Source: Ruminobacter sp. (GTDB taxonomy: Bacteria > Pseudomonadota > Gammaproteobacteria > Enterobacterales > Succinivibrionaceae). Taken from it: a stretch of DNA of 64,000 bases. This document shows positions 1 through 64,000 of this stretch, in pieces. Position numbers and translations under genes: made by a program. The notes below the pieces were generated by a model. That model was not told the origin of the DNA, made no database searches, and worked only from the letters and a program-made list of their open reading frames with translations. The DNA lies in assembly GCA_017940385.1 (NCBI GenBank), contig JAGAYS010000044.1:1-64000 (forward strand), read 5' to 3'. Positions within the stretch are counted from its first letter, which is position 1. Each line of letters starts with the position of its first letter.

Positions 1-90
1 AATGCTAAAATACAGAATTGGGCCAAGGTTCTTAATCAGCTATCCTGTCTTGATGAAACCAGCACAAGGATAGCTAGGTACATTAGATAA
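1..90 (+). CDS. C-terminal end of an unidentified protein (partial)
   Basis: Reading frame 1 is open from the first base of the window and closes at a TAA at 88-90, giving 29 residues that end in TRIARYIR. Only this tail is visible, so no family can be assigned. It could be a transposase tail, since nothing links it to the pflA gene that follows on the other strand, but there is no motif to prove that. The 168 bases between it and pflA show no clear gene. Confidence 0.4.
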   Translation, partial: NAKIQNWAKVLNQLSCLDETSTRIARYIR

Positions 91-258
91 TTTTTCAAAA
101 GGGGCTTAACAAGGGTTTACACGGAATCGCGTTCACTCTCGTCTTATGTGTCCTAAACATATGAATTACAACAAAGTTTAGGTTAAGAATACGGCACCAT
201 TGATATCCCGGCGGTTTGAGGTCAGAACAGTCTGAATATATACAGAATGCCGTTCTTA

Positions 259-1026
259 TCAGTAAACCTCCTGATGATATTCTCTGAGAATATCCTTCAG
301 ATGTTTCATGACATCAGCTTTTGGAGGATGGATGTCATTGAGCTTGTACGGATCATTAAAAAAAGCCCATTTATGTTTACCCATCTCATGGTAAGGAAGC
401 AGCTCCACTCTTTCCACCGCATCCCCCAGTTCCTTTATGAATTCTCCCATTTTCCTCGCGTTGTCTTCAGTGTCAGTGTAGGTCGGGACAACAACCAGTC
501 TTATCCACATTTTCTTGTGATTATCGGCAAGATATCTGGCAAAGGCCAGGGTATCCTTGTTGGAACGACCGGTAAGTTCCTTATGAACATCATCATTCAT
601 GGCTTTCAAATCAAGGAGAAATGTATCAGTTTCTTCTATCAGAGACCTTACATCATCATTGTAGTTACGGATACCGCCATTGGTATCGAGACATGTATTA
701 AAACCGGCCGCATGCACCTGCCTGAACAGTTCAGCCACAAATTTAGCCTGCATCGAAGCCTCGCCTCCTGATGCGGTTACACCACCGCCACTTGCTCTGA
801 AAAACGGAGCATACGTGACGATTTCATCCATCAGCTTCTTAACGGTAACTTCCTCTCCGCCCTTGAAATCCCATGTATCCCTGTTGTGACAGTAAATACA
901 TTTAAACTGACATCCCTGAAAAAAAACAATATATCTGATTCCAGGACCGTCAACAGCCCCTCCCGTCTCAATAGAATGAATTCTGGCCGTTAATTCAGAT
1001 CCATTTACGTTCTCTGCAGGCGACAT
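259..1026 (-). CDS. pflA: Pyruvate formate-lyase activating enzyme (radical SAM)
   Basis: A 255-residue radical SAM activase that uses a [4Fe-4S] cluster and S-adenosylmethionine to put the glycyl radical on PflB in the cytoplasm. The cluster motif CxxxCxxC is at Cys39, Cys43 and Cys46 (CQFKCIYCH), preceded by the family segment SIETGGAVDGPGIRYIVFFQG. The GGG and SGGE stretches near residues 84-90 fit the SAM-binding region. Length agrees with the roughly 246-residue E. coli enzyme. The ATG is preceded by AGAGGAG six bases upstream. Its substrate pflB lies about 41 kb away at 41930-44239 rather than next door as in E. coli. It is divergent from the epimerase gene at 1236, with a 209-base shared promoter region. 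Confidence 0.95.
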   Translation of the reverse strand: MSPAENVNGSELTARIHSIETGGAVDGPGIRYIVFFQGCQFKCIYCHNRDTWDFKGGEEVTVKKLMDEIVTYAPFFRASGGGVTASGGEASMQAKFVAELFRQVHAAGFNTCLDTNGGIRNYNDDVRSLIEETDTFLLDLKAMNDDVHKELTGRSNKDTLAFARYLADNHKKMWIRLVVVPTYTDTEDNARKMGEFIKELGDAVERVELLPYHEMGKHKWAFFNDPYKLNDIHPPKADVMKHLKDILREYHQEVY

Positions 1027-1235
1027 ACTACGCTCCTCTAATCATATATTCTTGTATCGGTTAAACCGCATTATATTGACGTCATTAAAATCCTGGACGA
1101 CAAACATTTCTTTTATTCCTGTGCTTACAATTATAATAACAACAGCCGGTATTTTTTAAAAGCTGTATTAACCGGAACCGTCTGGACAGCCGCGAATAAC
1201 AACACAACATTACAATTCATCATTCGAGGAACATA

Positions 1236-2219
1236 ATGAACAATTATTTAATAACCGGAGCATCCGGAATGATTGCCGGAGGATTCATTCAGAAGATAGT
1301 AAGTGAACATCAGTACGTGGGACTCATTCTCCTGACCAGGGATAAAGTACATACCGCTTACCGTTACCAGAAACTGCTCGAAGCCTCTCACACCCCAATC
1401 AAAATAATCTCCGACCTGTCTGAACTCACGGATAATGAAGCAGCTTCGGTAACTGCCGTCATCAACCTTGCAGGCTCCCCCATAAGTACCGGACTGGTCA
1501 ACACGGCGAAATTCAAAGATCTTTATGAGTCCAGGGTAACCTATACGAAAAATCTTGTAAAAAAACTGAAAGAAAGAAATATAACGCCTCAGGTTTTTAT
1601 TTCCGCATCATCAATGGCCGTATATTCGGAAACATCGGCCCCGTTCAGCGAAACCACTGCTCCCGAGTCCCCAAAATCCAAGCTTGCAAAGTTATGCAAT
1701 GACTGGGAAAAAGCCGCACTCAATGCCCACAGTGAACTTAACTCCAGAGTAGTGATTATGAGACTCGGAAACGTCACGGATCTCTCCGGAGGAATGCTTA
1801 TGAGGCTGCTTCCCGTCTTTCAAAAGGGATATATCCCTCTTCTCGGAAACGGTGAACAAATCATTCCATGGATTACTCTTTTCGACACTGCCAGAGTAAT
1901 ATCACATCTCATAAGAAAAAACGGAATAGAAGGTCCTGTTCATGTATGCACCGGTGAACTAATTGCTCAGTTTGAACTGTTTAAGACACTGGCCGCCATC
2001 ACCGGAATGAAAACAGCCAAAACACTCAGAGTACCGAAATTTCTGGTAAAAGCCGCGCAGAAGGATGCCGCACAGGCTGTTCTGAATTCCATCGCCTCAG
2101 TCCCGGAAAAGCTCAACGGTTCAGGATTTACATTTAGATACAGAACGGCAGCAGACTATGTCAGAGCTGTAAGGGAAACAATGGAAATCACGGCAGAACT
2201 CCAGAATTCACGCTCCTGA
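1236..2219 (+). CDS. NAD(P)-dependent epimerase of the TIGR01777 / SDR39U1 type
   Basis: A 327-residue extended short-chain dehydrogenase. The N-terminal nucleotide-binding motif TGASGMIAG (residues 7-15) is followed by the AVINLAGSPIS segment and the SASSMAVYSE active-site region around residues 123-131. The conserved IPWITLFD stretch and the C-terminal helical domain are typical of the family that includes E. coli YfcH, whose substrate is unknown. The start is supported by a GAGGA five bases upstream. The gene stands alone, divergent from pflA and convergent with pta, and ends 29 bases before a hairpin terminator. The general family is clear; the reaction is not. Confidence 0.85.
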   Translation: MNNYLITGASGMIAGGFIQKIVSEHQYVGLILLTRDKVHTAYRYQKLLEASHTPIKIISDLSELTDNEAASVTAVINLAGSPISTGLVNTAKFKDLYESRVTYTKNLVKKLKERNITPQVFISASSMAVYSETSAPFSETTAPESPKSKLAKLCNDWEKAALNAHSELNSRVVIMRLGNVTDLSGGMLMRLLPVFQKGYIPLLGNGEQIIPWITLFDTARVISHLIRKNGIEGPVHVCTGELIAQFELFKTLAAITGMKTAKTLRVPKFLVKAAQKDAAQAVLNSIASVPEKLNGSGFTFRYRTAADYVRAVRETMEITAELQNSRS

Positions 2220-2248
2220 ACTTATGCATCAGGCACGGACGACAGAAC

Positions 2249-2280
2249 AAAGGCCCCGCACCGGAAGGTGCAGGGCCTTT
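2249..2280. terminator. Bidirectional hairpin terminator between epimerase gene and pta
   Basis: An inverted repeat (left arm AAAGGCCCCGCACC, loop GGAA, right arm GGTGCAGGGCCTTT) with one internal mismatch. It lies between the convergent epimerase and pta genes and reads into A/T runs on both sides, so it can serve both. Confidence 0.8.
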
Positions 2281-2308
2281 GATTTATTTATCGTCAGTCA
2301 GGATAGAC

Positions 2309-4429
2309 TTACTTATTCTGCTGAGCCTGAATTGCGGTGATTGCGATGGTGTAAACGATATCGTCAACCAAAGCACCGCGTGAAAGGTCATTTACAGGCT
2401 TCTTCATACCCTGAAGCATAGGTCCGATGGATACCAGCTTAGCTGAACGCTGTACTGCCTTATATGCAATATTACCGGTGTTCAGGTCTGGGAATATGAA
2501 TACTGTAGCCTTACCTGCAACAGGTGAGTTTGGAGCCTTTGAAGCAGCAACATCAGCCATGATTGCGGCGTCATACTGTAACGGACCGTCGATTACCAAA
2601 TCAGGACGCTTGGTCTTGGCAATTTCGGTAGCGGTACGAACCTTTTCAACATCTTCACCCTTACCTGAGGTACCTGTTGAATATGAAAGCATGGCAACGC
2701 GAGGTTCAATACCGAATGCCTTAGCGGTATCAGAAGACTGGATGGCAATTTCAGCCAGCTGTTCAGCTGTCGGATCAGGGTTGATTGCACAGTCACCGTA
2801 TACCAGAACCTGATCAGGAAGCAGCATGAAGAACACTGATGAAACCAGTGATGAACCTGGAGCCGTCTTAATAATCTGAAGAGGAGGTCTGATGGTATTT
2901 GCGGTAGTATGCACAGCACCTGAAACCAAACCGTCAACTTCGTTTCTTTCAATCATCATGGTACCGAGAACAACATTGTCTTCAAGCTGTTCACGGGCAG
3001 CTTCAGGAGTCAGCCCCTTGCTCTTGCGAAGTTCAACAAGACGTTCAACATAGTTTTCACGGGAAGCAACCGGATCAATGATTTCCACGCCTTCACCGAG
3101 AACCACGCCCTGCTGAGCGGCAACACGCTGAATTTCTTCAGGATTACCGAGAAGTACCGGAGTTGCAATGCCTCTGGCGGCACAGATTGCTGCAGCCTTA
3201 ACTGTACGAGGTTCATTACCTTCAGGAAGAACAATACGCTTTCTTTCTGCTCTTGCACGTTCGGTAAGCTTATAACGGAATGCAGCAGGGCTTAAGAGTC
3301 TTACATGAGCATTCTGCTCGGACTGGGTTTCAAGCCAGTTCTTGTCAATGAATCCTGCAACATAGTCGGCAATAAGATTAATTCTTTCAGCATCGTCAGC
3401 AGGAATTTCAGTATTGAAATGCTGTAAGTCAATGGCAGTCTGCCAGGTATGATCTTCAGTCTGGAGAATAGGAAGACCGGTAGCAAATGCCTGCTCACAA
3501 AGCTTCTTCACCCTTTCATCAAGATTGTAACCGCCGGTCAGAAGCAGAGCACCGATCTTGGTACCGTTCATTGCGGCAAGTGCAATTGAAATAATGATGT
3601 CTGATCTGTCACCTGAAGTTACGAGCAGTGAACCAGGCTTGATGTAATCAACCATGTTCTGAACGTCACGGGCACAGAAAACCACTTCTGACAAACGACG
3701 GGTTGCGAGTTCACCTTCATTTAATACCTGACACTGTAAATAAGAAGCCAGATCACTTGCACGGGCTGCATTCAGTGACGGATTCCAAGGAATTGAAGCC
3801 AGAACCTTGGCGATATCATCAAGATTCATGTTGCTTAAGTCACCTGAAGGCTTGCCTACTTCAAGCTGAGTAGGAACACCGTGGGAATCAACACTTGCAC
3901 CGACCTTGTTGATTACACAGCCGAGTACTCTGTTCCGTGCACCTTCGACATAGGTATTCACGGCCAGTTCCAGTCTTTCACGGATTTCCTGAGCTCCGCC
4001 GTTACCTGGCTGAGTTACGAATACGATGTCAGCATCGATGCCGCTGGCAATCTGCTTGTTTAATCTGTTGGCGAAAGGATGCTTTTCAACAGGAACAAGA
4101 CCTTCAACGATAATTACGTCAGCTCCGCTTGCAGCCGCATGATTTTCAAAGTTGGCGATAATTTCCTCAAGTAATGTTGAATCGTCACCTGAACTCAGTA
4201 AAGTTTCCATACGGGAAACTTCGATTGGTTCTGGAAGATCAAGATCAGTACCGGCCTTAATAACTGCGGTACTTGCTTCCGGTCCGATATAGGTAGGCTT
4301 TGGCTGTGCTACCGGCTTAAAGAAACTGACCTTAACACCTTCTCTTGCAAATGCTCTTACAAGACCTAAACTGATTGAAGTTACACCCACGCCGGTTCCA
4401 ATGGGTATAAGCATTATAGTATGCGCCAC
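2309..4429 (-). CDS. pta: Phosphate acetyltransferase, long (DRTGG-containing) form
   Basis: A 706-residue enzyme that interconverts acetyl-CoA and acetyl phosphate. The N-terminal part (residues 1-350) has the P-loop-like segment [16 protein letters not shown] of the AAA_26/DRTGG regulatory region; the C-terminal half (about 380-700) is the catalytic PTA_PTB domain, with [20 protein letters not shown] and the late [19 protein letters not shown] segment. Length matches the 714-residue E. coli Pta. The start is a GTG that aligns with the E. coli N-terminus (SRIIMLIP versus AHTIMLIP), with AGGGGA eight bases upstream. In enterobacteria pta follows ackA and yfbV; here yfbV is the divergent neighbour but ackA is absent from the interval. 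Confidence 0.96.
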
Positions 4430-4866
4430 TTGAGGAATCCCCTTTCTACTTGTAGTAGATTTTTTCAGTAAAAAAACAAACCGTTTTGGTTAACGGTTAT
4501 CCGAACTGTCATTCCACCAAGCTTTACCGGTGGAAGTACTGTCATTTATCAAAGATCTGATACCAATCAGTGATAAAAAATAATATGTGTTATTTTACTC
4601 TCTGAATACCAATCTCGCAAACTACAATATAAACGAATGGTCATTTTTAAACAAAAATCACCTTGTGTCCGTTTCAAATAAGCAAAAGCATTTTGAACAG
4701 AATGCATCTTTCCTTCCGTATCATAAAACATCGGTTCACCTTTACGGACAATGACTGTAAAATTATGTGAAAAAACGTCATTATCCTTATGCGGTTGTCG
4801 GATGAGTGTCATTTCCGTCATTCACCGCGGGCTTACGCAATGACAAACATCAGATCTGAGGTAATT
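4430..4866. other. pta/yfbV divergent intergenic region
   Basis: No convincing gene is seen in these 437 bases. An 84-codon minus-strand frame (4567-4821) exists but has no recognisable motif and only a weak ribosome binding site, so I do not call it. The region must carry promoters for pta and yfbV. An FNR-like palindrome CTGATACCAATCAG lies at 4557-4570, and an inverted repeat (AACCGTT/AACGGTT) near 4485-4500 would be in the pta leader. This is where ackA would be expected by comparison with E. coli. Confidence 0.5.
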
Positions 4867-5313
4867 ATGGGAATTTTTCACGTCTGGCATTCAGGAATCC
4901 TGTATGCAGGGCTCTGGCCTGATCAGCCGATACTTGACAATGTATTTAAAGAAGGCAGGGTCATACGCATTCTTGGCAAATCAGCCGTCATCCTTCCGCC
5001 GGTTCTGGCACTGACATTGGTATGGTCTTACTGCAGCGGATTCATTCTGTCCGAAAGTTTCAGATACATTCCATGGATCGGTACCGTCATAACAGCCGCA
5101 AACTGTGTGCTTATTCCGTTGTCAGGATACTGGTGGCTCGGCAAAAGAGCCGAACAGACACTGACCGGCAAATATCTGTCATGGTATCAGAGCATATGCG
5201 CAAAACTGGACATAACGGCAGAGCTTGCTCCTAACGGATTAAGTCTGGCCGGAGTCCTGAAAAAAGCCTCACGGAATCGGGAACTCTTCAAAAGAATAAC
5301 GGATGAAATGTAA
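4867..5313 (+). CDS. yfbV: Inner membrane protein of the YfbV (UPF0208, DUF412) family
   Basis: A 148-residue protein with two hydrophobic segments (about residues 43-60 and 70-92), matching the YfbV layout: an aromatic N-terminus ending in GLWP, an RVIRILGKSAVILPPV segment entering the first membrane helix, and the WWLGKR motif after the second. I chose the ATG at 4867 because TGAGG lies five bases before it and the length then matches the 151-residue E. coli protein. In Haemophilus and E. coli the family has been linked to chromosome terminus organisation, but its biochemical role is unclear. It is divergent from pta and tail-to-tail with trmO. Confidence 0.85.
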   Translation: MGIFHVWHSGILYAGLWPDQPILDNVFKEGRVIRILGKSAVILPPVLALTLVWSYCSGFILSESFRYIPWIGTVITAANCVLIPLSGYWWLGKRAEQTLTGKYLSWYQSICAKLDITAELAPNGLSLAGVLKKASRNRELFKRITDEM

Positions 5314-5381
5314 AGGACATAATATTTTCGGCAGGCACAAAAATTCCATAAACTGACGTGATCTGAGAACCCCTCTCTCAA

Positions 5382-6101
5382 TCATTCTGCTTTTTCAAGA
5401 AAGAGAACGATGAATACTCCGTCTTTCACACACCACTTTACATCATACCCACAAAGACCAACGCCGTACATACGATCATCGGAATGGCCGGCTCTGTAGG
5501 CAGGACGGGGATCCTGAGCAAGGACTTCCTCAATAAGATTTCTGAAATCGGCTATTCCTGACTCTTCAATCTGCTTAAGCGCCAGATCCATAAAACGCAC
5601 CTCCTGCATTTTCGGTGCTTCCGGAGCAAAACCGCTCACGGCATCAGGAACAGAATCAACGAAACAGATATAAGGTTTAATATCCACAACGGGGGTTCCG
5701 TTCACCATATCCGCCCCTTCCACAATGAGAGACACATGACCGTTTACGTTGTTTACCTTTTTTAACCGTACCACGGAAAGTCCAAGGCGGTTCGGTCTGA
5801 ACGGAGATCTGGTGGCAAAAACCCCTTTGTACTCATTTCCGCCAAGTCTCGGAGGACGAACCATCGGCCGGAATTCAGCGTCGTCGGAATTTCTGTCGAA
5901 CAAAAAACTTATCCACAGATGTGAAAAACCGTCAATACCGGCAAAAGCCTCTTCTCTGTCATATGGGGGATAGAAATGTATCTCAAAATGACCATGACTG
6001 ATTAAAGAACTCTGTCTCGGTACGGCAAACTTTTCATCAAAAGGAGTTTCTATGTAACCAATGGCCTTAACAGCAATTTCATTTGAACTACTGCTGCTCA
6101 T
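5382..6101 (-). CDS. trmO: tRNA (N6-threonylcarbamoyladenosine37-N6)-methyltransferase TrmO
   Basis: A 239-residue enzyme of the YaeB/TsaA family, which uses S-adenosylmethionine to methylate t6A37 in certain tRNAs. The family signatures are IGYIETPFDEKFAVPRQ near the N-terminus, DGFSHLWISFLFD, RSPFRPNRLGLSVVRL in the middle of the domain, and VDIKPYICFVD. The C-terminal part (DPRPAY onward) is the short TrmO C-terminal domain. I chose the second ATG (6101), which has AAGAGG just upstream and aligns with the E. coli start; an ATG at 6113 is the alternative. It overlaps the end of rcsF by 14 bases, the same rcsF-trmO pairing as in E. coli, so the two are probably translationally coupled. Confidence 0.93.
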   Translation of the reverse strand: MSSSSSNEIAVKAIGYIETPFDEKFAVPRQSSLISHGHFEIHFYPPYDREEAFAGIDGFSHLWISFLFDRNSDDAEFRPMVRPPRLGGNEYKGVFATRSPFRPNRLGLSVVRLKKVNNVNGHVSLIVEGADMVNGTPVVDIKPYICFVDSVPDAVSGFAPEAPKMQEVRFMDLALKQIEESGIADFRNLIEEVLAQDPRPAYRAGHSDDRMYGVGLCGYDVKWCVKDGVFIVLFLEKAE

Positions 6102-6483
6102 GAGCCTCTTCATCCTCTTTCACGTAAACAACACGTGCATAGCAGGAAACGCTGCGCAGACAGGCAGGCGTATCATCAAGCGTGATACAGGTGCTGTATA
6201 CCAAACCGTTACCTTTTTTCTTGAGAGCCAGCGATCTTGCATCAGCCTTGGCTTCCTTTTCTGTCGGTTCAGGCTCATTTTCCTTCATCTTACAGGAAAT
6301 GCCTTCAACAGTTCCTATATCCTCATAATTCAGATCTCTGAGTTCGCTGTTGGTATATATCTTCACCTTCGACAGTTCAAAATAGGATACGATATTATCA
6401 GGATCCAGATTGGACTCAAACGAAAAAGACGAACAACCGGAAACAATAACAAAAGAAACTATAGATAAAAGTCTTTTTAACAT
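6088..6483 (-). CDS. rcsF: Outer membrane lipoprotein RcsF
   Basis: A 131-residue lipoprotein sensor of the Rcs envelope stress phosphorelay. The signal peptide ends in the lipobox VSGC (acylated Cys17). The mature part has VKIYTNSELRDLNYEDIGTV, close to the E. coli RcsF segment VRIYTNAEE, and the four cysteines that form the two non-consecutive disulfides in E. coli RcsF are all present (Cys64, Cys99, Cys108, Cys114). The longer open frame running back to 6579 is only read-through of the tRNA-Ala gene; the lipoprotein start at 6483 is the sensible one, although no strong Shine-Dalgarno is visible. It starts 51 bases after tRNA-Ala and overlaps trmO. Partner genes rcsB, rcsC and rcsD are not in this window. 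Confidence 0.87.
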   Translation of the reverse strand: MLKRLLSIVSFVIVSGCSSFSFESNLDPDNIVSYFELSKVKIYTNSELRDLNYEDIGTVEGISCKMKENEPEPTEKEAKADARSLALKKKGNGLVYSTCITLDDTPACLRSVSCYARVVYVKEDEEAHEQQ

Positions 6484-6534
6484 TGGAATGGATTGAGATG
6501 ATTGAATGAATGTTTTGGAAAACCGCAAAGGTTT

Positions 6535-6610
<76 letters not shown>

Positions 6611-6943
6611 TAAGAACGAGTGTTATTTTATAGACCACCTCATATTCTGTCAAACCTTTTTTTGAAAAAATTTAAAATTGTATTATTTATAATCAATTTA
6701 TCCATAACTTGACATCAGCATGTTCAAATAGAATACAGATCATTGATTTTAAACCGGAAAAACGCCCCAAAAAACAATAAAAATATTCCGACATCATCAT
6801 AATTAATCATCCGTCCGGCCTGAAAATTGAGCATTCAGAATTCCATATGTATATTTTTTACGCAAAACAACTCAGTGCACACTCAGCCACAAATTATAGT
6901 TTGCATTTTAAAATAAAAATAATTAAAATTGGCTGTATCTTCT
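6611..6943. promoter_or_regulatory. Divergent promoter region between two tRNA genes
   Basis: These 333 bases contain no open frame with coding character and are strongly AT-rich. They separate tRNA-Ala (minus) from tRNA-Gly (plus) and must hold both promoters. A possible TTGCAT -35 element lies at about 6901, upstream of tRNA-Gly; no clear -10 was fixed. Confidence 0.4.
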
Positions 6944-7017
6944 GCGGGCGTAATTCAATGGCAGAATGAAAGCTTCCCAAGCTTTACACGCGGGTTCGAT
7001 TCCCGTCGCCCGCTCCA
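6944..7017 (+). tRNA. tRNA-Gly (CCC)
   Basis: A 74-nt cloverleaf beginning GCGGGCGTAATTCAATGG and ending TCGCCCGCTCCA, with a fully paired acceptor stem. The anticodon arm AAAGCTTCCCAAGCTTT places CCC in the anticodon. The T arm has GGGTTCGATTCCC and CCA is encoded. It corresponds to E. coli glyU in length and sequence. Confidence 0.97.
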
Positions 7018-7187
7018 AAATATCCATACTTATCTTTTCCTACAATACATCAACATTATTCCGACTTACAGTGTAAAAAAATTTTATTTTATGATAATTT
7101 ACACATGGTTACCGGAGTTAAAAACATTTGTTAATGTTTCTAATCCATAACTACAATTTGAAACGCAATTATCTCAGGTATATACAC

Positions 7188-7685
7188 ATGAACAAGAACT
7201 TTATAGAAAGAGATCATGAGATTCTTACCGTGGAAGAACTCCTTTCCTTAAGAAAAAAAGCCAAAGAAGACGGCTTAAAGGTCATCATGACTAACGGGTG
7301 TTTCGACATTCTTCACTCCGGACACGTTACCTATCTGAAGGAAGCCAGAGAACTTGGTGACATTCTGATAGTTGCGGTAAACACGGATGCATCCGTATCA
7401 AGACTCAAGGGACCTACCAGACCAATCAACAACACTGAAGAAAGAATGACCATACTTGCAGCTCTACATTCCGTTGACTGGGTTGTACCTTTTGACGAAG
7501 ACACTCCAAGAGAGCTTATAGCCAAAGTTCTTCCTGACATTCTGGTTAAGGGAGGAGATTATAAACCTGAAGACATCGCAGGATATCATGAAGTAAAGGC
7601 AAACGGCGGTGATGTTAAGATTCTGTGCTTCAAGAATGGCTGCTCAACCACCAATGTCATAAAGAAAATCAAATCTCTGGGCTGA
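7188..7685 (+). CDS. rfaE2: D-glycero-beta-D-manno-heptose 1-phosphate adenylyltransferase (stand-alone HldE C-domain)
   Basis: A 165-residue nucleotidyltransferase that activates heptose 1-phosphate to ADP-heptose for lipopolysaccharide inner core. The signature [15 protein letters not shown] carries the HxGH nucleotide-binding motif, and the segments [17 protein letters not shown] and LVKGGDY match the C-terminal half of E. coli HldE, where it is fused to a kinase. Here only the adenylyltransferase domain is present, about a third of the 477-residue bifunctional protein. The ATG at 7188 has AGG ten bases upstream; an in-frame codon at 7128 would add an unlikely tail. The gene is followed at once by a strong terminator. 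The kinase partner is not in this window. Confidence 0.92.
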
Positions 7686-7711
7686 TGTCATCCGGCTGAA
7701 CAGATATAAAG

Positions 7712-7749
7712 AAGTAAACGGCATTTGTAAAAACAAATGCCGTTTACTT
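7712..7749. terminator. Perfect 17-bp hairpin terminator after rfaE2
   Basis: Arms AAGTAAACGGCATTTGT and its exact complement are separated by an AAAA loop, followed by a T-rich stretch. It lies between the convergent rfaE2 and the unknown gene at 7785-8219 and probably serves both strands. Confidence 0.9.
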
Positions 7750-7784
7750 GTTCTTTTTAACCGTCCGTATGGATTGAACAGGAT

Positions 7785-8219
7785 TTACCAGTCTTTAGAA
7801 ACCCTGTCAAGCATAACGTACAGAGCCTGTGCCAGCGAATCCTCGCCGAAAAAGTTTCTGATGGCCGGGAAGTCTTCCACGGTGGCGGCAATATACTGTT
7901 TCTCTTCGTTATCTATAAGAGTCATGCGCTGACATACAAACTTGTCATTTCTGGTTTTAAACAGTTTTAAATAGCCGAGACGACGATCATCCTTGTTATG
8001 TCGTTCTTCCACATTACAGATTTGCCATCCCTTGAAGGTTATGTCAATCTTACCGTCACGCTTTACCACTTCATCAGCCGGCAGGTCGGACAGTTTCTTG
8101 CACAAATCAGGACGTTCCTTTATTAATGCATTTCTGTGATCTTCTTCGGTTACCTTACCCAGACCTGCAGACGATGAGGAATCTCCTTCCTTGCCTAAAA
8201 TCTTATCAAAAAGCCCCAT
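7785..8219 (-). CDS. Conserved-looking small soluble protein of unknown function
   Basis: A 144-residue protein I do not recognise. It opens MGLFDKILGKEGDSSSSAGL, a short amphipathic N-terminus followed by a Ser-rich linker, and continues as a highly charged globular region with no signal peptide, no membrane segment and one cysteine pair far apart (CKK, CNV, CQR). The MGLFDKILG opening recalls several small cytoplasmic proteins that start with a GLFD/GLFK helix, but that is not diagnostic. It lies alone between a terminator and tolC. Coding status rests on length, a sensible start and its good spacing from both neighbours. Confidence 0.65.
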   Translation of the reverse strand: MGLFDKILGKEGDSSSSAGLGKVTEEDHRNALIKERPDLCKKLSDLPADEVVKRDGKIDITFKGWQICNVEERHNKDDRRLGYLKLFKTRNDKFVCQRMTLIDNEEKQYIAATVEDFPAIRNFFGEDSLAQALYVMLDRVSKDW

Positions 8220-8451
8220 TTCAAAAATCCTCCCCCGATAATCTCTTTACACTATCATAATGTTCTTCCTGAAACAATAAAACAGTTAGGTATTTCGGAA
8301 GCCTTAGCGATGCACACAAAGTACATCTCCAAACATAATGCCTATTATCTTTAGATAATATAACATTATTTTCCTGAGATGTACTAATTAAAGTGCAAAC
8401 AGAAAAAGATTTTGCTATCTAAATATAGTTTTGTTTCTTTTTTGTACACAC

Positions 8452-9762
8452 CTATCTAACCAGGCCTGAATTAACGGCCTTCAGATCATCCTCTGTAAGA
8501 AGACCTGAAGTATATCTCAGATTCAGCCAGCTCAGAATGTACGTATATCTGGCACTTGCAAGATTACTTTTGGCGTTATAAAGATTTTCAGTTGCATCCA
8601 GAACATCAACAATTGTTCTTGTACCCACATCATACCCTGCTTCGGTAGCATCAAGAGCACTCTGAGCTGAAACAACGGTCTGAGCATAAGCCCTGACGGT
8701 TCCGATGGCAGCATTGATGTTATTGTACTGATTATACAGAGAGGTCTGCACTGAACGATGAGCGTTTTCAAGGCTTTCACCTGCAGCAACATAATTGAGT
8801 TTAGCCTGCTCAACCCTGCTGGACACAGCACCGCCACTGTATAAAGGCATGTTAAAACTCAGTCCGACCACACCACTGTTGACAGTACCGTCTTCCTTGC
8901 CAATGGTATTCTTCTTGTAATCGGTATACTCTGATCCCAACTGACCGTAAAGATCCAGTGTCGGTTCATGACCGGTCTGAGCAAGACTTATCTGATCCTT
9001 TGCAATTTCCTTCTCAAGCATCTTAGCCTGCAGATTGATGTTATTCTCTTCTGCAGTCTTCAGCCATGATGAGGAGTTTCCGTTAACCCCTGGAGTAGAA
9101 AATCTTGAAACATCCAGTTTGGAAAGATTTCTGTGTTCCATGCCGGTAAGCTGACGCAGGTTTTCATACTTGTTGGACAGATTGTTTTCGGCAATAATCA
9201 CCTGAGCAGAAGCAAGGTCGTAAGCGGCCTTAGCTTCCTGAACGTCAGTATTGGCAATTAAACCGACGGAATATTTCTGATTTGATTCATCATAATGACG
9301 CTTGAGCGCATCCATGTCGGCTTTTTTAAATTCCAGCATGTCCTGAGCCTCGAGCACCCCGAAATAAGCTTCTGCCGTTCTGAGAATAAGCCCCTGAAGG
9401 CTGTCGTTATATGTCAAATCCATTACGGTAGCCTGTTTCTGCGCAATGGAACTGTTAATGTGATTTGAATGTCTCCAAATTGCCTGCTGCAGTGAAACAT
9501 TACCTCCGGCAACAAAAGCCGTACCGGTGTCATTCTTGTTTGTCTTCTGGTAATGCGCGTCACCTGACAGGTTAATCTGAGGCAACATTGCCGCATCAAC
9601 CTCATTGATTGCCTCACGTGCCGCATCCCTCTGTGCCTTAACCTGAAGAACAACCGGATCCTTAACAAGAGCCACACCGTATACGTCCATGAGATCATCC
9701 GCACATGCGGCACCTGATAATACTGAAGCTAATACTGCGGAGCACACTAATGATAAGCGCAT
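8452..9762 (-). CDS. tolC: Outer membrane efflux channel TolC
   Basis: A 436-residue outer membrane factor that forms the exit duct for tripartite drug efflux pumps and type I secretion. A signal peptide (MRLSLVCSAVLASVLSGAACA, then DDLMDVYG) is followed by two repeated OEP domains of long helices and short strands. Family segments include LMDVYGVALVKDPVV, the GLIANTDVQEAKAAYD helix and its second-repeat partner GYDVGTRTIVDVLDATENLY, and the LYSGGAVSSRVEQA loop. I chose the ATG at 9762 because GGGGGA lies six bases before it and it gives a clean signal peptide; a TTG at 9789 is an upstream alternative. As in E. coli it lies near the nudF-cpdA-yqiA-parE group, but here all are on the same strand. 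Confidence 0.95.
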   Translation of the reverse strand: MRLSLVCSAVLASVLSGAACADDLMDVYGVALVKDPVVLQVKAQRDAAREAINEVDAAMLPQINLSGDAHYQKTNKNDTGTAFVAGGNVSLQQAIWRHSNHINSSIAQKQATVMDLTYNDSLQGLILRTAEAYFGVLEAQDMLEFKKADMDALKRHYDESNQKYSVGLIANTDVQEAKAAYDLASAQVIIAENNLSNKYENLRQLTGMEHRNLSKLDVSRFSTPGVNGNSSSWLKTAEENNINLQAKMLEKEIAKDQISLAQTGHEPTLDLYGQLGSEYTDYKKNTIGKEDGTVNSGVVGLSFNMPLYSGGAVSSRVEQAKLNYVAAGESLENAHRSVQTSLYNQYNNINAAIGTVRAYAQTVVSAQSALDATEAGYDVGTRTIVDVLDATENLYNAKSNLASARYTYILSWLNLRYTSGLLTEDDLKAVNSGLVR

Positions 9763-10025
9763 GACTTTCCCCCAAAAATCTGTAATCAATCCTCTGCCAT
9801 TATACTAGAAACGCTGAAATGAAACATGTTTTTATAGTATCAATTTCCGCATATCCGTCGGCAATTTCATATTTTTGATTATTACGCCGGGGATAACTGA
9901 TATCACCGGCCGACGATGCACTGCATATTATACATACATTCATGTAAGTTTGTATATAATTATGCCCGACTGCATCCAGACTCCCGTGACATGTCATGGG
10001 AGTGCGGCATGTTTCAAAAAGGATT

Positions 10026-10934
10026 TTAAGAACGAGGGTGTGTTTTCTCGTAGATTTTGTGCATTCTGCTCTTGGCTACATGAGTATATATCTCGGTAGT
10101 AGTCATCGAAGAATGTCCCAGAAGCTCCTGAATGGATTTTAAATCCGCACCGTTATCCAGAAGCTCGGTTGCAAAGGCATGTCTCAACGTGTGAGCCGAA
10201 ACGTTTCTCACTATTCCGACCTTTCTGACGAGTTTCTTAATATGCAGAAACAGGTACTGTCTGGTAAAAACCCGACCTGTTTTGGGATTGATAAAAATCA
10301 GAGTTCCACGGTATTCGGGAATCTTTTTCTCTGCCATCAGCTCCCGAAGTTTCAATGTATAAAGATTTAGAACCCGAATCTGTTCGTCGGACACAGGAAC
10401 CTGACGTTCCTTACTGCCTTTCCCTTTGATTTTAAGAAACTGGCTTTCATAATTTATCATATCGTACGACAGATTCATGACTTCGCTGGAACGAAGGCCG
10501 GAACCGTAAATAAACAGCAGAATGCATTTATCCCTAAGTTCATCCAGAGTCTCCTCCCCCAGTTCATGAATCATCTTCATTACTTCCTGATGGGATATCA
10601 CCTTGGGAATTCTCTGTCCGAGTTTCGGAGTTGACACGTTCTCCAACGGATTATCACTCCTCAGTCCTTCAACCCTCAGAAACTTCATGAATGAACGCAC
10701 GGCATTGATGGATATTACGGTAGTGGTTTCCTTATGTTTCAGTTCATCAACCGCGTAGGCAAGAAAAGCCTCAAAATCATCGACGGTAAAATCTGCGAAA
10801 GTTACATTTCTGCAGGACAGAAACTGCAGAAACTTCTTAAGCTGGTACACATAGGTATTCATGGTGGCGTCAGACAGGCCGAGTTCACCTCTGACATACG
10901 ATTCATAATTATCCAGAATCTGATCAACCGTCAT
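10026..10934 (-). CDS. xerD: Site-specific tyrosine recombinase XerD
   Basis: A 302-residue tyrosine recombinase that resolves chromosome dimers at dif together with XerC. The N-terminal SAM-like DNA-binding domain covers residues 5-90 and the catalytic domain 110-300. All catalytic residues are in place: Arg148 (GSGLRSSE), Lys172 (KGKGSKER), His248 and Arg251 (HTLRHAFAT), His274 (LLGHSSM) and the nucleophile Tyr283 (EIYTH). The C-terminal HPRS resembles the HPRA end of E. coli XerD rather than XerC, which is why I call XerD. ATG preceded by GGGGGA four bases away. It lies between parE and tolC with 134 and 263 bases of non-coding DNA on either side. Confidence 0.92.
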   Translation of the reverse strand: MTVDQILDNYESYVRGELGLSDATMNTYVYQLKKFLQFLSCRNVTFADFTVDDFEAFLAYAVDELKHKETTTVISINAVRSFMKFLRVEGLRSDNPLENVSTPKLGQRIPKVISHQEVMKMIHELGEETLDELRDKCILLFIYGSGLRSSEVMNLSYDMINYESQFLKIKGKGSKERQVPVSDEQIRVLNLYTLKLRELMAEKKIPEYRGTLIFINPKTGRVFTRQYLFLHIKKLVRKVGIVRNVSAHTLRHAFATELLDNGADLKSIQELLGHSSMTTTEIYTHVAKSRMHKIYEKTHPRS

Positions 10935-11068
10935 AAATTCCCCCGGGATTCAGTTTAAGTACATAACTGCGGACAGTCCGCTGCCTTACGCAGGCAGAAC
11001 ATCCACGTTCATACTAAAAGTATATATCCGACAGTGTAAATATGACAGAACGGGCTCGCAAAAATGAA

Positions 11069-12985
11069 TTAATCTTCAACATCGGCAAGATAGCCTTTTG
11101 TTGCCAGCCATTCCCTTCTGTCCGCCTCCCTCTTGTTTTTCTTTGAAAGCAGCATATCCATGATGCTGAACACGTTCTTTTCATTTGTTTCATCAAGGGT
11201 GAGTCTTACAAGACGTCTCGTCGCCGGAGCCATGGTCGTTTCCTTCAGCTGAGCCGGATTCATTTCCCCCAGACCTTTGAATCGGGTAACCTCTATATTA
11301 CCCTTGCGTTTTGCACTTAACTTCTTGATAAGGCTCTCTTTTTCCTCCTCATCAAGCACGTAATAACTCTCAGTCCCCTGCACAACTCTGAACAAAGGAG
11401 GCATGGCCACGTATAAATGCCCCTCCTCTATCACCTTCGGAAAATGTCTTGCAAACAGAGCACAAATAAGCGTACCTATATGCAGACCGTCAGAATCGGC
11501 ATCAGCCAGAATACAAATTTTGTCGTATCTTAATCCGCTTAAATCATTGGAAGAAGGATCCAGACCAATAGCCACCGATATGTCCTGTATCGTGTCGGAT
11601 TCAAATATTCTTGCAGTTTCCACGTCCCATGTATTGAGAATCTTGCCTCGAAGCGGAAGAACCGCCTGATATTCCCTGTCCCTTGCACTGTTTGCAGATC
11701 CGCCGGCAGAATCACCTTCCACCAGGAAAAGCTCTCCCCTTGAAGGATCCGTACTGGTACAGTCCTTAAGTTTTCCCGGAAGAGTCGGACCTCCGACAAC
11801 TTTCTTTCTGTTAACGGTCTTGGAAGTCTTGGTTCTGGCTGAAGCTCGGGCAATACAGATTTCGGCAATGGCGTTTGCCGCTTCTATATTGGCATTAAGC
11901 CACAGTGTAAAGCTGTCCTTTACGGCATTTACAACCAATGAGGCACATTCCCTGTTTGAAAGTTTTTCCTTTGTCTGGCCTGCGAACTGGGGCTCAGGAA
12001 TCTTTACCGACAGGACAAAGGAAATGTTATCCCATGTATCATCGATTGTAAGGGTAACGTTCTTAGGCAACATATTATGTATGTCGCAGAATTCCTTTAG
12101 GGCACTGTTAACCGCCTGTCTCAGACCGTTAACATGCGTTCCGCCAAGCGGCGTCGGAATCAGGTTAACATATGACTCGGCAACCGTTCCGGATGATTCA
12201 CTCATCCACACAAAGGCCCAGTCAACAATGGAATCTTCAAGCTGCATGTGTCCGGCAAACGGTTCAGGTGAAGGAACATAGGCACATTCACCCAGCGCAG
12301 TAACCAGATACTCCTTCAAATCCCCCTTAAAGCACCAGCAGTATTTTTCATTTGTAATCTCATTGAAGAAGGTTATTGTAAGTCCGGGGCACAAAACAGC
12401 CTTTGCCTTAAGCAGGGCTATCATTGAACTTACCCTGAAGTTGCTTCTTTCAAAATAGGAAGCATTTGGCTTAAAACGGATTTTGGTTCCTGTATTGCGT
12501 TTTCCGACCTCACCGATCACATGAAGATCCTCGACCTTGTTGCCGTCGGCGTAGCCTATCTTATATACCTTTCCGTCGCGCTTTATCTCTGCTTCAAGCT
12601 TTTCTGAAAGTGCATTAACCACACTGACGCCGACACCGTGAAGGCCGCCGGAAAACGAGTAGTTACGATTTGAGAACTTTCCGCCGGCATGAAGTTTTCC
12701 GAATATCAGTTCCACGGCAGGAACCTTCTCCTGAGAATGAATGTCAACAGGCATGCCTCGTCCGTTATCGGCCACCTCAAGAGACTGATCCTGATAAAGA
12801 ACAACGTCAATTTTGGTAGCATAACCGGCAAGAGCCTCATCCACGCTGTTATCAATAACCTCCATGCCCAGGTGATTTGGAGAAGATGTGTCCGTATACA
12901 TTCCCGGACGTCTGCGGACAGGATCCAGACCTTCAAGCACCTCAATCGAATCGCCGTTATATTCATCTAAAACATCTGTGGACAT
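11069..12985 (-). CDS. parE: DNA topoisomerase IV subunit B
   Basis: A 638-residue ATPase subunit of topoisomerase IV, which decatenates daughter chromosomes. The GHKL ATPase domain has DPVRRRPGMYTDTSSPNHL (the PGMYTDT form is ParE-like), DNSVDEALAGYA, DNGRGMP and GGLHGVGVSVVNALS. The TOPRIM part has VEGDSAGGSA, PLRGKILNTW and DADSDGLHI, and the C-terminal end FKGLGEMNPAQLKETTM is conserved. The ATG at 12985 is chosen because AGGTGA lies five bases upstream; a GTG nine bases earlier is possible. The length is the short ParE length, without the GyrB insertion. parC does not follow; xerD does. Two hairpins separate it from yqiA, so it should have its own promoter. Confidence 0.95.
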   Translation of the reverse strand: MSTDVLDEYNGDSIEVLEGLDPVRRRPGMYTDTSSPNHLGMEVIDNSVDEALAGYATKIDVVLYQDQSLEVADNGRGMPVDIHSQEKVPAVELIFGKLHAGGKFSNRNYSFSGGLHGVGVSVVNALSEKLEAEIKRDGKVYKIGYADGNKVEDLHVIGEVGKRNTGTKIRFKPNASYFERSNFRVSSMIALLKAKAVLCPGLTITFFNEITNEKYCWCFKGDLKEYLVTALGECAYVPSPEPFAGHMQLEDSIVDWAFVWMSESSGTVAESYVNLIPTPLGGTHVNGLRQAVNSALKEFCDIHNMLPKNVTLTIDDTWDNISFVLSVKIPEPQFAGQTKEKLSNRECASLVVNAVKDSFTLWLNANIEAANAIAEICIARASARTKTSKTVNRKKVVGGPTLPGKLKDCTSTDPSRGELFLVEGDSAGGSANSARDREYQAVLPLRGKILNTWDVETARIFESDTIQDISVAIGLDPSSNDLSGLRYDKICILADADSDGLHIGTLICALFARHFPKVIEEGHLYVAMPPLFRVVQGTESYYVLDEEEKESLIKKLSAKRKGNIEVTRFKGLGEMNPAQLKETTMAPATRRLVRLTLDETNEKNVFSIMDMLLSKKNKREADRREWLATKGYLADVED

Positions 12986-13140
12986 TACTATCACCTGAAA
13001 TAAAAATGGTTTACCGATAATTCTGCTGTTTATGCCTAACGAACGCTTTTATACTGAATCGGTCAGCAGGCTGCGCATGCAGCGTGGCATTAAATACAAT
13101 TTTTACTGGAACACGACCGCAGAAAAGCATTAAACAAAAG

Positions 13141-13214
13141 TCCGGCCGCGCCGGAAGTTATTATAACATACAGGTTTATTTGAAAGAAAAACGCCGTTAA
13201 ATAATTACCGGCGT
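13141..13214 (-). terminator. Tandem hairpins downstream of yqiA
   Basis: On the minus strand, ACGCCG and CGGCGT arms (13191-13214, with an inner TAA/TTA pairing) are followed directly by TTTTTCTTTC, a standard intrinsic terminator for yqiA. A second GC-rich hairpin (TCCGGC, loop, GCCGGA at 13141-13155) follows and is also trailed by a T-rich run. Together they separate the nudF/cpdA/yqiA group from parE. Confidence 0.75.
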
Positions 13215-13226
13215 CTTCTCATGGAA

Positions 13227-13814
13227 TCAGCTTCTTAAGAATCTGATGATTTCCGGAAGACAGAACTCATAGTGATCAAACTGATGACAGCCTCCGTCCT
13301 CAATATGCACAAGTGCAGATCTTCCCAGCAGGACACTGGCATCAACGTAATCCAAAACTTCATCCCCTCTCTGCAGATATACGGCAAGATTCTGTGGATT
13401 AATTTCATAGGATTCCGCAATTTTTCTCGCATCGGCGACATGCTGCTCAGTAACCTCGAATTCATCACCGGTATACACGTTAATCTGTCTGCCCTTAACT
13501 GTTTCAAGATAATTCCATGGATACACGCACGGATTAATCAGTACGGCCTTAAGGTTATACTTTGCAGAAAGATACATTGACAAAAAACCACCCATGGAGC
13601 TGCCTATGAGACATACCCTTACCCCTTTGTCGAGATATTTCTCCACCAGCCCGCACATATCACTGAAAGCTTCAGCAGGAGTATTTGCCAGATCCATGGC
13701 ATCAAATGACAGATCTACCTCATAATCCCTGATGTAATCTCTTGTCATGGAAGCCTTTGCCGCCCTGGCGGAAGATTTGAAGCCATGTACATATAAAACT
13801 ACGGTGTCATTCAT
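13227..13814 (-). CDS. yqiA: YqiA-type esterase (alpha/beta hydrolase, UPF0227)
   Basis: A 195-residue alpha/beta hydrolase. The strand-turn VVLYVHGFKSSARAAKA near the N-terminus supplies the oxyanion region, the nucleophile elbow is GSSMGG (around residues 71-76), and a late GGCHQFDHYE provides the catalytic His. INPCVYPWNYLE is typical of the YqiA family, whose E. coli member cleaves short acyl esters; the physiological substrate is unknown. It starts one base after the cpdA stop and so is very probably co-transcribed and coupled with it, as in E. coli (cpdA-yqiA-parE). Confidence 0.9.
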   Translation of the reverse strand: MNDTVVLYVHGFKSSARAAKASMTRDYIRDYEVDLSFDAMDLANTPAEAFSDMCGLVEKYLDKGVRVCLIGSSMGGFLSMYLSAKYNLKAVLINPCVYPWNYLETVKGRQINVYTGDEFEVTEQHVADARKIAESYEINPQNLAVYLQRGDEVLDYVDASVLLGRSALVHIEDGGCHQFDHYEFCLPEIIRFLRS

Positions 13815-13815
13815 T

Positions 13816-14652
13816 TTAGTACCCGCCTATTGCGAAATCAGGTCTGAACATTTCAAACGGAAGCCTGTATACATCCGTGGATATTCCACCATCAGGAGTA
13901 AATGTCAGATAACGCCATCCCGGCCCCCTGCTGTCCAGCCCGAAGTTAAAACTCAAAGGTTCAAACTGAATACTTGTTGACGGAGATGAAATAAATCTTA
14001 CACCATCTTTGACAAAATCCGTTTCCTGATGAACATGTCCGCATAAAACCAGCTTAACCTGAGGATAACCGCTGATCAGCGACAGAAGCTCCTCCTTATT
14101 TCTGAGCTCATGCTGATCAAGCCAGGCACTGTTCACCCTGTATGCATTATGATGCAGGCACACCACGGTATAAAGTTCAGGATGATTGTCAAGACACTGT
14201 CTCAGATAATTAAGTTCTTCCGGTGTAATCCAACCGAATGGTGCGTTGTACACCTGAGTGTTAAGCAGAACAAACTGTCATTTACCCACAATTACATTTT
14301 TTGCAGCACTTATGCCGACGGTTGGAAATACGCGGGCCATCTTTGGTCCGTCGTCATGATTTCCCGGCAACCAGAAAACAGGCTGACTGAATGATGCGTG
14401 CATCATTTTGGCAAAATTAATATAGGACTGCTCGGAGTAATCCTGAGCGATGTCCCCGGTAGTGATGATTAGGTCAAATTTTCTGTTTTGTCTGAGCACG
14501 GCATCAATTACGGCCTGAAGACTCTGGGCCGTATTAACACCTAGAAAACCTGTATTCTGATCAGCGAATAAATGCGTATCAGTAAGCTGAAGAATACTGA
14601 ATGCTCCGTCAGCTCTGGCCGGCTTTACATATTCTTTATCAAAATCTTGCAC
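13816..14652 (-). pseudogene. cpdA: cpdA, 3',5'-cyclic AMP phosphodiesterase interrupted by an in-frame TGA
   Basis: Two pieces in one frame align end to end with the 275-residue E. coli CpdA, a cytoplasmic metallophosphoesterase that hydrolyses cAMP. The first part (14652 to 14281) has LQLTDTHLFA, TTGDIAQD and LPGNHD; the second has LHHNAYRV, SWLDQHELRN and LCGHVHQE, so all metal-ligand motifs survive. Between them a TGA (14278-14280, minus) sits where E. coli CpdA has Trp (IGEQWQILLL versus VGK-stop-QFVLLN). No bases are missing or added. The gene is therefore disrupted by one TGG-to-TGA change, read through at UGA-C, or a sequencing error. GTG start at 14652. Upstream neighbour yqiB of E. 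coli is missing; yqiA follows after one base. Confidence 0.85.
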
Positions 14653-15089
14653 TGATAATCAAATCCTATTTTGCTTGTCTGTAGTCACGGATAAAAACCC
14701 GCTAATCATTCAGACCAACGCATTAACGGAAATTTCAAAAGTTTCTGTAACAGTGGGAATTTCAATATCCCCGGCTTTAAGCCGAGAACCGCTGTTCAGA
14801 TGCACACCATCTCCGTAACCGTATGTTCCCCGCAAAAACATTTCCACTTCAGATTCCCGCGTGTACCAAAATCTTTTCCGAACAGTTTCGGAAAAAAGAG
14901 ACTCCGGAATTCCAAAGCCATAATCAGTTGTTCAGCTATCGACGTACTGCAAATGACAAATTAGTGACCCAGTTCTTTTGAGCGGTCAAAAATAATTTTA
15001 TATATATTTATAATAAAAAACGTAAAAATCAATCAAATAAATCAAAAATGTATTTTTGATTTTATAATTTTTGAACAATCACACACTTA
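14653..15089. other. Intergenic region between nudF and cpdA
   Basis: No gene is seen in these 437 bases. An AT-rich perfect hairpin (AAATCAAAAAT, GT, ATTTTTGATTT at 15039-15062) just past the nudF stop could act as its terminator. A second perfect hairpin (TTTTCCGAA, CAGT, TTCGGAAAA) is at 14874-14895, of unknown purpose. In E. coli, yqiB occupies this interval; nothing like it can be read here. Confidence 0.45.
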
Positions 15090-15731
15090 TCAAATTTTCT
15101 TTTCTGATAAGAATTTCCGCCTTATTTCATCCTTATGAAGAGCCAGATACTGAATCCCGACAATGACTATCGCATTGCAAAAATCTCCGTTATCAAGCAT
15201 CTTCATAACCTCAGGGAAAGGCACTGCCAAAACCCTGATATTCTCATGTTCCGACGCAAGTCCGTGCACACCGCGGGCTTGTGACGTATCAACCTTGCCG
15301 ATGTACAGATCTATGCTTTCAGTAGAACCGCCGGGGGTGGTAAAAAACCTGGTTGCGAACACGGCATCGGTACACTCCACTCCTGCCTCTTCCCTTACTT
15401 CTCTCAGTACGGTATTCAGAGTGTTGCTTCCATCCTTCTCGTCAACAATTCCCGCCACAACTTCCAACAGCCACGGATTCTGATCCTTTCTTATGGCCCC
15501 GGGACGAAACTGTTCTATAAGTATTACCTCATCCCTTACAGGATCATAAGGAACCAATGCAGCGGCATCACCTCTTTCAAAAATTTCACGGGACATGGGA
15601 CCAACGATCGTGCCATCGAAGCCCTCATAACTGACTGTATACAGGTCCATACCAAAAAAACCCTTATACAGTGATTTCTTCCCGTGTAACGTGTATTTCA
15701 AATGTTGCCGCCGCATCAATTTAACCTTCAT
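15090..15731 (-). CDS. nudF: ADP-ribose pyrophosphatase (Nudix hydrolase)
   Basis: A 213-residue Nudix hydrolase that splits ADP-ribose to AMP and ribose 5-phosphate. It aligns along its length with E. coli NudF: SLYKGFFGMDLY, MSREIFERGDAAALVPYDPVRDEVILIEQFR, ENPWLLEVVAG-like QNPWLLEVVAG, and FFTTPGGSTESIDLYIGKVD, HGLASEHENIRVLAV. The Nudix box is slightly unusual: GIVDEKD is followed by nine rather than seven residues before REVREEAGV, and the first conserved Glu is Asp. The helix REVREEAG with its metal-binding glutamates is intact. It belongs to the same neighbourhood as cpdA-yqiA-parE in E. coli, but here 437 non-coding bases lie between it and cpdA. Confidence 0.92.
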   Translation of the reverse strand: MKVKLMRRQHLKYTLHGKKSLYKGFFGMDLYTVSYEGFDGTIVGPMSREIFERGDAAALVPYDPVRDEVILIEQFRPGAIRKDQNPWLLEVVAGIVDEKDGSNTLNTVLREVREEAGVECTDAVFATRFFTTPGGSTESIDLYIGKVDTSQARGVHGLASEHENIRVLAVPFPEVMKMLDNGDFCNAIVIVGIQYLALHKDEIRRKFLSEKKI

Positions 15732-16295
15732 TTATCCGCACAAATGGCTTTGTACCATATTGCAAATCATACGATGTGCTGATTTTACATACAACCAAAC
15801 GAAAAAATTGTGAAAGAAACTGTTTTTATAACAAAAAGTCCGTGATTTACAGAAATAAACTGTCATTTCCGCCGGTATCAGTACATATAAAACGTTTAAA
15901 ATTTAATCTATTTAACATTTTTATCAAATATTTATTACATTCTATATACTTTATACGTCTCGTGCAAAGTCTGATTTACGTCATACGGGCAATTATTCAT
16001 CTTTTGACTATTTACTAAACAGTTCTTGATTCACCGACGTATCTTCTGCCAGAACTTATAAACACGTACCTGATTCAGCATTCACGTTATTGCATTCATT
16101 AATCAGGAATCTTACAAATTACGGCTACGCGCAGAAGTACAGGAAATCAAACCGGAATAGTTAAAATTCAGCTTACTACATATTTTTTCAAAGTAGAGTA
16201 AAATAGTGAGAGGAATTATTTATAAAAAAAAACGGCAACAACGCTGTGTGATTACGCAGCTCCGCCAAGCATTAACATAAAGGATATTAAACCAT
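15732..16295. promoter_or_regulatory. Divergent intergenic region nudF / dihydroorotase
   Basis: About 560 AT-rich bases with no convincing gene; an 80-codon plus-strand frame at 15776-16018 is Ile/Lys/Phe-rich and lacks a ribosome binding site. Near its right end a TAAAAT (16200) could be a -10 for the dihydroorotase gene, followed in the leader by a 7-bp stem (GCTGTGT, GATT, ACGCAGC around 16242-16260). Confidence 0.4.
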
Positions 16296-17642
16296 ATGTC
16301 TGCCACCCTGTTAAAAAACGCCACTTACATAAATGAAGGATGTACATGCAGAAGAGACATTCTTCTCAACAACGGACTTATTGAAAAAATTGATAACTGT
16401 ATTCCTGCCGATGACGGTTATGAAATCATTGACTGCAGCGATATGCTTGTCCTTCCGGGAGTTATTGATGATCAGGTTCACTTCAGAGACCCCGGGGCCG
16501 TACACAAGGCAACGATAGCCACCGAGTCGGTCGCTGCGGTACTCGGAGGAACGACGTCTTTCATGGACATGCCAAACAACACTCCTCCGGCCATAACCAT
16601 TGAAGACATTCAGGCAAAGAAAAATATAGCCGCCAGAAATTCATACGCGAACTACTCTTTTTACCTCGGAGCCACCGAAACAAACCTTGATGAAATCCGC
16701 AGAATCAACCCGCAGGAAATTTGCGGCGTAAAAATCTTCATGGGTTCATCAACAGGCAATCTTCTGGTTGATCAGGATGAAGCGCTCCGCAACATATTCA
16801 AAAACAGCCGCGTGCTCATTGCCACACATTGCGAAGACAACGCGCTGATTAACAGAAACATGGAGGAATTCAAGGCAAAATACGGTGAGGAAAACCTTAA
16901 ACCTTACATGCATCCTTTAATCAGAAATCATAAAGCATGCTACAAATCCAGTAAAAAAGCCGTGGATCTCGCACTGGAAACCGGAGCAAACCTTCATGTA
17001 CTCCACCTTTCCACAAAGGATGAAATAGAACTGTTCAGACCTTTCGCCTGTCAGCCGGTAAGGGACAGAAAAATTACCGCGGAAGTATGCGCACACCACA
17101 TGTTCTTTAACGATAAGGACTATGAACGCCTCGGCAATAGATTAAAATGCAATCCTGCCGTAAAAACCGAGGAAGACCGTCAGGCTCTCGTAAATGCGGT
17201 TGAACAGGGAATTATCTCAATTATCGCAACCGATCACGCACCACACACGATTGAAGAAAAGAATCAGCCTTTCAGCAAGGCTCCGTCAGGACTGCCGCTC
17301 ATCCAGTTCTCGTTGCTGGCCGTTCTTGATTTGGTTCATCGTGATGAACTTTCAATAGAGGCAGCGGTAACGGCACTGAGCCATAATCCGGCCGAAAGAT
17401 TCAACATTGACAGAAGAGGATATATCAGAGAAGGTTATTTTGCCGACATTGTCATCGTGAAAAAAAATGACTATACCGTGAAACCTGTTGACATTGCCTC
17501 AAAATGCAAATGGTCACCGTTTCTTGGACACACTTTCAGCCATAGGGTTATGCACACGTTCGTAAACGGTAACCATGTCGTAACAAACGGCATTTTCACC
17601 CCTAACAACATCTTCGGCAGAGATCTGCGTTTCAACCGATAG
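16296..17642 (+). CDS. pyrC: Dihydroorotase, class I type (amidohydrolase family)
   Basis: A 448-residue zinc amidohydrolase that cyclises N-carbamoylaspartate in pyrimidine synthesis. The family pattern is complete in order: PGVIDDQVHFRDPG (residues 54-67), GGTTSFMDMPNNTPP, the carboxylated-lysine region GVKIFMGSSTG (Lys146), IATHCEDN (His178), VLHLST (His237) and ATDHAPH (Asp313), ending in a small beta-sandwich. The first metal-site histidine of the usual HxH is Gln60, as I recall from Bacteroidetes-type dihydroorotases with DDQVHFR; the protein is closer to that group than to the E. coli PyrC. AAGGA lies about eleven bases before the ATG. It is a single gene followed by a terminator. A hydantoinase-like function is possible but less likely. 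Confidence 0.85.
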   Translation: MSATLLKNATYINEGCTCRRDILLNNGLIEKIDNCIPADDGYEIIDCSDMLVLPGVIDDQVHFRDPGAVHKATIATESVAAVLGGTTSFMDMPNNTPPAITIEDIQAKKNIAARNSYANYSFYLGATETNLDEIRRINPQEICGVKIFMGSSTGNLLVDQDEALRNIFKNSRVLIATHCEDNALINRNMEEFKAKYGEENLKPYMHPLIRNHKACYKSSKKAVDLALETGANLHVLHLSTKDEIELFRPFACQPVRDRKITAEVCAHHMFFNDKDYERLGNRLKCNPAVKTEEDRQALVNAVEQGIISIIATDHAPHTIEEKNQPFSKAPSGLPLIQFSLLAVLDLVHRDELSIEAAVTALSHNPAERFNIDRRGYIREGYFADIVIVKKNDYTVKPVDIASKCKWSPFLGHTFSHRVMHTFVNGNHVVTNGIFTPNNIFGRDLRFNR

Positions 17643-17649
17643 GACATAA

Positions 17650-17684
17650 AAACCGTAACCTAAAATTCCTGCAGGTTACGGTTT
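17650..17684 (+). terminator. Terminator of the dihydroorotase gene
   Basis: Perfect 12-bp arms AAACCGTAACCT and AGGTTACGGTTT with an 11-base loop, starting eight bases after the stop codon. Confidence 0.8.
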
Positions 17685-18066
17685 CATTACGGCAAAGATC
17701 CAAATTCAGGATAAAACACCGCAAAACTGAATCAGATTAAGTAAATACATGCTTTTGAAAACACCTTACTACTGTTATTTTTCAAAAATATAACGGTCAT
17801 TTTATATAAAAAAGTCGACTTGTTTTTACAAAATTTCTTTTATATAACATTTTAGTAACAATTATCAATTTTTTATCTGAAAAAACACTCACATTTCCTG
17901 TTAAATGCTATACTAAAATTGATCAAGTTGTTAAAATTATAAACAAGTTAGAAAAATGTTGTTTAAATAAATGTAATTTTTTACATATTCACAACAGTTT
18001 TATATTTTTTTATATCGCTTCAATAAATTTAACAATTCAAAACAAATTATTCAGGGAACGAAAATC
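17685..18066. promoter_or_regulatory. arcA upstream region
   Basis: No gene in these 382 bases, which are very AT-rich. Several TTGTTAA/AAGTTAG-like words occur between 17928 and 17960, which could be ArcA-type or simply AT-rich leader. A palindrome TTGATCAA is at about 17920. A long leader before arcA is likely. Confidence 0.35.
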
Positions 18067-18789
18067 ATGTCTGCAGCAACTGTACTGATTGTTGATGATG
18101 AACCGGTAGCCTGTAAAATGGCGACCTCCATATTCAACGCTGAAGGTTATGAAACCCTCATTGCCGGCAACGGTGACGAGATGCACGAGATCTTATCCAC
18201 CCATCAGATTGACCTCATTCTGCTCGATATCAATCTGCCGGGAAAGAACGGTCTTATTCTGGCCAGGGAAATCAGGGAAAAGGGAGATATAGCCCTTATG
18301 TTCGTAACAGGCAGAGACAACGATATTGATCGTATTCTCGGACTGGAAATCGGTGCTGACGACTACATCACCAAGCCGTTCAATCCTAGGGAACTGACCA
18401 TTCGTGCCAGAAACCTCATTAACAGAACCAAGTCCAAAAAGGCTCCAGTTCAGCAGTTCGTTCCTACCGCAACGGAGAAATACGAATTCGACGGCTGGGT
18501 TCTTGAAACCAACAGTCACGATTTAATCAGTCCTTCAGGAGTTGAAACCAGACTGCCACGTGCGGAATTCCGCATGCTGCAGTACTTCTGTGAACATCCA
18601 AAACTGATAGTAACCAGATCAGATCTCATGTTCTTCATGATGGGAAGAGAATTAAAGGAACATGACAGAACCGTTGACGTTACCATCAGAAAACTTCGCC
18701 GTCATCTTGACAGTGAAAACGCACAGAATCTGATTGAAACTATTTTCGGCGAAGGCTATCGTTTCGGAGCCGATGTTAAGGTTTCTTAG
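18067..18789 (+). CDS. arcA: Two-component response regulator ArcA (aerobic respiration control)
   Basis: A 240-residue OmpR/PhoB-type regulator that represses aerobic metabolism when phosphorylated under low oxygen. The receiver domain (residues 4-120) has the acidic pocket VDDE, the phosphoacceptor Asp54 in LLLDINLPGKNG, FVTGRDN and the switch lysine in ITKPFNPRELTIRARNL. The winged-helix domain (140-238) has LPRAEFRMLQYF and GRELKEHDRTVDVTIRKLRRH, the near-invariant ArcA DNA-binding segment. Length equals the E. coli protein (238). CAGGGAACG precedes the ATG. It is convergent with its own sensor, arcB, 235 bases away, whereas in E. coli the two genes are unlinked. Confidence 0.96.
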   Translation: MSAATVLIVDDEPVACKMATSIFNAEGYETLIAGNGDEMHEILSTHQIDLILLDINLPGKNGLILAREIREKGDIALMFVTGRDNDIDRILGLEIGADDYITKPFNPRELTIRARNLINRTKSKKAPVQQFVPTATEKYEFDGWVLETNSHDLISPSGVETRLPRAEFRMLQYFCEHPKLIVTRSDLMFFMMGRELKEHDRTVDVTIRKLRRHLDSENAQNLIETIFGEGYRFGADVKVS

Positions 18790-18871
18790 GTCATTCAAAT
18801 CCATCCGGGCCGCCTGTACGCAGTGCGGCGTCAACCATCCCTGAGTTGAATGACGGATCGAAAAAGATTAC

Positions 18872-18907
18872 GGCATGAACCGCTTAAGCATTCATGCCTT
18901 TTCTTTT
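18872..18907 (+). terminator. arcA terminator
   Basis: Arms GGCATGAA and TTCATGCC around an 11-base loop, followed by TTTTCTTTT. A second small stem (GGTATCG/CGATACC, 18928-18952) follows and may serve the convergent arcB-HPt transcript. Confidence 0.75.
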
Positions 18908-19024
18908 GGCAGACAAAAACATAAACAGGTATCGAAAAACATCCCCGATACCCTACATAAAAACACCGGATTCAGCAAGCACGCGCATGGTGCAACAATC
19001 CGGGAAATAATGACTTCTGCCGTT

Positions 19025-19387
19025 TTACATTCCAGACAGTGTCATTACAAAATTTCTTAACTCTTTTGTATCTGCCAGAATAATCTCGCGTAATTCCATG
19101 ACCCTGCTGTTAAGGCCGTATGTATCGCGCTCCTTCAGAAGCTCAAGTTCTATTTCCTTTGCCTTAGCGGACACTCTGGTAAGACCAATTGAACTTGCTG
19201 CCCCCTTAATCTTGTGAAGTTCCTTCCCGGCTTCTTCAAATCCTTTCTTATTGAAGTAGCTTAAACAGTTGCCAAGATAATCCTCAACACTGTTTAGAAA
19301 CATATCTATACCTTCACAAATAGGCCCCTTTCCCGCAATGCTGACGAATTCATTCACGTACTTTATATTTACAATGTCTGTAATCAT
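19025..19387 (-). CDS. Separate histidine phosphotransfer (HPt) protein, split from ArcB
   Basis: A 120-residue HPt domain with the phosphoacceptor His58 in LHKIKGAASSIGL, very like the HKIKGAAGSVGL motif at the C-terminus of E. coli ArcB. The gene begins right after arcB in the same reading frame: arcB ends TAA, a second TAA follows, then ATG. An AGGA seven bases before the ATG (inside the last arcB codons) would allow re-initiation. I therefore read it as the third phosphorelay module of ArcB carried as its own protein, receiving phosphate from the ArcB receiver and passing it to ArcA. There is no linker beyond the double stop, so recent fission of a single gene is likely. Confidence 0.88.
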   Translation of the reverse strand: MITDIVNIKYVNEFVSIAGKGPICEGIDMFLNSVEDYLGNCLSYFNKKGFEEAGKELHKIKGAASSIGLTRVSAKAKEIELELLKERDTYGLNSRVMELREIILADTKELRNFVMTLSGM

Positions 19388-19390
19388 TTA

Positions 19391-21232
19391 TTATTCCTGA
19401 TATTTTTGCAAATTTTCTACTAATTTAGTTAAAGACAAAGGCTTATTCATAACGCCGTCAATATGATGCTTTTCGTATTCCTTCCGGTCATTAATGACAT
19501 TGGCGGTAAGCGCTATCAACGGAATGCTGCACTTAAGCTCGTTTACAAAAACGTCTGCCACGTCAAAACCTGTCATATCCGGCAACTGCATGTCCAGAAG
19601 AGCCAGATCCAGCTTTTCACTTTTAAACAGACTGATGGCTTCCTCACCGGTTTTAGCAACAAAAACCTTATGTCCGAGCTTCTCAAGCATGGTTCTGGCG
19701 ACCAGAATATTCAGATCCACATCCTCAACCAAAAGCACTCTTAAGCTGCTCTTAATCTCTTTTTTCTCGACTTCATGCTCCGTTTTCTTAAAGGTAAAAC
19801 TTACGGTAAAGGTACTGCCCTTTCCAAGTTCACTTTCAACTTTTACGGAACCGTTCAGCGCCTGACAGAGATTTCTTGTCACATGAAGACCGATGCCCGT
19901 ACCGGTTGACTGCTTGGTTCCTTCAACCTGATAGTACAGCCCGAATATCTTTTCCTGTTCCTCCTTCGCAATACCTATTCCGGTATCCGTAATAGAGAAT
20001 GTAAGAATGGCTGAATTGCCTTCCATATGCTGTCTGACACTGATAGTTATTCCGCCTTTTTTGGTAAACTTTATGGCGTTCCCTGTCAGATTCCACAGGA
20101 TCTGCCGTAATCGTGTAGGATCAAGAAGCAGATATTCCGCAACCTCCCCATCAACATTAAAGCTGAAATCAAGATTCTTCTGCTCAGTCATAAGATGGGC
20201 CAGTGTTTCAAAATCATCAAGAAAATCACGCCATCTTACTTTTTCATAAATGACGTTAAAGGTCTGTCTTTCAAATTTATTCAAATCTATAACGTCATTA
20301 AAAATATTGCCCAGCGTAACCGCACTGACGTTTATGGCCTTGAGATTACGCATGTCATCCCCGGCAAAATGTCCGGTCTGCATCAGAATGTCACTCAGAC
20401 CTACAATACCGTTAAGCGGGGTTCTCAGCTCATGGCTGAGAGTGGAAATAAAGTTACTCTTGTCACGTGAAGTTTTTTCCAGGAGATCCTGTTCGTATTT
20501 GAGCTTTGTAATATCATGGCCGTAAAGCATAATGCCTATAAGATTTCCTTCAGCGTTGACGGCCGGTCTCTTTCTCATCTGATATACCACTTCGTTAATG
20601 GTACTTTCATAGGTAACATCACTTTTATTCAACTTTAGGATGTCATCAAACTTTGCAAAAATGTCATCAAGCTCATGATCCTCCTTCAGGAGATCCACAA
20701 GCTGAGCGGCATTGGTGAGTCCGAGAAGCTTAAGCATGTTGTCATTGCAGCCTTTGATATTGCCTGATTCGTCACGGTACATAATAATGTCGGGAGTCAA
20801 ATCAACAATGGCAGAGAAGAACGTGGCCTGTTCCTCAAGCTGTTTCTCAACCTTTATCTTCTGACCGCGAAGAACTTCATGGTCCTTTGTCAGCGTCAGA
20901 TTCCTGTCACGCTGATTAATCATGGCCACGTAAGTTTTGGCCAATGATTTCTTCATATCCCTAACCTGAGTTCTGGCATTTTCCACATCGGAAAAAACCT
21001 GATTAAAGAAAAAGACGATAAACGGAGTCAGCAGGGCTCCATAGCACAAAGGCTGGATAACGTCAAAGATGGTAATGATTCCGTTGAAAAAATAACTCAG
21101 AACACAGTGAACAATGGTAATGAAAAGAGTTAAAAAGAAACCGAGAACTGCGGAAAGATAAACAACGGACTTCTGATACAGTCTGCTAATCCATTGTTTA
21201 AGCTTCTGCTCACATGTATTGTATATATTCAT
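19391..21232 (-). CDS. arcB: Hybrid sensor kinase ArcB lacking the fused HPt domain
   Basis: A 613-residue membrane sensor kinase for respiratory state. Two membrane segments (residues about 23-45 and 55-80) are followed by a coiled coil (85-135), a PAS domain (137-245), the HisKA domain with His267 in STLSHELRTPLNGIVGL, the ATPase with N-box NAIKFT and G-boxes DTGIGIA and STGTGIGLH, and a receiver with Asp547 in LLDMQLPDMTG. Similarity to E. coli ArcB runs throughout, but the 778-residue E. coli protein continues into an HPt domain that is a separate gene here. Of the two PAS-region redox cysteines of E. coli ArcB, the first (Cys180) is matched by Cys162 in KGCNDN; the second (Cys241) has no match. 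AAAGG precedes the ATG. Confidence 0.94.
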   Translation of the reverse strand: MNIYNTCEQKLKQWISRLYQKSVVYLSAVLGFFLTLFITIVHCVLSYFFNGIITIFDVIQPLCYGALLTPFIVFFFNQVFSDVENARTQVRDMKKSLAKTYVAMINQRDRNLTLTKDHEVLRGQKIKVEKQLEEQATFFSAIVDLTPDIIMYRDESGNIKGCNDNMLKLLGLTNAAQLVDLLKEDHELDDIFAKFDDILKLNKSDVTYESTINEVVYQMRKRPAVNAEGNLIGIMLYGHDITKLKYEQDLLEKTSRDKSNFISTLSHELRTPLNGIVGLSDILMQTGHFAGDDMRNLKAINVSAVTLGNIFNDVIDLNKFERQTFNVIYEKVRWRDFLDDFETLAHLMTEQKNLDFSFNVDGEVAEYLLLDPTRLRQILWNLTGNAIKFTKKGGITISVRQHMEGNSAILTFSITDTGIGIAKEEQEKIFGLYYQVEGTKQSTGTGIGLHVTRNLCQALNGSVKVESELGKGSTFTVSFTFKKTEHEVEKKEIKSSLRVLLVEDVDLNILVARTMLEKLGHKVFVAKTGEEAISLFKSEKLDLALLDMQLPDMTGFDVADVFVNELKCSIPLIALTANVINDRKEYEKHHIDGVMNKPLSLTKLVENLQKYQE

Positions 21233-21367
21233 AATCCTTTAAACCAACATCAATTCCCTTTGATTTCCAGCAGTACCAATCTGCTTCAGGTCTCACTCCC
21301 TGCCCGGTCGGATATGGCGGCGATATTCCGTCATCGCCGTAAGTCTTACTGCATTCACTGATAAAAA

Positions 21368-22684
21368 TCAGTTGCCGTACTGGCAGTACTCCTCAAAGTT
21401 TTCAAACAACCAAGGTTCTTTCTTTCTTAAGTCCGCAAGCATTCTGCGGGTTATCAGGGTAACACCGCCCTCTGATCTGTAGAAGCGGCGCTCATCTTCT
21501 TCCTTATTTTCTCCGACAACAAGATTCCTAGGCAACTCACAGCCGCGATCCAGAATAACCTTGGTAATTCTGCAACCTCTGTGAATAATACAGTCCGGAA
21601 ATGCCACAACTTCATTTATAAATGTAAATGAATGCACTCGCACGTTGTAGAACAGTACGCTTGAGCATATTGACGAACCACTGACAATCACCCCGGCAGC
21701 TATAACGCTGTTTCGCAGAATGGTGGACGCTCCGTTTAAATCCTGAACGTACTTGGCACTAGGAAGCTGCATCTGATAAGTCCAAATAGGCCAATCCTGA
21801 TCGTAAATGTCGAGATCAGGAGTTACGGAAGCAAGGTCCATATTTGCGGCCCAGAATGAATCTACGGTTCCCACATCACGCCAGTATATCTGATTCTTGG
21901 CTCTGTTGCATACGCACGAAATACTGAAATCATGAGCGTGAGCAAGACCTCTGCTGACCAGACGTGGGATGATGTCCATACCGAAATCATGACTTGATTC
22001 CTCGGTCTGTTCGTCCTCATACAGGACATCATAAAGGAACTTGGCGTCAAAAACGTAAATTCCCATTGAAGCCAGACACATGTTTTCATTATTAGGCATG
22101 GTCTGCGGATTTTTAGGCTTTTCGTCAAAACTGGTAATCAGCCCATCGTCATTTACGGACATTATTCCGTAGGCGCTTGCCTGCTCTTTTGGAATAGGCA
22201 CGCATGCCACGGTAAGAGGGCCTCCGTGCTGAAGATGATCTAGCACTATCTTGGCATAATCCATTTTGTAAATATGGTCACCGGCCAGAATAAGTATATA
22301 CTGGGGACGGTGATCCCTTATGATATCTATGTTCTGATACACAGAATCAGCAGTTCCGCGATACCAGTGCACCTCATCTATACGCTGCTGAGCAGGAAGC
22401 AAATCAAGAAATTCATTGAACTGGTTACGCAAAAACGACCAGCCGGCCTGCAGATGTCTTAACAGACTGTGGGACTTGTACTGGGTAACCACACCGATTT
22501 TACGGATACCGGAATTTATGCAGTTTGACAGGGCAAAATCAATGATTCTGAATTTACCGCCGAAATAAACGGCAGGCTTGGCTCTGGTATCAGTCATCTG
22601 ATGTAATCTGCTGCCTCTGCCTCCGGCCAAAATAATGGCCATTGTTTTCTTACTGGCTTGACGTGCATTTAATGATTCTGCCAT
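21368..22684 (-). CDS. glgC: Glucose-1-phosphate adenylyltransferase (ADP-glucose pyrophosphorylase)
   Basis: A 438-residue enzyme that makes ADP-glucose for glycogen synthesis. The nucleotidyltransferase domain has ILAGGRGSRLHQMTDTRAKPAV, FGGKFRIIDFALSNCINSGI, WYRGTADSVYQNIDII and LAGDHIYKMDYAKI; YWRDVGTVDSFWAANMDL follows, then the C-terminal left-handed beta-helix. All agree with E. coli GlgC (431 residues). The ATG at 22684 aligns with the E. coli start; a TTG seven codons upstream is an alternative. No other glycogen genes are nearby: it stands between arcB and yhcC, a neighbourhood where E. coli has no such gene. Confidence 0.94.
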   Translation of the reverse strand: MAESLNARQASKKTMAIILAGGRGSRLHQMTDTRAKPAVYFGGKFRIIDFALSNCINSGIRKIGVVTQYKSHSLLRHLQAGWSFLRNQFNEFLDLLPAQQRIDEVHWYRGTADSVYQNIDIIRDHRPQYILILAGDHIYKMDYAKIVLDHLQHGGPLTVACVPIPKEQASAYGIMSVNDDGLITSFDEKPKNPQTMPNNENMCLASMGIYVFDAKFLYDVLYEDEQTEESSHDFGMDIIPRLVSRGLAHAHDFSISCVCNRAKNQIYWRDVGTVDSFWAANMDLASVTPDLDIYDQDWPIWTYQMQLPSAKYVQDLNGASTILRNSVIAAGVIVSGSSICSSVLFYNVRVHSFTFINEVVAFPDCIIHRGCRITKVILDRGCELPRNLVVGENKEEDERRFYRSEGGVTLITRRMLADLRKKEPWLFENFEEYCQYGN

Positions 22685-22865
22685 TTCCACAATTCCAATG
22701 TTCAAGAAAAAAAATTAAAAATAAACCGGTATGACCCTTTTTACAGTCACCTTAATAAAAACTCAGATTGAATAATTATACAAAACATTTACAAATTACT
22801 TTGAGTATTGCTCCACAGTTTGCAAAACATCTGACGCTCTGCGGACATTCGTCATGCCGAAAGCA

Positions 22866-23798
22866 TCATCCGCGACTGATGCCGTCATAAACATAAGGTC
22901 TGCCGATGGCCGACCCCTGCCCTCCTTTTTCCGCCAGAATCTCTCCTATTCTGTCAATGCACGGCCACCTTTGTGTTGACCACATTGGGGCTATAAGCGA
23001 TGAATCCCTGACGGATGCCCCTACCCTCTCATACATTATTTCAGGAGGAGTGTACTGAATAAGTCTGGCGGCAATTTCTGCGTATTCCTCCAGATTCAGC
23101 ACCTGAATCTCACCGCGGAGGTACATGGCAGCCATCACACTGCCCTTAACTATATGGAGCTGATGAAGTTTTAACGCATCAATGCCTTCATCCACAACCA
23201 TCTGTAGAGTAGTCAGATTGTGAATAAGTTCCTCTCCCGGCAGACCTATTATCAGATGCGTGCATACTTTTATTCCGCGTTTTCTTGCCCGGTATACCGC
23301 ATCGGCATAATCTGCAAAATAATGATGTCGGTTTATGAGATCCAGCGTTTCGTCAATGGCACTCTGCAATCCCAGTTCAAGCCAGACTTCCTTTCCCTCG
23401 TGCAGATATCTTTCAAGAAGATCCAGAACGTCATCAGACACACAGTCCGGTCTGGTTCCCACACAGATACCGACGATATTCGGAAATTCCAGTGCTTCGG
23501 AATACATTTTCTTCAGAAGCTGAAGCTCGGCATACGTACTTGTATATGCCTGAAAATAAGCAAGAAATATCTTTGATCGTTTTTCGGGAGCACATGCAAG
23601 CTGTTCTGATATTGAGAGATTTTCCACTCCCTTCCCTGAGAATGATGACACGTTACAGAACGTGCACCCTCCGCGCCCAAGGGTTCCGTCTCGATTCGGA
23701 CAGGTAAAATTGCCACTCAGCGACAGTTTCTGTACACGCTGTCCGAAGCGTCGTTTCAGATAGTCACCGTAAGTGTTTAAGTACTGATTTATATGCAT
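22866..23798 (-). CDS. yhcC: Radical SAM protein YhcC (TIGR01212 family)
   Basis: A 310-residue radical SAM protein. The cluster-binding cysteines are Cys33, Cys45 and Cys48 in FTCPNRDGTLGRGGCTFCN, followed by LAYFQAYTSTYAEL, VGTRPDCVSDDVLDLL, VWLELGLQSA and HLIIGLPGEE. It aligns along the whole length with E. coli YhcC, whose substrate is not known. I chose the ATG at 23798, with GAAGG seven bases upstream and a match to the E. coli N-terminus, rather than the longer frame starting at 23879. In E. coli yhcC lies between arcB and gltB; the order arcB-(glgC)-yhcC-(GNAT)-gltD/gltB keeps that neighbourhood but with insertions and with both glt genes on the same strand as arcB. Confidence 0.9.
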   Translation of the reverse strand: MHINQYLNTYGDYLKRRFGQRVQKLSLSGNFTCPNRDGTLGRGGCTFCNVSSFSGKGVENLSISEQLACAPEKRSKIFLAYFQAYTSTYAELQLLKKMYSEALEFPNIVGICVGTRPDCVSDDVLDLLERYLHEGKEVWLELGLQSAIDETLDLINRHHYFADYADAVYRARKRGIKVCTHLIIGLPGEELIHNLTTLQMVVDEGIDALKLHQLHIVKGSVMAAMYLRGEIQVLNLEEYAEIAARLIQYTPPEIMYERVGASVRDSSLIAPMWSTQRWPCIDRIGEILAEKGGQGSAIGRPYVYDGISRG

Positions 23799-23916
23799 GC
23801 GTCTGCCTTCAGCCGAAAATTTCCAGACAAAACAAACTGTTTCCGAATAATGCGATTCGCAGAACGGAAATGGTAGCACAGTTTAAACCAAAAAGATAAC
23901 TGATATGAAGAGGTGT

Positions 23917-24528
23917 CTACCTGTAACTGACATGAGAAAGCACTGTACTTATTTCCTTCGACAGTCTTACCTTATCCCATTCTTTTCTGAGAATTGCATA
24001 CTGGTACGTATTCTCATATTTCGGCGTCCCGTCAGGATTATTCACAAACGAAACAAATTCAACAAACAGACCTTCCCGACGCATCCCCATTTTTTCACAA
24101 AGACGAATACTCGGACTGTTGTAATCATCAACATAGGAATAGATTCTTCTGGCAGCGCACTTCTCAAAAAGATAATTAAAAAACGCCACGGACGTCTCAT
24201 AGGCATAACCGCTACCCTGATAATCCCTGTTAAACATAATGCATGGACTGAACATATCCTTCGGAAGACTTTCAAACCACTGGGGTTCACCGGTCTCAGG
24301 ATAGGCAAAAACCTCACCTATCACCTTCCCCGAATCCTTTAGCACGACGGCAAAATAATAAGACTGCTCTGCTGATCTCCTTTCCATTTCGGTCACGGCA
24401 TCATCGTACGAATCCAGTTTAAGATCCAGAAAACAGTTCACCTGAGGTTCATGCAGATATTCATAAACATCTGCCGCATCAGACACGTTGAACGGACGCA
24501 GAATCAGTCTTTCAGTCTCTATAATCAT
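23917..24528 (-). CDS. GNAT-family N-acetyltransferase (RimJ/RimL type)
   Basis: A 203-residue Acetyltransf_3-type GNAT. It opens with IIETERLILRPFNVSDAADVYEYL, the standard first strand and helix, then carries VIGEVFAYPETGEP and the acetyl-CoA binding loop YQGSGYAYE followed by SVAFFNYLFEKCAARRIYSYVDDYNSPSIRLCEKMGMRREG. The substrate cannot be predicted; members acetylate ribosomal proteins, small molecules or antibiotics. It stands between yhcC and gltD, separated from both by promoter-sized gaps. Confidence 0.85.
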   Translation of the reverse strand: MIIETERLILRPFNVSDAADVYEYLHEPQVNCFLDLKLDSYDDAVTEMERRSAEQSYYFAVVLKDSGKVIGEVFAYPETGEPQWFESLPKDMFSPCIMFNRDYQGSGYAYETSVAFFNYLFEKCAARRIYSYVDDYNSPSIRLCEKMGMRREGLFVEFVSFVNNPDGTPKYENTYQYAILRKEWDKVRLSKEISTVLSHVSYR

Positions 24529-24729
24529 TTAAGCCATTCCCGTTTCAATATCTACCATACACCAGTCAATTAAGACATGCACAAACAATGCGCAACTGAA
24601 TAAATACGGAACCGGATCCCGTGCAGACCAGTTACATTCTGATTAATTGAACACTAAATCCCGTACCGTTTCACCTGAAATCAACATACCGTTTTACGAC
24701 GTGTGATCGGTTCTGTATTTAGCCATAAA

Positions 24730-24768
24730 AAAAGGATCGCCAGAATATTACAGCATGGCGATCCTTTT
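24730..24768 (-). terminator. Terminator of the gltBD operon
   Basis: Arms AAAAGGATCGCCA and TGGCGATCCTTTT are perfectly complementary around a 13-base loop; on the minus strand the hairpin runs into a T7 stretch. It lies 28 bases past the gltD stop. Confidence 0.88.
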
Positions 24769-24795
24769 AAGCATTAAATCAAAGCGAATTATGTT

Positions 24796-26298
24796 TTAGC
24801 ACGCAGGCAGCAAACTCATCCCCATAAGATACTTGTCCACGGCTCTCGCACAACGACGGCCTTCACTCATAGCCCTTACCACAAGAGACTGACCGCTGCG
24901 CATATCGCCTGCGGCGAATACCTTTGGCACACTGGTCATGAATCCAGAAGCAGTGTCTGGATCAGGAACTGCAGCCGCATTACCTCTTGCGTCACGTGCA
25001 ACTCCGAAGCCGTCAAGAACAGCATCAAGAGGATGTACGAAGCCCATAGCCAGGAATACGTAATCAGCCTTCAGCTCATGTTCGGTACCTTCCTTGTTTA
25101 CGAGCTTACCGCCCTTGAATTCACAGTCGCTTACCTTAATGGCGGTAACCTTGCCGTCCTTTCCGACGAACTCGTTGGTGTTCAGGCTGAACAGTCTTTC
25201 ACAACCTTCCTCATGAGAGGTGTAGGTTCTGAAAATTCTAGGCCATTCAGGCCAAGTAGCAAGAACGTCATACTCAACAGGAGGTTTTGGCATAACTTCA
25301 ATCTGGGTAACTGAAGCCGCACCCTGTCTGTTTGCGGTACCCACACAGTCAGCACCGGTATCACCGCCACCGATAACGACAACATGCTTACCCTTTACGT
25401 TTATCGGGTTCTTACCGCCACCGTTAACTTCCTTATTCTGACCGATAAGATATTCAAGAGCGAAATGAATGTTCGCAAGTTCTCTTCCCGGAGCCTTAAG
25501 GTCTCTAGGAGTTTCTGAACCTCCGCATAAAGCTATCGCATCAAATTCCTCTAACAGAGCCTTAGGGCTTACAACTGAAGTCGCATCACAGCGTACGCCT
25601 GCCGGCAGCTTATCAGTATCGGCAACGAGTGTAGAGGTGCGGAAGGTAATTCCTTCTGCTTCCATCTGATCCATACGGCGATCAATGAGTGATTTCGGCA
25701 GTTTAAAATCAGGTATACCGAATCTCAGCAACCCGCCGATATGATCATTCTTTTCAAAAACGGTAACATCGTGACCTGCACGTGCAAGCTGCTGGGCACA
25801 GGCCAGACCGCTAGGACCGGAACCTACAACGGCTACCTTCTTACCGGTCTTGACGGTTGCGGGCTGAGGTTTAACAAAGCCATGCTCCCACGCATAATCA
25901 ATGATCTTACGCTCAATTGAACGAATGCCCACTGCCGTTGTGTCTTCGGCAGTCCCCACGGTTCTTCCGCTTATACCCACGCTGCATGCAGCCTCACAGA
26001 GAGCGGGACAAACACGACCGGTAAATTCAGGGAAGCTGCTGGTACTGTGAAGTACACGTATTGCTGTTTCATAATCTCCCCTGTACACAAGATCGTTAAA
26101 ATCAGGAATATTATTGTGTACCGGACACTTGTTGTTACAGAAAGGAACGCCGCAGTCCATGCATCTGGCCGCCTGTACGGTAGCCTCTTCATTTGTTAAA
26201 CAAGGAGTAAACTCATTAAAATTCTTAACACGCTCAGCAACGCTCAGGTGCTTATCATTAATGCGGGCGTACTCCATAAAACCTGTTGGCTTACCCAT
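24796..26298 (-). CDS. gltD: Glutamate synthase (NADPH) small subunit
   Basis: A 500-residue FAD/NADPH subunit that feeds electrons to GltB. Cysteine clusters for the two [4Fe-4S] centres are at the N-terminus ([17 protein letters not shown] and CPALCEAAC), followed by the FAD site [30 protein letters not shown] (from about residue 152), [21 protein letters not shown], and the NADPH site [17 protein letters not shown]. The C-terminal [16 protein letters not shown] motif closes the FAD domain. The start abuts the gltB stop with no spacer, so translation is coupled. The order gltB-gltD is the enterobacterial one. Confidence 0.96.
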
Positions 26299-29200
26299 TT
26301 ACACGCTCTCCTTACTGTTAGACTGCAACACAAGTGCTTGACGGTATTCTTTAGGGAATACCTTTACAAATTTCTTCAGGCTGTCAGACCAGTTCTTAAG
26401 AATTTCCTTAGCCCTATTACTGCCGGTATAATCAGCATGATTCTGAATATACTTTCTCAGAATATCCTCATCAGCCATGCCACAGTGGCGCGGTTCAGCC
26501 ACGTTCTGAGCTGATGCTGGAACAACCTTTTCCAAATCAACAGAGGTCAGATTGCAGGAATCGGCAAACTTTCCGTCAGGATCATATACGTATGCAATAC
26601 CGCCTGACATACCTGCGGCAAAGTTACGGCCGGTATTACCGAGAACAATTACAGTACCGCCGGTCATGTATTCACAGCCGTGATCACCAACACCTTCAAT
26701 AACGGCTGTAGCACCTGAATTTCTTACGCAGAATCTTTCGCCGGCAACACCGCTTACATAAGCTTCACCGCTGGTTGCACCATAGAAACAGGTGTTACCG
26801 CAGATGATGTTTTCGTAGGTGTTCGCAACGAAATCCTTACGAGGATGAATAATAAGCTTACCGCCAGACATACTCTTACCAACGTAGTCATTGGCTTCAC
26901 CGGTAAGTTCAACAGTTACGCCACCGCAGAGGAATGCTGCAAATGACTGACCTGCAGTACCGGTAAGACGGATGGTAATGGTATCTTCGGCAAGACCGTG
27001 ATCACCATACTTTTCTGCTACCGCACCGGAAAGCATGGTACATGCGGTACGGTTTACATTGGTAATTCTGCCCGCAAATTCGACCTTCTTACCCTTGGCA
27101 ATGGCCTGAGCGGCATTGGAAATGAATTCATTGTCCAAAGCCTTGTCCAGACCGTGATCCTGTAATTCAGAGTGTCTGATTGCAGTACTTTCCGCTCTTT
27201 CAGGCTGATAGAAAATTCTTGAGAAGTCGAGTCCCTTGGCCTTCCAGTGTTCAATGCCCTGACGCTTATCCAGATATTCGGAATGACCAATCAGATCGTC
27301 GAACTTTCTGATACCCATTGAAGCCATAATCTGACGTACTTCTTCAGCCACGTAGAAGAAATATCTCACTACATGTTCAGGTCTGCCTGCAAAACGCTTA
27401 CGAAGTTCAGGATCCTGAGTAGCCACACCTACCGGACAGGTATTAAGCTGACACTTTCTCATCATGATACAGCCTGACGCAACGAGCGGAGCTGTAGCAA
27501 AACCGAATTCATCCGCACCGAGCAGAGCACCGATAACAACGTCCCTGCCGGTCTTCAGCTGACCGTCAACCTGTACTCTTACACGGCCGCGAAGTCTGTT
27601 GAGAACCAGAGTCTGCTGAGTTTCAGAAAGACCTAATTCCCATGCAGAACCGGCGTGCTTGATGGAAGATGCAGGAGATGCACCGGTACCGCCGTCGTGA
27701 CCTGCAATAACAATATGGTCGGCCTTGGCCTTTGCCACACCGGCAGCTACTGTGCCGATACCCACCTCAGAAACAAGCTTGACTGAAATTGAAGCCTTTG
27801 GATTAACATTCTTAAGGTCGTGAATCAGCTGAGCAAGATCCTCGATGGAATAAATATCATGATGTGGCGGAGGAGAAATAAGACCAACACCCGGAACGGA
27901 ATGACGCAGGAAACCGATATATTCTGAAACCTTATGCCCTGGAAGCTGACCGCCTTCACCAGGCTTTGCACCCTGAGCCATCTTAATCTGAATCTGATCG
28001 GCATTGACACAGTATTCAGCAGTTACGCCAAAGCGGCCTGATGCAACCTGCTTGATTGCAGAACGAAGACTGTCACCCGGCTGAAGTTCAATATCCCTTG
28101 CCACGCGACCTGCTCCGATAATTTCTGAAAGCATGGTCTTTTCGGTAACAGGCTGGAAGCGTCTTGCATCTTCACCGCCCTCACCGGTATTTGACTTACC
28201 GCCGATACGGTTCATGGCGATGGCGAGATTTGTATGAGCTTCGGTGGAAATTGAACCGAGTGACATTGCACCGGTAGCGAAACGCTTAACGATATCTTTG
28301 GCAGGTTCAACCTCGTCAATGCTGATTGGACTGAACGGAGACTTGATTTCAAAGAAGCCTCGAAGGGTAAGATGTCTCTTTGTCTGATCGTTAATAATTT
28401 CGGCGTACTTCTGATATGTTTCGGCATCATTCTGACGGACCGCATGCTGAAGATTTGAAATGGCATCAGGAGTCCACAGATGATCCTCACCTCTTACACG
28501 GACGCTGTATTCGCCGCCGACATCAAGGCTTTCGGCAAGAAGAGGATCCTTGCCAAAGGCTGCATTGTGCAGATTAATTGCTTCCTGAGCGACTTCGAAC
28601 AGGCCCACGCCTTCCACGTTGCTTGCGGTATTGGTGAAGTACTTGTCCACAAATTCACGGGTAAGACCGACGGCCTCAAATACCTGAGCACCGGTGTAGG
28701 ACATATAAGTCGAAATACCCATCTTGGACATAGTCTTGCAAAGTCCCTTGCATACCGCCTTGATGTAGTGATGGATGTAATCCTCTTCCAGAGCCTTATC
28801 GCCCTTGGCCAAATCACGAAGGGTTTCAATGGCAAGATACGGATGAACGGCTTCTGCGCCATAACCGGCAAGAAGTGCAAAATGATGGACTTCCCTGGCA
28901 CTGCCGGTTTCAACAACAAGACCGGTACTGGTTCTGAGTCCTGCATTAACAAGACGAAGATGTACTGTTGATGTTGCGAGCAGTGCAGGTATGGCCACAC
29001 GGTCCTTGCATACCTTACGGTCGGTAACAATCAGAATGTTGGCACCGGCTTTAACGGCATCTTCAGCTTCACAGGCAAGACTTGCGAGACGGGCTTCGAT
29101 ACCTTCCTTGCCCCATGACAGCGGATAAGTAATATCCAGTTCATATGAACGGAATTTGCTGTCCGTATACTTGGCAATGCTTCTTATCTGCTCCATGTGG

Positions 29201-30933
29201 AGTTCACTGAGTATAGGCTGCTCAACCTCCAATCTGATTGGCGGATTGATATCGGTTGAATTCAGAAGATTTGGTCTAGGTCCGATAAATGAAATAAGGG
29301 ACATTACCATCTCTTCACGAATCGGGTCAATCGGCGGATTGGTTACCTGGGCAAAAACCTGACGGAAATAATCGTACAGAGTCTTGTCCTTCTTTGCCAT
29401 TACGGCCAGAGCGGCATCATTACCCATTGAAGCTAACGGTTCCTGACCGAGCTTAGCCATAGGAAGCATAATCTTATTAATATCTTCTGCCGTATAACCG
29501 AATAACTGCTGCATATCAAGGAGTGAAGCCTCATGAGCAATCGGTGCAACGTTTCCTGAACGTTCATCAAGTTCACCGATCTTGATGCGGATTTTATTAA
29601 TCCACTCGCTGTAAGGCTTGGCAGTTGCAAGACTGTTTTTGATTTCTGAATCATCAATGATGCGTCCCTGTTCCATATCAATGAGGAACATCTTGCCCGG
29701 CTGCAGACGCCATTTCTTAAGAATTCTGGAATCATCGATAGGAAGAACGCCGGATTCTGAGGCCATAACAACCAAATCATCCTTGGTAACAAGGTATCTT
29801 GCAGGACGCAGACCGTTTCGGTCAAGAGTTGCACCTATCTGACGGCCGTCAGTGAAGGCCACGGCTGCAGGACCGTCCCATGGCTCCATCATGGCTGCAT
29901 GATATTCATAGAACGCATGACGCTTAGGATCCATTGTGGCATGCTTTTCCCATGCCTCAGGTATCATCATCATCACTGCATGAGCGAGAGAGTATCCGCT
30001 CATTGTCAGGAGCTCAAGTGCATTATCAAATGAAGCTGAGTCAGACTGCCCAGGATAAATCAGAGGCCAAACCTTTTCGAGATCATCTCCAAGAACAGGA
30101 GAATGAACACACTGCTCTCTTGCACGCATCCAATTCACGTTGCCGCGGACGGTATTGATTTCGCCGTTATGTGCAATCATGCGGAACGGATGTGCGAGAT
30201 CCCATGATGGGAAAGTGTTGGTCGAAAATCTCTGATGAACCATTGCCAATGCAGACTGACATCTTGTATCGGCAAGATCCCTGAAGTAAGTACCAACCTG
30301 ATCAGCAAGAAGCAGCCCCTTGTATACAATGGTTCTTGCAGAAAATGACGGGATGTAGAATTCATGGCAGTGTCTTAAATTAAGATTCTTGATTGCCTTT
30401 GAACTGCGCTTTCTTATTATATAAAGCTTTCTTTCGAGAGCATCGGTAACAAGAACATCCTTTCCACGACCGACAAAGATCTGTCTGATTACAGGTTCAG
30501 TGCTTTTAACGGTAGGAGACATTGGACACTTATCATCAACAGGAACGTCTCTCCAACCGAGAACAACCTGACCTTCAGCCCTGACGGCTCTTTCTATTTC
30601 TTCTTCGCAGGCCTTACGTGAAGCAGCTTCACGTGGCAGAAAAATCATACCTACGCCGTATTCTCCTGCAGCAGGAAGCTGTACTCCCTGTAAAATCATG
30701 TCATCACGGTATAACTGATCAGGTATCTGAATTAATATGCCTGCACCATCGCCCTGTAACGGGTCGGCACCAACGGCTCCGCGGTGATTGATATTTTTGA
30801 GTATAAGCAACCCCTGCTCAACAATACTATGGCTTTTAACCCCCTTCATATGAGCAACAAAGCCGACGCCACATGCATCATGCTCATTTGCAGGATCGTA
30901 AAGCCCCTGGCTCTTAGGTAATGCTGAATCCAT
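26299..30933 (-). CDS. gltB: Glutamate synthase large subunit
   Basis: A 1544-residue enzyme that forms two glutamates from glutamine and 2-oxoglutarate. The N-terminal amidotransferase domain is expected to be processed to expose Cys21 in [10 protein letters not shown]. The FMN/synthase domain follows, with [28 protein letters not shown] and [17 protein letters not shown], then the [3Fe-4S] motif [13 protein letters not shown] with a further Cys six residues upstream, and the C-terminal GXGXG beta-helix ([40 protein letters not shown]). The ATG at 30933 or a GTG at 30936 may be used; AGAGGA is six to nine bases upstream. A long empty upstream region precedes it. Confidence 0.96.
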
Positions 30934-32019
30934 CACATCAAATCCTCTATATTACGACTTATTGTCTTTCCGGTCCGGAGTAGTCCCGCACCTCGTCAGA
31001 CAACTGAAAAAAATTTATGGCTGTATCACTTAAGAATACAAAAATTCTCACTTAATTAGTGCATTAAGCATAATTCATGCCATACAACGTCATCCTGATT
31101 ACAAATATTTATTCATTAAAAATCAGCATTATCTTATTAATATATCTTATAAATATGTTTGAACCTTCGGTTAACAGCAGAACTTATTTTAGTAAGTTTT
31201 TTTAATCATTTATATACTATCCATGATTATTATCAGATTTTTGACAACGGTTTTTGTTTAATAATTATTTAATTTTTATGAATAATTATGCGTTTGACCC
31301 ATAAAAATACGTAAAAAGCAGGCAAAGCCCACAATTAAGTAACCAAAATAATCGTAATATGCACAGTATTAGAGCATAAAAATAAACAATCCACATGTAC
31401 ACCCCACCGGGTTCGCCTCTCTCCGGCGACTGTCATACGTCATCCGAAAGGCCGTTATGGAAGATACTGTGTTTCCGATTGGTTCATTATGCACTAACAG
31501 CGTGCATGGGATATTTAAGCGTGCAAAGAATAATTTCAGCTTCATCATGCAGTCTTAAAGAGACTGAATTATTCCTTTATTAAACTAAAAAAACGCAACA
31601 GGCAGAACCGTAAAAATAATCCTACCGGATGCACATTGAATAACGGAGAATTAAGGGAAGATAAGCACAGTCTCTCGTTTCACAATACGGACCAGTGCCT
31701 GCCGAAACTGGTATTGCTCCGTTAACTCCGCGGCTGTTTTATAAAAATCCCAGACTGCATTCCTTCTTTTTTCACCGATTAAATTCAGATAAAAATCCAT
31801 TAAAACATAATAATTTTCGCCGTAAATACAGGTTCAGAAATAATATCTCATCATTTGTAATATTTGGTAACACCTTATCATCGGTATGAAAAATAAAAAC
31901 ACGTCCCCACTGCTATACTGAGCTCATCCGGTCAGAAGAAATAACCGGCATTAAAAACCACTGACTAATGAACATACCTGCCGCACATGGCGGGAGATAC
32001 ATTTAAAGAGGAAATGATT
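30934..32019. other. Long non-coding gap upstream of gltB and the His-rich gene
   Basis: Almost 1.1 kb without a supportable gene, the largest gap in the window. The part next to gltB is AT-rich leader and promoter DNA. A TTGACA word on the plus strand at 31241-31246 is followed by AT-rich DNA with a weak -10, and a GC-richer stretch at 31400-31500 contains a 62-codon frame (31395-31583) that I do not trust because it has no ribosome binding site. The far end carries the promoter and AGAGGA ribosome binding site of the His-rich gene. Confidence 0.5.
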
Positions 32020-32322
32020 ATGAAGAAGATATTTATGCCTTTAATATTATTTATCGGTCTTTTCGCATACGGAACAGCAAGTGCAGACGTAATGGTATCT
32101 GCCGGAAGCAACGGATTTGCAATGCAGATTTCATCAGCTCCGGTCTACAATCACGTTCATCATGCACCGCCTCCACCTGTACATCATCACGCCCACCATG
32201 TACCGCCACGTCCTCCAGTGCATCATCACGGTCCGCATCATCACGGTCCGCATCATCACGGCCCGCATCATCCGCACGCACATCACCACGATCCGCACCA
32301 TAATCATGGACATCGTCACTGA
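32020..32322 (+). CDS. Secreted or periplasmic histidine-rich protein, probable metal binder
   Basis: A 100-residue protein with a clear signal peptide (MKKIFMPLILFIGLFAYGTASA) and a short mature head (DVMVSAGSNGFAMQIS), after which about 60 residues contain 28 histidines with Pro, Gly and Ala spacers. HHHGP occurs three times in tandem, encoded by a 15-base repeat. Such tails bind Ni, Zn or Cu in known His-rich proteins; the metal and role here are inference. I chose the ATG at 32020 because AGAGGA is seven bases before it; an ATG six bases earlier is too close. It has its own upstream region and no obvious metal transporter beside it. Confidence 0.75.
   Translation: MKKIFMPLILFIGLFAYGTASADVMVSAGSNGFAMQISSAPVYNHVHHAPPPPVHHHAHHVPPRPPVHHHGPHHHGPHHHGPHHPHAHHHDPHHNHGHRH
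32221..32265 (+). repeat. Three tandem 15-bp repeats encoding HHHGP
   Basis: CATCATCACGGTCCG occurs twice and CATCATCACGGCCCG once, head to tail, followed by a partial copy. The unit length is a multiple of three, so copy-number change would lengthen or shorten the His-rich tail without shifting the frame. Confidence 0.9.
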
Positions 32323-32494
32323 TGGAAAGGTCTGGCAAACAATTTAGTATAAGCATAACGACATTCTGAATCAGGTTTACTGCAATATTGCGTAAACCTG
32401 AATCTTATGCAAAAGACCATTCAAGTGTTGTACCTAGTGACATGATATACTTATCCAATACATCTCCGTCAGTTTACGCACCATGGAGGACATT

Positions 32495-32761
32495 TTGAAA
32501 GAATCTCGGCTACTGCACGCAAATATTCACAGAATCCACACCACAACAATGGGTGCTGAACGAATCAGTAGAAATCTGAACCTGAAAAATACTGATGCAG
32601 TACAGTTCTGCATAAACATAATACTAAATCCAGAATGCATGGTTCGCAGAAAAGGAAAAAACTGGTATTGCGAGGCAGACGGCGTAACCATAACCGTAAA
32701 TTCATCAAGCTGCACAGTAATCACGGCTCACCGTCATCATAAAAAAACAAGCCTCCAGTAA
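32495..32761 (+). CDS. DUF3781 family small protein
   Basis: An 88-residue protein that matches the DUF3781 pattern as I remember it: HRIHTTTMGAERISRNLNL, then a segment ending CMVRRKGKNWYCEADGVTITVNSSSCTVITAH. No function is known for the family. The ORF can begin at an ATG at 32483, but the sequence GGAGG then lies after that ATG and five bases before a TTG at 32495, so the TTG start looks better. No signal peptide or membrane segment. It lies between the His-rich gene and mtnN, in its own interval. Confidence 0.7.
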   Translation: MKESRLLHANIHRIHTTTMGAERISRNLNLKNTDAVQFCINIILNPECMVRRKGKNWYCEADGVTITVNSSSCTVITAHRHHKKTSLQ

Positions 32762-32853
32762 TGACAAAATACTTTCCGAAAAAGAGTATTTTAAAATTCA
32801 TACATTGTATAATCTGTTAATGTCATAACCATATAAAGGAAACTGAAACTACC

Positions 32854-33555
32854 ATGATTTACGGAATTATCGGCGCGATGCCTGAGGAAATTGAGTCTTT
32901 AAAAAAGAACATAGACAATGTCGTCACCCATAAAGTAGGCAGTAAGGAATACTATACAGGCAGAATTAACGGAAAAGAAGTGGTTCTGACCTGTAGCGGC
33001 ATCGGGAAAGTGTCAGCATCTCTGGCAACCTCTCTTCTTATTTCTAAATTCAATGCAGACCTGGTAATCAATACCGGTGTGGCCGGCGGTTTAAAACCCG
33101 AAACAAAGGTTCTGGACGTGGTAATCGCCACCGGAGCCTGCCAGCATGACTTTGACCTGAGAATTTTCAACTACAAATTAGGTCAGGTTCCGGGTTTTTC
33201 TCCCGTAATCAAGCTTGATGAAGAGTTAACGCAAAAGGCTTTAACCGCAGCAAAAATGTCTGCCGCAAAGTTCGGGTTCAACGTACATTCAGGCCTGGCC
33301 ATCAGCGGTGATCAGTTCATTGCCGGCGGAGAACACAACAGAATGCTGTCAGAAAACTTCCCTGATGCCTACACCACTGAAATGGAAGCCGCCGCAATAG
33401 TTCAGGCGGCAGCAATTCTGGAAAAACCGGCAATCATTATCCGCACGATTTCAGACAATGCAAATGAAAAGGCTGACATGACCTTTGAAGAAATGTTGCC
33501 GATTGCCACCAGAAACAGTCAGGATATAACTCTGAGACTTTTGGAAATCATCTAA
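32854..33555 (+). CDS. mtnN: 5'-methylthioadenosine/S-adenosylhomocysteine nucleosidase
   Basis: A 233-residue nucleosidase that removes adenine from methylthioadenosine, S-adenosylhomocysteine and 5'-deoxyadenosine. It begins YGIIGAMPEEIESL, with the catalytic Glu near residue 11, and has TGVAGGL, VIATGACQHDFD, ISGDQFI, TTEMEAAAIVQ (the ribose-binding Met-Glu) and RTISDNANEKAD with the catalytic Asp. Length matches the E. coli protein of 232 residues. It is followed by a btuF-like gene, as in the E. coli pfs-btuF pair. Its product S-ribosylhomocysteine is the substrate of LuxS, encoded at 46491-46952. Confidence 0.95.
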   Translation: MIYGIIGAMPEEIESLKKNIDNVVTHKVGSKEYYTGRINGKEVVLTCSGIGKVSASLATSLLISKFNADLVINTGVAGGLKPETKVLDVVIATGACQHDFDLRIFNYKLGQVPGFSPVIKLDEELTQKALTAAKMSAAKFGFNVHSGLAISGDQFIAGGEHNRMLSENFPDAYTTEMEAAAIVQAAAILEKPAIIIRTISDNANEKADMTFEEMLPIATRNSQDITLRLLEII

Positions 33556-33629
33556 AACCATGTACGGAGGTCGGATGATTCCGCCTCCGGAAACTCCTTC
33601 CCAAACCGCAGCCGTTGAACAGTTCTGCC

Positions 33630-34538
33630 ATGATTACATCGACATTATCCAGATTGAGATTTCTTACCGTCACAATGTTTCTTATTCTGACTCCGTTCTC
33701 CGGAGTGTCTGCATCCGAGGAAAATACCATGTCACCGGTACCGGCTGTGCAGGCAGATGACAGCATATCAGTCAACGCCAGTCAGAGTAAGAAGGAAAAA
33801 TTCAGAAGCATAAAAGTAGTAAGTTTTTCACCTGAACTATCAGAAATCGTGGCCTCCATTGACGGAACCGACAGTATTGTGGCCACGGACATCAACAGCG
33901 TATACCCTGAACAGCTGAAAAAACTTCCGAAAGTTGCAGACTACTACGGTGTCAATCTTGAGGCTCTTTCAGCCCTACAGTTCGACAATATTCTTCTGAG
34001 CAGGGATTTCAACAGTCTTATAATCGGTAAATTAACAAGATACAAAAACAAACTCAGAATATACTCGATAACAGACAGTGATGAACTGCTGGACAACATA
34101 CGAGCCCTCGGTCAGCTCCTGCACAGGGAAGAAAAAGCACAGCTGATCATTAATGACATAAACCGCAAAATCAGTGATCTGGCAGCAGGTCACGATAAGC
34201 AAAAACAGATCCGTACCGTTCTTGTTATTTGGGATAAACCTTTACTTGTTGTCGGCGGCTCGGCATTTTTAAACAGAGCCGTAAAGCTCTGCGGAGGAGT
34301 TAACATATTTGAAGATCTGCCGGTAAAGTTTCCTGCCATTTCAGCTGAAAAACTGATCAGAGGGAAACCTGATGCGGTAATATCGCTTGTTGATAATACC
34401 GAAAATCTGCCTAAATCGCTAAGGTCAAAAACATTCATTCTCAGCAAAGAAGAACAGGACACCCTGATGAAAATATCCCCCAGAAGCTTTGACATAGGAA
34501 TTCCGGCCGTATGCAGAGCAATTGAATCGGTAAGATAG
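33630..34538 (+). CDS. btuF: BtuF-like periplasmic substrate-binding protein (cobalamin type)
   Basis: About 302 residues: a signal peptide (LRFLTVTMFLILTPFSGVSA) followed by a long Ser-rich linker and a Peripla_BP_2 fold. Family features include VVSFSPELSEIVASI, VYPEQLKKLPKVADYYGVNLEALSALQFDNIL, CGGVNIFEDLPVKFPAISAEKLIRGKPDAVIS and the end PAVCRAIESV, all of which align with E. coli BtuF, the vitamin B12-binding protein. The position right after mtnN repeats the E. coli order. The start is uncertain: ATG 33630 and TTG 33615 both lack a good ribosome binding site, whereas a GGAGG serves an overlapping short frame that starts at 33575. btuC and btuD are not nearby; other siderophore or cofactor ligands are possible. 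Confidence 0.78.
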   Translation: MITSTLSRLRFLTVTMFLILTPFSGVSASEENTMSPVPAVQADDSISVNASQSKKEKFRSIKVVSFSPELSEIVASIDGTDSIVATDINSVYPEQLKKLPKVADYYGVNLEALSALQFDNILLSRDFNSLIIGKLTRYKNKLRIYSITDSDELLDNIRALGQLLHREEKAQLIINDINRKISDLAAGHDKQKQIRTVLVIWDKPLLVVGGSAFLNRAVKLCGGVNIFEDLPVKFPAISAEKLIRGKPDAVISLVDNTENLPKSLRSKTFILSKEEQDTLMKISPRSFDIGIPAVCRAIESVR

Positions 34539-34849
34539 CATATATGCATTTCTTAAACACCATTCTTTTGGGAAAACCTAAGGCCTCGGTTCTCACACAC
34601 AGCATAATCAGAACTCACCGTTGCGTTTTCAGAGAATATTTTGGTTACCTGTCCGGTTCCGGTTTTATTTGAAAATTAAAATAGATTATATATAATCTTA
34701 ACCGTTGCACCACAAGCCTTTAAATGGCTGTTATCTTCCGTTTTCTCCATCTTTGTTTACGAATTTCCACCAGAAATTTCGTTTCACTCAGTTTAAGTTT
34801 AAAAGAAGGATTCGGTTCTCGTAAACAGCAGTAATAACAGGATGAATAA
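34539..34849. promoter_or_regulatory. Upstream region of smrA
   Basis: These 311 bases hold no gene. A perfect 16-base AT-rich palindrome AGATTATATATAATCT is at 34683-34698, and smrA begins after AGGA seven bases before its ATG. Confidence 0.4.
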
Positions 34850-35458
34850 ATGAGCATAAACAATCTTCCTCCAGACGAACAGGACCAGGAAACTCATGGT
34901 TCATTCAGTGAGTTTGTCCAGGGTATTAAACAGCTTAAAGCCAATACCGTAGAACATAAAAAACCCCTCATGGATCCTCAGATATCCCAGATGCTTAAGG
35001 ATCGGAGTTCAGAGGAGAATAAGGAAGAGGAACTGGACTTCTTTTCAACCGCCAGCATGGAGTTTGTTGATCCTCTGGACATAATCAGTTACAAAACTCC
35101 GGGATTACAGTTTGGAGTAATGAGAAAACTGAAGGCCGGCGAATACTTTCCACAAATGGGAGTAGATTTACACAACAACACCATCGAGCAGGCATATAAA
35201 AAAGTAAGAAAGTTGGTACTGAAAGCATATCATGAAGACGTGAGATGCATTATTATTGTTCACGGCAAAGGTGAATTTTCAACTCCAAAGGCTCTGCTAA
35301 AAAGTTATGTGGCTCACTGGCTTAAAATGATGCCGGAAGTTCTGGCATACCACACGGCCATGCCTTATCACGGAGACAAGGGAGCAACCTATGTACTCAT
35401 CAAAAAAGGTGAAGGCTCTCGTCTTGAAACAAGAGAAATGCACTCCAAAAGAAATTAA
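34850..35458 (+). CDS. smrA: Smr-domain endonuclease SmrA (YdaL type)
   Basis: A 202-residue protein with a disordered N-terminus (residues 1-65) and a C-terminal Smr domain. It aligns with E. coli SmrA (YdaL), including GLQFGVMRKLKAGEYFPQ, RCIIIVHGKGE (HGKG at 138-141), SYVAHWLKMMPEVLAYHTAMPYHGDKGATYVLI and a basic C-terminus. Smr domains nick DNA or RNA; the related SmrB cleaves mRNA at collided ribosomes, and SmrA function is less clear. The usual DLHG of many Smr proteins is DLHN here. The ATG has AGGA seven bases upstream. It stands alone, just before tRNA-Tyr. Confidence 0.87.
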   Translation: MSINNLPPDEQDQETHGSFSEFVQGIKQLKANTVEHKKPLMDPQISQMLKDRSSEENKEEELDFFSTASMEFVDPLDIISYKTPGLQFGVMRKLKAGEYFPQMGVDLHNNTIEQAYKKVRKLVLKAYHEDVRCIIIVHGKGEFSTPKALLKSYVAHWLKMMPEVLAYHTAMPYHGDKGATYVLIKKGEGSRLETREMHSKRN

Positions 35459-35576
35459 AAAGTTGGAAAGCTAAAACAGCCGCCTTTTTGACTAATAATC
35501 AAGCAATCGGATCAAAAAGGTGAAAAAAAACTTTTATTTTTAAACTTTCATGATAATATACACACATCGAAAGCGT

Positions 35577-35661
<85 letters not shown>

Positions 35662-35850
35662 TTTTCAAGATATGCCGAGAGTGATTATTCACTCTTTTTT
35701 TGTTTCTGGGGTTCACTAATCGAACCTGTATCCCGCTTAGAATTATTCTAAAACAGTCTCATTCGAAATCATCTTTCTTATTGTCCCTGTTATGTATTCA
35801 TATTGAATACGCAAACGTGTGTTTTTCTGACAACGATATGACATAAAATC

Positions 35851-35879
35851 AAAGGAGGACGAATAAATCGTCCTCCTTT
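35851..35879. terminator. Hairpin terminator between tRNA-Tyr and the lipoprotein gene
   Basis: Perfect 12-bp arms AAAGGAGGACGA and TCGTCCTCCTTT around ATAAA. It lies 190 bases after tRNA-Tyr and 94 bases past the stop of the minus-strand lipoprotein gene, so either transcript could end here. Confidence 0.75.
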
Positions 35880-35972
35880 CATCACTTAACGTACACTTAT
35901 TTCAAAAAAATGCTCATCGTTAAACGTCTCTTAAATATATGCTCAGAATGAAGCTGTTATTTTCAGAAAACA

Positions 35973-36395
35973 TTAATCTAAAAAGGATCGCTCGAATTGT
36001 TCTCTAAGCTTTCTGTGTGACTCCATCTGTTCGGCCTGAGCCTTTTCCAGCTTAACAAGGAACTTAGGATATTCCTCATCATATTTTTTCTCAATTTCCT
36101 CAAAAGTCATACCATTTAACTGAGCGAGCTTTTCCATGGCCCTTTTCTGCATTAATTCAGGAGGCACGGACAGCAAATCCTTAGCAGCACACATTGGACA
36201 TAACAGATACTTCTCATCTGTAGAGTAAAACTTAATCATGTTACCGAACTTTATTTTCTTTTCATCACTAAGACCGTCTGCCATCTTAGTTATGGATACT
36301 TCAGCTGACTCATATGAAGTGGTGTCAATTTTTGGAGAACATCCCATAAGACCTAACGCAAATAAGGATACGGCAAAGTATTTAATATAATTCAT
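35973..36395 (-). CDS. Small lipoprotein, possibly DUF6694 type
   Basis: A 140-residue lipoprotein: MNYIKYFAVSLFALGLMGC is a signal peptide with lipobox LMGC. The mature part starts SPKIDTTSYESAEVSITKMADGLSDEKKIKFGNMI and ends in a long charged helix (KKYDEEYPKFLVKLEKAQAE). ID-T-SYESA and GMTFEEIEKK recall lipoproteins annotated DUF6694 as I remember them, but I am not certain. An extra CPMC pair sits in the middle. The ATG at 36395 has AGAGGAG five bases before it, which decides the start over an upstream frame. The function is unknown. Confidence 0.8.
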   Translation of the reverse strand: MNYIKYFAVSLFALGLMGCSPKIDTTSYESAEVSITKMADGLSDEKKIKFGNMIKFYSTDEKYLLCPMCAAKDLLSVPPELMQKRAMEKLAQLNGMTFEEIEKKYDEEYPKFLVKLEKAQAEQMESHRKLREQFERSFLD

Positions 36396-36757
36396 AACAT
36401 CTCCTCTTGTTAATATCATGTTAAAAGAATGACAAAAAATACAAAATGTGGATTATCTACAGATCATTGTTTTTATTCCTTAATTTTTTAATTATTTAGC
36501 ATTTAAATATGATGTATGTCACACTTAAACATTTTTAATATCTGACTGATTATACTGAATACAGTTCTCGCTCAAACCTGATTTTTCCATACCATGATAA
36601 TTTTCGAATAAGAATCTGTCGCTGATTCTTCACATTCTTATGATTGAATTCCATTAATACAAATATTAAAAAGGCCTGATTCCTCAATCGGGAATCAGGC
36701 CTCATAATGCAATGCGTCGGATTAAATCACGTGCGCATGTCAACCATTCGGATAAGA
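36396..36757. other. Intergenic region with asd terminator
   Basis: No gene in these 362 bases. The lipoprotein promoter must lie at the left side; a CRP-like sequence TATGATGTATGTCACA (one mismatch per half) sits at about 36508-36523. A hairpin at 36672-36702 lies at the right. Confidence 0.4.
36672..36702 (-). terminator. asd terminator
   Basis: Perfect 12-bp arms AGGCCTGATTCC and GGAATCAGGCCT, 56 bases past the asd stop; on the minus strand the hairpin runs into TTTTTAATATT. Confidence 0.85.
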
Positions 36758-37870
36758 TTACTTAACAAGGATATTAAGCATACGACGTAAAGGTTCTGCA
36801 GCACCCCATAATAACTGGTCACCAACAGAGAAAGCAGAGATGTAACCCTTACCAAAATTGGTTTCACGAATACGTCCAACAGGAACGGTTAAGGTACCGG
36901 TTACCTTAGCTGGGGTTAATTCATGAATGGTTTCTTCCTTATTATTTGGAATTACCTTAGCCCACTGGTTGTGGTTCTTTAACATTTCATGAATATTTTC
37001 AACGCTTACGTCCTTCTTGAGCTTGATTAAGAATGACTGGCTGTGGCAACGTAATGAGCTGATACGTACACAGTTGCCGTCTACAGGGATGGTAGCAGGA
37101 GCAAGACCTAAGATCTTGTTGGTTTCAGCCATACCCTTCCATTCTTCCTTACTCTGACCGTTTTCAAGCTGAACGTCAATCCAAGGGATTAAAGAACCGG
37201 CCAGCGGAACCATGAATTCCTTGGTTGGGAAGCTTTCAGCTCTCATTGTGTCACGAACCTTCTTTTCGATTTCGAGAATTGCAGATGCCGGGTTCTTTAA
37301 TTCTTCAGCAACAGAGTCATGTAATACACCCATCTGAGTTAATAATTCACGCATGTTCTTGGCACCTGCGCCTGAAGCAGCCTGATAGGTAGAAGACTGA
37401 ATCCATTCAACACAGTCATTCTGGAATAATCCGCCTAAACCCATTAACATTAAACTTACGGTGCAGTTACCGCCAACGTAGGTTCTGATACCCTTGTTGA
37501 GAGATTCATCGATAACGGCTCTGTTAACAGGATCGAGAATGATAACGGCATCGTCTTTCATTCTGAGGGTTGATGCAGCATCAATCCAGTATCCCTTCCA
37601 GCTGGTAGCCATGAGCTTGTCATACATGCTCTTGGTGTAATCACCGCCCTGACAGGTCACGATGATGTCCATTGAGCTTAAAGCATCAACATCGTTAGCG
37701 TCTAATAAAACACCTGCATCCTTACCGCAGAATACAGGAGCCTTCTGACCGGCCTGAGAGGTAGTGAAAAACACAGGATCGATATTGGCGAAGTCATTTT
37801 CTTCTTCCATGCGGCCCATTAATACTGAGCCAACCATACCGCGCCAGCCAATAAAACCAACTTTCTTCAT
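36758..37870 (-). CDS. asd: Aspartate-semialdehyde dehydrogenase
   Basis: A 370-residue NADP-dependent enzyme that reduces aspartyl phosphate, the branch point to lysine, threonine, methionine and diaminopimelate. The N-terminus [20 protein letters not shown] is the nucleotide-binding loop; the catalytic cysteine is Cys136 in [31 protein letters not shown] contains the conserved catalytic His; [26 protein letters not shown] closes the dimer-forming end. Length is that of the E. coli enzyme (367). It is a single gene with its own terminator. The upstream 209 bases contain a small CCGGC/GCCGG stem but nothing I can call a lysine riboswitch. Confidence 0.96.
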
Positions 37871-38079
37871 ATTTAATTACACCTAAATAATTAACTTAAA
37901 ATTCTGAAATTACCGGCTTACGGCCGGCATTTGATTAAACAATCAAAAATTTGCTGGTAATTATATCAAAAAAGATACAATCCTCATAACAAAAAATACT
38001 GATTGTTTCAGATTACGTTTTGAGCTCTTTCCGCGAGGACCGGATACATTCAGCCTGAATGTTCGGCCTGATAACGACG

Positions 38080-38496
38080 TTATTTTACACACTTAAGCGG
38101 AATAGTTACGGATTCATTTCTGCCGTAGGCATGCAGGCTCACGGAAACATTTCCTTTGCCCTCATATATTCTCTTAACCAGTCTCATGCCGCAAAACACG
38201 TTGTTAAGATGCAGATCGGCATAAAATTTCTTAAGAGAGTCATCATCAAAACGATTGTCCAGTTTCTCCATGGAGAACCCAACATGAAACTGAACATTGA
38301 GAGAATCATCATACGTTATGCTCTCAACTGTAAAACCGTCATTCTCTGACGCAAACGGAAGTGCCATGTCGGCCGCATCCAGTTCATCAGTCAGTCCGAC
38401 GTTCGGAAAAAGAAACATTCTCATGCACACATAAAGAACAAGACCGACCAAGGCGGCACTGACATACGGAACGTATTTTTTTAAAATATCCTTCAT
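38080..38496 (-). CDS. Small single-pass membrane protein of unknown function
   Basis: A 138-residue protein with one N-terminal membrane segment (KYVPYVSAALVGLVLYVCMRMFLF, residues 8-31) and an exported-looking domain of about 105 residues with two cysteines (CGM and the final CVK). I recognise no family. The ATG at 38496 is chosen because AGGAAG lies five bases before it; the open frame continues to 38529 without a better site. It lies between asd and ycaO. The divergent neighbour ycaO shares 270 bases of promoter DNA with it. Confidence 0.7.
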   Translation of the reverse strand: MKDILKKYVPYVSAALVGLVLYVCMRMFLFPNVGLTDELDAADMALPFASENDGFTVESITYDDSLNVQFHVGFSMEKLDNRFDDDSLKKFYADLHLNNVFCGMRLVKRIYEGKGNVSVSLHAYGRNESVTIPLKCVK

Positions 38497-38766
38497 TTTA
38501 TCTTCCTGGCACTGCGGGACAAACATCAAAGCTTCCAGAGCATAATCATATCAGATGAGTATTATATTTCAGTAATTTGTTTATCTGATCCGCAAAAACA
38601 TAATCTCTATCCTGAACCTTCAGGATTACCGCTACAACTGCATGCCTCCTTTTAACAGATTTTTCAATCATTTTTCTGTCATCTCCGTTCTTATAATCAA
38701 GCAGCGATTATTGTGATAAAATGCCTCTCAACTTAATCAATTCACCATTCCGAGGACTTTTCATCC

Positions 38767-40911
38767 ATGACATTTCTTGCCGGCAAAGACAGAGAAATCG
38801 AACAGACAATAGACTTATTCACAAAAGAACTGACCGAACTTGGACTTGATCTGGAATTTACCACAAAACTTAATCCAGGTATCAACCTGTACTCATGCGA
38901 ACTTGTCGACAAAAATAACCCCGGACTGATTCACACGAACGGAAAAGGCATCACTGAAAAAGCCTCCATTGCCTCTGCTCTCGGCGAAATGGCAGAAAGA
39001 CTGCTGAACCAGTCTTTTTTTGATTCCTATTACATGGGTAACGCCACCGATGATCTTCGGTTCAACAGATATCACGATGAAAAGTGGGTCAGATACCCTG
39101 AAGAATACATTGATGTTCAGGGCCGGCTGAAACTGGAAAAGATGGAAATTTTCAGTCCGCGTAAGAAAAAGGATGTCTGCGATTTCTTCATAAAGAACGG
39201 ACTTTTTTCAAAAAAGCTGATCGACGAAATAGGCTGGATGACCTTAAGACCGCTTACCGACTACATTACTTCCAACACGAAAAAAGGAATCTGCGCCGTT
39301 CCGATGACGAACGAGCATTATCCTGAGGAAAAGGCATATTTTCCTCTAAGATACCTTGAATCATGCTTCTGCACCAACGGCATGTGTGCGGGAAATACCC
39401 CGGCGGAAGCAAAAGTGCAGGGTCTATCAGAAATATACGAACGTTTTGTCAGACGTTTCCTGTTCGGTTACGTTCCTGAGAGTTTCAGCAGGGATTTGGC
39501 GAAAACCAACATCAGGGCTCTGCCGGAGATTCCGGAAGAATTCATAAAAACAAAATACCCTGAAATAGCCGATACCCTAAAGGAATTCGGAAAACACGAC
39601 ATTCGGATTACATGCTACGATGCGTCCCTAGGCGGTATTTTTCCTGTCGTTGCCGTATGTGCCCGTCCGGTAAACTCCGTAAAATACAAGATTTCTGTAG
39701 GTGCGCATCCAAACATGAAGATTGCATTGGAAAGAACACTTACGGAACTGATGCAGGGCGTTGAATGGAAGAACATTGACTACGTTAACTTCAACCTAAA
39801 ACCTTACATCAGCAATGACTTCACCGACTCCAGCCGTAAGTACAGTGACAGCGACCTTCAGTACAAAAATGCCGAATGTTCCTGTGAAGAATGGGACGGC
39901 TGTGCCGAAAGCAGTGAAGACTGTCAGTCAGACATTCCTGAATCAGGTGATGACAAAACTATGGTGTGGAATAGTACGGAAGACATGTTCAACAGTCTTT
40001 CATCCCTGTCCGGAGAAGATATCGGCAGACAGGCTGAAATAGAAGAATTTCATTTCAGGGATTCACTTAACTTCATAAACAATTTCATCGACGGCTCAGG
40101 TGACGTTCATCCAAGCTTTTTCACGCATAAAAGCAAATTTCACTTCGTTGACTGGTCGCTTGACGATGCAACCACGGAAGATGAATATGTCTTTCTGCTT
40201 AACATCAGCAGAAAATTAAACAAAAAAGTCTGGTGCTACGATGCAAGCTACAAGGATCTGTACGCATACAGGCTTGTCATTCCAAACCTGTCAGAAATAT
40301 ACATATTTGACGGAAGGGAAAACGAGGACGAACTCAACGATCCTTCCATTTCAAGATGTTTCATGGAGATTTCCGAAAACGACTGCAGACTGCCGGTTTT
40401 TCAGGATGCCGACACCTCAGGCAAAATCTCAGACATTCTTCACCTTGTTGAAAACGGCTGTCAATATGCAGGTCTGAATCTTTACTCAATGGAAAGTATG
40501 ATTGATCTTTACAACCTTATCCATGAAAACATTGAAGAATGCAGCGATGAAAATGAGGAAGATCCGGGACAAATCATATACGATAAAGCCATAGATTTGG
40601 CCGAACATTTCCTGTCTTCTCCTTTTGCCACAGGTAATTCGTTACTTTATTCCGTATGTATGATCATGCACATAAGACTGCTTATGGAAGACGAAAAAGG
40701 TTATTTAAATGAAGATGCCTCTAGATTTATTAATATTTTCTGCGATAATGCAACACAGCAATTTGCCGACAAGGTTATCAATGCCGATACTCAGGCGGAT
40801 TTAATGAACCTGTTGCGTCTGAATATTGATAAAAATCCAAGACTCGGCAGTTTGATAAAAACTTTCAGAAAACTGATTAAAATACAAACAAATTTTCATA
40901 AAAACAGTTAA
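38767..40911 (+). CDS. ycaO: YcaO-domain protein (RimO beta-methylthiolation accessory type) with an acidic Cys-bearing insert
   Basis: A 714-residue YcaO protein. Over residues 1-340 it follows E. coli YcaO: FLAGKDREIEQTI, NGKGITEKASIASALGEMAERL (ATP-binding YcaO motif), YLESCFCTNGMCAGNT, AKVQGLSEIYERFV, YDASLGG and GAHPNMKIALERTLTELMQG; after residue 455 similarity resumes (FVDWSLDDATTEDEY) into the helical C-terminal domain. Between lies an insertion of about 75 residues absent from the 586-residue E. coli protein, acidic and with Cys371, Cys373, Cys379 and Cys386. E. coli YcaO assists RimO in modifying ribosomal protein S12; YcaO enzymes use ATP to activate amide backbones. It precedes focA-pflB as in E. 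coli. Confidence 0.9.
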   Translation: MTFLAGKDREIEQTIDLFTKELTELGLDLEFTTKLNPGINLYSCELVDKNNPGLIHTNGKGITEKASIASALGEMAERLLNQSFFDSYYMGNATDDLRFNRYHDEKWVRYPEEYIDVQGRLKLEKMEIFSPRKKKDVCDFFIKNGLFSKKLIDEIGWMTLRPLTDYITSNTKKGICAVPMTNEHYPEEKAYFPLRYLESCFCTNGMCAGNTPAEAKVQGLSEIYERFVRRFLFGYVPESFSRDLAKTNIRALPEIPEEFIKTKYPEIADTLKEFGKHDIRITCYDASLGGIFPVVAVCARPVNSVKYKISVGAHPNMKIALERTLTELMQGVEWKNIDYVNFNLKPYISNDFTDSSRKYSDSDLQYKNAECSCEEWDGCAESSEDCQSDIPESGDDKTMVWNSTEDMFNSLSSLSGEDIGRQAEIEEFHFRDSLNFINNFIDGSGDVHPSFFTHKSKFHFVDWSLDDATTEDEYVFLLNISRKLNKKVWCYDASYKDLYAYRLVIPNLSEIYIFDGRENEDELNDPSISRCFMEISENDCRLPVFQDADTSGKISDILHLVENGCQYAGLNLYSMESMIDLYNLIHENIEECSDENEEDPGQIIYDKAIDLAEHFLSSPFATGNSLLYSVCMIMHIRLLMEDEKGYLNEDASRFINIFCDNATQQFADKVINADTQADLMNLLRLNIDKNPRLGSLIKTFRKLIKIQTNFHKNS

Positions 40912-40949
40912 TTATGTAAATTAATTACAAAAGTATTTTACAGATAAAT

Positions 40950-40998
40950 GTGATGTAGTTCAAAAATATTGGGGTTTTACTTAATTATAATTTAACCA
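40950..40998 (+). promoter_or_regulatory. Candidate FNR-dependent (class II) promoter of focA-pflB
   Basis: GTGATGTAGTTCAA at 40950-40963 resembles the FNR site TTGAT-N4-ATCAA with one mismatch per half. A consensus TATAAT lies at 40986-40991, putting the likely transcript start near 40998. The site centre (40956.5) is then 41.5 bases upstream, the standard class II FNR geometry. Inference from sequence and spacing only. Confidence 0.55.
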
Positions 40999-41012
40999 AA
41001 GAAACAAGAATT

Positions 41013-41888
41013 ATGGAACCAGTTAAGATACCAACAACATGCTGTCTGACAGCAGAGGAAACAGCTAAAGCCGCAGAATCAATAACAGAACATAAAGCAA
41101 CAAAGCCTTTTTTCAAATGTGCTCTCATGTCCGTAAACGCAGGAGCCTTCATTGCACTGGCTTTTATGTTCTACACCACAGCCCTTGCAGACGGACACGG
41201 AAAGCTTGTCGGTGGCCTGTGCTTCTCTCTCGGCCTGATTTTCTGTGTACTCCTTGGATGTGAACTGTTTACCTCATCTACCCTGACTCTGGTCGCCAGG
41301 TCAGCCAAACTGGTAACCTGGAAGACGGTACTTAAAAACTGGTGCGTGGTGTACTTCGGCAACCTCGTCGGCGGACTCATTATAGTCCTCCTCATGATGC
41401 TCGCAAGACAGTACAATGGTTTTCACGGTGAATGGGGCAGAATTATCCTTAATACAGCACTCCACAAGGTAAGCCACATGCATCCCGGTGAAAGTTACTG
41501 GATAGGCTTTACCGAAGCACTGTCCATGGGCATATTCTGTAACATTATGGTTTGCGGTGCCGTATGGCTCGGATTTGCAGGTAAAACCCTTACGGACAAA
41601 ATTCTGGCAATGATTCTGCCGGTTGGAATGTTCGTTGCATCAGGTTTTGAGCACAGCATTGCAAACATGTTTATGATCCCTGCAGGCATAAGTATGGTAA
41701 ACTATGCAGGAAATGAATTCTGGCAAACTATCGGACAATCCCCCGAACAGTATGCCGATTTAACAATAATAAACTTTATTGTTAATAATCTGATACCGGT
41801 AACAATCGGCAACATCATAGGCGGAGGCCTGATGATTGGTGTATTTAACTGGTATGCAAATTGTCGCGCCGGCCACAAAAAGGCATAA
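41013..41888 (+). CDS. focA: Formate channel FocA
   Basis: A 291-residue pentameric formate/nitrite-family channel of the inner membrane, which exports formate made by PflB and can take it back up. Six hydrophobic helices can be traced. Signatures are KPFFKCALMSVNAGAFIALAF, LVTWKTVLKNWCVVYFGNLVGG, and the pore region FVASGFEHSIANMFMIPAG with the conserved His that controls gating in E. coli FocA (His209). GNIIGGGLMIGVFNW is the sixth helix. It begins 101 bases after ycaO and ends 41 bases before pflB; a weak ribosome binding site is consistent with the lower expression of focA than pflB in E. coli. Confidence 0.96.
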   Translation: MEPVKIPTTCCLTAEETAKAAESITEHKATKPFFKCALMSVNAGAFIALAFMFYTTALADGHGKLVGGLCFSLGLIFCVLLGCELFTSSTLTLVARSAKLVTWKTVLKNWCVVYFGNLVGGLIIVLLMMLARQYNGFHGEWGRIILNTALHKVSHMHPGESYWIGFTEALSMGIFCNIMVCGAVWLGFAGKTLTDKILAMILPVGMFVASGFEHSIANMFMIPAGISMVNYAGNEFWQTIGQSPEQYADLTIINFIVNNLIPVTIGNIIGGGLMIGVFNWYANCRAGHKKA

Positions 41889-41929
41889 GGCGTTTACTAA
41901 CTACCTAAAACCAAACAGAGGTAATGAAA

Positions 41930-44239
41930 ATGGCAGAATTAAATGAGCTTCAGAAAGTAGCCTGGGAAGGTTTCCAACCAGGTGCTTGGCAGGAATCTAT
42001 CGATACCCGCGATTTTATTCAGACTAACTACACTCCATATGAAGGTGATGAATCATTCCTTGCTCCAGCTACTGAAGCTACCAAGACTCTTTGGAATTCA
42101 GTAATGGAAGGCATCAAGATCGAAAACAAGACTCACGCGCCTGTTGACTTCGATCCAGACACTCCTTCAACCATCACTTCACACAAGCCTGGTTACATTA
42201 ACAAGGATCTTGAAAAGATTGTTGGCCTCCAGACTGATGCTCCACTCAAGAGAGCAATTATGCCTTTCGGCGGTATTCGCATGATCAAGACTTCATGTGA
42301 AACCTACAACAAGCCATTCAACAAAGAAGTTGAAAAGATCTTCACTGAATATCGCAAAACCCATAACCAGGGTGTATTCGATGTTTACACTCCGGACATC
42401 AGAAACTGTAGAAAGAGTGCGGTTTTAACCGGTCTTCCTGACGCTTACGGCCGTGGCCGTATCATCGGCGACTACCGTCGTATCGCTCTTTACGGTGTTG
42501 ATGCACTGATGAAGGATAAGTTCAAGCAGTACAACTCATATCAGGCTCAGCTCGAACATCCAAAGGATGAAAGAGAACTCGAAGACGTTATCCGTGCCCG
42601 TGAAGAAATCAATGATCAGTATAAGGCTTTAGGCCAGTTAAAGCAGATGGCTGCTTCTTACGGCTGTGATATTTCTGGTCCTGCAAAGACCGCTAAGGAA
42701 GCATTACAGGCAACCTACTTCGGTTACCTTGCAGCCGTTAAGTCACAGAACGGTGCAGCAATGTCTTACGGCCGTACTGCTACTTTCCACGATATCTACA
42801 TTGAACGTGATATCAAGAGAGGTATCTTAACTGAATCTGAAGCACAGGAACTTGTTGACCACATGATCATGAAGCTCCGTATGGTTCGCTTCCTCCGTAC
42901 TCCAGAATACGATTCATTATTCTCAGGCGATCCTATTTGGGCAACCGAATCTTTAGGCGGTATGGGTCTTGACGGTCGTACTCTTGTTACCAGAACCTGC
43001 TTCCGTTACCTCCACACCTTATACAATATGGGTACCTCACCAGAACCAAACATGACCATTCTCTGGTCTGAAAATCTTCCAGCAGCATGGAAGAAGTTCT
43101 GTGCCAAGGTATCAATTGACACTTCATCAATTCAGTACGAAAACGACGACTTAATGCGTCCTGACTTCAACAGTGATGACTACGCTATCGCATGTTGCGT
43201 ATCTCCAATGGTTGTAGGCAAGCGCATGCAGTTCTTCGGTGCCCGTGCAAACCTCGCTAAGACCCTTCTTTACTCCATCAACGGCGGTAAGGACGAACGT
43301 CTTGTTGACGAAAACGGCGTTCACATGCAGGTTGGTCCAAAGACCGACATTCCTGCCGGTGAATACCTCGAATTCAATGATGTAATGGAACGTGTTGATC
43401 ACTTCATGGATTGGCTTGCAACCCAGTATGTAACCGCTCTTAACATCATTCACTACATGCACGATAAGTATGCTTATGAAGCAATTCAGATGGCACTCCA
43501 TGACCGTGACGTATTCCGTACCATGGCTTGCGGTATCGCAGGTTTATCAGTAGCAGCAGACTCACTCTCTGCTATCAAGTACGCCAAGGTTAAGGCTGTT
43601 CGTGACGCAGATAACGTAGCTACCAAGTTCGAAATCGAAGGCGACTTCCCTAAGTATGGTAACAATGATGACCGCGTAGACAGCATTGCCTGTGACCTCG
43701 TTGAACGCTTCATGAAGAAGATCAAGAGTCGCGTAACTTACAGAAATGCTTTACCAACCCAGTCAATCTTAACCATTACTTCTAACGTTGTATACGGTAA
43801 GAAGACCGGTGATACTCCTTGCGGTCGTATCGGCGGTAAGCCATTTGGTCCTGGTGCAAACCCAATGCACGGCCGTGACGTTAAGGGTGCGGTAGCTTCA
43901 TTATCTTCTGTTGCAAAGCTTCCATTCACCTATGCAAAGGACGGTATTTCATATACCTTCTCAATTGTTCCTGCAGCATTAGGTAAGGAAAGCGCTCAGC
44001 AGAATGCAAACTTAATCGGTCTGCTTGACGGTTACTTCCACCACGATGCAAACCACGAAGGTGGTCAGCACCTGAACGTTAACGTTCTCAACCGTGAAAC
44101 CCTGATCGACGCACAGCAAAATCCTGAAAAGTACCCAATGCTCACCATTCGTGTATCAGGTTATGCAGTACGTTTCAACTCCTTAACCAAGGAACAGCAG
44201 GACGACGTTATTTCACGTACCTTCACTTCATCTCTCTAA
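41930..44239 (+). CDS. pflB: Formate C-acetyltransferase (pyruvate formate-lyase)
   Basis: A 769-residue glycyl radical enzyme that converts pyruvate and CoA to acetyl-CoA and formate. It aligns almost throughout with E. coli PflB: AWEGFQPG-type start, [13 protein letters not shown], the catalytic pair in IACCVSP (E. coli Cys418-Cys419), [12 protein letters not shown] and the radical glycine in [17 protein letters not shown]. The ATG at 41930 follows AGAGG by eight bases; the ATG at 41924 is too near. Codon use is visibly more restricted than in neighbours (CGT, AAG and GGT dominate), as expected for a very highly expressed gene. The activase gene pflA is at 259-1026, not adjacent. Confidence 0.97.
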
Positions 44240-44280
44240 TACCGAGATTTAATGAAGCAGACGTGCTGACGTAATAACAT

Positions 44281-44312
44281 AAAACTCCGGATTAAATAAT
44301 CCGGAGTTTTTT
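44281..44312 (+). terminator. pflB terminator
   Basis: Arms AAAACTCCGGATT and AATCCGGAGTTTT enclose AAAT and run into a T-stretch, 42 bases past the pflB stop. Confidence 0.92.
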
Positions 44313-44367
44313 TATAAAAGTTACGAAAGTCTTTCAGTGGAATAAAACCCGTTCCGCAAAAATATCA

Positions 44368-45288
44368 TCAGCCGTAGAGATTTCTGCTGAAATACCTGTC
44401 ACCGCGATCCGGAAGCACCACCACGACATTTCCGGTTGCACCTCCGTCAATCAGCTTTAAAGCGGCACTGAGTGCCCCTCCGCTGGATGAGCCGGCAAAA
44501 ATACCTTCCCTGCGTGCCAGATCTCCGCTGAACAGATATGCCTCCTCATCCGTAATCTTAATGACTTTATCCACATAAGACATGTCCATGGTATCAGGAA
44601 TAAAATCATTTCCAATTCCCTCTATGTCATAATCACCGTGCTCCCCGCCACCCATTGTTGAGCCTATCGGATCTGCCAGAACGCCCTGTACGTTGGGATT
44701 CCGTTCCTTCAGATATTTCAGAACACCGGTAAAAGTACCGCCACTGCCTGCACCGGCAACGACATAGTCGACCTTACCGTCAAGGTCATTCCATATTTCA
44801 GGACCGGTTCCTTCATAGTGAGCCTTTGGATTGCTTAACGTTCTGAACTGATTCAGTATGACGGCATCCGGAGTGTTTCTTACGATTTCCTCAGCCTTGG
44901 CAGCTGCCTCGAGCATGCCGCCTTCTCTTGACGTATTGATTATCTCTCCCCCCAAAGCTTTCATGAGTGTCTGCTTTTCAGGTGAAAATTTTAGCGGCAC
45001 GACAAAAATGGTCCTGTATCCCTTCTCAAGAGCCGCAAATGCCAGTCCCAGCCCGGTATTTCCTGCAGTCGGCGCCACAATCACACTGCGTCCGGGAATA
45101 ATAAGTCCTTTTTCCTCCGCTTCGCGGAGCATGTACATTCCCGTACGATCCTTTACGCTGCCGGACGGATTCCACAGCTCCAGTTTTGCAAAAAGCCTTA
45201 CGCCTTCGGGAAGAGCACGAAGTCTGGTTAGTTCCACAAGAGGTGTATTACCTACAAGATCATGCATTGATTTATAGTAGCGGCCCAT
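44368..45288 (-). CDS. mccA: Cystathionine beta-synthase, O-acetylserine-dependent type (MccA)
   Basis: A 306-residue PLP enzyme of the cysteine synthase family. PLP lysine is in NPSGSVKDRTGMYML, substrate loop TAGNTG, the phosphate-binding GSGGTFTG and the end SGGALSAALK plus LPDRGDRYFSRNLYG. The sequence SPEKQTLMKALG at the mobile loop, and the position just behind a cystathionine lyase gene, fit MccA (YrhA of Bacillus), which joins homocysteine with O-acetylserine or serine; a second gene, cysK (48018-48974), has the classical cysteine-synthase loop. The ATG at 45288 has AGGAG five bases upstream and is one base after the mccB stop, so coupling is certain. A plain cysteine synthase cannot be excluded from sequence alone. 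Confidence 0.82.
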   Translation of the reverse strand: MGRYYKSMHDLVGNTPLVELTRLRALPEGVRLFAKLELWNPSGSVKDRTGMYMLREAEEKGLIIPGRSVIVAPTAGNTGLGLAFAALEKGYRTIFVVPLKFSPEKQTLMKALGGEIINTSREGGMLEAAAKAEEIVRNTPDAVILNQFRTLSNPKAHYEGTGPEIWNDLDGKVDYVVAGAGSGGTFTGVLKYLKERNPNVQGVLADPIGSTMGGGEHGDYDIEGIGNDFIPDTMDMSYVDKVIKITDEEAYLFSGDLARREGIFAGSSSGGALSAALKLIDGGATGNVVVVLPDRGDRYFSRNLYG

Positions 45289-45289
45289 A

Positions 45290-46453
45290 TCAACTCCTAC
45301 TCTCATTTAATGCATTTTCCAAATCAGCTATAAGAGAATCGATATGCTCTATTCCCGGAGAAAGCCGGATGAGATTATCTGTTATGCCAAGCTTCTCTCG
45401 TATGTCTGCAGGAATGGAGGCATGAGTCATTGTTGCCGGATGGCATGCAAGCGATTCAACACCGCCTAGACTTTCTGCCAGAGTAAACACCTTAAGTGAA
45501 TGAAAGAATTTTCTGACGTCATATCCCTTTTTGAGTTCAAACGAAAACATGGCGCCGCCGTTTACGGCCTGAGATGCATTTAGTTCATAGCCGGCAAATT
45601 CCTTTAAGCCCGGATAATAAACCCTGCTGACTGCCTGATGTGCAGACAGATAATCAACCAGTTTTTCAGCATTCTGCACATGTCTGTCCATTCGCACACC
45701 AAGTGTTTTAATCCCCCTGATGAGCAGGAACGAGTCAAATGGCTGTAACACACCTCCCGTGCTGTTCTGAATAAAGGCGATTTTTTCGGCCAGTCCTTTT
45801 CCTGCGGCCGTAACCACAAGACCGGCAATCAAATCACTGTGTCCGCCGAGATACTTTGTTGCACTGTGAACAACTATATCAATGCCGAAACTCAGTGGGC
45901 GCTGCAAATACGGAGTCATAAAGGTATTGTCCACAATTGAAATAATGCCGTTCTTTCCGGCAAGAGCGGCAATTCCGGCAAGATCTGTTATTTCCATAAG
46001 GGGATTGGTCGGAGTCTCCGCATATATTGCCTTAACGTCAGGAGTTATCCTCTCTTCAATTTTCTTTAAATCCCCGGTGTCCACAAGTTCATAATTTAAA
46101 TTAAATCTCGTGAAAATCTTATCCAGTACCCTGAACGTTCCCCCGTATACGTTTCGGGAAACCAGAATTTTATCCCCAGCCCTGAAAAGCATCAGCACTG
46201 CAGATATGGCTGCCATACCGGAGGCAAACGCAAATCCAGCCTCACCGCCTTCAAGAACCTTGATGGTATTTTCCAAAGCCGCTCTCGTCGGATTTCCGGT
46301 TCGTGAATACTCCCAACCGTTAGTCGGACTGTTAAGGCTCTGCTGTTTATAAGTAGATGTCTGATAGATTGGAACGTTCACTGCTCCTGTCTGCGTATCA
46401 TGATCAAAGCCACCATGAATCAACACCGTCTCAATATGTGTATCCGCACTCAT
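45290..46453 (-). CDS. mccB: Cystathionine gamma-lyase / bifunctional lyase (MccB type)
   Basis: A 387-residue PLP enzyme of the Cys/Met metabolism family. It begins with ETVLIHGGFDHDTQTGAVNVPIYQTSTY, has SRTGNPTRAALE, FASGMAAISAVL, DNTFMTPYLQRPL and the PLP lysine in VVHSATKYLGGHSDLIAG, ending in SLGGVESLACHPATMTHASIP and IRLSPGIEHIDSLI. Family members in this context split cystathionine to cysteine, 2-oxobutyrate and ammonia and may also act on homocysteine. The ATG at 46453 is decided by GGAG six bases upstream. It follows luxS after 37 bases and precedes mccA by one base. Confidence 0.88.
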   Translation of the reverse strand: MSADTHIETVLIHGGFDHDTQTGAVNVPIYQTSTYKQQSLNSPTNGWEYSRTGNPTRAALENTIKVLEGGEAGFAFASGMAAISAVLMLFRAGDKILVSRNVYGGTFRVLDKIFTRFNLNYELVDTGDLKKIEERITPDVKAIYAETPTNPLMEITDLAGIAALAGKNGIISIVDNTFMTPYLQRPLSFGIDIVVHSATKYLGGHSDLIAGLVVTAAGKGLAEKIAFIQNSTGGVLQPFDSFLLIRGIKTLGVRMDRHVQNAEKLVDYLSAHQAVSRVYYPGLKEFAGYELNASQAVNGGAMFSFELKKGYDVRKFFHSLKVFTLAESLGGVESLACHPATMTHASIPADIREKLGITDNLIRLSPGIEHIDSLIADLENALNESRS

Positions 46454-46490
46454 GTTTATCTCCATTTTGCTTTAGTAATTGTTTTTAGTT

Positions 46491-46952
46491 TTAGGATTTA
46501 TAATTCATCTGCTCGGGAGTCCATGACTCAATGATCCAGCCGTAGGCTAAAGCCTCTCGTCTTGCCCCCACCGGATCCTGATTAAGATAATTCCCGCATT
46601 CTCTTTTTGAGGCCCCCGGAATGTCGCCGTTAAATCCTGAGATATAATCAAACGCGTTCCTTACCAGAGTAATGGCATCCTTTTTCGAAACCGAATCCCT
46701 CAAAAGAAGATAGAAACCGGTACGACATCCCATTGGGCCGGCATAAACAACTCTGTCGGCAAAAACGCTGTTACGCACATATGTGGCAAGCAGATGCTCT
46801 ATTGTATGAAGCGTTCCGTTATCAAGATAATCTCCGGAATTTGGCTTTTTCATACGCAAATCGTACGTAATCACGTCCCCGTCCCTGCGTGAAATATACA
46901 TTCCGGGCTCAAGAATATTATGGTCTACCTGAAAGCTTGCTATGGTTTTCAC
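46491..46952 (-). CDS. luxS: S-ribosylhomocysteine lyase LuxS
   Basis: A 153-residue metalloenzyme that splits S-ribosylhomocysteine into homocysteine and the precursor of autoinducer 2. Metal ligands are His49 and His53 in THTIEHLLATYVRN-type LHTIEHLLATYVRN and Cys119 in RECGNYL; the catalytic Cys76 is in GPMGCRTGFYL, and Glu52 lies between the two histidines. The GTG start has AAGGAG seven bases upstream and begins two bases after the methyltransferase stop. Together with mtnN (32854-33555) it regenerates homocysteine from S-adenosylhomocysteine, which MccA and MccB then convert to cysteine. Confidence 0.95.
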   Translation of the reverse strand: MKTIASFQVDHNILEPGMYISRRDGDVITYDLRMKKPNSGDYLDNGTLHTIEHLLATYVRNSVFADRVVYAGPMGCRTGFYLLLRDSVSKKDAITLVRNAFDYISGFNGDIPGASKRECGNYLNQDPVGARREALAYGWIIESWTPEQMNYKS

Positions 46953-46954
46953 GA

Positions 46955-47893
46955 TTATTCTCCTTTTCGATCCTCTCTGCGTACCGCACTGATGAGATGA
47001 ATGTTGTCGAATGCATGAAGCCCATCACTTCTGTCTCTGAAATAATGGTGTTCTATGGCTTTCGGAGACAGATGATTAACGACTTCAAATCCGGCGCTGT
47101 TCAAAGCCTGTCTGATTTCGGAAAGTCTGAACCCGTGAACCATCGGTTCACCGAAACTCTGCGTTATTCTGGCTAATATTCTTGTCCTTTCCGATGCATT
47201 TTTGGTGAGTGTAGTCTCATCCGGGAAATCAAAAACCACCAAATCCCCGTCATGTGCAATGGAACTCAGAGTCTTCAATGTCTCCGTAAAAGTCGGTAAG
47301 GAAAGGTAGTATGAAACACCCAGAATACTGAAAACCGTAGGCACTCCGTCAGCGAAATCCTGAGCATACAGTTTTTCCGGAAGATGATCCCTTGCAAAAT
47401 CGACCGGAACGAACCGAACACCTCGCGGGATACACCAGCTTAGCTCCCTGATTCTGTCGAGCTTAAACCTCTGTGTATCAGGATGATCCACCTCAAACAC
47501 CGATATGGAATCATTTGCATTTCGAAAAGAAAATGTATCCATACCAGCTCCCAATATCACATACTGAATCCGGCCATTATGTCTTCTTGTAAAACGATTA
47601 ATGATCCTTTCCGTAAAATCTATTCTTATAAGAGGAATAGGCGCTATATAATCAGCAAGATTGCCTGAAAACTTTTCTTTTGAAAAACCTCCGTAGGTTT
47701 TCAGGTCCACGGCATTCCCTGAATCTCCGGTTGGAATGTCCGCTATAACTCCGGCTATCTCGTTATATCCGTCAAATCCCATCAAATCAAAAGCAAGGTA
47801 ATCGTCAAAGATTTTTTCTTTTGAAAAATTAGAATGATAGGCCCTGGCAAATGCGCACAGCTTTGCCGTTGTACTCTCCTGTTTAGTTATCAT
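46955..47893 (-). CDS. SAM-dependent methyltransferase of the leucine carboxyl methyltransferase (LCM/PPM) family
   Basis: A 312-residue class I methyltransferase. QYVILGAGMDTFSFRN is the SAM-binding loop, followed by the acidic residue of VFEVDHPDTQRFK, a pair typical of LCM-type bacterial methyltransferases; the N-terminus LCAFARAYHSNFSKEKIFDDYLAFDLMG fits the same family. The substrate is unknown. It is the first gene of a tight run with luxS (two-base gap), mccB and mccA. In Bacillus the equivalent operon starts with a different methyltransferase, YrrT, so a methyltransferase that supplies S-adenosylhomocysteine seems to be a recurring part. CGGGA is a few bases upstream of the ATG. 124 bases separate it from cysK. 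Confidence 0.85.
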   Translation of the reverse strand: MITKQESTTAKLCAFARAYHSNFSKEKIFDDYLAFDLMGFDGYNEIAGVIADIPTGDSGNAVDLKTYGGFSKEKFSGNLADYIAPIPLIRIDFTERIINRFTRRHNGRIQYVILGAGMDTFSFRNANDSISVFEVDHPDTQRFKLDRIRELSWCIPRGVRFVPVDFARDHLPEKLYAQDFADGVPTVFSILGVSYYLSLPTFTETLKTLSSIAHDGDLVVFDFPDETTLTKNASERTRILARITQSFGEPMVHGFRLSEIRQALNSAGFEVVNHLSPKAIEHHYFRDRSDGLHAFDNIHLISAVRREDRKGE

Positions 47894-48017
47894 TGATATT
47901 CCCGTTATTATCAGTTGATTAAAATTGTCTGCCTTATTTACTTAAACATCTGATACAGGGAATACGTGTTGACTTCTGATACAAATGCATGGGGATTAAT
48001 TTCATATGCTTTACCGC

Positions 48018-48974
48018 CTAACCTAAAAAAAGAGGTGTTGAAAGATATCGGTCACCATCGTCCGGGAAAAGGACCACAATGTTTTTACCGGCATTTTCCA
48101 CCCTGGAAGCTACGACAGACGCAGCCTTAAGAGCAGCCCCTGATGAAATACCGGCCAGAATCCCCTCATTGCGGGCCAGCTGTTTACCGTACTCATACGC
48201 ATCCTCATTGGTAACGGTAATGATTTCATCATAGACGGCGGTATCAAGAGTGAACGGAATAAATCCCGGACCGATCCCCTGAATCTTATGAGACCCGGAC
48301 TTTCCTTCAGACAACACCGGTGATCCGGCAGGTTCAACACCTATGATGCGTATATCAGGATTTCTTTCCTTAAGGTATCTGCCAACCCCGGTAATGGTTC
48401 CGCCCGTACCGATTCCGGCGATGAATATATCCACCTTTCCGTCTGTATCATCCCAAATTTCTGGGCCGGTTGAATCATAATGAGCCTGAGGATTAGCCTG
48501 ATTGTTAAACTGTCCTGGAATAAAACTGCCGGGAATTTCTTTTGCGAGTTCTTCCGCTCTGGCTATTGCGCCGCGCATACCCTTGGCACCTTCGGTAAGT
48601 TCAAGTTCGGCACCATAAGCCTTCAACAGATTTCGACGCTCCACGCTCATGGTATCAGGCATGGTAATGATCACCCTGTACCCTCTTGCCGCGGCAACAT
48701 ATGCAAGACCGACACCCGTATTACCGGAAGTAGGTTCAATAATAACCGAGTCTTTGGTTAACAGTCCTCTGTCCTCCGCATCCTGAATCATGGATACGGC
48801 AATTCTGTCCTTAACGCTGCCTGCCGGATTAAACAGTTCAAGCTTTGCCAGAATTTTTCCGTTGAATCCGATTATTCTGGCCGTATTTCCCAACTCAACC
48901 AGAGGAGTATGGCCTATTAAATCCGTAATTTTCCTGTATATTCTGCTCATTTTCTTCAATGGTTCCTTAAACAT
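48018..48974 (-). CDS. cysK: Cysteine synthase (O-acetylserine sulfhydrylase)
   Basis: A 318-residue PLP enzyme that makes cysteine from O-acetylserine and sulfide. The PLP lysine lies in [15 protein letters not shown], the substrate loop is [14 protein letters not shown], the phosphate-binding loop [13 protein letters not shown], and SSGAALKAA is near the end, with [20 protein letters not shown] matching CysK. The start at 48974 has AGGTAAGAT upstream; an ATG at 48950 aligns better with the E. coli start and is an alternative. It is divergent from the ABC transporter genes beginning at 49311 and may be the first gene of the methyltransferase-luxS-mccB-mccA group, since no terminator is seen in the 124 bases between. 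Confidence 0.93.
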
Positions 48975-49310
48975 ATCTTACCTATTTGAATACTAGGTAT
49001 TTAAACACCTTATTTGAATACAGTCAAGCATGTTTTCACGCATTTTTAAATTACGGTTCAATAAAATCAAATAAGAATTTCTGTATTTTTCTCTTGTTAA
49101 GATGTCGATAAAGAATTATCATATACACGTTTCTTATATTTCCTATCTGTAAAGTATGTTTTATAATACGCTAACGGAACCCCGTGGCATCGACAAAAAA
49201 ACACACCGTTCCGTCAAAGACAGATACTGATAAACGGAAATAATCTGCGGGAAACAGAAAAAACATTTATATAAATAAGACACATAACTTAAACAAACGG
49301 AGAAACAGAT
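48975..49310. promoter_or_regulatory. Divergent control region cysK / ABC transporter with a direct repeat
   Basis: No gene in these 336 bases. Two copies of TATTTGAATAC (48983-48993 and 49011-49021), 28 bases apart, lie just upstream of the cysK start, where they would overlap a cysK promoter; an ATACC-like word adjoins each. This may be a sulfur regulator site, but no known operator (CysB, CymR) is matched with certainty. Confidence 0.45.
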
Positions 49311-50402
49311 ATGCTTGGTAAGATAGCCAAACCTCTTTTATTAAGTGCATGCATTGCACTTAGTCTAGCCTCACCTGTAACGGCTTTCGCAGAACAGGAA
49401 AACCATGAACAGCTTGGTCATTCGATAAAGGAACAGATTCCGTTTTCTCTCGGATATCTGACTACCACCAGTCATCTGCTGGCATTTATTGCCAAGGAAG
49501 AAGGTTATTTTTCCGAAGAGGGACTGGATGTTGAACTGATTCCTTTTGCAAGTGCGGGTGAACTTGCTACCGGACTTGAAGTCGGTAAGTTAAACGTTGC
49601 CCTCATCGGCTCTGTTCCGTCAATCACCTTCCAGAGCAATGGCCATGATTTGACCATTTTTGGTGGAGCGATGACAAACGGCCACGGCTACGTTATTAAG
49701 CCTGAATTTGTACCTGCTGATCGCGAACCTACCATAGAGGATCTCAAAGGCAGAAACGTTGCATCAGTTAAGAACAGTATTCAGGATCTTGAGCTTCTGA
49801 TTCTTCTTAAGAAGCACAATCTGGAAATCGGTGAAGGACCTGATAAGGTAAACATCGTTTACTTCAACAGCCAGAAAGACGCCTTTGCTTCAATGCAGGG
49901 TAAGGAAATAGACGCGGTTTCATTCTTTCCTCCGTTCTCATCAATTGCACAGGCCAATGGTTACAGGGTAATTTTCCACTGCAAGGATGTAGAGGACTTC
50001 CACAATCAGCCATGCTGCAGACAGGTTGCCGAATCCTCAGCCATCAATGAAAGAAAGGATGATTACATTCACTTCGAAAGAGCTTTTATCAAGGCATACA
50101 TTTTCTACAAGACTAATCATGAACAGACAATTCAGGATGTAAAGAAGTACGTAAATCTTGCACCGGAAACTCTTGATTTTGAAATTTACGGCGGCTTCAC
50201 AAGTAACCATCCGGATCCGGACAAGAAGGCCACCTCAGAGCTCAAGAAACAGGTTGTGGATGCCGGATATGCCAACGACTACGACATAGAAAAGCTCTAC
50301 AACACATCCATTTACGAGCAGGCTCTAGCCTCACTCATTAAGGAAAATCCTGATGATCCTATTCTTAAGGATCTGCAGGAACACTTTAATAAATTCCAGT
50401 AA
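49311..50402 (+). CDS. ABC transporter substrate-binding protein, NitT/TauT/SsuA type
   Basis: A 363-residue periplasmic binding protein with a signal peptide (PLLLSACIALSLASPVTAFA). The mature part has the NMT1/SsuA features FSLGYLTTTSHLLAFIAKEEGYFSEEGLDVELIPFASAGELATGLEVGKLNVALIG (given here as landmarks, not as one motif), then IEDLKGRNVASV and the SMQGKEIDAVSFFPPFSSIAQANGY lobe. An unusual QPCCRQV stretch carries a Cys pair. The ligand may be a sulfonate, nitrate, taurine or thiamine precursor; the divergent cysteine genes favour a sulfur compound. GGAG lies eight bases before the ATG. The ATPase and permease genes follow. Confidence 0.86.
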   Translation: MLGKIAKPLLLSACIALSLASPVTAFAEQENHEQLGHSIKEQIPFSLGYLTTTSHLLAFIAKEEGYFSEEGLDVELIPFASAGELATGLEVGKLNVALIGSVPSITFQSNGHDLTIFGGAMTNGHGYVIKPEFVPADREPTIEDLKGRNVASVKNSIQDLELLILLKKHNLEIGEGPDKVNIVYFNSQKDAFASMQGKEIDAVSFFPPFSSIAQANGYRVIFHCKDVEDFHNQPCCRQVAESSAINERKDDYIHFERAFIKAYIFYKTNHEQTIQDVKKYVNLAPETLDFEIYGGFTSNHPDPDKKATSELKKQVVDAGYANDYDIEKLYNTSIYEQALASLIKENPDDPILKDLQEHFNKFQ

Positions 50403-50429
50403 GAGTCAGGCATCCCCTGCTCGAAATGA

Positions 50430-50470
50430 GGGCACGGACATTCCGAGATTTATTCATGACATCCGTGCCC
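50430..50470 (+). repeat. Intercistronic hairpin between binding-protein and ATPase genes
   Basis: GGGCACGGA and TCCGTGCCC arms (9 bp perfect) enclose 23 bases. No T-run follows, and the downstream gene is in the same operon, so it more likely protects or attenuates than terminates, giving more binding protein than ATPase mRNA. Confidence 0.6.
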
Positions 50471-50484
50471 CCGGAGAACAAAAA

Positions 50485-51306
50485 ATGACAAACAACAATA
50501 AGAAAATCGAGATAAACAACATCAGCCTGACGTATGAAGGATCCGGAACAGTGTTTCAGGCACTTAAAGACGTATCACTTACCATAAATGACGGTGAGTT
50601 CGTTAGCATTATAGGTTCTTCCGGCTGTGGAAAAAGTACCCTGCTCAGCATTCTTGAAGGATTACGTACACCTTCCGCCGGAGAAGTGCTGATTGATGGG
50701 AAAAAGGTCGAAGGCACAGGTCGGGATCGCGGAGTGGTCTTTCAGCAGTATGCCCTGTTTCCATGGATGACAGCCGAAAAGAACATATCATTCGGAATAA
50801 AACAGGTAAAACCAGAATTATCAAAAAAAGAAAGACTTGAACTTTCAAATCAGTTTCTGTCCAAAGTTGGTCTGTCAGGAGCAAAGGACAAGTATCCAAG
50901 AGACCTTTCAGGCGGCATGCAGCAGCGAGTGGCAATTGCCCGAGCACTGGCCATGGATACTGACATTCTTCTGATGGATGAACCTTTCGGTGCAGTTGAC
51001 GCCAAAACCAGAGTAATTCTGCAGGAACTGCTGCTGCATCTTTGGGAAGGTGATGGCACCAGCCGAAAAAAAACCGTGGTATTCGTTACCCACGACATTG
51101 ATGAGGCAATCCTCCTGTCTGACCGCATCATCATGATGAGGGCAAATCCGGGACGTGTCTATCAGGAAATTCCGGTAAATCTGGAACGTCCGCGTTCACG
51201 CTCAGAGCTTGTAAAAAGCCGCGAATACTCTGCCGTAAGAAATGAAATAATGTCACTCTTCTTCGGAGACATCAAGGATCAGATTGATCAGGAGGCTGTT
51301 ATCTGA
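50485..51306 (+). CDS. ABC transporter ATP-binding protein (SsuB/TauB type)
   Basis: A 273-residue ATPase. Walker A is GSSGCGKST (residues 44-52), the Q-loop VFQQYALFPWMTAEKN, signature LSGGMQQRVAIARALAMD, Walker B ILLMDEPFGAVDAKTR and the H-loop VFVTHDIDEAI. DEPFGAVDAKTR and LFPWMTA are characteristic of the nitrate/sulfonate/taurine group. The ATG at 50485 has GGAG eight bases before it. The stop codon overlaps the permease ATG (TGATG). Confidence 0.92.
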   Translation: MTNNNKKIEINNISLTYEGSGTVFQALKDVSLTINDGEFVSIIGSSGCGKSTLLSILEGLRTPSAGEVLIDGKKVEGTGRDRGVVFQQYALFPWMTAEKNISFGIKQVKPELSKKERLELSNQFLSKVGLSGAKDKYPRDLSGGMQQRVAIARALAMDTDILLMDEPFGAVDAKTRVILQELLLHLWEGDGTSRKKTVVFVTHDIDEAILLSDRIIMMRANPGRVYQEIPVNLERPRSRSELVKSREYSAVRNEIMSLFFGDIKDQIDQEAVI

Positions 51307-52226
51307 TGACCATAAAAGAACGTTTTTTAAGATATGCTCATCTTCTGTTTATAATTTTCGTGCTGGCTGAACTTTTTCTGCCTGACGGAACCAGAAGGGC
51401 TCCGCTGATAAACTATGCTATTGGTTTTGCATCCGTCATCGAAATCATGCTTTTGACCGTATCCGCCCTGTCCGGATGCAGAAAAAAAATTGTAATGTTT
51501 ACCGACCTGGGAATAGTTATATTCACTGTTCTCCTCGTTTGGGAACTGATGACAACAAAGTTCAATCTGGTAAAACCAATACTGTTCCCGCCACTAGGCG
51601 TGCTGGTACATCAGTTTATAGAAGACATTCCGGAAATTGCCAACAACATAGTTTCCTCACTGGGTATCATTATTCAGGGATATGTACTCGGACTTATCGG
51701 CATACCTGTTGGCCTTTTCCTGGCAACGGATAAAAGAATTTCATCCATTTCAGGTCATATTGCCGGTTTTCTTGGTGCCATTCCGCCAATTGTGTACATA
51801 CCTTACGGCATTGCACTGCTCCCAACTTTTAGATCCGTTTCAGTGCTGGTTATTTTCCTTGCGACGTTCTGGCCTGTTCTCATGGGAACAATAAGCGGAG
51901 TAAACCATGTTGACAAGAGACTTCTGGACTCGGCAAAAGTACTTAACCTCAGCAGAACAAGCACCATTTTCCACGTCGTGCTTCCTGCATCGCTGACTCA
52001 GATCTTTGTAGGAGCAAATCTTGGTCTATGCATATCGTTTATTCTTCTGACCTCAGCTGAAATGATTGGAGCGAGGGCTGGACTGGGTTTCTATGTAAAG
52101 AATTACTCCGATCTTGGAGATTACACCAGAACAATAGTCGGCATTATAATAATCGGCGTTGTGGTTGTTGCATCTACCTGGGCCGTGAGCCTGATTCAGA
52201 AAAGACTGTTAAGATGGCAGTCATAG
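51306..52226 (+). CDS. ABC transporter permease (SsuC/TauC type)
   Basis: A 306-residue membrane protein with two N-terminal hydrophobic segments before the permease core, then about five to six helices. The EAA-like coupling loop is NHVDKRLLDSAKVLNLSRTSTIFHVVLPASLTQI, as in the BPD_transp_1 family. LTSAEMIGARAGLGFYVKNYSDLGDYTRTIVGI is the typical late region. It completes the three-gene transporter that starts at 49311 and is followed by a terminator 44 bases on. Confidence 0.9.
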   Translation: MTIKERFLRYAHLLFIIFVLAELFLPDGTRRAPLINYAIGFASVIEIMLLTVSALSGCRKKIVMFTDLGIVIFTVLLVWELMTTKFNLVKPILFPPLGVLVHQFIEDIPEIANNIVSSLGIIIQGYVLGLIGIPVGLFLATDKRISSISGHIAGFLGAIPPIVYIPYGIALLPTFRSVSVLVIFLATFWPVLMGTISGVNHVDKRLLDSAKVLNLSRTSTIFHVVLPASLTQIFVGANLGLCISFILLTSAEMIGARAGLGFYVKNYSDLGDYTRTIVGIIIIGVVVVASTWAVSLIQKRLLRWQS

Positions 52227-52269
52227 CATCTCACGCCTCTCTTTGAAAGATGCTTCCATCAGAAAAAAT

Positions 52270-52306
52270 GGAGCCGTCACGGGTGTATAAAACCGGTGAC
52301 GGCTCC
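52270..52306 (+). terminator. Terminator after the ABC transporter operon
   Basis: Arms GGAGCCGTCAC and GTGACGGCTCC (11 bp perfect) around a 15-base loop, followed by TTCTGTATTCTTT. Confidence 0.8.
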
Positions 52307-52418
52307 TTCTGTATTCTTTAGAAAATTGCGGTACATTCAGACGAATACCGCTGCCGGCATCCCAAAAACTTCAAAATTCCAGATAAAAAAATACTGTTTG
52401 GCAGATTAAAGTGTTTCG

Positions 52419-53105
52419 TTAAGCGCGATTATCCTGTTTCAGAGTGTTCAGAAACAGCGAAAAAACCCCGCTGGAATAAATATAATAACCGCAGAGCTCA
52501 AGTGATTCCTCAACGAATCTTTTGTAGATGTAGTATTCACTCCTTTCAGCCCCGGTAAAAGCCCAAAGCTGATTCATTCCCATAACACGGGAGAGTATCA
52601 GAACCATTAACATTCCGTAGAAAATGGCACCGAATCCGTCTGAGAAAATTATTTCCTTCATGGAATTAAGGGTTCTTCTCAATCCTGCCAGAATCAGAGT
52701 CTTGTGAAAGGCAAAGATCACAATGCAGACAACGATAATCTTCCACAGGTGAACCGCAATGCTGTCAAAAAAGAAATCCAGTTCCCTTACCAGCATGCAC
52801 AGAGTGAAGCAGCCGGCAAGAACAGCCACCTCCTTCAGCTTAGTGTTTTTTCTGGCGATAAGAAAAAACAGTGCGGCATCAACCGCAAGCAGAAACTCCT
52901 GAAGAATTTCAGTAAGCGAATATTCCACAGAGCCAATTGCTCCTACCAGCCTGTAGTTAAGCAAGAAGGTAGACAGGCATACAAGCATGCCAAGCCCCGT
53001 AAGGATAAATCTGCCGAAAGTATCCAGCAGAACATGAGCGGATTCGGTATACGATGAATCCTGCATACTGTGTGAGTTCACACCGTTATTCACTGCAATG
53101 GTCAT
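52419..53105 (-). CDS. Polytopic membrane protein of unknown function
   Basis: A 228-residue protein with about five hydrophobic segments (near residues 31-48, 64-84, 92-109, 119-138 and 159-175) and a cytoplasmic-looking charged C-terminus that ends FVEESLELCGYYIYSSGVFSLFLNTLKQ. RELDFFFDS and EESLELCGY are conserved-looking acidic motifs of a membrane family I cannot name. No signal of transport ATPase or sensor domains. It lies alone, convergent with the ABC transporter operon. Confidence 0.7.
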   Translation of the reverse strand: MTIAVNNGVNSHSMQDSSYTESAHVLLDTFGRFILTGLGMLVCLSTFLLNYRLVGAIGSVEYSLTEILQEFLLAVDAALFFLIARKNTKLKEVAVLAGCFTLCMLVRELDFFFDSIAVHLWKIIVVCIVIFAFHKTLILAGLRRTLNSMKEIIFSDGFGAIFYGMLMVLILSRVMGMNQLWAFTGAERSEYYIYKRFVEESLELCGYYIYSSGVFSLFLNTLKQDNRA

Positions 53106-53563
53106 TTTCAGAAATAATTATAATTAGATATAAATATTATGATAAAACTAAAGTCGTATATATATATCATACAAAAGTGACATACACTACATAAATCGCA
53201 ATTTTGCCGGATTATATCACGATTAAATAATCTATGTAATTAAAATGTTATCATAAAGTTTACTAATCAGTATTAATAACTGAACCGTGTCCACACCCGA
53301 ATTTAGTGTTTTCTGATTCTCAACCGAACCTTTTTAGATAATGAATACGTGGAAGTGAGGTCATTGACCAATAACCATTTCAAATCAGGCTCCTCAGACA
53401 TACGGTATGCGGTTACGCAAAATCTGCACCGGATATGAACACCGTACCGTTTCCATGCATGTCTTCCTCAACTTGCACTTGTTTTGCCGCGCACGGTATT
53501 TGCAGGACAGTTACAGGGCTTTAGCCGCCACAAGTGACATTTACGAGCCACACTGACACACAC
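53106..53563. other. Intergenic region, no gene seen
   Basis: About 460 bases between the start of the membrane protein gene and the end of the aminotransferase operon. The first part is AT-rich and presumably the promoter of the membrane protein gene; I see no ORF with coding character. Confidence 0.5.
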
Positions 53564-53593
53564 AAAAAAAACGCACGAAGCTGAATTCGTGCG
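53564..53593 (-). terminator. Terminator of the oxidoreductase/PaaK/aminotransferase operon
   Basis: Arms CGCACGAA and TTCGTGCG around GCTGAA; on the minus strand the stem is followed by T8. It lies about 40 bases past the aminotransferase stop. Confidence 0.88.
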
Positions 53594-53632
53594 AAAAATA
53601 AAGAAAAACAGAAAAGAGTGATAATTAATTAT

Positions 53633-54802
53633 TTAATGTTTTAATAATTTTTCCCTGACGGTTTTCAATCTGTCCAGAGCCTCAAGCAGTGTCTCGTCCC
53701 TCTTTGCAAAATGAAGACGTATGTAGTTCTTTACAGAACCGTTCTTAAAGAAACTGGAGCCGGGAACTGCGCCGACACCGACAACGGACGCCAAATCCTC
53801 ACAGAATTTAAGATCATCGTCATAACCGAACTCAGAAATATCCACAAGAACATAATATGCTCCCTGAGGCACGGTATGCCGCAGACCAATCCTGTCAAGC
53901 CCGTTTACGAACAGTTTCCTCTTTCTGAGGTATTCGTTCTGAAGACTCTTGTAATATTCTTCTCCGAACTTTAGAGCGGTTACGGCTGCTTCCTGCAGCG
54001 GGGCTGCCGCTCCAACCGTCAGAAAGTCATGTACCTTGCGTGCGTAATCTATAATCCGCTTGGGAGCAATTATGTACCCAAGTCTCCATCCCGTAACGGA
54101 ATATGTCTTTGAGAGAGAGCCGCATGATATGGTTCTGTCCCACATTCCCGGAAGTGAAGACATGTAGGTATGCACGTTAGGCGGGAACACTATGTGTTCA
54201 TACACCTCATCAGTAATGACAAAAACATCGTACTTCACCGCTAAATCAGCGATGTACTGAAGCTCATCCCTTGTAAACACCTTACCGCACGGATTTGACG
54301 GATTACACAGTATCAGAGCCTTCGGTTTCAGCGCAAAGGCTCTCTCAAGTTCCTCCATGTTAAATCCGAACTCAGGAGGGTTTAAATTTACAAAAACAGG
54401 CTCAGCACCTGAAAGGATGGCGTCGGCAGCATAATTCTCGTAAAAAGGAGAAAAAACGATTACCCTGTCACCAGGATTGGTTACCGTGAGCATTGCGGCC
54501 ATCATGGCTTCAGTACTTCCTGAGGTAACCACGATTTCACCTTCCGGATCTATGTCGCGTCCTATCAGTTTGGATTGTTTTGCAGCCAGAGCTTCCCTGA
54601 AATTTCTGGCGCCCCAGGTTATGGAATACTGGTGAAATCCCTCGTATGCCACCTGTGAAAGCCTGTCCATAAGTTCCTTCGGAGGATCAAAATCAGGGAA
54701 CCCCTGTGACAGGTTAACGGCACCATATTTCTGACAAATTCTTGTCATTCTTCGAATAACGGAATCCGTAAAGGTTCCGCATCTTGCGGAAAGCTCAGCC
54801 AT
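53633..54802 (-). CDS. PLP-dependent aminotransferase, class I/II
   Basis: A 389-residue fold-type I aminotransferase. NLSQGFPDFDPPKEL, TSGSTEAMMAAML, NPSNPCGKVF, VITDEVYEH and the PLP lysine Lys232 in SLSKTYSVTGWRLGY are in order, followed by the substrate Arg in NYIRLHFA. The subgroup resembles broad-specificity kynurenine/glutamine/aromatic-type aminotransferases. It is the last gene of the operon, 12 bases after the PaaK-like gene, which suggests it acts on the 2-oxo acid handled by the ferredoxin oxidoreductase. Substrate is not predictable from sequence. Confidence 0.88.
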   Translation of the reverse strand: MAELSARCGTFTDSVIRRMTRICQKYGAVNLSQGFPDFDPPKELMDRLSQVAYEGFHQYSITWGARNFREALAAKQSKLIGRDIDPEGEIVVTSGSTEAMMAAMLTVTNPGDRVIVFSPFYENYAADAILSGAEPVFVNLNPPEFGFNMEELERAFALKPKALILCNPSNPCGKVFTRDELQYIADLAVKYDVFVITDEVYEHIVFPPNVHTYMSSLPGMWDRTISCGSLSKTYSVTGWRLGYIIAPKRIIDYARKVHDFLTVGAAAPLQEAAVTALKFGEEYYKSLQNEYLRKRKLFVNGLDRIGLRHTVPQGAYYVLVDISEFGYDDDLKFCEDLASVVGVGAVPGSSFFKNGSVKNYIRLHFAKRDETLLEALDRLKTVREKLLKH

Positions 54803-54814
54803 TTGTCATATCTC

Positions 54815-56158
54815 CTAAATATTGTAGGTCAGGTTACGTTCGTCGATAATACGCTTAGATTTGTGTTCTGAGCGGGTGTTCAGACCTCCGTCTGGATGAA
54901 CAACCACTGCATAAGGCTTAACACCGACTCTGGCCTTGATTGCGGTTGAAACTCTTGCAGCCAGTTCTTCATCAGTCTCATTATTGTCAGCGTTCTTTTC
55001 AACTTCAACGTTGTACTTGCAGGTTAAATCCTTCTCATAAATTCTGACGAGGTACTCACCGGTAATGCCCTTGATTCCGCGAATTACAGCTTCAATGTCA
55101 CTAGGGAATACGTTAACCGCAGATACGATGAACATGTCGTCCTTACGGCCGAGGATGTGTATTCTGCCATGTGTTCTGCCGCAAGAGCAAGGAGTCTGGT
55201 CAATTCGGCCGATATCACCGGTTCTGAATCTTATCATCGGTCTGGCCTTCTTGCGCAATGTGGTGTAAACGAGTTCACCCACCTCGCCGTTAGGAATTAC
55301 CTCACCGGTATGGATATCCACTGTTTCCACATAAATCTGGTCTTCTGCAATATGCAGACCGTCCTTGGCATCACACATTGCCGCACACGCACCGTAAATA
55401 TCTGAAAGGCCATAGAAATCGTAAACTTTAGCGCCCCACAAATCTTCAATTGCCTTTCTGGTAGTATCAATTGAACCGCCCATTTCACCGGCAACGATAA
55501 TGGTTCTGATTGAAAGATCCTTCTTCGGATCTATGCCGTTCTTTTTGGCGGTTTCGCCAAGGTACCAGGCATATGAAGGGCTGGTCCATATAATGGTCGG
55601 CTGATAAGTCTTAAGTACAAAGAGAAGTCTTTCGCTCGGAAGGGTACCGCCCCAGATACATAACGCTCCGAGATTCTGGGCTCCGATTACGTCAGGACCA
55701 CCAACGTAGAGGGAGAAGTTAAGTGCATGAATGTAACGATCCTTTGGTCTCATTCCCACCTGCCAGAACCAGCGGCTTTCAGTATCCTGAAATTCATCAA
55801 AATCCTCCTGGGTAAAAGGACTTATGGTCGGAACACCTGTAGAACCTGATGAAGATGAAATAAAGACCACTTCTTCCTCAGGTACGCAGCAGAGTTCACC
55901 AAGAAATGAGCCTACACCCTGAGTTTCACGTTCGGTCTGCTTATTAATGAACGGAAACTTTGCCAAATCAGAAAGCTCATGAATATCATCTGGACTTACG
56001 CCTGCCGCATCAAAAGAACGTTTATAATACGGAGAATTTTCATAGGAAAACTTAACTATTTCCTTTAAACGTTCCAACTGAAGCTTTTCAAGTTCAGGAC
56101 GAGGCATGGTTTCAATCTTCTCGTTCCAGTACTTTCTTTCTTCCTGTACTTTTGCCAT
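54815..56158 (-). CDS. Phenylacetate-CoA ligase family protein (PaaK-like)
   Basis: A 447-residue AMP-forming acyl-CoA ligase. The N-terminal RKYWNEKIETMPRPELEKLQLERLKEIV is a PaaK hallmark; the ATP loop is SSSSGSTGVPT (residues 101-111), YGLSDIYG is the A5-like motif, RTGDIGRI the ribose site, followed by CSCGRTHGRIHILGRKDDMFIVSAVNVFPSDIEAVI. Such enzymes consume ATP to activate phenylacetate, indoleacetate or other acids. AGAGGAG is seven bases before the ATG, three bases after the beta-subunit stop. Its place between the oxidoreductase and an aminotransferase gene points to acid activation followed by reductive carboxylation. Confidence 0.92.
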   Translation of the reverse strand: MAKVQEERKYWNEKIETMPRPELEKLQLERLKEIVKFSYENSPYYKRSFDAAGVSPDDIHELSDLAKFPFINKQTERETQGVGSFLGELCCVPEEEVVFISSSSGSTGVPTISPFTQEDFDEFQDTESRWFWQVGMRPKDRYIHALNFSLYVGGPDVIGAQNLGALCIWGGTLPSERLLFVLKTYQPTIIWTSPSYAWYLGETAKKNGIDPKKDLSIRTIIVAGEMGGSIDTTRKAIEDLWGAKVYDFYGLSDIYGACAAMCDAKDGLHIAEDQIYVETVDIHTGEVIPNGEVGELVYTTLRKKARPMIRFRTGDIGRIDQTPCSCGRTHGRIHILGRKDDMFIVSAVNVFPSDIEAVIRGIKGITGEYLVRIYEKDLTCKYNVEVEKNADNNETDEELAARVSTAIKARVGVKPYAVVVHPDGGLNTRSEHKSKRIIDERNLTYNI

Positions 56159-56161
56159 AAA

Positions 56162-57079
56162 TCAACTCCTCTCTAACTGTTTAGTATATCTGTTTATATG
56201 CAGCCATTTTTCATCTCTGGCTTTCTCAATCTTCTTAATAACTTCATCACTAAGATGAACAAATCTTTTCTGTCTTCTGACGTAATGATTCACATCAGTA
56301 AACGTCCCGGGTTGTTTCCCGTAATGGAACTCCCCGTCATAAAATTCAGCCTGTATCCACAGTCCTGTGCTGACTGCTTCCCTGGCCACTTCCACCATAT
56401 CTTCAGTCTTCAGTCCCCATCCCAGAGGACAAGGAGAAAGAATGTGAATAAATCTGGTTCCACGGTATGATGAGGCTTTCTGCAACTTTCTCATAAAGTC
56501 CGGCAAATCACCGACCGTCGCGGTTGCGGCATATGAAATACCATGTGCCGCCACAATCTCAAAAAGGTTCTTCTTGTCACTTAGGCTTCCTATCGCACCG
56601 TCCACAGCAGGAGATGTTGTGGTTGCGGCACCGAAAGGCGTCAGTGAACTTTTCTGAATTCCCGTATTCATGTAGGCTTCATTGTCATAACATATGTAAA
56701 GCATGTTATCGTTACGGTGAATCGCTCCTGAAAGAGCCTGTATACCGATATCGGCAGTTCCGCCGTCACCGGCGAACCCTACCACCGTAACATCATCAAT
56801 TCCCTGAGCCTTATATCCGGCCACAATTCCAGTCATCATTGACGCGGTACCGGCAAAGGTTGAAATAATGGAATTGCATCCAAATGACAGCTGAGGAAAA
56901 TTAAAGCCCACCGCAGACATACATCCTGCAGGAATTACCGCCACGCTCTTTTTACCGAGAATCTTAAGGGCTATTCTTACGGCAAGACTTCCGCCGCACC
57001 CCGGACAAGCCTTATGACCATAAAAAAGCTCATCATCGGACAGGGTTCTGACATTAATCGTTTTTGATCTCTCAGTCAT
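56162..57079 (-). CDS. porB: 2-oxoacid:ferredoxin oxidoreductase, beta (thiamine diphosphate) subunit
   Basis: A 305-residue thiamine diphosphate subunit of a four-subunit pyruvate- or 2-oxoisovalerate-type ferredoxin oxidoreductase. A [4Fe-4S] pair is at Cys25 and Cys28 (HKACPGCGG), with further cysteines in PAGCMSAVG and LSPCPLGWG. GFAGDGGTADIGIQALSGA is the TPP/Mg motif, completed by CYDNEAYMNTG. Substrate cannot be distinguished by eye, so porB is used in the general sense. It overlaps the alpha gene by eight bases. Confidence 0.88.
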   Translation of the reverse strand: MTERSKTINVRTLSDDELFYGHKACPGCGGSLAVRIALKILGKKSVAVIPAGCMSAVGFNFPQLSFGCNSIISTFAGTASMMTGIVAGYKAQGIDDVTVVGFAGDGGTADIGIQALSGAIHRNDNMLYICYDNEAYMNTGIQKSSLTPFGAATTTSPAVDGAIGSLSDKKNLFEIVAAHGISYAATATVGDLPDFMRKLQKASSYRGTRFIHILSPCPLGWGLKTEDMVEVAREAVSTGLWIQAEFYDGEFHYGKQPGTFTDVNHYVRRQKRFVHLSDEVIKKIEKARDEKWLHINRYTKQLERS

Positions 57080-58241
57080 CGTATTCCTCCCTGTTTATTC
57101 CCAAAAAATTAAGCCTGCGCCCGTCACTTTCCAGAGACTGAAATATATCCCTGATCTGTTCTCTGGATATGTCGGCTCCACCAAGTCCGCCGATGAAATT
57201 AGAAGTTCTTACTGACAGGCCTGCGACCTGCAGTGCGGAATTTACGTTGGTAAACACCGTTCCCTCATATCCGAAAGAAATATCCTTTTCGAGAACACCG
57301 ACAGCTTTAACTCCCCGAAGGATTTCAGCTATTTCCGCATCTGGAAATGGTCTCATGTACCTTATTTTCAGGAGACCGGCCGCAACGCCATCCCGGCGAA
57401 GTTCATCAACCACACTGCGAACCAGGCCTGACACGGAACCGATGGTAACGATTACGTATTCGGCATCATCACATCTGTAATTCTCCACAAGACCGGTATA
57501 CTGTCTGCCAAAAACTTCCGCAAAACTCTTTTCGGCCTCGGCAATCACTTTTTTGGCCCTGTTCATGGCCTGGTGCTCTCTGAACTTAAATCTGAAGTTC
57601 TGTTCCGGACCTACCGAAAATGCCATGCTCTTCGGACTGTCAAAATCAAATCTGTTATCTGTAACGTACGATGGCAAAAATCTGTCAGCAAGCTCCTGAT
57701 CCGGAATGTCCACAACCTCATACGTATGAGTCAGAACAAATCCATCCATGTTTATCATAAAAGGTGTCAGGACACGGGAATCTTCCGCCACGCGGTAAGC
57801 AACAAGCGACATGTCCAGAGCCTCCTGTGCATTCTCAACATACAGCTGAATCCACCCCTGATCCAGAAGTCCCATTGAATCACGCTGATCACCATAAATG
57901 TTCCACGGAAGCGCAGTGGAACGATTGGCATTCATCATCACTACGGGAAACCTTCCACCGGCTGCATAGTGGAGACATTCAGCCATGTAGAGCAGTCCCT
58001 GTGACGAAGTGGCTGTAAATGTTCTTGCCCCTGTGGCAGAAGCTCCTATTGCACATGAAAGTGCAGAATGCTCTGATTCCACATGTACAAATTCTGCCGT
58101 AAGCTTTCCTGCCGAACACATGGAGGACAGATGTTCCACAACAGTAGTCTGAGGAGTTATCGGATAAGCACTTATTACATGCGGCCGTGCCAGTCTGATA
58201 CCGTGTGCAAGTGCCTCATTCCCCGATATAAAGGTTCTCAT
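57072..58241 (-). CDS. porA: 2-oxoacid:ferredoxin oxidoreductase, alpha subunit
   Basis: A 389-residue subunit with pyrimidine-binding (domain I) and transketolase C-like (domain II) parts. It opens FISGNEALAHGIRLARPHVISAYPITPQTTVVEHL, has VHVESEHSALSCAIGASATGARTFTATSSQGLLYM and the end GLLKIRYMRPFPDAEIAEIL, FIGGLGGADI. This is the POR/VOR arrangement of Thermotoga and Pyrococcus-like complexes. Start and stop overlap its neighbours (ATGA with the delta gene; eight bases with beta), so all four subunits are coupled. Confidence 0.9.
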   Translation of the reverse strand: MRTFISGNEALAHGIRLARPHVISAYPITPQTTVVEHLSSMCSAGKLTAEFVHVESEHSALSCAIGASATGARTFTATSSQGLLYMAECLHYAAGGRFPVVMMNANRSTALPWNIYGDQRDSMGLLDQGWIQLYVENAQEALDMSLVAYRVAEDSRVLTPFMINMDGFVLTHTYEVVDIPDQELADRFLPSYVTDNRFDFDSPKSMAFSVGPEQNFRFKFREHQAMNRAKKVIAEAEKSFAEVFGRQYTGLVENYRCDDAEYVIVTIGSVSGLVRSVVDELRRDGVAAGLLKIRYMRPFPDAEIAEILRGVKAVGVLEKDISFGYEGTVFTNVNSALQVAGLSVRTSNFIGGLGGADISREQIRDIFQSLESDGRRLNFLGINREEYDD

Positions 58242-58567
58242 TTACCATGTTTCTCCATTATTATGGCGCCTTTGCGGCAGAGCTTTGCACATATGCCGCA
58301 CCCCTTACAGAAATCATAATCAATATCAATCTTCCCTGTTTTCCCATCCCGATACACACAACCTTCAGGACAGTACAGGTAACAGTTCAGACATCCGTTG
58401 CATCTGTTTCGATCACATACCGGAGTTTCAGTTCTCCACGAAGCATTAGTGACCGTCAGAAAACCGGCCTCATAAGCCGTAATTTCTGGAATTTCACCGA
58501 CAGTCAGTTTTTTCCCCTGCCTTACGAAGGGAATGGTCCTGACTTTTTCATCATTTTTCCCTGACAT
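58238..58567 (-). CDS. porD: 2-oxoacid:ferredoxin oxidoreductase, delta (ferredoxin-like) subunit
   Basis: A 109-residue subunit with two [4Fe-4S] motifs: Cys56, Cys59, Cys62 and Cys66 (RCNGCLNCYLYCPEGC) and Cys87, Cys90, Cys93 and Cys97 (FCKGCGICAKLCRKG). These pass electrons from the catalytic beta subunit to ferredoxin. I chose the ATG at 58567, with GGGGGA seven bases upstream; a TTG 18 bases earlier is possible. It overlaps the gamma gene by 17 bases and the alpha gene by four. Confidence 0.92.
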   Translation of the reverse strand: MSGKNDEKVRTIPFVRQGKKLTVGEIPEITAYEAGFLTVTNASWRTETPVCDRNRCNGCLNCYLYCPEGCVYRDGKTGKIDIDYDFCKGCGICAKLCRKGAIIMEKHGK

Positions 58568-59096
58568 AAGACTTCCCCCTGACAAAAGCTTCCTGAATTA
58601 CCCTGATATTCCCCTCCTGAAGTTTTGGGTTTAATCCCGTTCTGACGGCAGTAACCAGTGAATCCAGTGATATTTCTCCGCTAAAACCAGCCCAAAATCC
58701 AAGAATGCCGGTATTCGCAATAGGCCGGCCGAGAATTTCAGCGGCAAGTCCGGAAGCATCAAAGGTGACGACTCTTTCATCCCTGATTTCTACGGGGCCG
58801 TCGGTATTGATTATCGCCACGCCGTGCTCCCTCAACTCACTCAGGGGATTCTCCCCAAGCAGGGAGTCATCCAGATACAGAAGATAATCAGCCTTTTTAA
58901 TTTCGCTGCGATCACCCACACGTTCCGAATCTATTCTGTTAAAGGCTCTCACCGGAGCCCCTCTCCTTTCAGGGCCGAATGAAGGAAATGCCAGGGCATG
59001 GTACTCGGGACTTTCATTTATATAGGCGGTACCTAACAGTATTGAAGCGGTAAATGCTCCCTGACCTCCCCGTCCATGCCACAAAATCTCTTTCAT
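58551..59096 (-). CDS. porG: 2-oxoacid:ferredoxin oxidoreductase, gamma subunit
   Basis: A 181-residue subunit beginning KEILWHGRGGQGAFTASILLGTAYINES, the standard gamma-subunit start, followed by AFPSFGPERRGAPVRAFNRID and a late PIANTGILGFWAGFSG. It is the first gene of the six-gene operon in the order gamma, delta, alpha, beta. Its promoter shares the 388-base divergent region with lolB. Confidence 0.92.
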   Translation of the reverse strand: MKEILWHGRGGQGAFTASILLGTAYINESPEYHALAFPSFGPERRGAPVRAFNRIDSERVGDRSEIKKADYLLYLDDSLLGENPLSELREHGVAIINTDGPVEIRDERVVTFDASGLAAEILGRPIANTGILGFWAGFSGEISLDSLVTAVRTGLNPKLQEGNIRVIQEAFVRGKSYVREK

Positions 59097-59484
59097 TTCC
59101 GTTGTACCTATTATTTCCTATCGGTTTTATATGTTTTATTCACAAAAACAATTCTAAGTATTCCACTAGGGATTGTCAACATTCAATTAAATAAATTCTT
59201 AAAATAAAGCTTAAAAATAAAAAACACCCAACAAAAGAGAACATTCACATTGCTTTTGTCGCGTATTAAAAGATTGTTTCCATAAAATAATGACAGCCGT
59301 TCACATTTTAAGCTGAATTTATCATTCCCAACCACGCAATCTCTCATTTATCCGTGTCATACGGGCAGCCCTGCACTCACACTCTCCACAATTATTACTA
59401 AAATTTATCAAAAGCCTACGGCAACTGCTTTATAATTAGCTTACGTTACCGACATGTAATCACCGGAGATACGGACATAACTCC
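59097..59484. promoter_or_regulatory. Divergent promoter region porG / lolB
   Basis: No gene in these 388 bases. AT-rich next to porG; the part next to lolB contains TTTATAATTAG near 59431 as a possible -10. No terminator or riboswitch is recognised. Confidence 0.4.
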
Positions 59485-60075
59485 ATGAAGAAAACTTTGA
59501 ACATAAAATCGGCTCTTATTCTGACCTTTATTACAGTCTGCGCCCTGACCGCTTCAGCATGTACCTCAACACTGACGCCTCTTGAACAGCAGCAGCGCGA
59601 GCGCTGTATATCAGAAAAAAAGGAATACTCCGTAAGTGGCAAGCTGGGAATTTTTGATGAAAAAATCAAAACCACTACTCTTTTAAACATCGACGTCAGC
59701 AAACCTGATTACACCATTTATATATCCGGGACCACCGGAACAACACTGTTGAAAATCCGCAAAACGTCAGCAATAACCGAAATTACCGACGATAAGGGAA
59801 ACGTAAGATCAGGGAACAATGCCGATGAACTGGTGTACAGCCTCACGGGTTTGCACATTCCGTGCGACAGCCTTCCTGACATAATAACGGCAGTTCCCGG
59901 AAACAACCGGGCCGTATACAGCGAAAAAGGGACAATTGAAAGCATCAGCTTCAGCGGCTTCAAAGTCGTATACAAAAGCTTTACGGAAGTAAAAGGCATT
60001 CTGTTGCCTAAAAAGATGGACATACAGGGTGATAATTTTCTTTTAAGGATTTCAGTTAACAAATGGAATATTTAA
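59485..60075 (+). CDS. lolB: Outer membrane lipoprotein receptor LolB
   Basis: A 196-residue lipoprotein that accepts lipoproteins from LolA and inserts them in the outer membrane. Signal peptide with lipobox TASAC (Cys26). The mature part is a divergent LolB fold: EYSVSGKLGIFDEKIKTTTLLNID is the first strands, and the YSLTGLHIPCDSLPDII region lies where LolB has its exposed loop. Sequence similarity is weak, but the lipobox, size (E. coli 207) and gene order lolB-ispE-prs together make the call firm. It overlaps ispE by 13 bases. Confidence 0.85.
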   Translation: MKKTLNIKSALILTFITVCALTASACTSTLTPLEQQQRERCISEKKEYSVSGKLGIFDEKIKTTTLLNIDVSKPDYTIYISGTTGTTLLKIRKTSAITEITDDKGNVRSGNNADELVYSLTGLHIPCDSLPDIITAVPGNNRAVYSEKGTIESISFSGFKVVYKSFTEVKGILLPKKMDIQGDNFLLRISVNKWNI

Positions 60076-60929
60076 CTTCTTGGCCGTCTCCGGCAAAAAT
60101 CAATCTATTTCTCCACATTAATGGACGTCGTCCCGACGGCTACCATGAACTGCAGTCAATTTTTGTTCTCTTTGACAAAGGGGACACCCTTGACATATCT
60201 CCTCGAACCGATAACGTCATTAATATCACCCCGGACCTCGGATTTCCTGTTGAAAAAAACATTGTCTACAAGGCAGCAAAACTACTGATGGAACACACCG
60301 GCAGAAAATTCGGTGCCGACATACACATCAATAAAAACATTCCGATGGGAGGCGGTCTTGGCGGAGGGTCCAGCAATGCCGCCACTGCCCTTGTGGCACT
60401 CAATCTTATTTTCGGTCTCGGACTCAGTGAAGATGAACTTGCTGAAATAGGACGCAGACTCGGGGCAGACGTTCCAGTTTTTGTCAGAGGCAGGTCTGCA
60501 TTTGCCGAAGGCGTTGGCGAAATACTGACTCCGGTTACCGTAGAAGAACAATACTACCTTATAGCCACTCCGACTGATACCGCCGTGTCCACCGCAGAAA
60601 TATTCAACCATCCCGAACTTCCAAGAAACACTCCAAAGCTCAGTCCTGCCGAAGTTTGTTTCAGTAACACCCGCAATGACTGCGAAAAACTGGTTAAAAA
60701 ATATTATCCAAAGGTTGCCAAAACGCTCTCATGGCTGTTACAATACGCCCCATCGAGGATGACAGGAACAGGAGCATCCTGTTTTGCCTGTTTTGCAGAT
60801 GAGAAAGCGGCATTGGCGGCTTTCGAAAACATACCAAATGATATGAGAGGCTTTGTGGCAAAGGCTGTTAATGTTTCTCCATTAAAAGTCGCTGCTGACA
60901 AATACAGTCGTTCAAATCAGAAAATTTAA
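60063..60929 (+). CDS. ispE: 4-diphosphocytidyl-2-C-methyl-D-erythritol kinase
   Basis: A 288-residue GHMP kinase of the methylerythritol phosphate isoprenoid pathway. SPAKINLFLHINGRRPDGYHELQSIF is the substrate-binding start, PMGGGLGGGSSNAATAL (residues 94-110) the ATP-binding loop, and LGADVPVFVRGRSAFAEGVGE contains the catalytic Asp. MTGTGASCFACF is the C-terminal GHMP motif. The start ATG lies inside the end of lolB, and prs follows after 18 bases. Length is the E. coli length (283). Confidence 0.95.
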   Translation: MEYLTSWPSPAKINLFLHINGRRPDGYHELQSIFVLFDKGDTLDISPRTDNVINITPDLGFPVEKNIVYKAAKLLMEHTGRKFGADIHINKNIPMGGGLGGGSSNAATALVALNLIFGLGLSEDELAEIGRRLGADVPVFVRGRSAFAEGVGEILTPVTVEEQYYLIATPTDTAVSTAEIFNHPELPRNTPKLSPAEVCFSNTRNDCEKLVKKYYPKVAKTLSWLLQYAPSRMTGTGASCFACFADEKAALAAFENIPNDMRGFVAKAVNVSPLKVAADKYSRSNQKI

Positions 60930-60947
60930 ACCACAGAGGTTGATATC

Positions 60948-61895
60948 GTGCCAGATATGAAGATATTTGCAGGAAACGGTACTCCGGATCTTGCTCAAAA
61001 GATAGCAGAAAAATTATTCACCAAACTCGGCGACGCCAAAGTAGGTCGTTTCAGCGACGGTGAAATTTGTGTTCAGATTAACGAAAACGTACGTGGCGGT
61101 GATATTTTCATTATCCAGTCCACCTGTGCTCCAACCAACGATAACCTGATGGAACTTATCGTAATGATTGATGCAATGCGTCGTGCTTCTGCCGGTCGTA
61201 TTACCGCAGTAGTTCCATACTTCGGTTATGCAAGACAGGATCGTCGTTTACGTTCTGCACGTGTACCTATCACCGCAAAGGTTGTTGCCGACCTGTTATC
61301 AAGTGTTGGTGTTGACCGCGTGCTTACCGTTGATCTTCATGCTGAACAGATTCAGGGCTTCTTTGACGTTCCTGTTGATAACTGTTTCGGCAGCCCTATT
61401 CTTATCGAAGACATGAAGAACCACAACTTCGAAAACCCTGTAGTTGTATCTCCGGATATCGGTGGCGTAGTTCGTGCACGTGCCATTGCAAAGCTCCTCG
61501 ATGATACTGACATTGCAATTATTGACAAGCGTCGTCCACGTCCGAACGTATCTGAAGTTATGCACCTTATCGGTGACGTTGAAGGCCGTGACTGCATTAT
61601 CGTTGACGACATGATCGATACCGGCGGCACCCTCTGCAAGGCTTCAGAAGCTCTCAAGAAGCGCGGTGCAAAGCGCGTATTCGCTTATGCAACCCACCCT
61701 GTACTGTCAGGTCCTGCATTAAAGAATATCGCCGAATCAACTCTTGATGAAGTAGTTGTTACCGACTCAATTCCTCTGACTGAAGAAATGAAGGCAACAG
61801 GCAAGGTTCGTGTTCTCACCCTGTCTCCAATGCTTGCTGAAGCGATTCGCCGTATTTCAAACGAAGAATCCATCTCTGCAATGTTTGAAGCCTAA
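60948..61895 (+). CDS. prs: Ribose-phosphate pyrophosphokinase
   Basis: A 315-residue enzyme that makes PRPP from ribose 5-phosphate and ATP. It starts at a GTG ([16 protein letters not shown] follows), as in E. coli where GTG is also used, with AGAGG eight bases upstream. [45 protein letters not shown] and the PRPP loop [14 protein letters not shown] are intact. Codon usage is biased (CGT, GGT, AAG), as for other highly expressed housekeeping genes here such as pflB. Confidence 0.97.
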
Positions 61896-61933
61896 CAGAG
61901 TTTAACGGATCCGTTTTAACGGATTTCAAAACG

Positions 61934-61968
61934 GGAAGGTGGAGAAATTTTCTCCACCTTCCTTTTTT
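61934..61968 (+). terminator. prs terminator
   Basis: Perfect 13-bp arms GGAAGGTGGAGAA and TTCTCCACCTTCC with a three-base loop, then T6. Confidence 0.95.
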
Positions 61969-61994
61969 ATACTTTCCATTTTTATACTTCAATT

Positions 61995-62021
61995 GTAAGC
62001 GTGTAAGCAACTAGGGTTATT
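61995..62021 (+). repeat. Left terminal inverted repeat of the IS66-like element
   Basis: Begins GTAAGCGTGTAAGCAAC and ends AGGGTTATT; pairs with the right repeat with two mismatches over 27 bases. Confidence 0.9.
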
Positions 62022-62075
62022 CATTTTCCAAAAACAGCGCTTTAAGATGTCACCGTATTTTACGGAGATAATCTT

Positions 62076-62453
62076 ATGACTAAAACACATCCAAGGCATC
62101 AGCAGTGGCTGAATCAGTATTATGAACAGCAGAGCAGCGGTCTGAGCACCACGCGGTGGACTTCAGAACAGGGAATATCGTATAAGACTTATTTGAAAAG
62201 AATCAGCAAATTGAGAGAACTCGGTCTTATCAGCGGTGGTTCCGGTAAATGTAAAGAACCGTCAGCTGATGATAACACTGAAGGCAGTTCCTTTTTCATG
62301 ATTGAAGTGCCTCCGGCTACGAATGTTCATACCTCCAAAGAGCATGATAATTCCATCGTATGTCAGATAGAACTGACCTCGGGAGCAAAACTCAGTATTT
62401 CCAGCCGAATTCAGACGGAACTGTTACTGCGGATCCTGGAGGTTGTTGCCTGA
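62076..62453 (+). CDS. tnpA: IS66-type accessory protein TnpA (OrfA)
   Basis: A 125-residue protein whose N-terminus (HQQWLNQYYEQQSSGLSTTRW, then GISYKTYLKRISKLRELGL) follows the IS66 OrfA helix-turn-helix pattern of one transposase subunit. The rest resembles the beta-strand end of that family (LTSGAKLSISSRIQTELLLRILEVVA). GGAG is eight bases before the ATG. The TGA stop shares bases with the tnpB ATG. Confidence 0.82.
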   Translation: MTKTHPRHQQWLNQYYEQQSSGLSTTRWTSEQGISYKTYLKRISKLRELGLISGGSGKCKEPSADDNTEGSSFFMIEVPPATNVHTSKEHDNSIVCQIELTSGAKLSISSRIQTELLLRILEVVA

Positions 62454-62890
62454 TGCTCGAAAGAATAACTCCCGGAATTGATAAATTTTACGTGGCTTGC
62501 GGTAAAACTGACATGCGCATGGGAATCAACGGACTGGTGAACAAAATTACCACGGAATTTAAACTGGAACCGTGCGAAAATTCAGCCTTCCTGTTCTGCG
62601 GAATCAGAAAAGACCGGATAAAGGTGCTTCTGTGGGACGGTAGCCGTTTTATCCTGATGTACACAAAAGTGGAACGCGGAAGTTTCAAATGGCCGAGAAA
62701 CCATACCGAAGCAAAACAGATATCCGTCCAGCAGTTGGAATGGATGCTTACGGAAATCAGTTCGGTAAGACCGAAGAACGTACTCAGCAACATGAGTCAT
62801 CTTCTGCCGTGGTCAGACAAAGTTCCCGCAGACTGCAGGTCAAATAATCTGGAAGACTTGCGTCAGGCTGAAACAACTTCCGAGGACTAA
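62453..62890 (+). CDS. tnpB: IS66-type accessory protein TnpB (OrfB)
   Basis: A 145-residue protein with the TnpB core: KFYVACGKTDMRMGINGLVNKI, AFLFCGIRKDRIKVLLWDGSRFILMYTKVERGSFKWP and a late LEWMLTEI. This is the family known to be needed with TnpA and TnpC for IS66 transposition. It starts on the overlapping ATGA of tnpA. The final 30 residues are longer than usual. A 10-bp hairpin (62906-62935) follows its stop. Confidence 0.9.
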   Translation: MLERITPGIDKFYVACGKTDMRMGINGLVNKITTEFKLEPCENSAFLFCGIRKDRIKVLLWDGSRFILMYTKVERGSFKWPRNHTEAKQISVQQLEWMLTEISSVRPKNVLSNMSHLLPWSDKVPADCRSNNLEDLRQAETTSED

Positions 62891-62905
62891 TCCAATAAAT
62901 CTTAA

Positions 62906-62935
62906 AAACTCACTGCGGTGTAGCACAGTGAGTTT
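62906..62935 (+). terminator. Hairpin after tnpB inside the IS element
   Basis: Arms AAACTCACTG and CAGTGAGTTT around a 10-base loop, followed by CAATTTTAAAT. Confidence 0.65.
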
Positions 62936-62943
62936 CAATTTTA

Positions 62944-62970
62944 AATAACCCTTGTTGCGTACACGCTTAC
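62944..62970 (-). repeat. Right terminal inverted repeat of the IS66-like element
   Basis: Reverse complement begins GTAAGCGTGTACGCAAC and ends AGGGTTATT; two mismatches to the left repeat. It ends 13 bases before the stop codon of the next gene. Confidence 0.9.
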
Positions 62971-62983
62971 CGTGTTTCAGCCA

Positions 62984-64000
62984 TTATCTTCCGCCTCCCG
63001 GAAAACCTCCGGGACCGGAGTTTCCTCCGTTCCCCTGAGTAAGAGTATATATATGAGAGGCATCTGTAACGGTAACGGAACCTTTAAGAGTTCCTCCTGA
63101 AACCTGAGGCATTTCGGTATAAAGACCGTTGAATTCGCTGCCTCCGCTTACGTTTACCCCAGTGTATATACTGTAGGTATCAGTTTCGGCAAAAGCAGGA
63201 GTTGTCATTGTTGCCAGACTGAATGATGAAGAAGGAAGTCTGTACGCAAAAACAGCATTTCCGGAAGAATCCTTAACAGCCATTACGGTATTCTGAGACC
63301 CCATATAGGAAGAACCGAGCACAAAGGTATTCTGAGTGGTAACCGAAGCCCCCGTTCCGGCATAATCATGGTTTGATCCGCTGACGCCGACGGCCAGTCC
63401 TCCGGTAAAAGACAGTCTGCCGTCACAGTCAAAACCGTCTTCACTGCCAAGACTTGCAACAGCCACAATAACGCCTCCGGAGATGTTTATGTCCCCATTG
63501 GAGTCAATGGCATCCGCCTCAGTTGCCCTAAGATACAGATTACCGCCACTGATGTTTATGTAGGCATCGCCGTCCCGGCTCGCATTCATGGCATCATCGG
63601 TGGTAACCACGTTAAGTGTTCCGCCGGAAATCTCAACACCGAGCTTTCCTTCTATGCCTTCAGGTGAACAGCTTTCATATTCAGTTGTCAGTATGCCGTC
63701 CTCGTCATAATATGAAACAAAGTGAGGATTCATGTCATCATCAATTATCTCACCTGTTGTGGTAATATTGACGGTTCCTCCGGATACGGAAACCACCGGG
63801 TTCGGATCATCAGAAGTATCGGATGTTTCCGCATCCTCATCAATATCCCACTTGGCGCTGACAGCCTTGCCCACGGTTTCTATATTTATTACACCGCCTG
63901 CAATGCTGATGCCGCCAAGCCCTGCTCCGTCCGAACTTTCATCACCGGAAACGATGATGCCACGACTCTGTTTGTTGGTATGGGTTCCCACCCCCTCAAT
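62984..64000 (-). CDS. Carbohydrate-binding-domain-type beta-helix protein (5' end off the window)
   Basis: At least 338 residues, open to the edge of the window, so the N-terminus is missing. The visible part is built of short strands with repeated ISGG/VSGG turns (GGISIAGGVINIET, VSVSGGTVNITTTGE, VEISGGTLNVVTTDDAMNAS, INISGGNLYLRATEADAIDSNGDINISGG), characteristic of parallel beta-helix proteins annotated as carbohydrate-binding (DUF4353, Cthe_2159-like). DDAMNAS and ADAIDSNGDI repeat an acidic Ca-like motif. The C-terminus is GFPGGGR. A surface or secreted polysaccharide-binding role is inferred. Its promoter and signal peptide are outside this window. Confidence 0.75.
   Translation of the reverse strand: MEGVGTHTNKQSRGIIVSGDESSDGAGLGGISIAGGVINIETVGKAVSAKWDIDEDAETSDTSDDPNPVVSVSGGTVNITTTGEIIDDDMNPHFVSYYDEDGILTTEYESCSPEGIEGKLGVEISGGTLNVVTTDDAMNASRDGDAYINISGGNLYLRATEADAIDSNGDINISGGVIVAVASLGSEDGFDCDGRLSFTGGLAVGVSGSNHDYAGTGASVTTQNTFVLGSSYMGSQNTVMAVKDSSGNAVFAYRLPSSSFSLATMTTPAFAETDTYSIYTGVNVSGGSEFNGLYTEMPQVSGGTLKGSVTVTDASHIYTLTQGNGGNSGPGGFPGGGR

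Follow-up and report, generated by a model that had tools for sequence, protein, structure and literature searches.

The 64,000-nucleotide stretch of Ruminobacter sp. DNA analysed here (the window) carries on its minus strand, at positions 53633–59096, a six-gene operon in the order porG-porD-porA-porB-paaK-aminotransferase, with all genes intact (Table 1). The earlier note had placed these genes on one strand; the coordinates hold, and the domains assigned with Pfam and NCBIfam profiles at their curated cut-offs agree. It had also given junctions of at most 12 bases. From porG onward the first three junctions overlap by 17, 4, and 8 bases and the last two leave 3 and 12 bases between genes, so that the PorG/PorD overlap is the one junction outside this description. 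The ATG start of porD was chosen by eye; the ORF list gives an alternative TTG start at 58585. In keeping with the single terminator described before, a terminator-like hairpin with a T run stands 3′ of the aminotransferase gene (53593–53572). The promoter-like site is an 11/12 consensus match whose end lies 54 bases upstream of porG; the region as a whole shows no excess of such sites over shuffled sequence (10 vs. 11.7). The GC content is 0.465 in the operon and 0.439 in the window, and a clear foreign signature is absent.

Within 10 kb of the operon (44368–52226) lie methionine-to-cysteine genes and a sulfonate/taurine-type ABC transporter. The methionine-to-cysteine set is complete in kind at 44368–47893: LuxS and the methyltransferase score above their cut-offs, the MccB-like and MccA-like proteins below. 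The same kinds of gene make up the ubiG-mccB-luxS-mccA set of Clostridium botulinum and relatives, which leads from methionine to cysteine (PMC2940859). In the available part of that account, however, the set is not joined to an oxidoreductase-ligase-aminotransferase operon, and the methyltransferase in the window is instead of the TIGR00027 type.

Table 1. Features of the operon and of its surroundings in the window
Feature	Positions	Strand	Basis
porG, 2-oxoacid:ferredoxin oxidoreductase gamma subunit, 181 aa	58551..59096	-	PF01558; TIGR02175 above cut-off
porD, delta subunit, two [4Fe-4S] motifs, 109 aa from ATG	58238..58567	-	TIGR02179 above cut-off; Fer4
porA, alpha subunit, 389 aa, with type-specific stretch RSTALPWNIYGDQRD	57072..58241	-	POR_N, PFOR_II
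porB, beta subunit (TPP domain), 305 aa	56162..57079	-	PF02775; PRK11864/PRK11865 below cut-off
PaaK-like AMP-forming acyl-CoA ligase, 447 aa	54815..56158	-	AMP-binding, AMP-binding_C_2; TIGR02155 304 bits
Class I aminotransferase, 389 aa	53633..54802	-	PF00155; best solved chain YbdL 1u08
Promoter-like site TTGACA-17-TAGAAT upstream of porG	59151..59179	-	consensus match only
Intrinsic-terminator-like hairpin, then T8	53572..53593	-	sequence
ABC transporter substrate-binding protein, NMT1/SsuA type	49311..50402	+	PF13379; SsuA_fam 83 bits, below cut-off 163.5
ABC transporter ATPase, nitrate/taurine/sulfonate type	50353..51306	+	profiles below cut-offs
ABC transporter permease, nitrate/taurine/sulfonate type	51306..52226	+	below NCBIfam cut-offs
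Cysteine synthase CysK	48018..48974	-	TIGR01139 456 bits, above cut-off 351
SAM-dependent methyltransferase (TIGR00027)	46955..47893	-	135 bits, above cut-off 93.6
LuxS, S-ribosylhomocysteine lyase	46491..46952	-	NF002604 164 bits, above cut-off 158
MccB-like cystathionine gamma-lyase/synthase family protein	45290..46465	-	NF005810 537 bits, below cut-off 594
Second CysK-like gene, MccA (cystathionine beta-synthase-type) candidate	44368..45306	-	cysKM 313 bits, below cut-off 344; adjoins MccB-like gene

Types of the oxidoreductase, ligase, and aminotransferase

PorGDAB has the make-up of a four-subunit POR/VOR-type enzyme: an alpha subunit with POR_N and PFOR_II, a TPP beta subunit, a POR gamma subunit, and a 4Fe-4S delta subunit. 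PorA misses the pyruvate synthase equivalogs (PorA_Arch, 457 bits vs. 550; PRK08367, 380 vs. 625), a score that says little by itself, since the other PorA of the Succinivibrionaceae also falls below the cut-off (425 bits, L152). The 2-ketoisovalerate oxidoreductase models are missed as well (PRK08366, 359 bits vs. 646; PRK11864, 319 vs. 405).

The operon PorA is nevertheless distinct from the family's other POR. In profile searches of family genomes, operon-type PorA scores at least 503 bits and the other copy at most 299. The two types differ at 33 alignment columns, each fixed in the 11 rows of the other type and uniform in at least 97% of the 98 operon-type rows; at the type-specific site, W stands in 97 of 98 operon-type rows and I in all 11 others. 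The operon protein reads PWNIYGDQ where the solved pyruvate enzyme 9bt4 has PINIWNDHQ, and its W113, at a site that we take to have a role in substrate binding, falls where pyruvate enzymes have I or L.

Operon-type PorA occurs in 16 of 56 Succinivibrionaceae genomes, and a different copy, 38%–44% identical, in 39 of them. The view that the operon is unusual for a gammaproteobacterium thus applies to this PorA type, not to POR as such. All 12 genomes of genus g11 (presumably Succinivibrio) with the operon PorA also carry the other copy, which we assume to act on pyruvate (L152 was the one locus viewed gene by gene). Because the operon PorA is a distinct type and the other copy resides alongside it in g11, a pyruvate role is unlikely, and we rejected pyruvate oxidoreductase as the probable function. 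Some doubt stays for Ruminobacter itself, where the other copy is absent from all four genomes.

The ligase is the best-conserved protein of the set (78%–84% identity in 77 non-Ruminobacter loci), and the Ruminobacter protein nests among Bacillota ligases. The earlier note had listed phenylacetate, indoleacetate, isobutyrate, and 2-methylbutyrate as possible substrates. A branched-chain volatile acid or arylacetate, with valine, leucine, isoleucine, phenylalanine, or tryptophan as product, is rather unlikely, and the ligase and aminotransferase weigh against it. The ligase belongs to fold families PF00501 and PF14535, but lies far below the phenylacetate-CoA ligase cut-off (TIGR02155, 304 bits vs. 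646) and reads NFSLYVGG where three solved PaaK proteins have GYGLFTGG or GYGMFTGG, a stretch that we take to have a role in substrate binding. The aminotransferase belongs to class I, not to the class IV of branched-chain enzymes, and its best solved chain, YbdL (1u08), presumably prefers methionine. Its two top models, named only "aminotransferase", reach 375 and 373 bits, and the third-ranked, methionine aminotransferase PRK09082, 339 bits vs. 420; all three scores are below cut-off.

Neighbourhoods and co-occurrence in related genomes

The ligase, oxidoreductase, and aminotransferase genes are kept together in Pseudomonadota, many Bacillota, and one Treponema. This conserved association, for which the earlier note had suggested searching other genomes, bears out its claim that they form one functional set. 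Among 15 related loci with the ligase but without PorA/PorB, the genomes of 12 were searched, and 11 of these have the operon PorA type elsewhere.

Genes found repeatedly near the set are those for sulfur amino acid metabolism, transporters, LysR/Rrf2 regulators, and an amidohydrolase. In R. amylophilus DSM 1361 (L039), one strand carries cysK, methyltransferase, luxS, mccB-like, and cysK genes and, after 245 bases, porG-D-A-B, paaK, and the aminotransferase gene. In the Treponema (L112) and in a g11 locus (L036), MetQ-, MetN-, and MetI-like genes, the operon genes, and methyltransferase, MccB-like, and CysK-like genes likewise share a strand in this order, so that the transporter precedes and the sulfur genes follow, as in some other relatives. 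Among loci with enough DNA, a sulfur gene lies within 4.7 kb of porA in 17 of 35 of the operon type and in none of 11 of the other POR type, the loci being mutually related. Across the 77 non-Ruminobacter loci, also related, we counted permeases in 36, substrate-binding proteins in 31, CysK-like and LysR proteins in 29 each, MccB-like proteins in 16, methyltransferases and amidohydrolases in 12 each, MetI-like and Rrf2 proteins in five each, and NlpA in four; within the DNA available per locus, 42 of the 77 have no sulfur gene. Apart from Ruminobacter, L115 alone has LuxS next to the operon (the LuxS cluster occurs in three of 93 loci, plus the window).

The transporters, both that of the window and the MetQNI-like ones of relatives, fall short of the curated cut-offs for sulfonate and methionine transport. 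The LysR regulator of L106 clears the cut-off of none of the 25 NCBIfam models listed, and the Rrf2 protein of L028 scores 114 bits vs. 195 for CymR, so the regulators do not name sulfur control. A search of window positions 43000–61000 and of 18 related loci gave neither a SAM riboswitch nor a T-box at the operon. One T-box was seen in L045, 3′ of the aminotransferase gene.

Genome-wide, an MccB-type gene (at least 490 bits) is present in 15 of 16 genomes with the operon PorA vs. one of 38 without; in 11 of the 15 it lies on the same contig as that PorA, and in 10 within 10 kb. In the Ruminococcus flavefaciens family the corresponding counts are three of seven and four of 141 (P = 0.002). MccB-type lyases release 2-oxobutyrate, and the linkage of MccB-like genes to the operon would suit a PorGDAB that disposes of this cystathionine gamma-lyase by-product by turning it into propionyl-CoA, with propionate handled by the ligase. 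We consider this very improbable: it leaves the aminotransferase and the importers unexplained, and an MccB-type gene is absent at many operon loci and was not found in four of the seven R. flavefaciens family genomes that carry the operon.

For branched-chain or aryl acids, the carriage of the same operon by R. flavefaciens (L106) and R. bromii (L072) is favourable; ruminococci, in classic work of Allison from 1962, reportedly incorporate isovalerate into leucine. Against this, the operon PorA type occurs in just seven of 148 R. flavefaciens family genomes, and no aromatic or branched-chain gene appears in the neighbour clusters found in at least eight of 93 loci. Nor did the search for missing phenylalanine or branched-chain genes reveal a gap: the Ruminobacter genome has matches to PDT (PheA), KARI (IlvC), and TrpA, one enzyme per pathway. 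Since MetE- and MetH-size matches are both present too, methionine is not otherwise missing, and no pathway gap indicates any substrate. The presence of MetE or MetH does not track the operon, given similar g11 counts: a full-size MetE match in two of 12 operon-bearing and one of five other sampled genomes, and a MetH-size match in neither group. With pathway enzymes present, sulfur genes as neighbours, and a class I aminotransferase, the substrates listed in the earlier note are unsupported.

A possible route from a thioether acid to methionine

The operon neighbours suggest methionine rather than phenylalanine or valine as the product: among the sulfur amino acids open to such a synthesis, it alone requires a SAM-methyltransferase, LuxS, and MccA/MccB for conversion to cysteine. 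In our preferred reading, with a probability of roughly 55%, the operon converts a thioether acid taken up from outside, most probably 3-methylthiopropionate, into methionine. The sequences establish the genes and their families, the conserved linkage, and the separate PorA type; from these we infer substrate, direction, and product. Several observations above speak against methionine: the MetE- and MetH-size matches, the rarity of LuxS beside the operon, the 42 of 77 loci and four of seven R. flavefaciens family genomes that lack sulfur or MccB-type genes, respectively, the negative riboswitch and T-box search, and the low transporter scores. The ABC transporter would import 3-methylthiopropionate, and the PaaK-like ligase would spend ATP to form 3-methylthiopropionyl-CoA. 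With CO2 and reduced ferredoxin, PorGDAB may convert this to 4-methylthio-2-oxobutyrate, from which the aminotransferase would yield methionine. The methyltransferase, LuxS, MccB-like, and CysK-like proteins could then lead through SAM and homocysteine to cysteine; these neighbouring genes would make the acid usable as a sulfur source. The sequence from acid through acyl-CoA and 2-oxo acid to amino acid, as first proposed, is still the best reading of the gene set, although with a different substrate.

The nearby importer and the AMP-forming ligase favour the acid-to-amino-acid direction, in keeping with the original argument from an ATP-spending ligase against a fermentative one. Every step is chemically reversible, and in some relatives a MetQNI-like transporter adjoins the operon, as if methionine were imported, transaminated, and oxidatively decarboxylated by PorGDAB, the ligase running in reverse to give ATP and 3-methylthiopropionate. 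Pyrococcus furiosus takes methionine to 3-methylthiopropionate in this way, with a ketoacid oxidoreductase and the acyl-CoA synthetase ACS2 (PMC3942289). That pathway, as far as the available text goes, links the same two compounds by the same two activities, but in the direction opposite to our proposal and with an NDP-dependent synthetase rather than an AMP-forming ligase. We regard catabolism as unlikely here. AMP-forming ligases typically favour acyl-CoA synthesis, and many oxidoreductase genes of amino acid-fermenting Peptostreptococcales have genes for Pta/Ack or an ADP-forming ligase nearby instead (both from the available part of PMC13285125). The adjoining methionine-to-cysteine genes and importers are in keeping with acquisition rather than waste, and in L050, L060, L063, and L093 an SsuABC-like transporter lies 0.2–1.9 kb upstream of a ligase gene without por genes.

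Known systems share parts of the proposed methionine route. In Bacteroides, an IOR gene adjoins that of an AMP-forming arylacetate-CoA ligase, and the same direction, toward amino acids, is argued; this and the broad range of archaeal VOR lend some weight to an aryl or branched-chain acid. That IOR, however, is of another subfamily, has two subunits fused, and acts on aromatic substrates, and the available text describes no sulfur neighbourhood (PMC13285125). Rumen bacteria, among them ruminococci, which also carry the operon, build amino acids from external branched-chain volatile acids and phenylacetate according to the part available of PMC7356843, whereas the product predicted here is methionine. 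The gene set behind these classic rumen activities was not met in the open-licence literature covered.

In that open-licence scope, which leaves most subscription journals outside, we found no description of a route like ours, methylthiopropionate and reductive carboxylation never occurred together, and no title among the matches listed concerned 3-methylthiopropionate in the rumen; its fate is seldom studied, according to the available part of one review (PMC6302742). It is about an even bet that gut and rumen bacteria use an undescribed anaerobic route to regain methionine, then cysteine, from the 3-methylthiopropionate waste of methionine-fermenting neighbours through ferredoxin-driven CO2 fixation, the genes moving between phyla as a sulfur-scavenging module.

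Shared by this rumen bacterium and many gut Firmicutes, the conserved set probably serves to import a small carboxylic acid, add CO2, and deliver an amino acid. Even with another substrate, it would offer specific candidate genes for the carboxylation of acids by ruminococci. Methionine is often limiting in ruminant nutrition. If the proposed route is true, methionine would be one more amino acid that rumen anaerobes regenerate from fermentation acids, with relevance to that nutrition. It would be an oxygen-free, CO2-fixing means of methionine recovery, would give the PaaK-like ligases of Ruminococcus and relatives a function, and would form a new cross-feeding link from amino acid fermenters to fibre or starch degraders.

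An intact operon and its recurrence in other genomes

The 2.45-Mb genome that holds the window (94% complete) carries the six-gene operon with the domains named in the earlier note: the genes for PorG, PorD, PorA, PorB, a PaaK-like AMP-forming acyl-CoA ligase, and an aminotransferase are all unbroken and closely spaced, flanked by a promoter-like site and a terminator. Between the operon and the neighboring transporter lies a 228-aa protein, hydrophobic by eye, for which a Pfam search returned nothing at E 0.001.

Positions of features in the window and in loci (L) of its relatives
Feature	Stretch	Position	Strand
CysK-like, MccB-like, LuxS, SAM-methyltransferase, and CysK genes	window	44368-48974	
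SsuA/Tau-type ABC transporter	window	49311-52226	
228-aa protein	window	52419-53105	-
porG-porD-porA-porB-paaK-aminotransferase operon	window	53633-59096	-
Glutamate-cysteine ligase-like gene	L166	10520-11659	
PF04909 amidohydrolase	L068	7068-7853	
PF04909 amidohydrolase	L072	806-1603	
PF04909 amidohydrolase	L146	12324-13190	

Among 56 Succinivibrionaceae genomes, the ligase is found at ≥74% identity in all four from Ruminobacter and in 11 of the 19 from another genus (g11); the remaining 33 lack it at that level. Some g11 genomes (L017-L024) encode a second PaaK-like ligase, 31%-34% identical, with an in-frame stop in two of eight copies. Scanning named genomes gave 270 stretches with ligase relatives; the best 80 of these, used here, comprise three from Ruminobacter and 77 others (75 Bacillota by title, one Treponema, and one MAG labeled Bacteroides). 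The Bacillota are Ruminococcus (including R. bromii and R. flavefaciens), other Oscillospiraceae, Lachnospiraceae, Ruminiclostridium, and unnamed Clostridia.

Within the DNA fetched, a PorA or PorB frame is present at 62 of these 77 loci and absent at 15; at three of these, on contigs <4 kb, truncation alone may account for the missing por genes. Twelve genomes of the 15 were searched, and 11 encode the same PorA type elsewhere (63%-67% identity). In seven of the 11 stretches fetched, a type-matching aminotransferase comes after porB, so that in these seven the ligase gene is truly apart from the por genes. The sole exception is the Bacteroides-labeled MAG, in whose genome we found no matching PorA; its contig, with ligase, aminotransferase, and a PorG-like frame (L095), may be misbinned. 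All 15 ligase-bearing genomes of the window's family have operon-type PorA, and a single additional genome, G043 of g11, has it close to a contig end. That stretch (L162, G043:C147) holds PorA together with PorG, PorD, PorB, LysR, Rrf2, methyltransferase, MccB-like, and two CysK-like genes within 12 kb. The set thus recurs in g11, Bacillota, and a Treponema, a recurrence the earlier note had proposed looking for, and since ligase and operon-type PorA co-occur across genomes even when their genes lie apart, the por-ligase-aminotransferase set is a functional unit.

Origin and type of the oxidoreductase

The ligase is much better conserved between Ruminobacter and the other loci (median identity 81%) than are the aminotransferase (73%), PorA or PorB (65%), PorD (53%), and PorG (49%). 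We built a midpoint-rooted tree of ligases only, with no species tree (90 rows: three Ruminobacter, 10 g11, and 77 others). The Ruminobacter ligases are nested in a 36-row group otherwise made up of Bacillota and Treponema (support 97/91), and the g11 ligases form a separate clade (100/97). This placement is consistent with separate acquisitions, and a transfer from Bacillota to Ruminobacter is likely.

PorA matches in the family split sharply: ≥503 bits in 16 of 56 genomes, and ≤299 bits for another PorA copy in 39 (in one, as two fragments). Both types occur in all 12 operon-type g11 genomes, whereas the four Ruminobacter genomes have the operon type only, which is the single POR_N match of the window's genome. 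Five further family genomes encode a full-length PFOR-size protein. The R. flavefaciens family shows the same split (≥560 bits in seven of 148 genomes, 254-300 bits in nine). The operon type carries the stretch RSTALPWNIYGDQRD, with minor variants, in 98 rows, its W being kept in 97 (some genomes counted twice); the other copy, in contrast, reads PINIWNDHSD in 11 rows, a stretch resembling that of the solved pyruvate enzyme 9bt4. This difference points to an operon-type substrate other than pyruvate.

Sulfur genes beside the operon

Flanking clusters were annotated where present in at least eight of 93 loci; apart from the operon genes, these are transporter, sulfur, LysR, Rrf2, and amidohydrolase proteins, and a frame overlapping porD on the opposite strand. 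A sulfur gene (a member of the CysK, MccB, methyltransferase, LuxS, MetI, or NlpA clusters) lies ≤4.7 kb from porA at 17 of 35 operon-type loci with that much DNA and near the other PorA type in none of 11 stretches (8.2-9.5 kb each, all from the window's family), these controls being nonrandom and from fewer lineages. Sulfur genes occur at 35 of the 77 non-Ruminobacter loci, and at 20 of 30 loci of ≥17 kb; at 42, none was found in the DNA available per locus. An MccB-type gene (≥490 bits, a threshold chosen after the gap was seen) is present in 15 of 16 genomes with operon PorA versus one of 38 without. Within g11 the counts are 11 of 12 versus one of five (P = 0.01, or 0.05 counting a 470-bit copy in genome G041), and in the R. 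flavefaciens family three of seven, leaving four without, versus four of 141 (P = 0.002); shared ancestry inflates these associations.

In R. amylophilus, the sulfur genes and the operon lie in a single run on the same strand, 245 bases apart. In g11 (L036) and Treponema (L112), MetQ-MetN-MetI-like genes precede the operon genes, and methyltransferase, MccB-like, and CysK-like genes follow; the MetQNI-like proteins scored are all under cut-off (MetI scored for L036 only). In R. flavefaciens ND2009 (L106), methyltransferase, MccB-like, CysK-like, and LysR genes precede the operon. R. flavefaciens UBA1190 (L115) groups transporter, methyltransferase, MccB-like, CysK-like, LysR, ligase, aminotransferase, and LuxS genes, with PorGDAB elsewhere in the genome. 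Among the loci compared, LuxS adjoins the operon only in Ruminobacter and UBA1190. At L166 and L167, a glutamate-cysteine ligase-like gene (L166 copy alone scored) directly 3′ of the ligase gene is an additional cysteine link. A PF04909 amidohydrolase (scored for the L068 copy only) adjoins the set in 12 of 77 loci and occurs in six of the 11 stretches fetched for PorA away from the ligase.

Substrate and proposed pathway

The chemistry of the earlier note, from acid through acyl-CoA and 2-oxo acid to amino acid, is likely: an importer would bring the acid in, and AMP-forming ligase, ferredoxin-linked oxidoreductase, and aminotransferase fit this direction, which has been argued in print for Bacteroides from an AMP-forming ligase (PMC13285125). 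Its substrates (phenylacetate, indoleacetate, or branched acids) are probably wrong. Matches to PDT (PheA), KARI (IlvC), and TrpA are all present in the window's genome, which weakens the case for those acids; they are nevertheless the leading rival, favored by the occurrence of the operon in ruminococci known for carboxylating arylacetates or branched-chain volatile acids.

The neighboring genes instead select a sulfur amino acid. The window's sulfur genes are of the same methyltransferase-MccB-LuxS-MccA kinds as a known methionine-to-cysteine operon (PMC2940859), and LuxS with MccAB is described as making cysteine in H. pylori (PMC2923134). Of the sulfur amino acids that could arise in this way, only methionine has to pass through SAM-methyltransferase, LuxS, and MccA/MccB on its way to cysteine. 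The predicted acid is therefore 3-methylthiopropionate and the predicted product methionine, judging, as for the direction, from gene families and neighbors. The sequence would be the reverse of methionine fermentation as described in P. furiosus (PMC3942289). Against methionine, matches to both MetE and MetH are present in the window's genome, and the transporters score under family cut-offs; we found no riboswitch supporting methionine control, and among the literature matches listed, 3-methylthiopropionate is not reported in the rumen. A mobile methionine-from-acid module is nevertheless the best reading of these sequences, and would be new as a variant of amino acid synthesis by reductive carboxylation.
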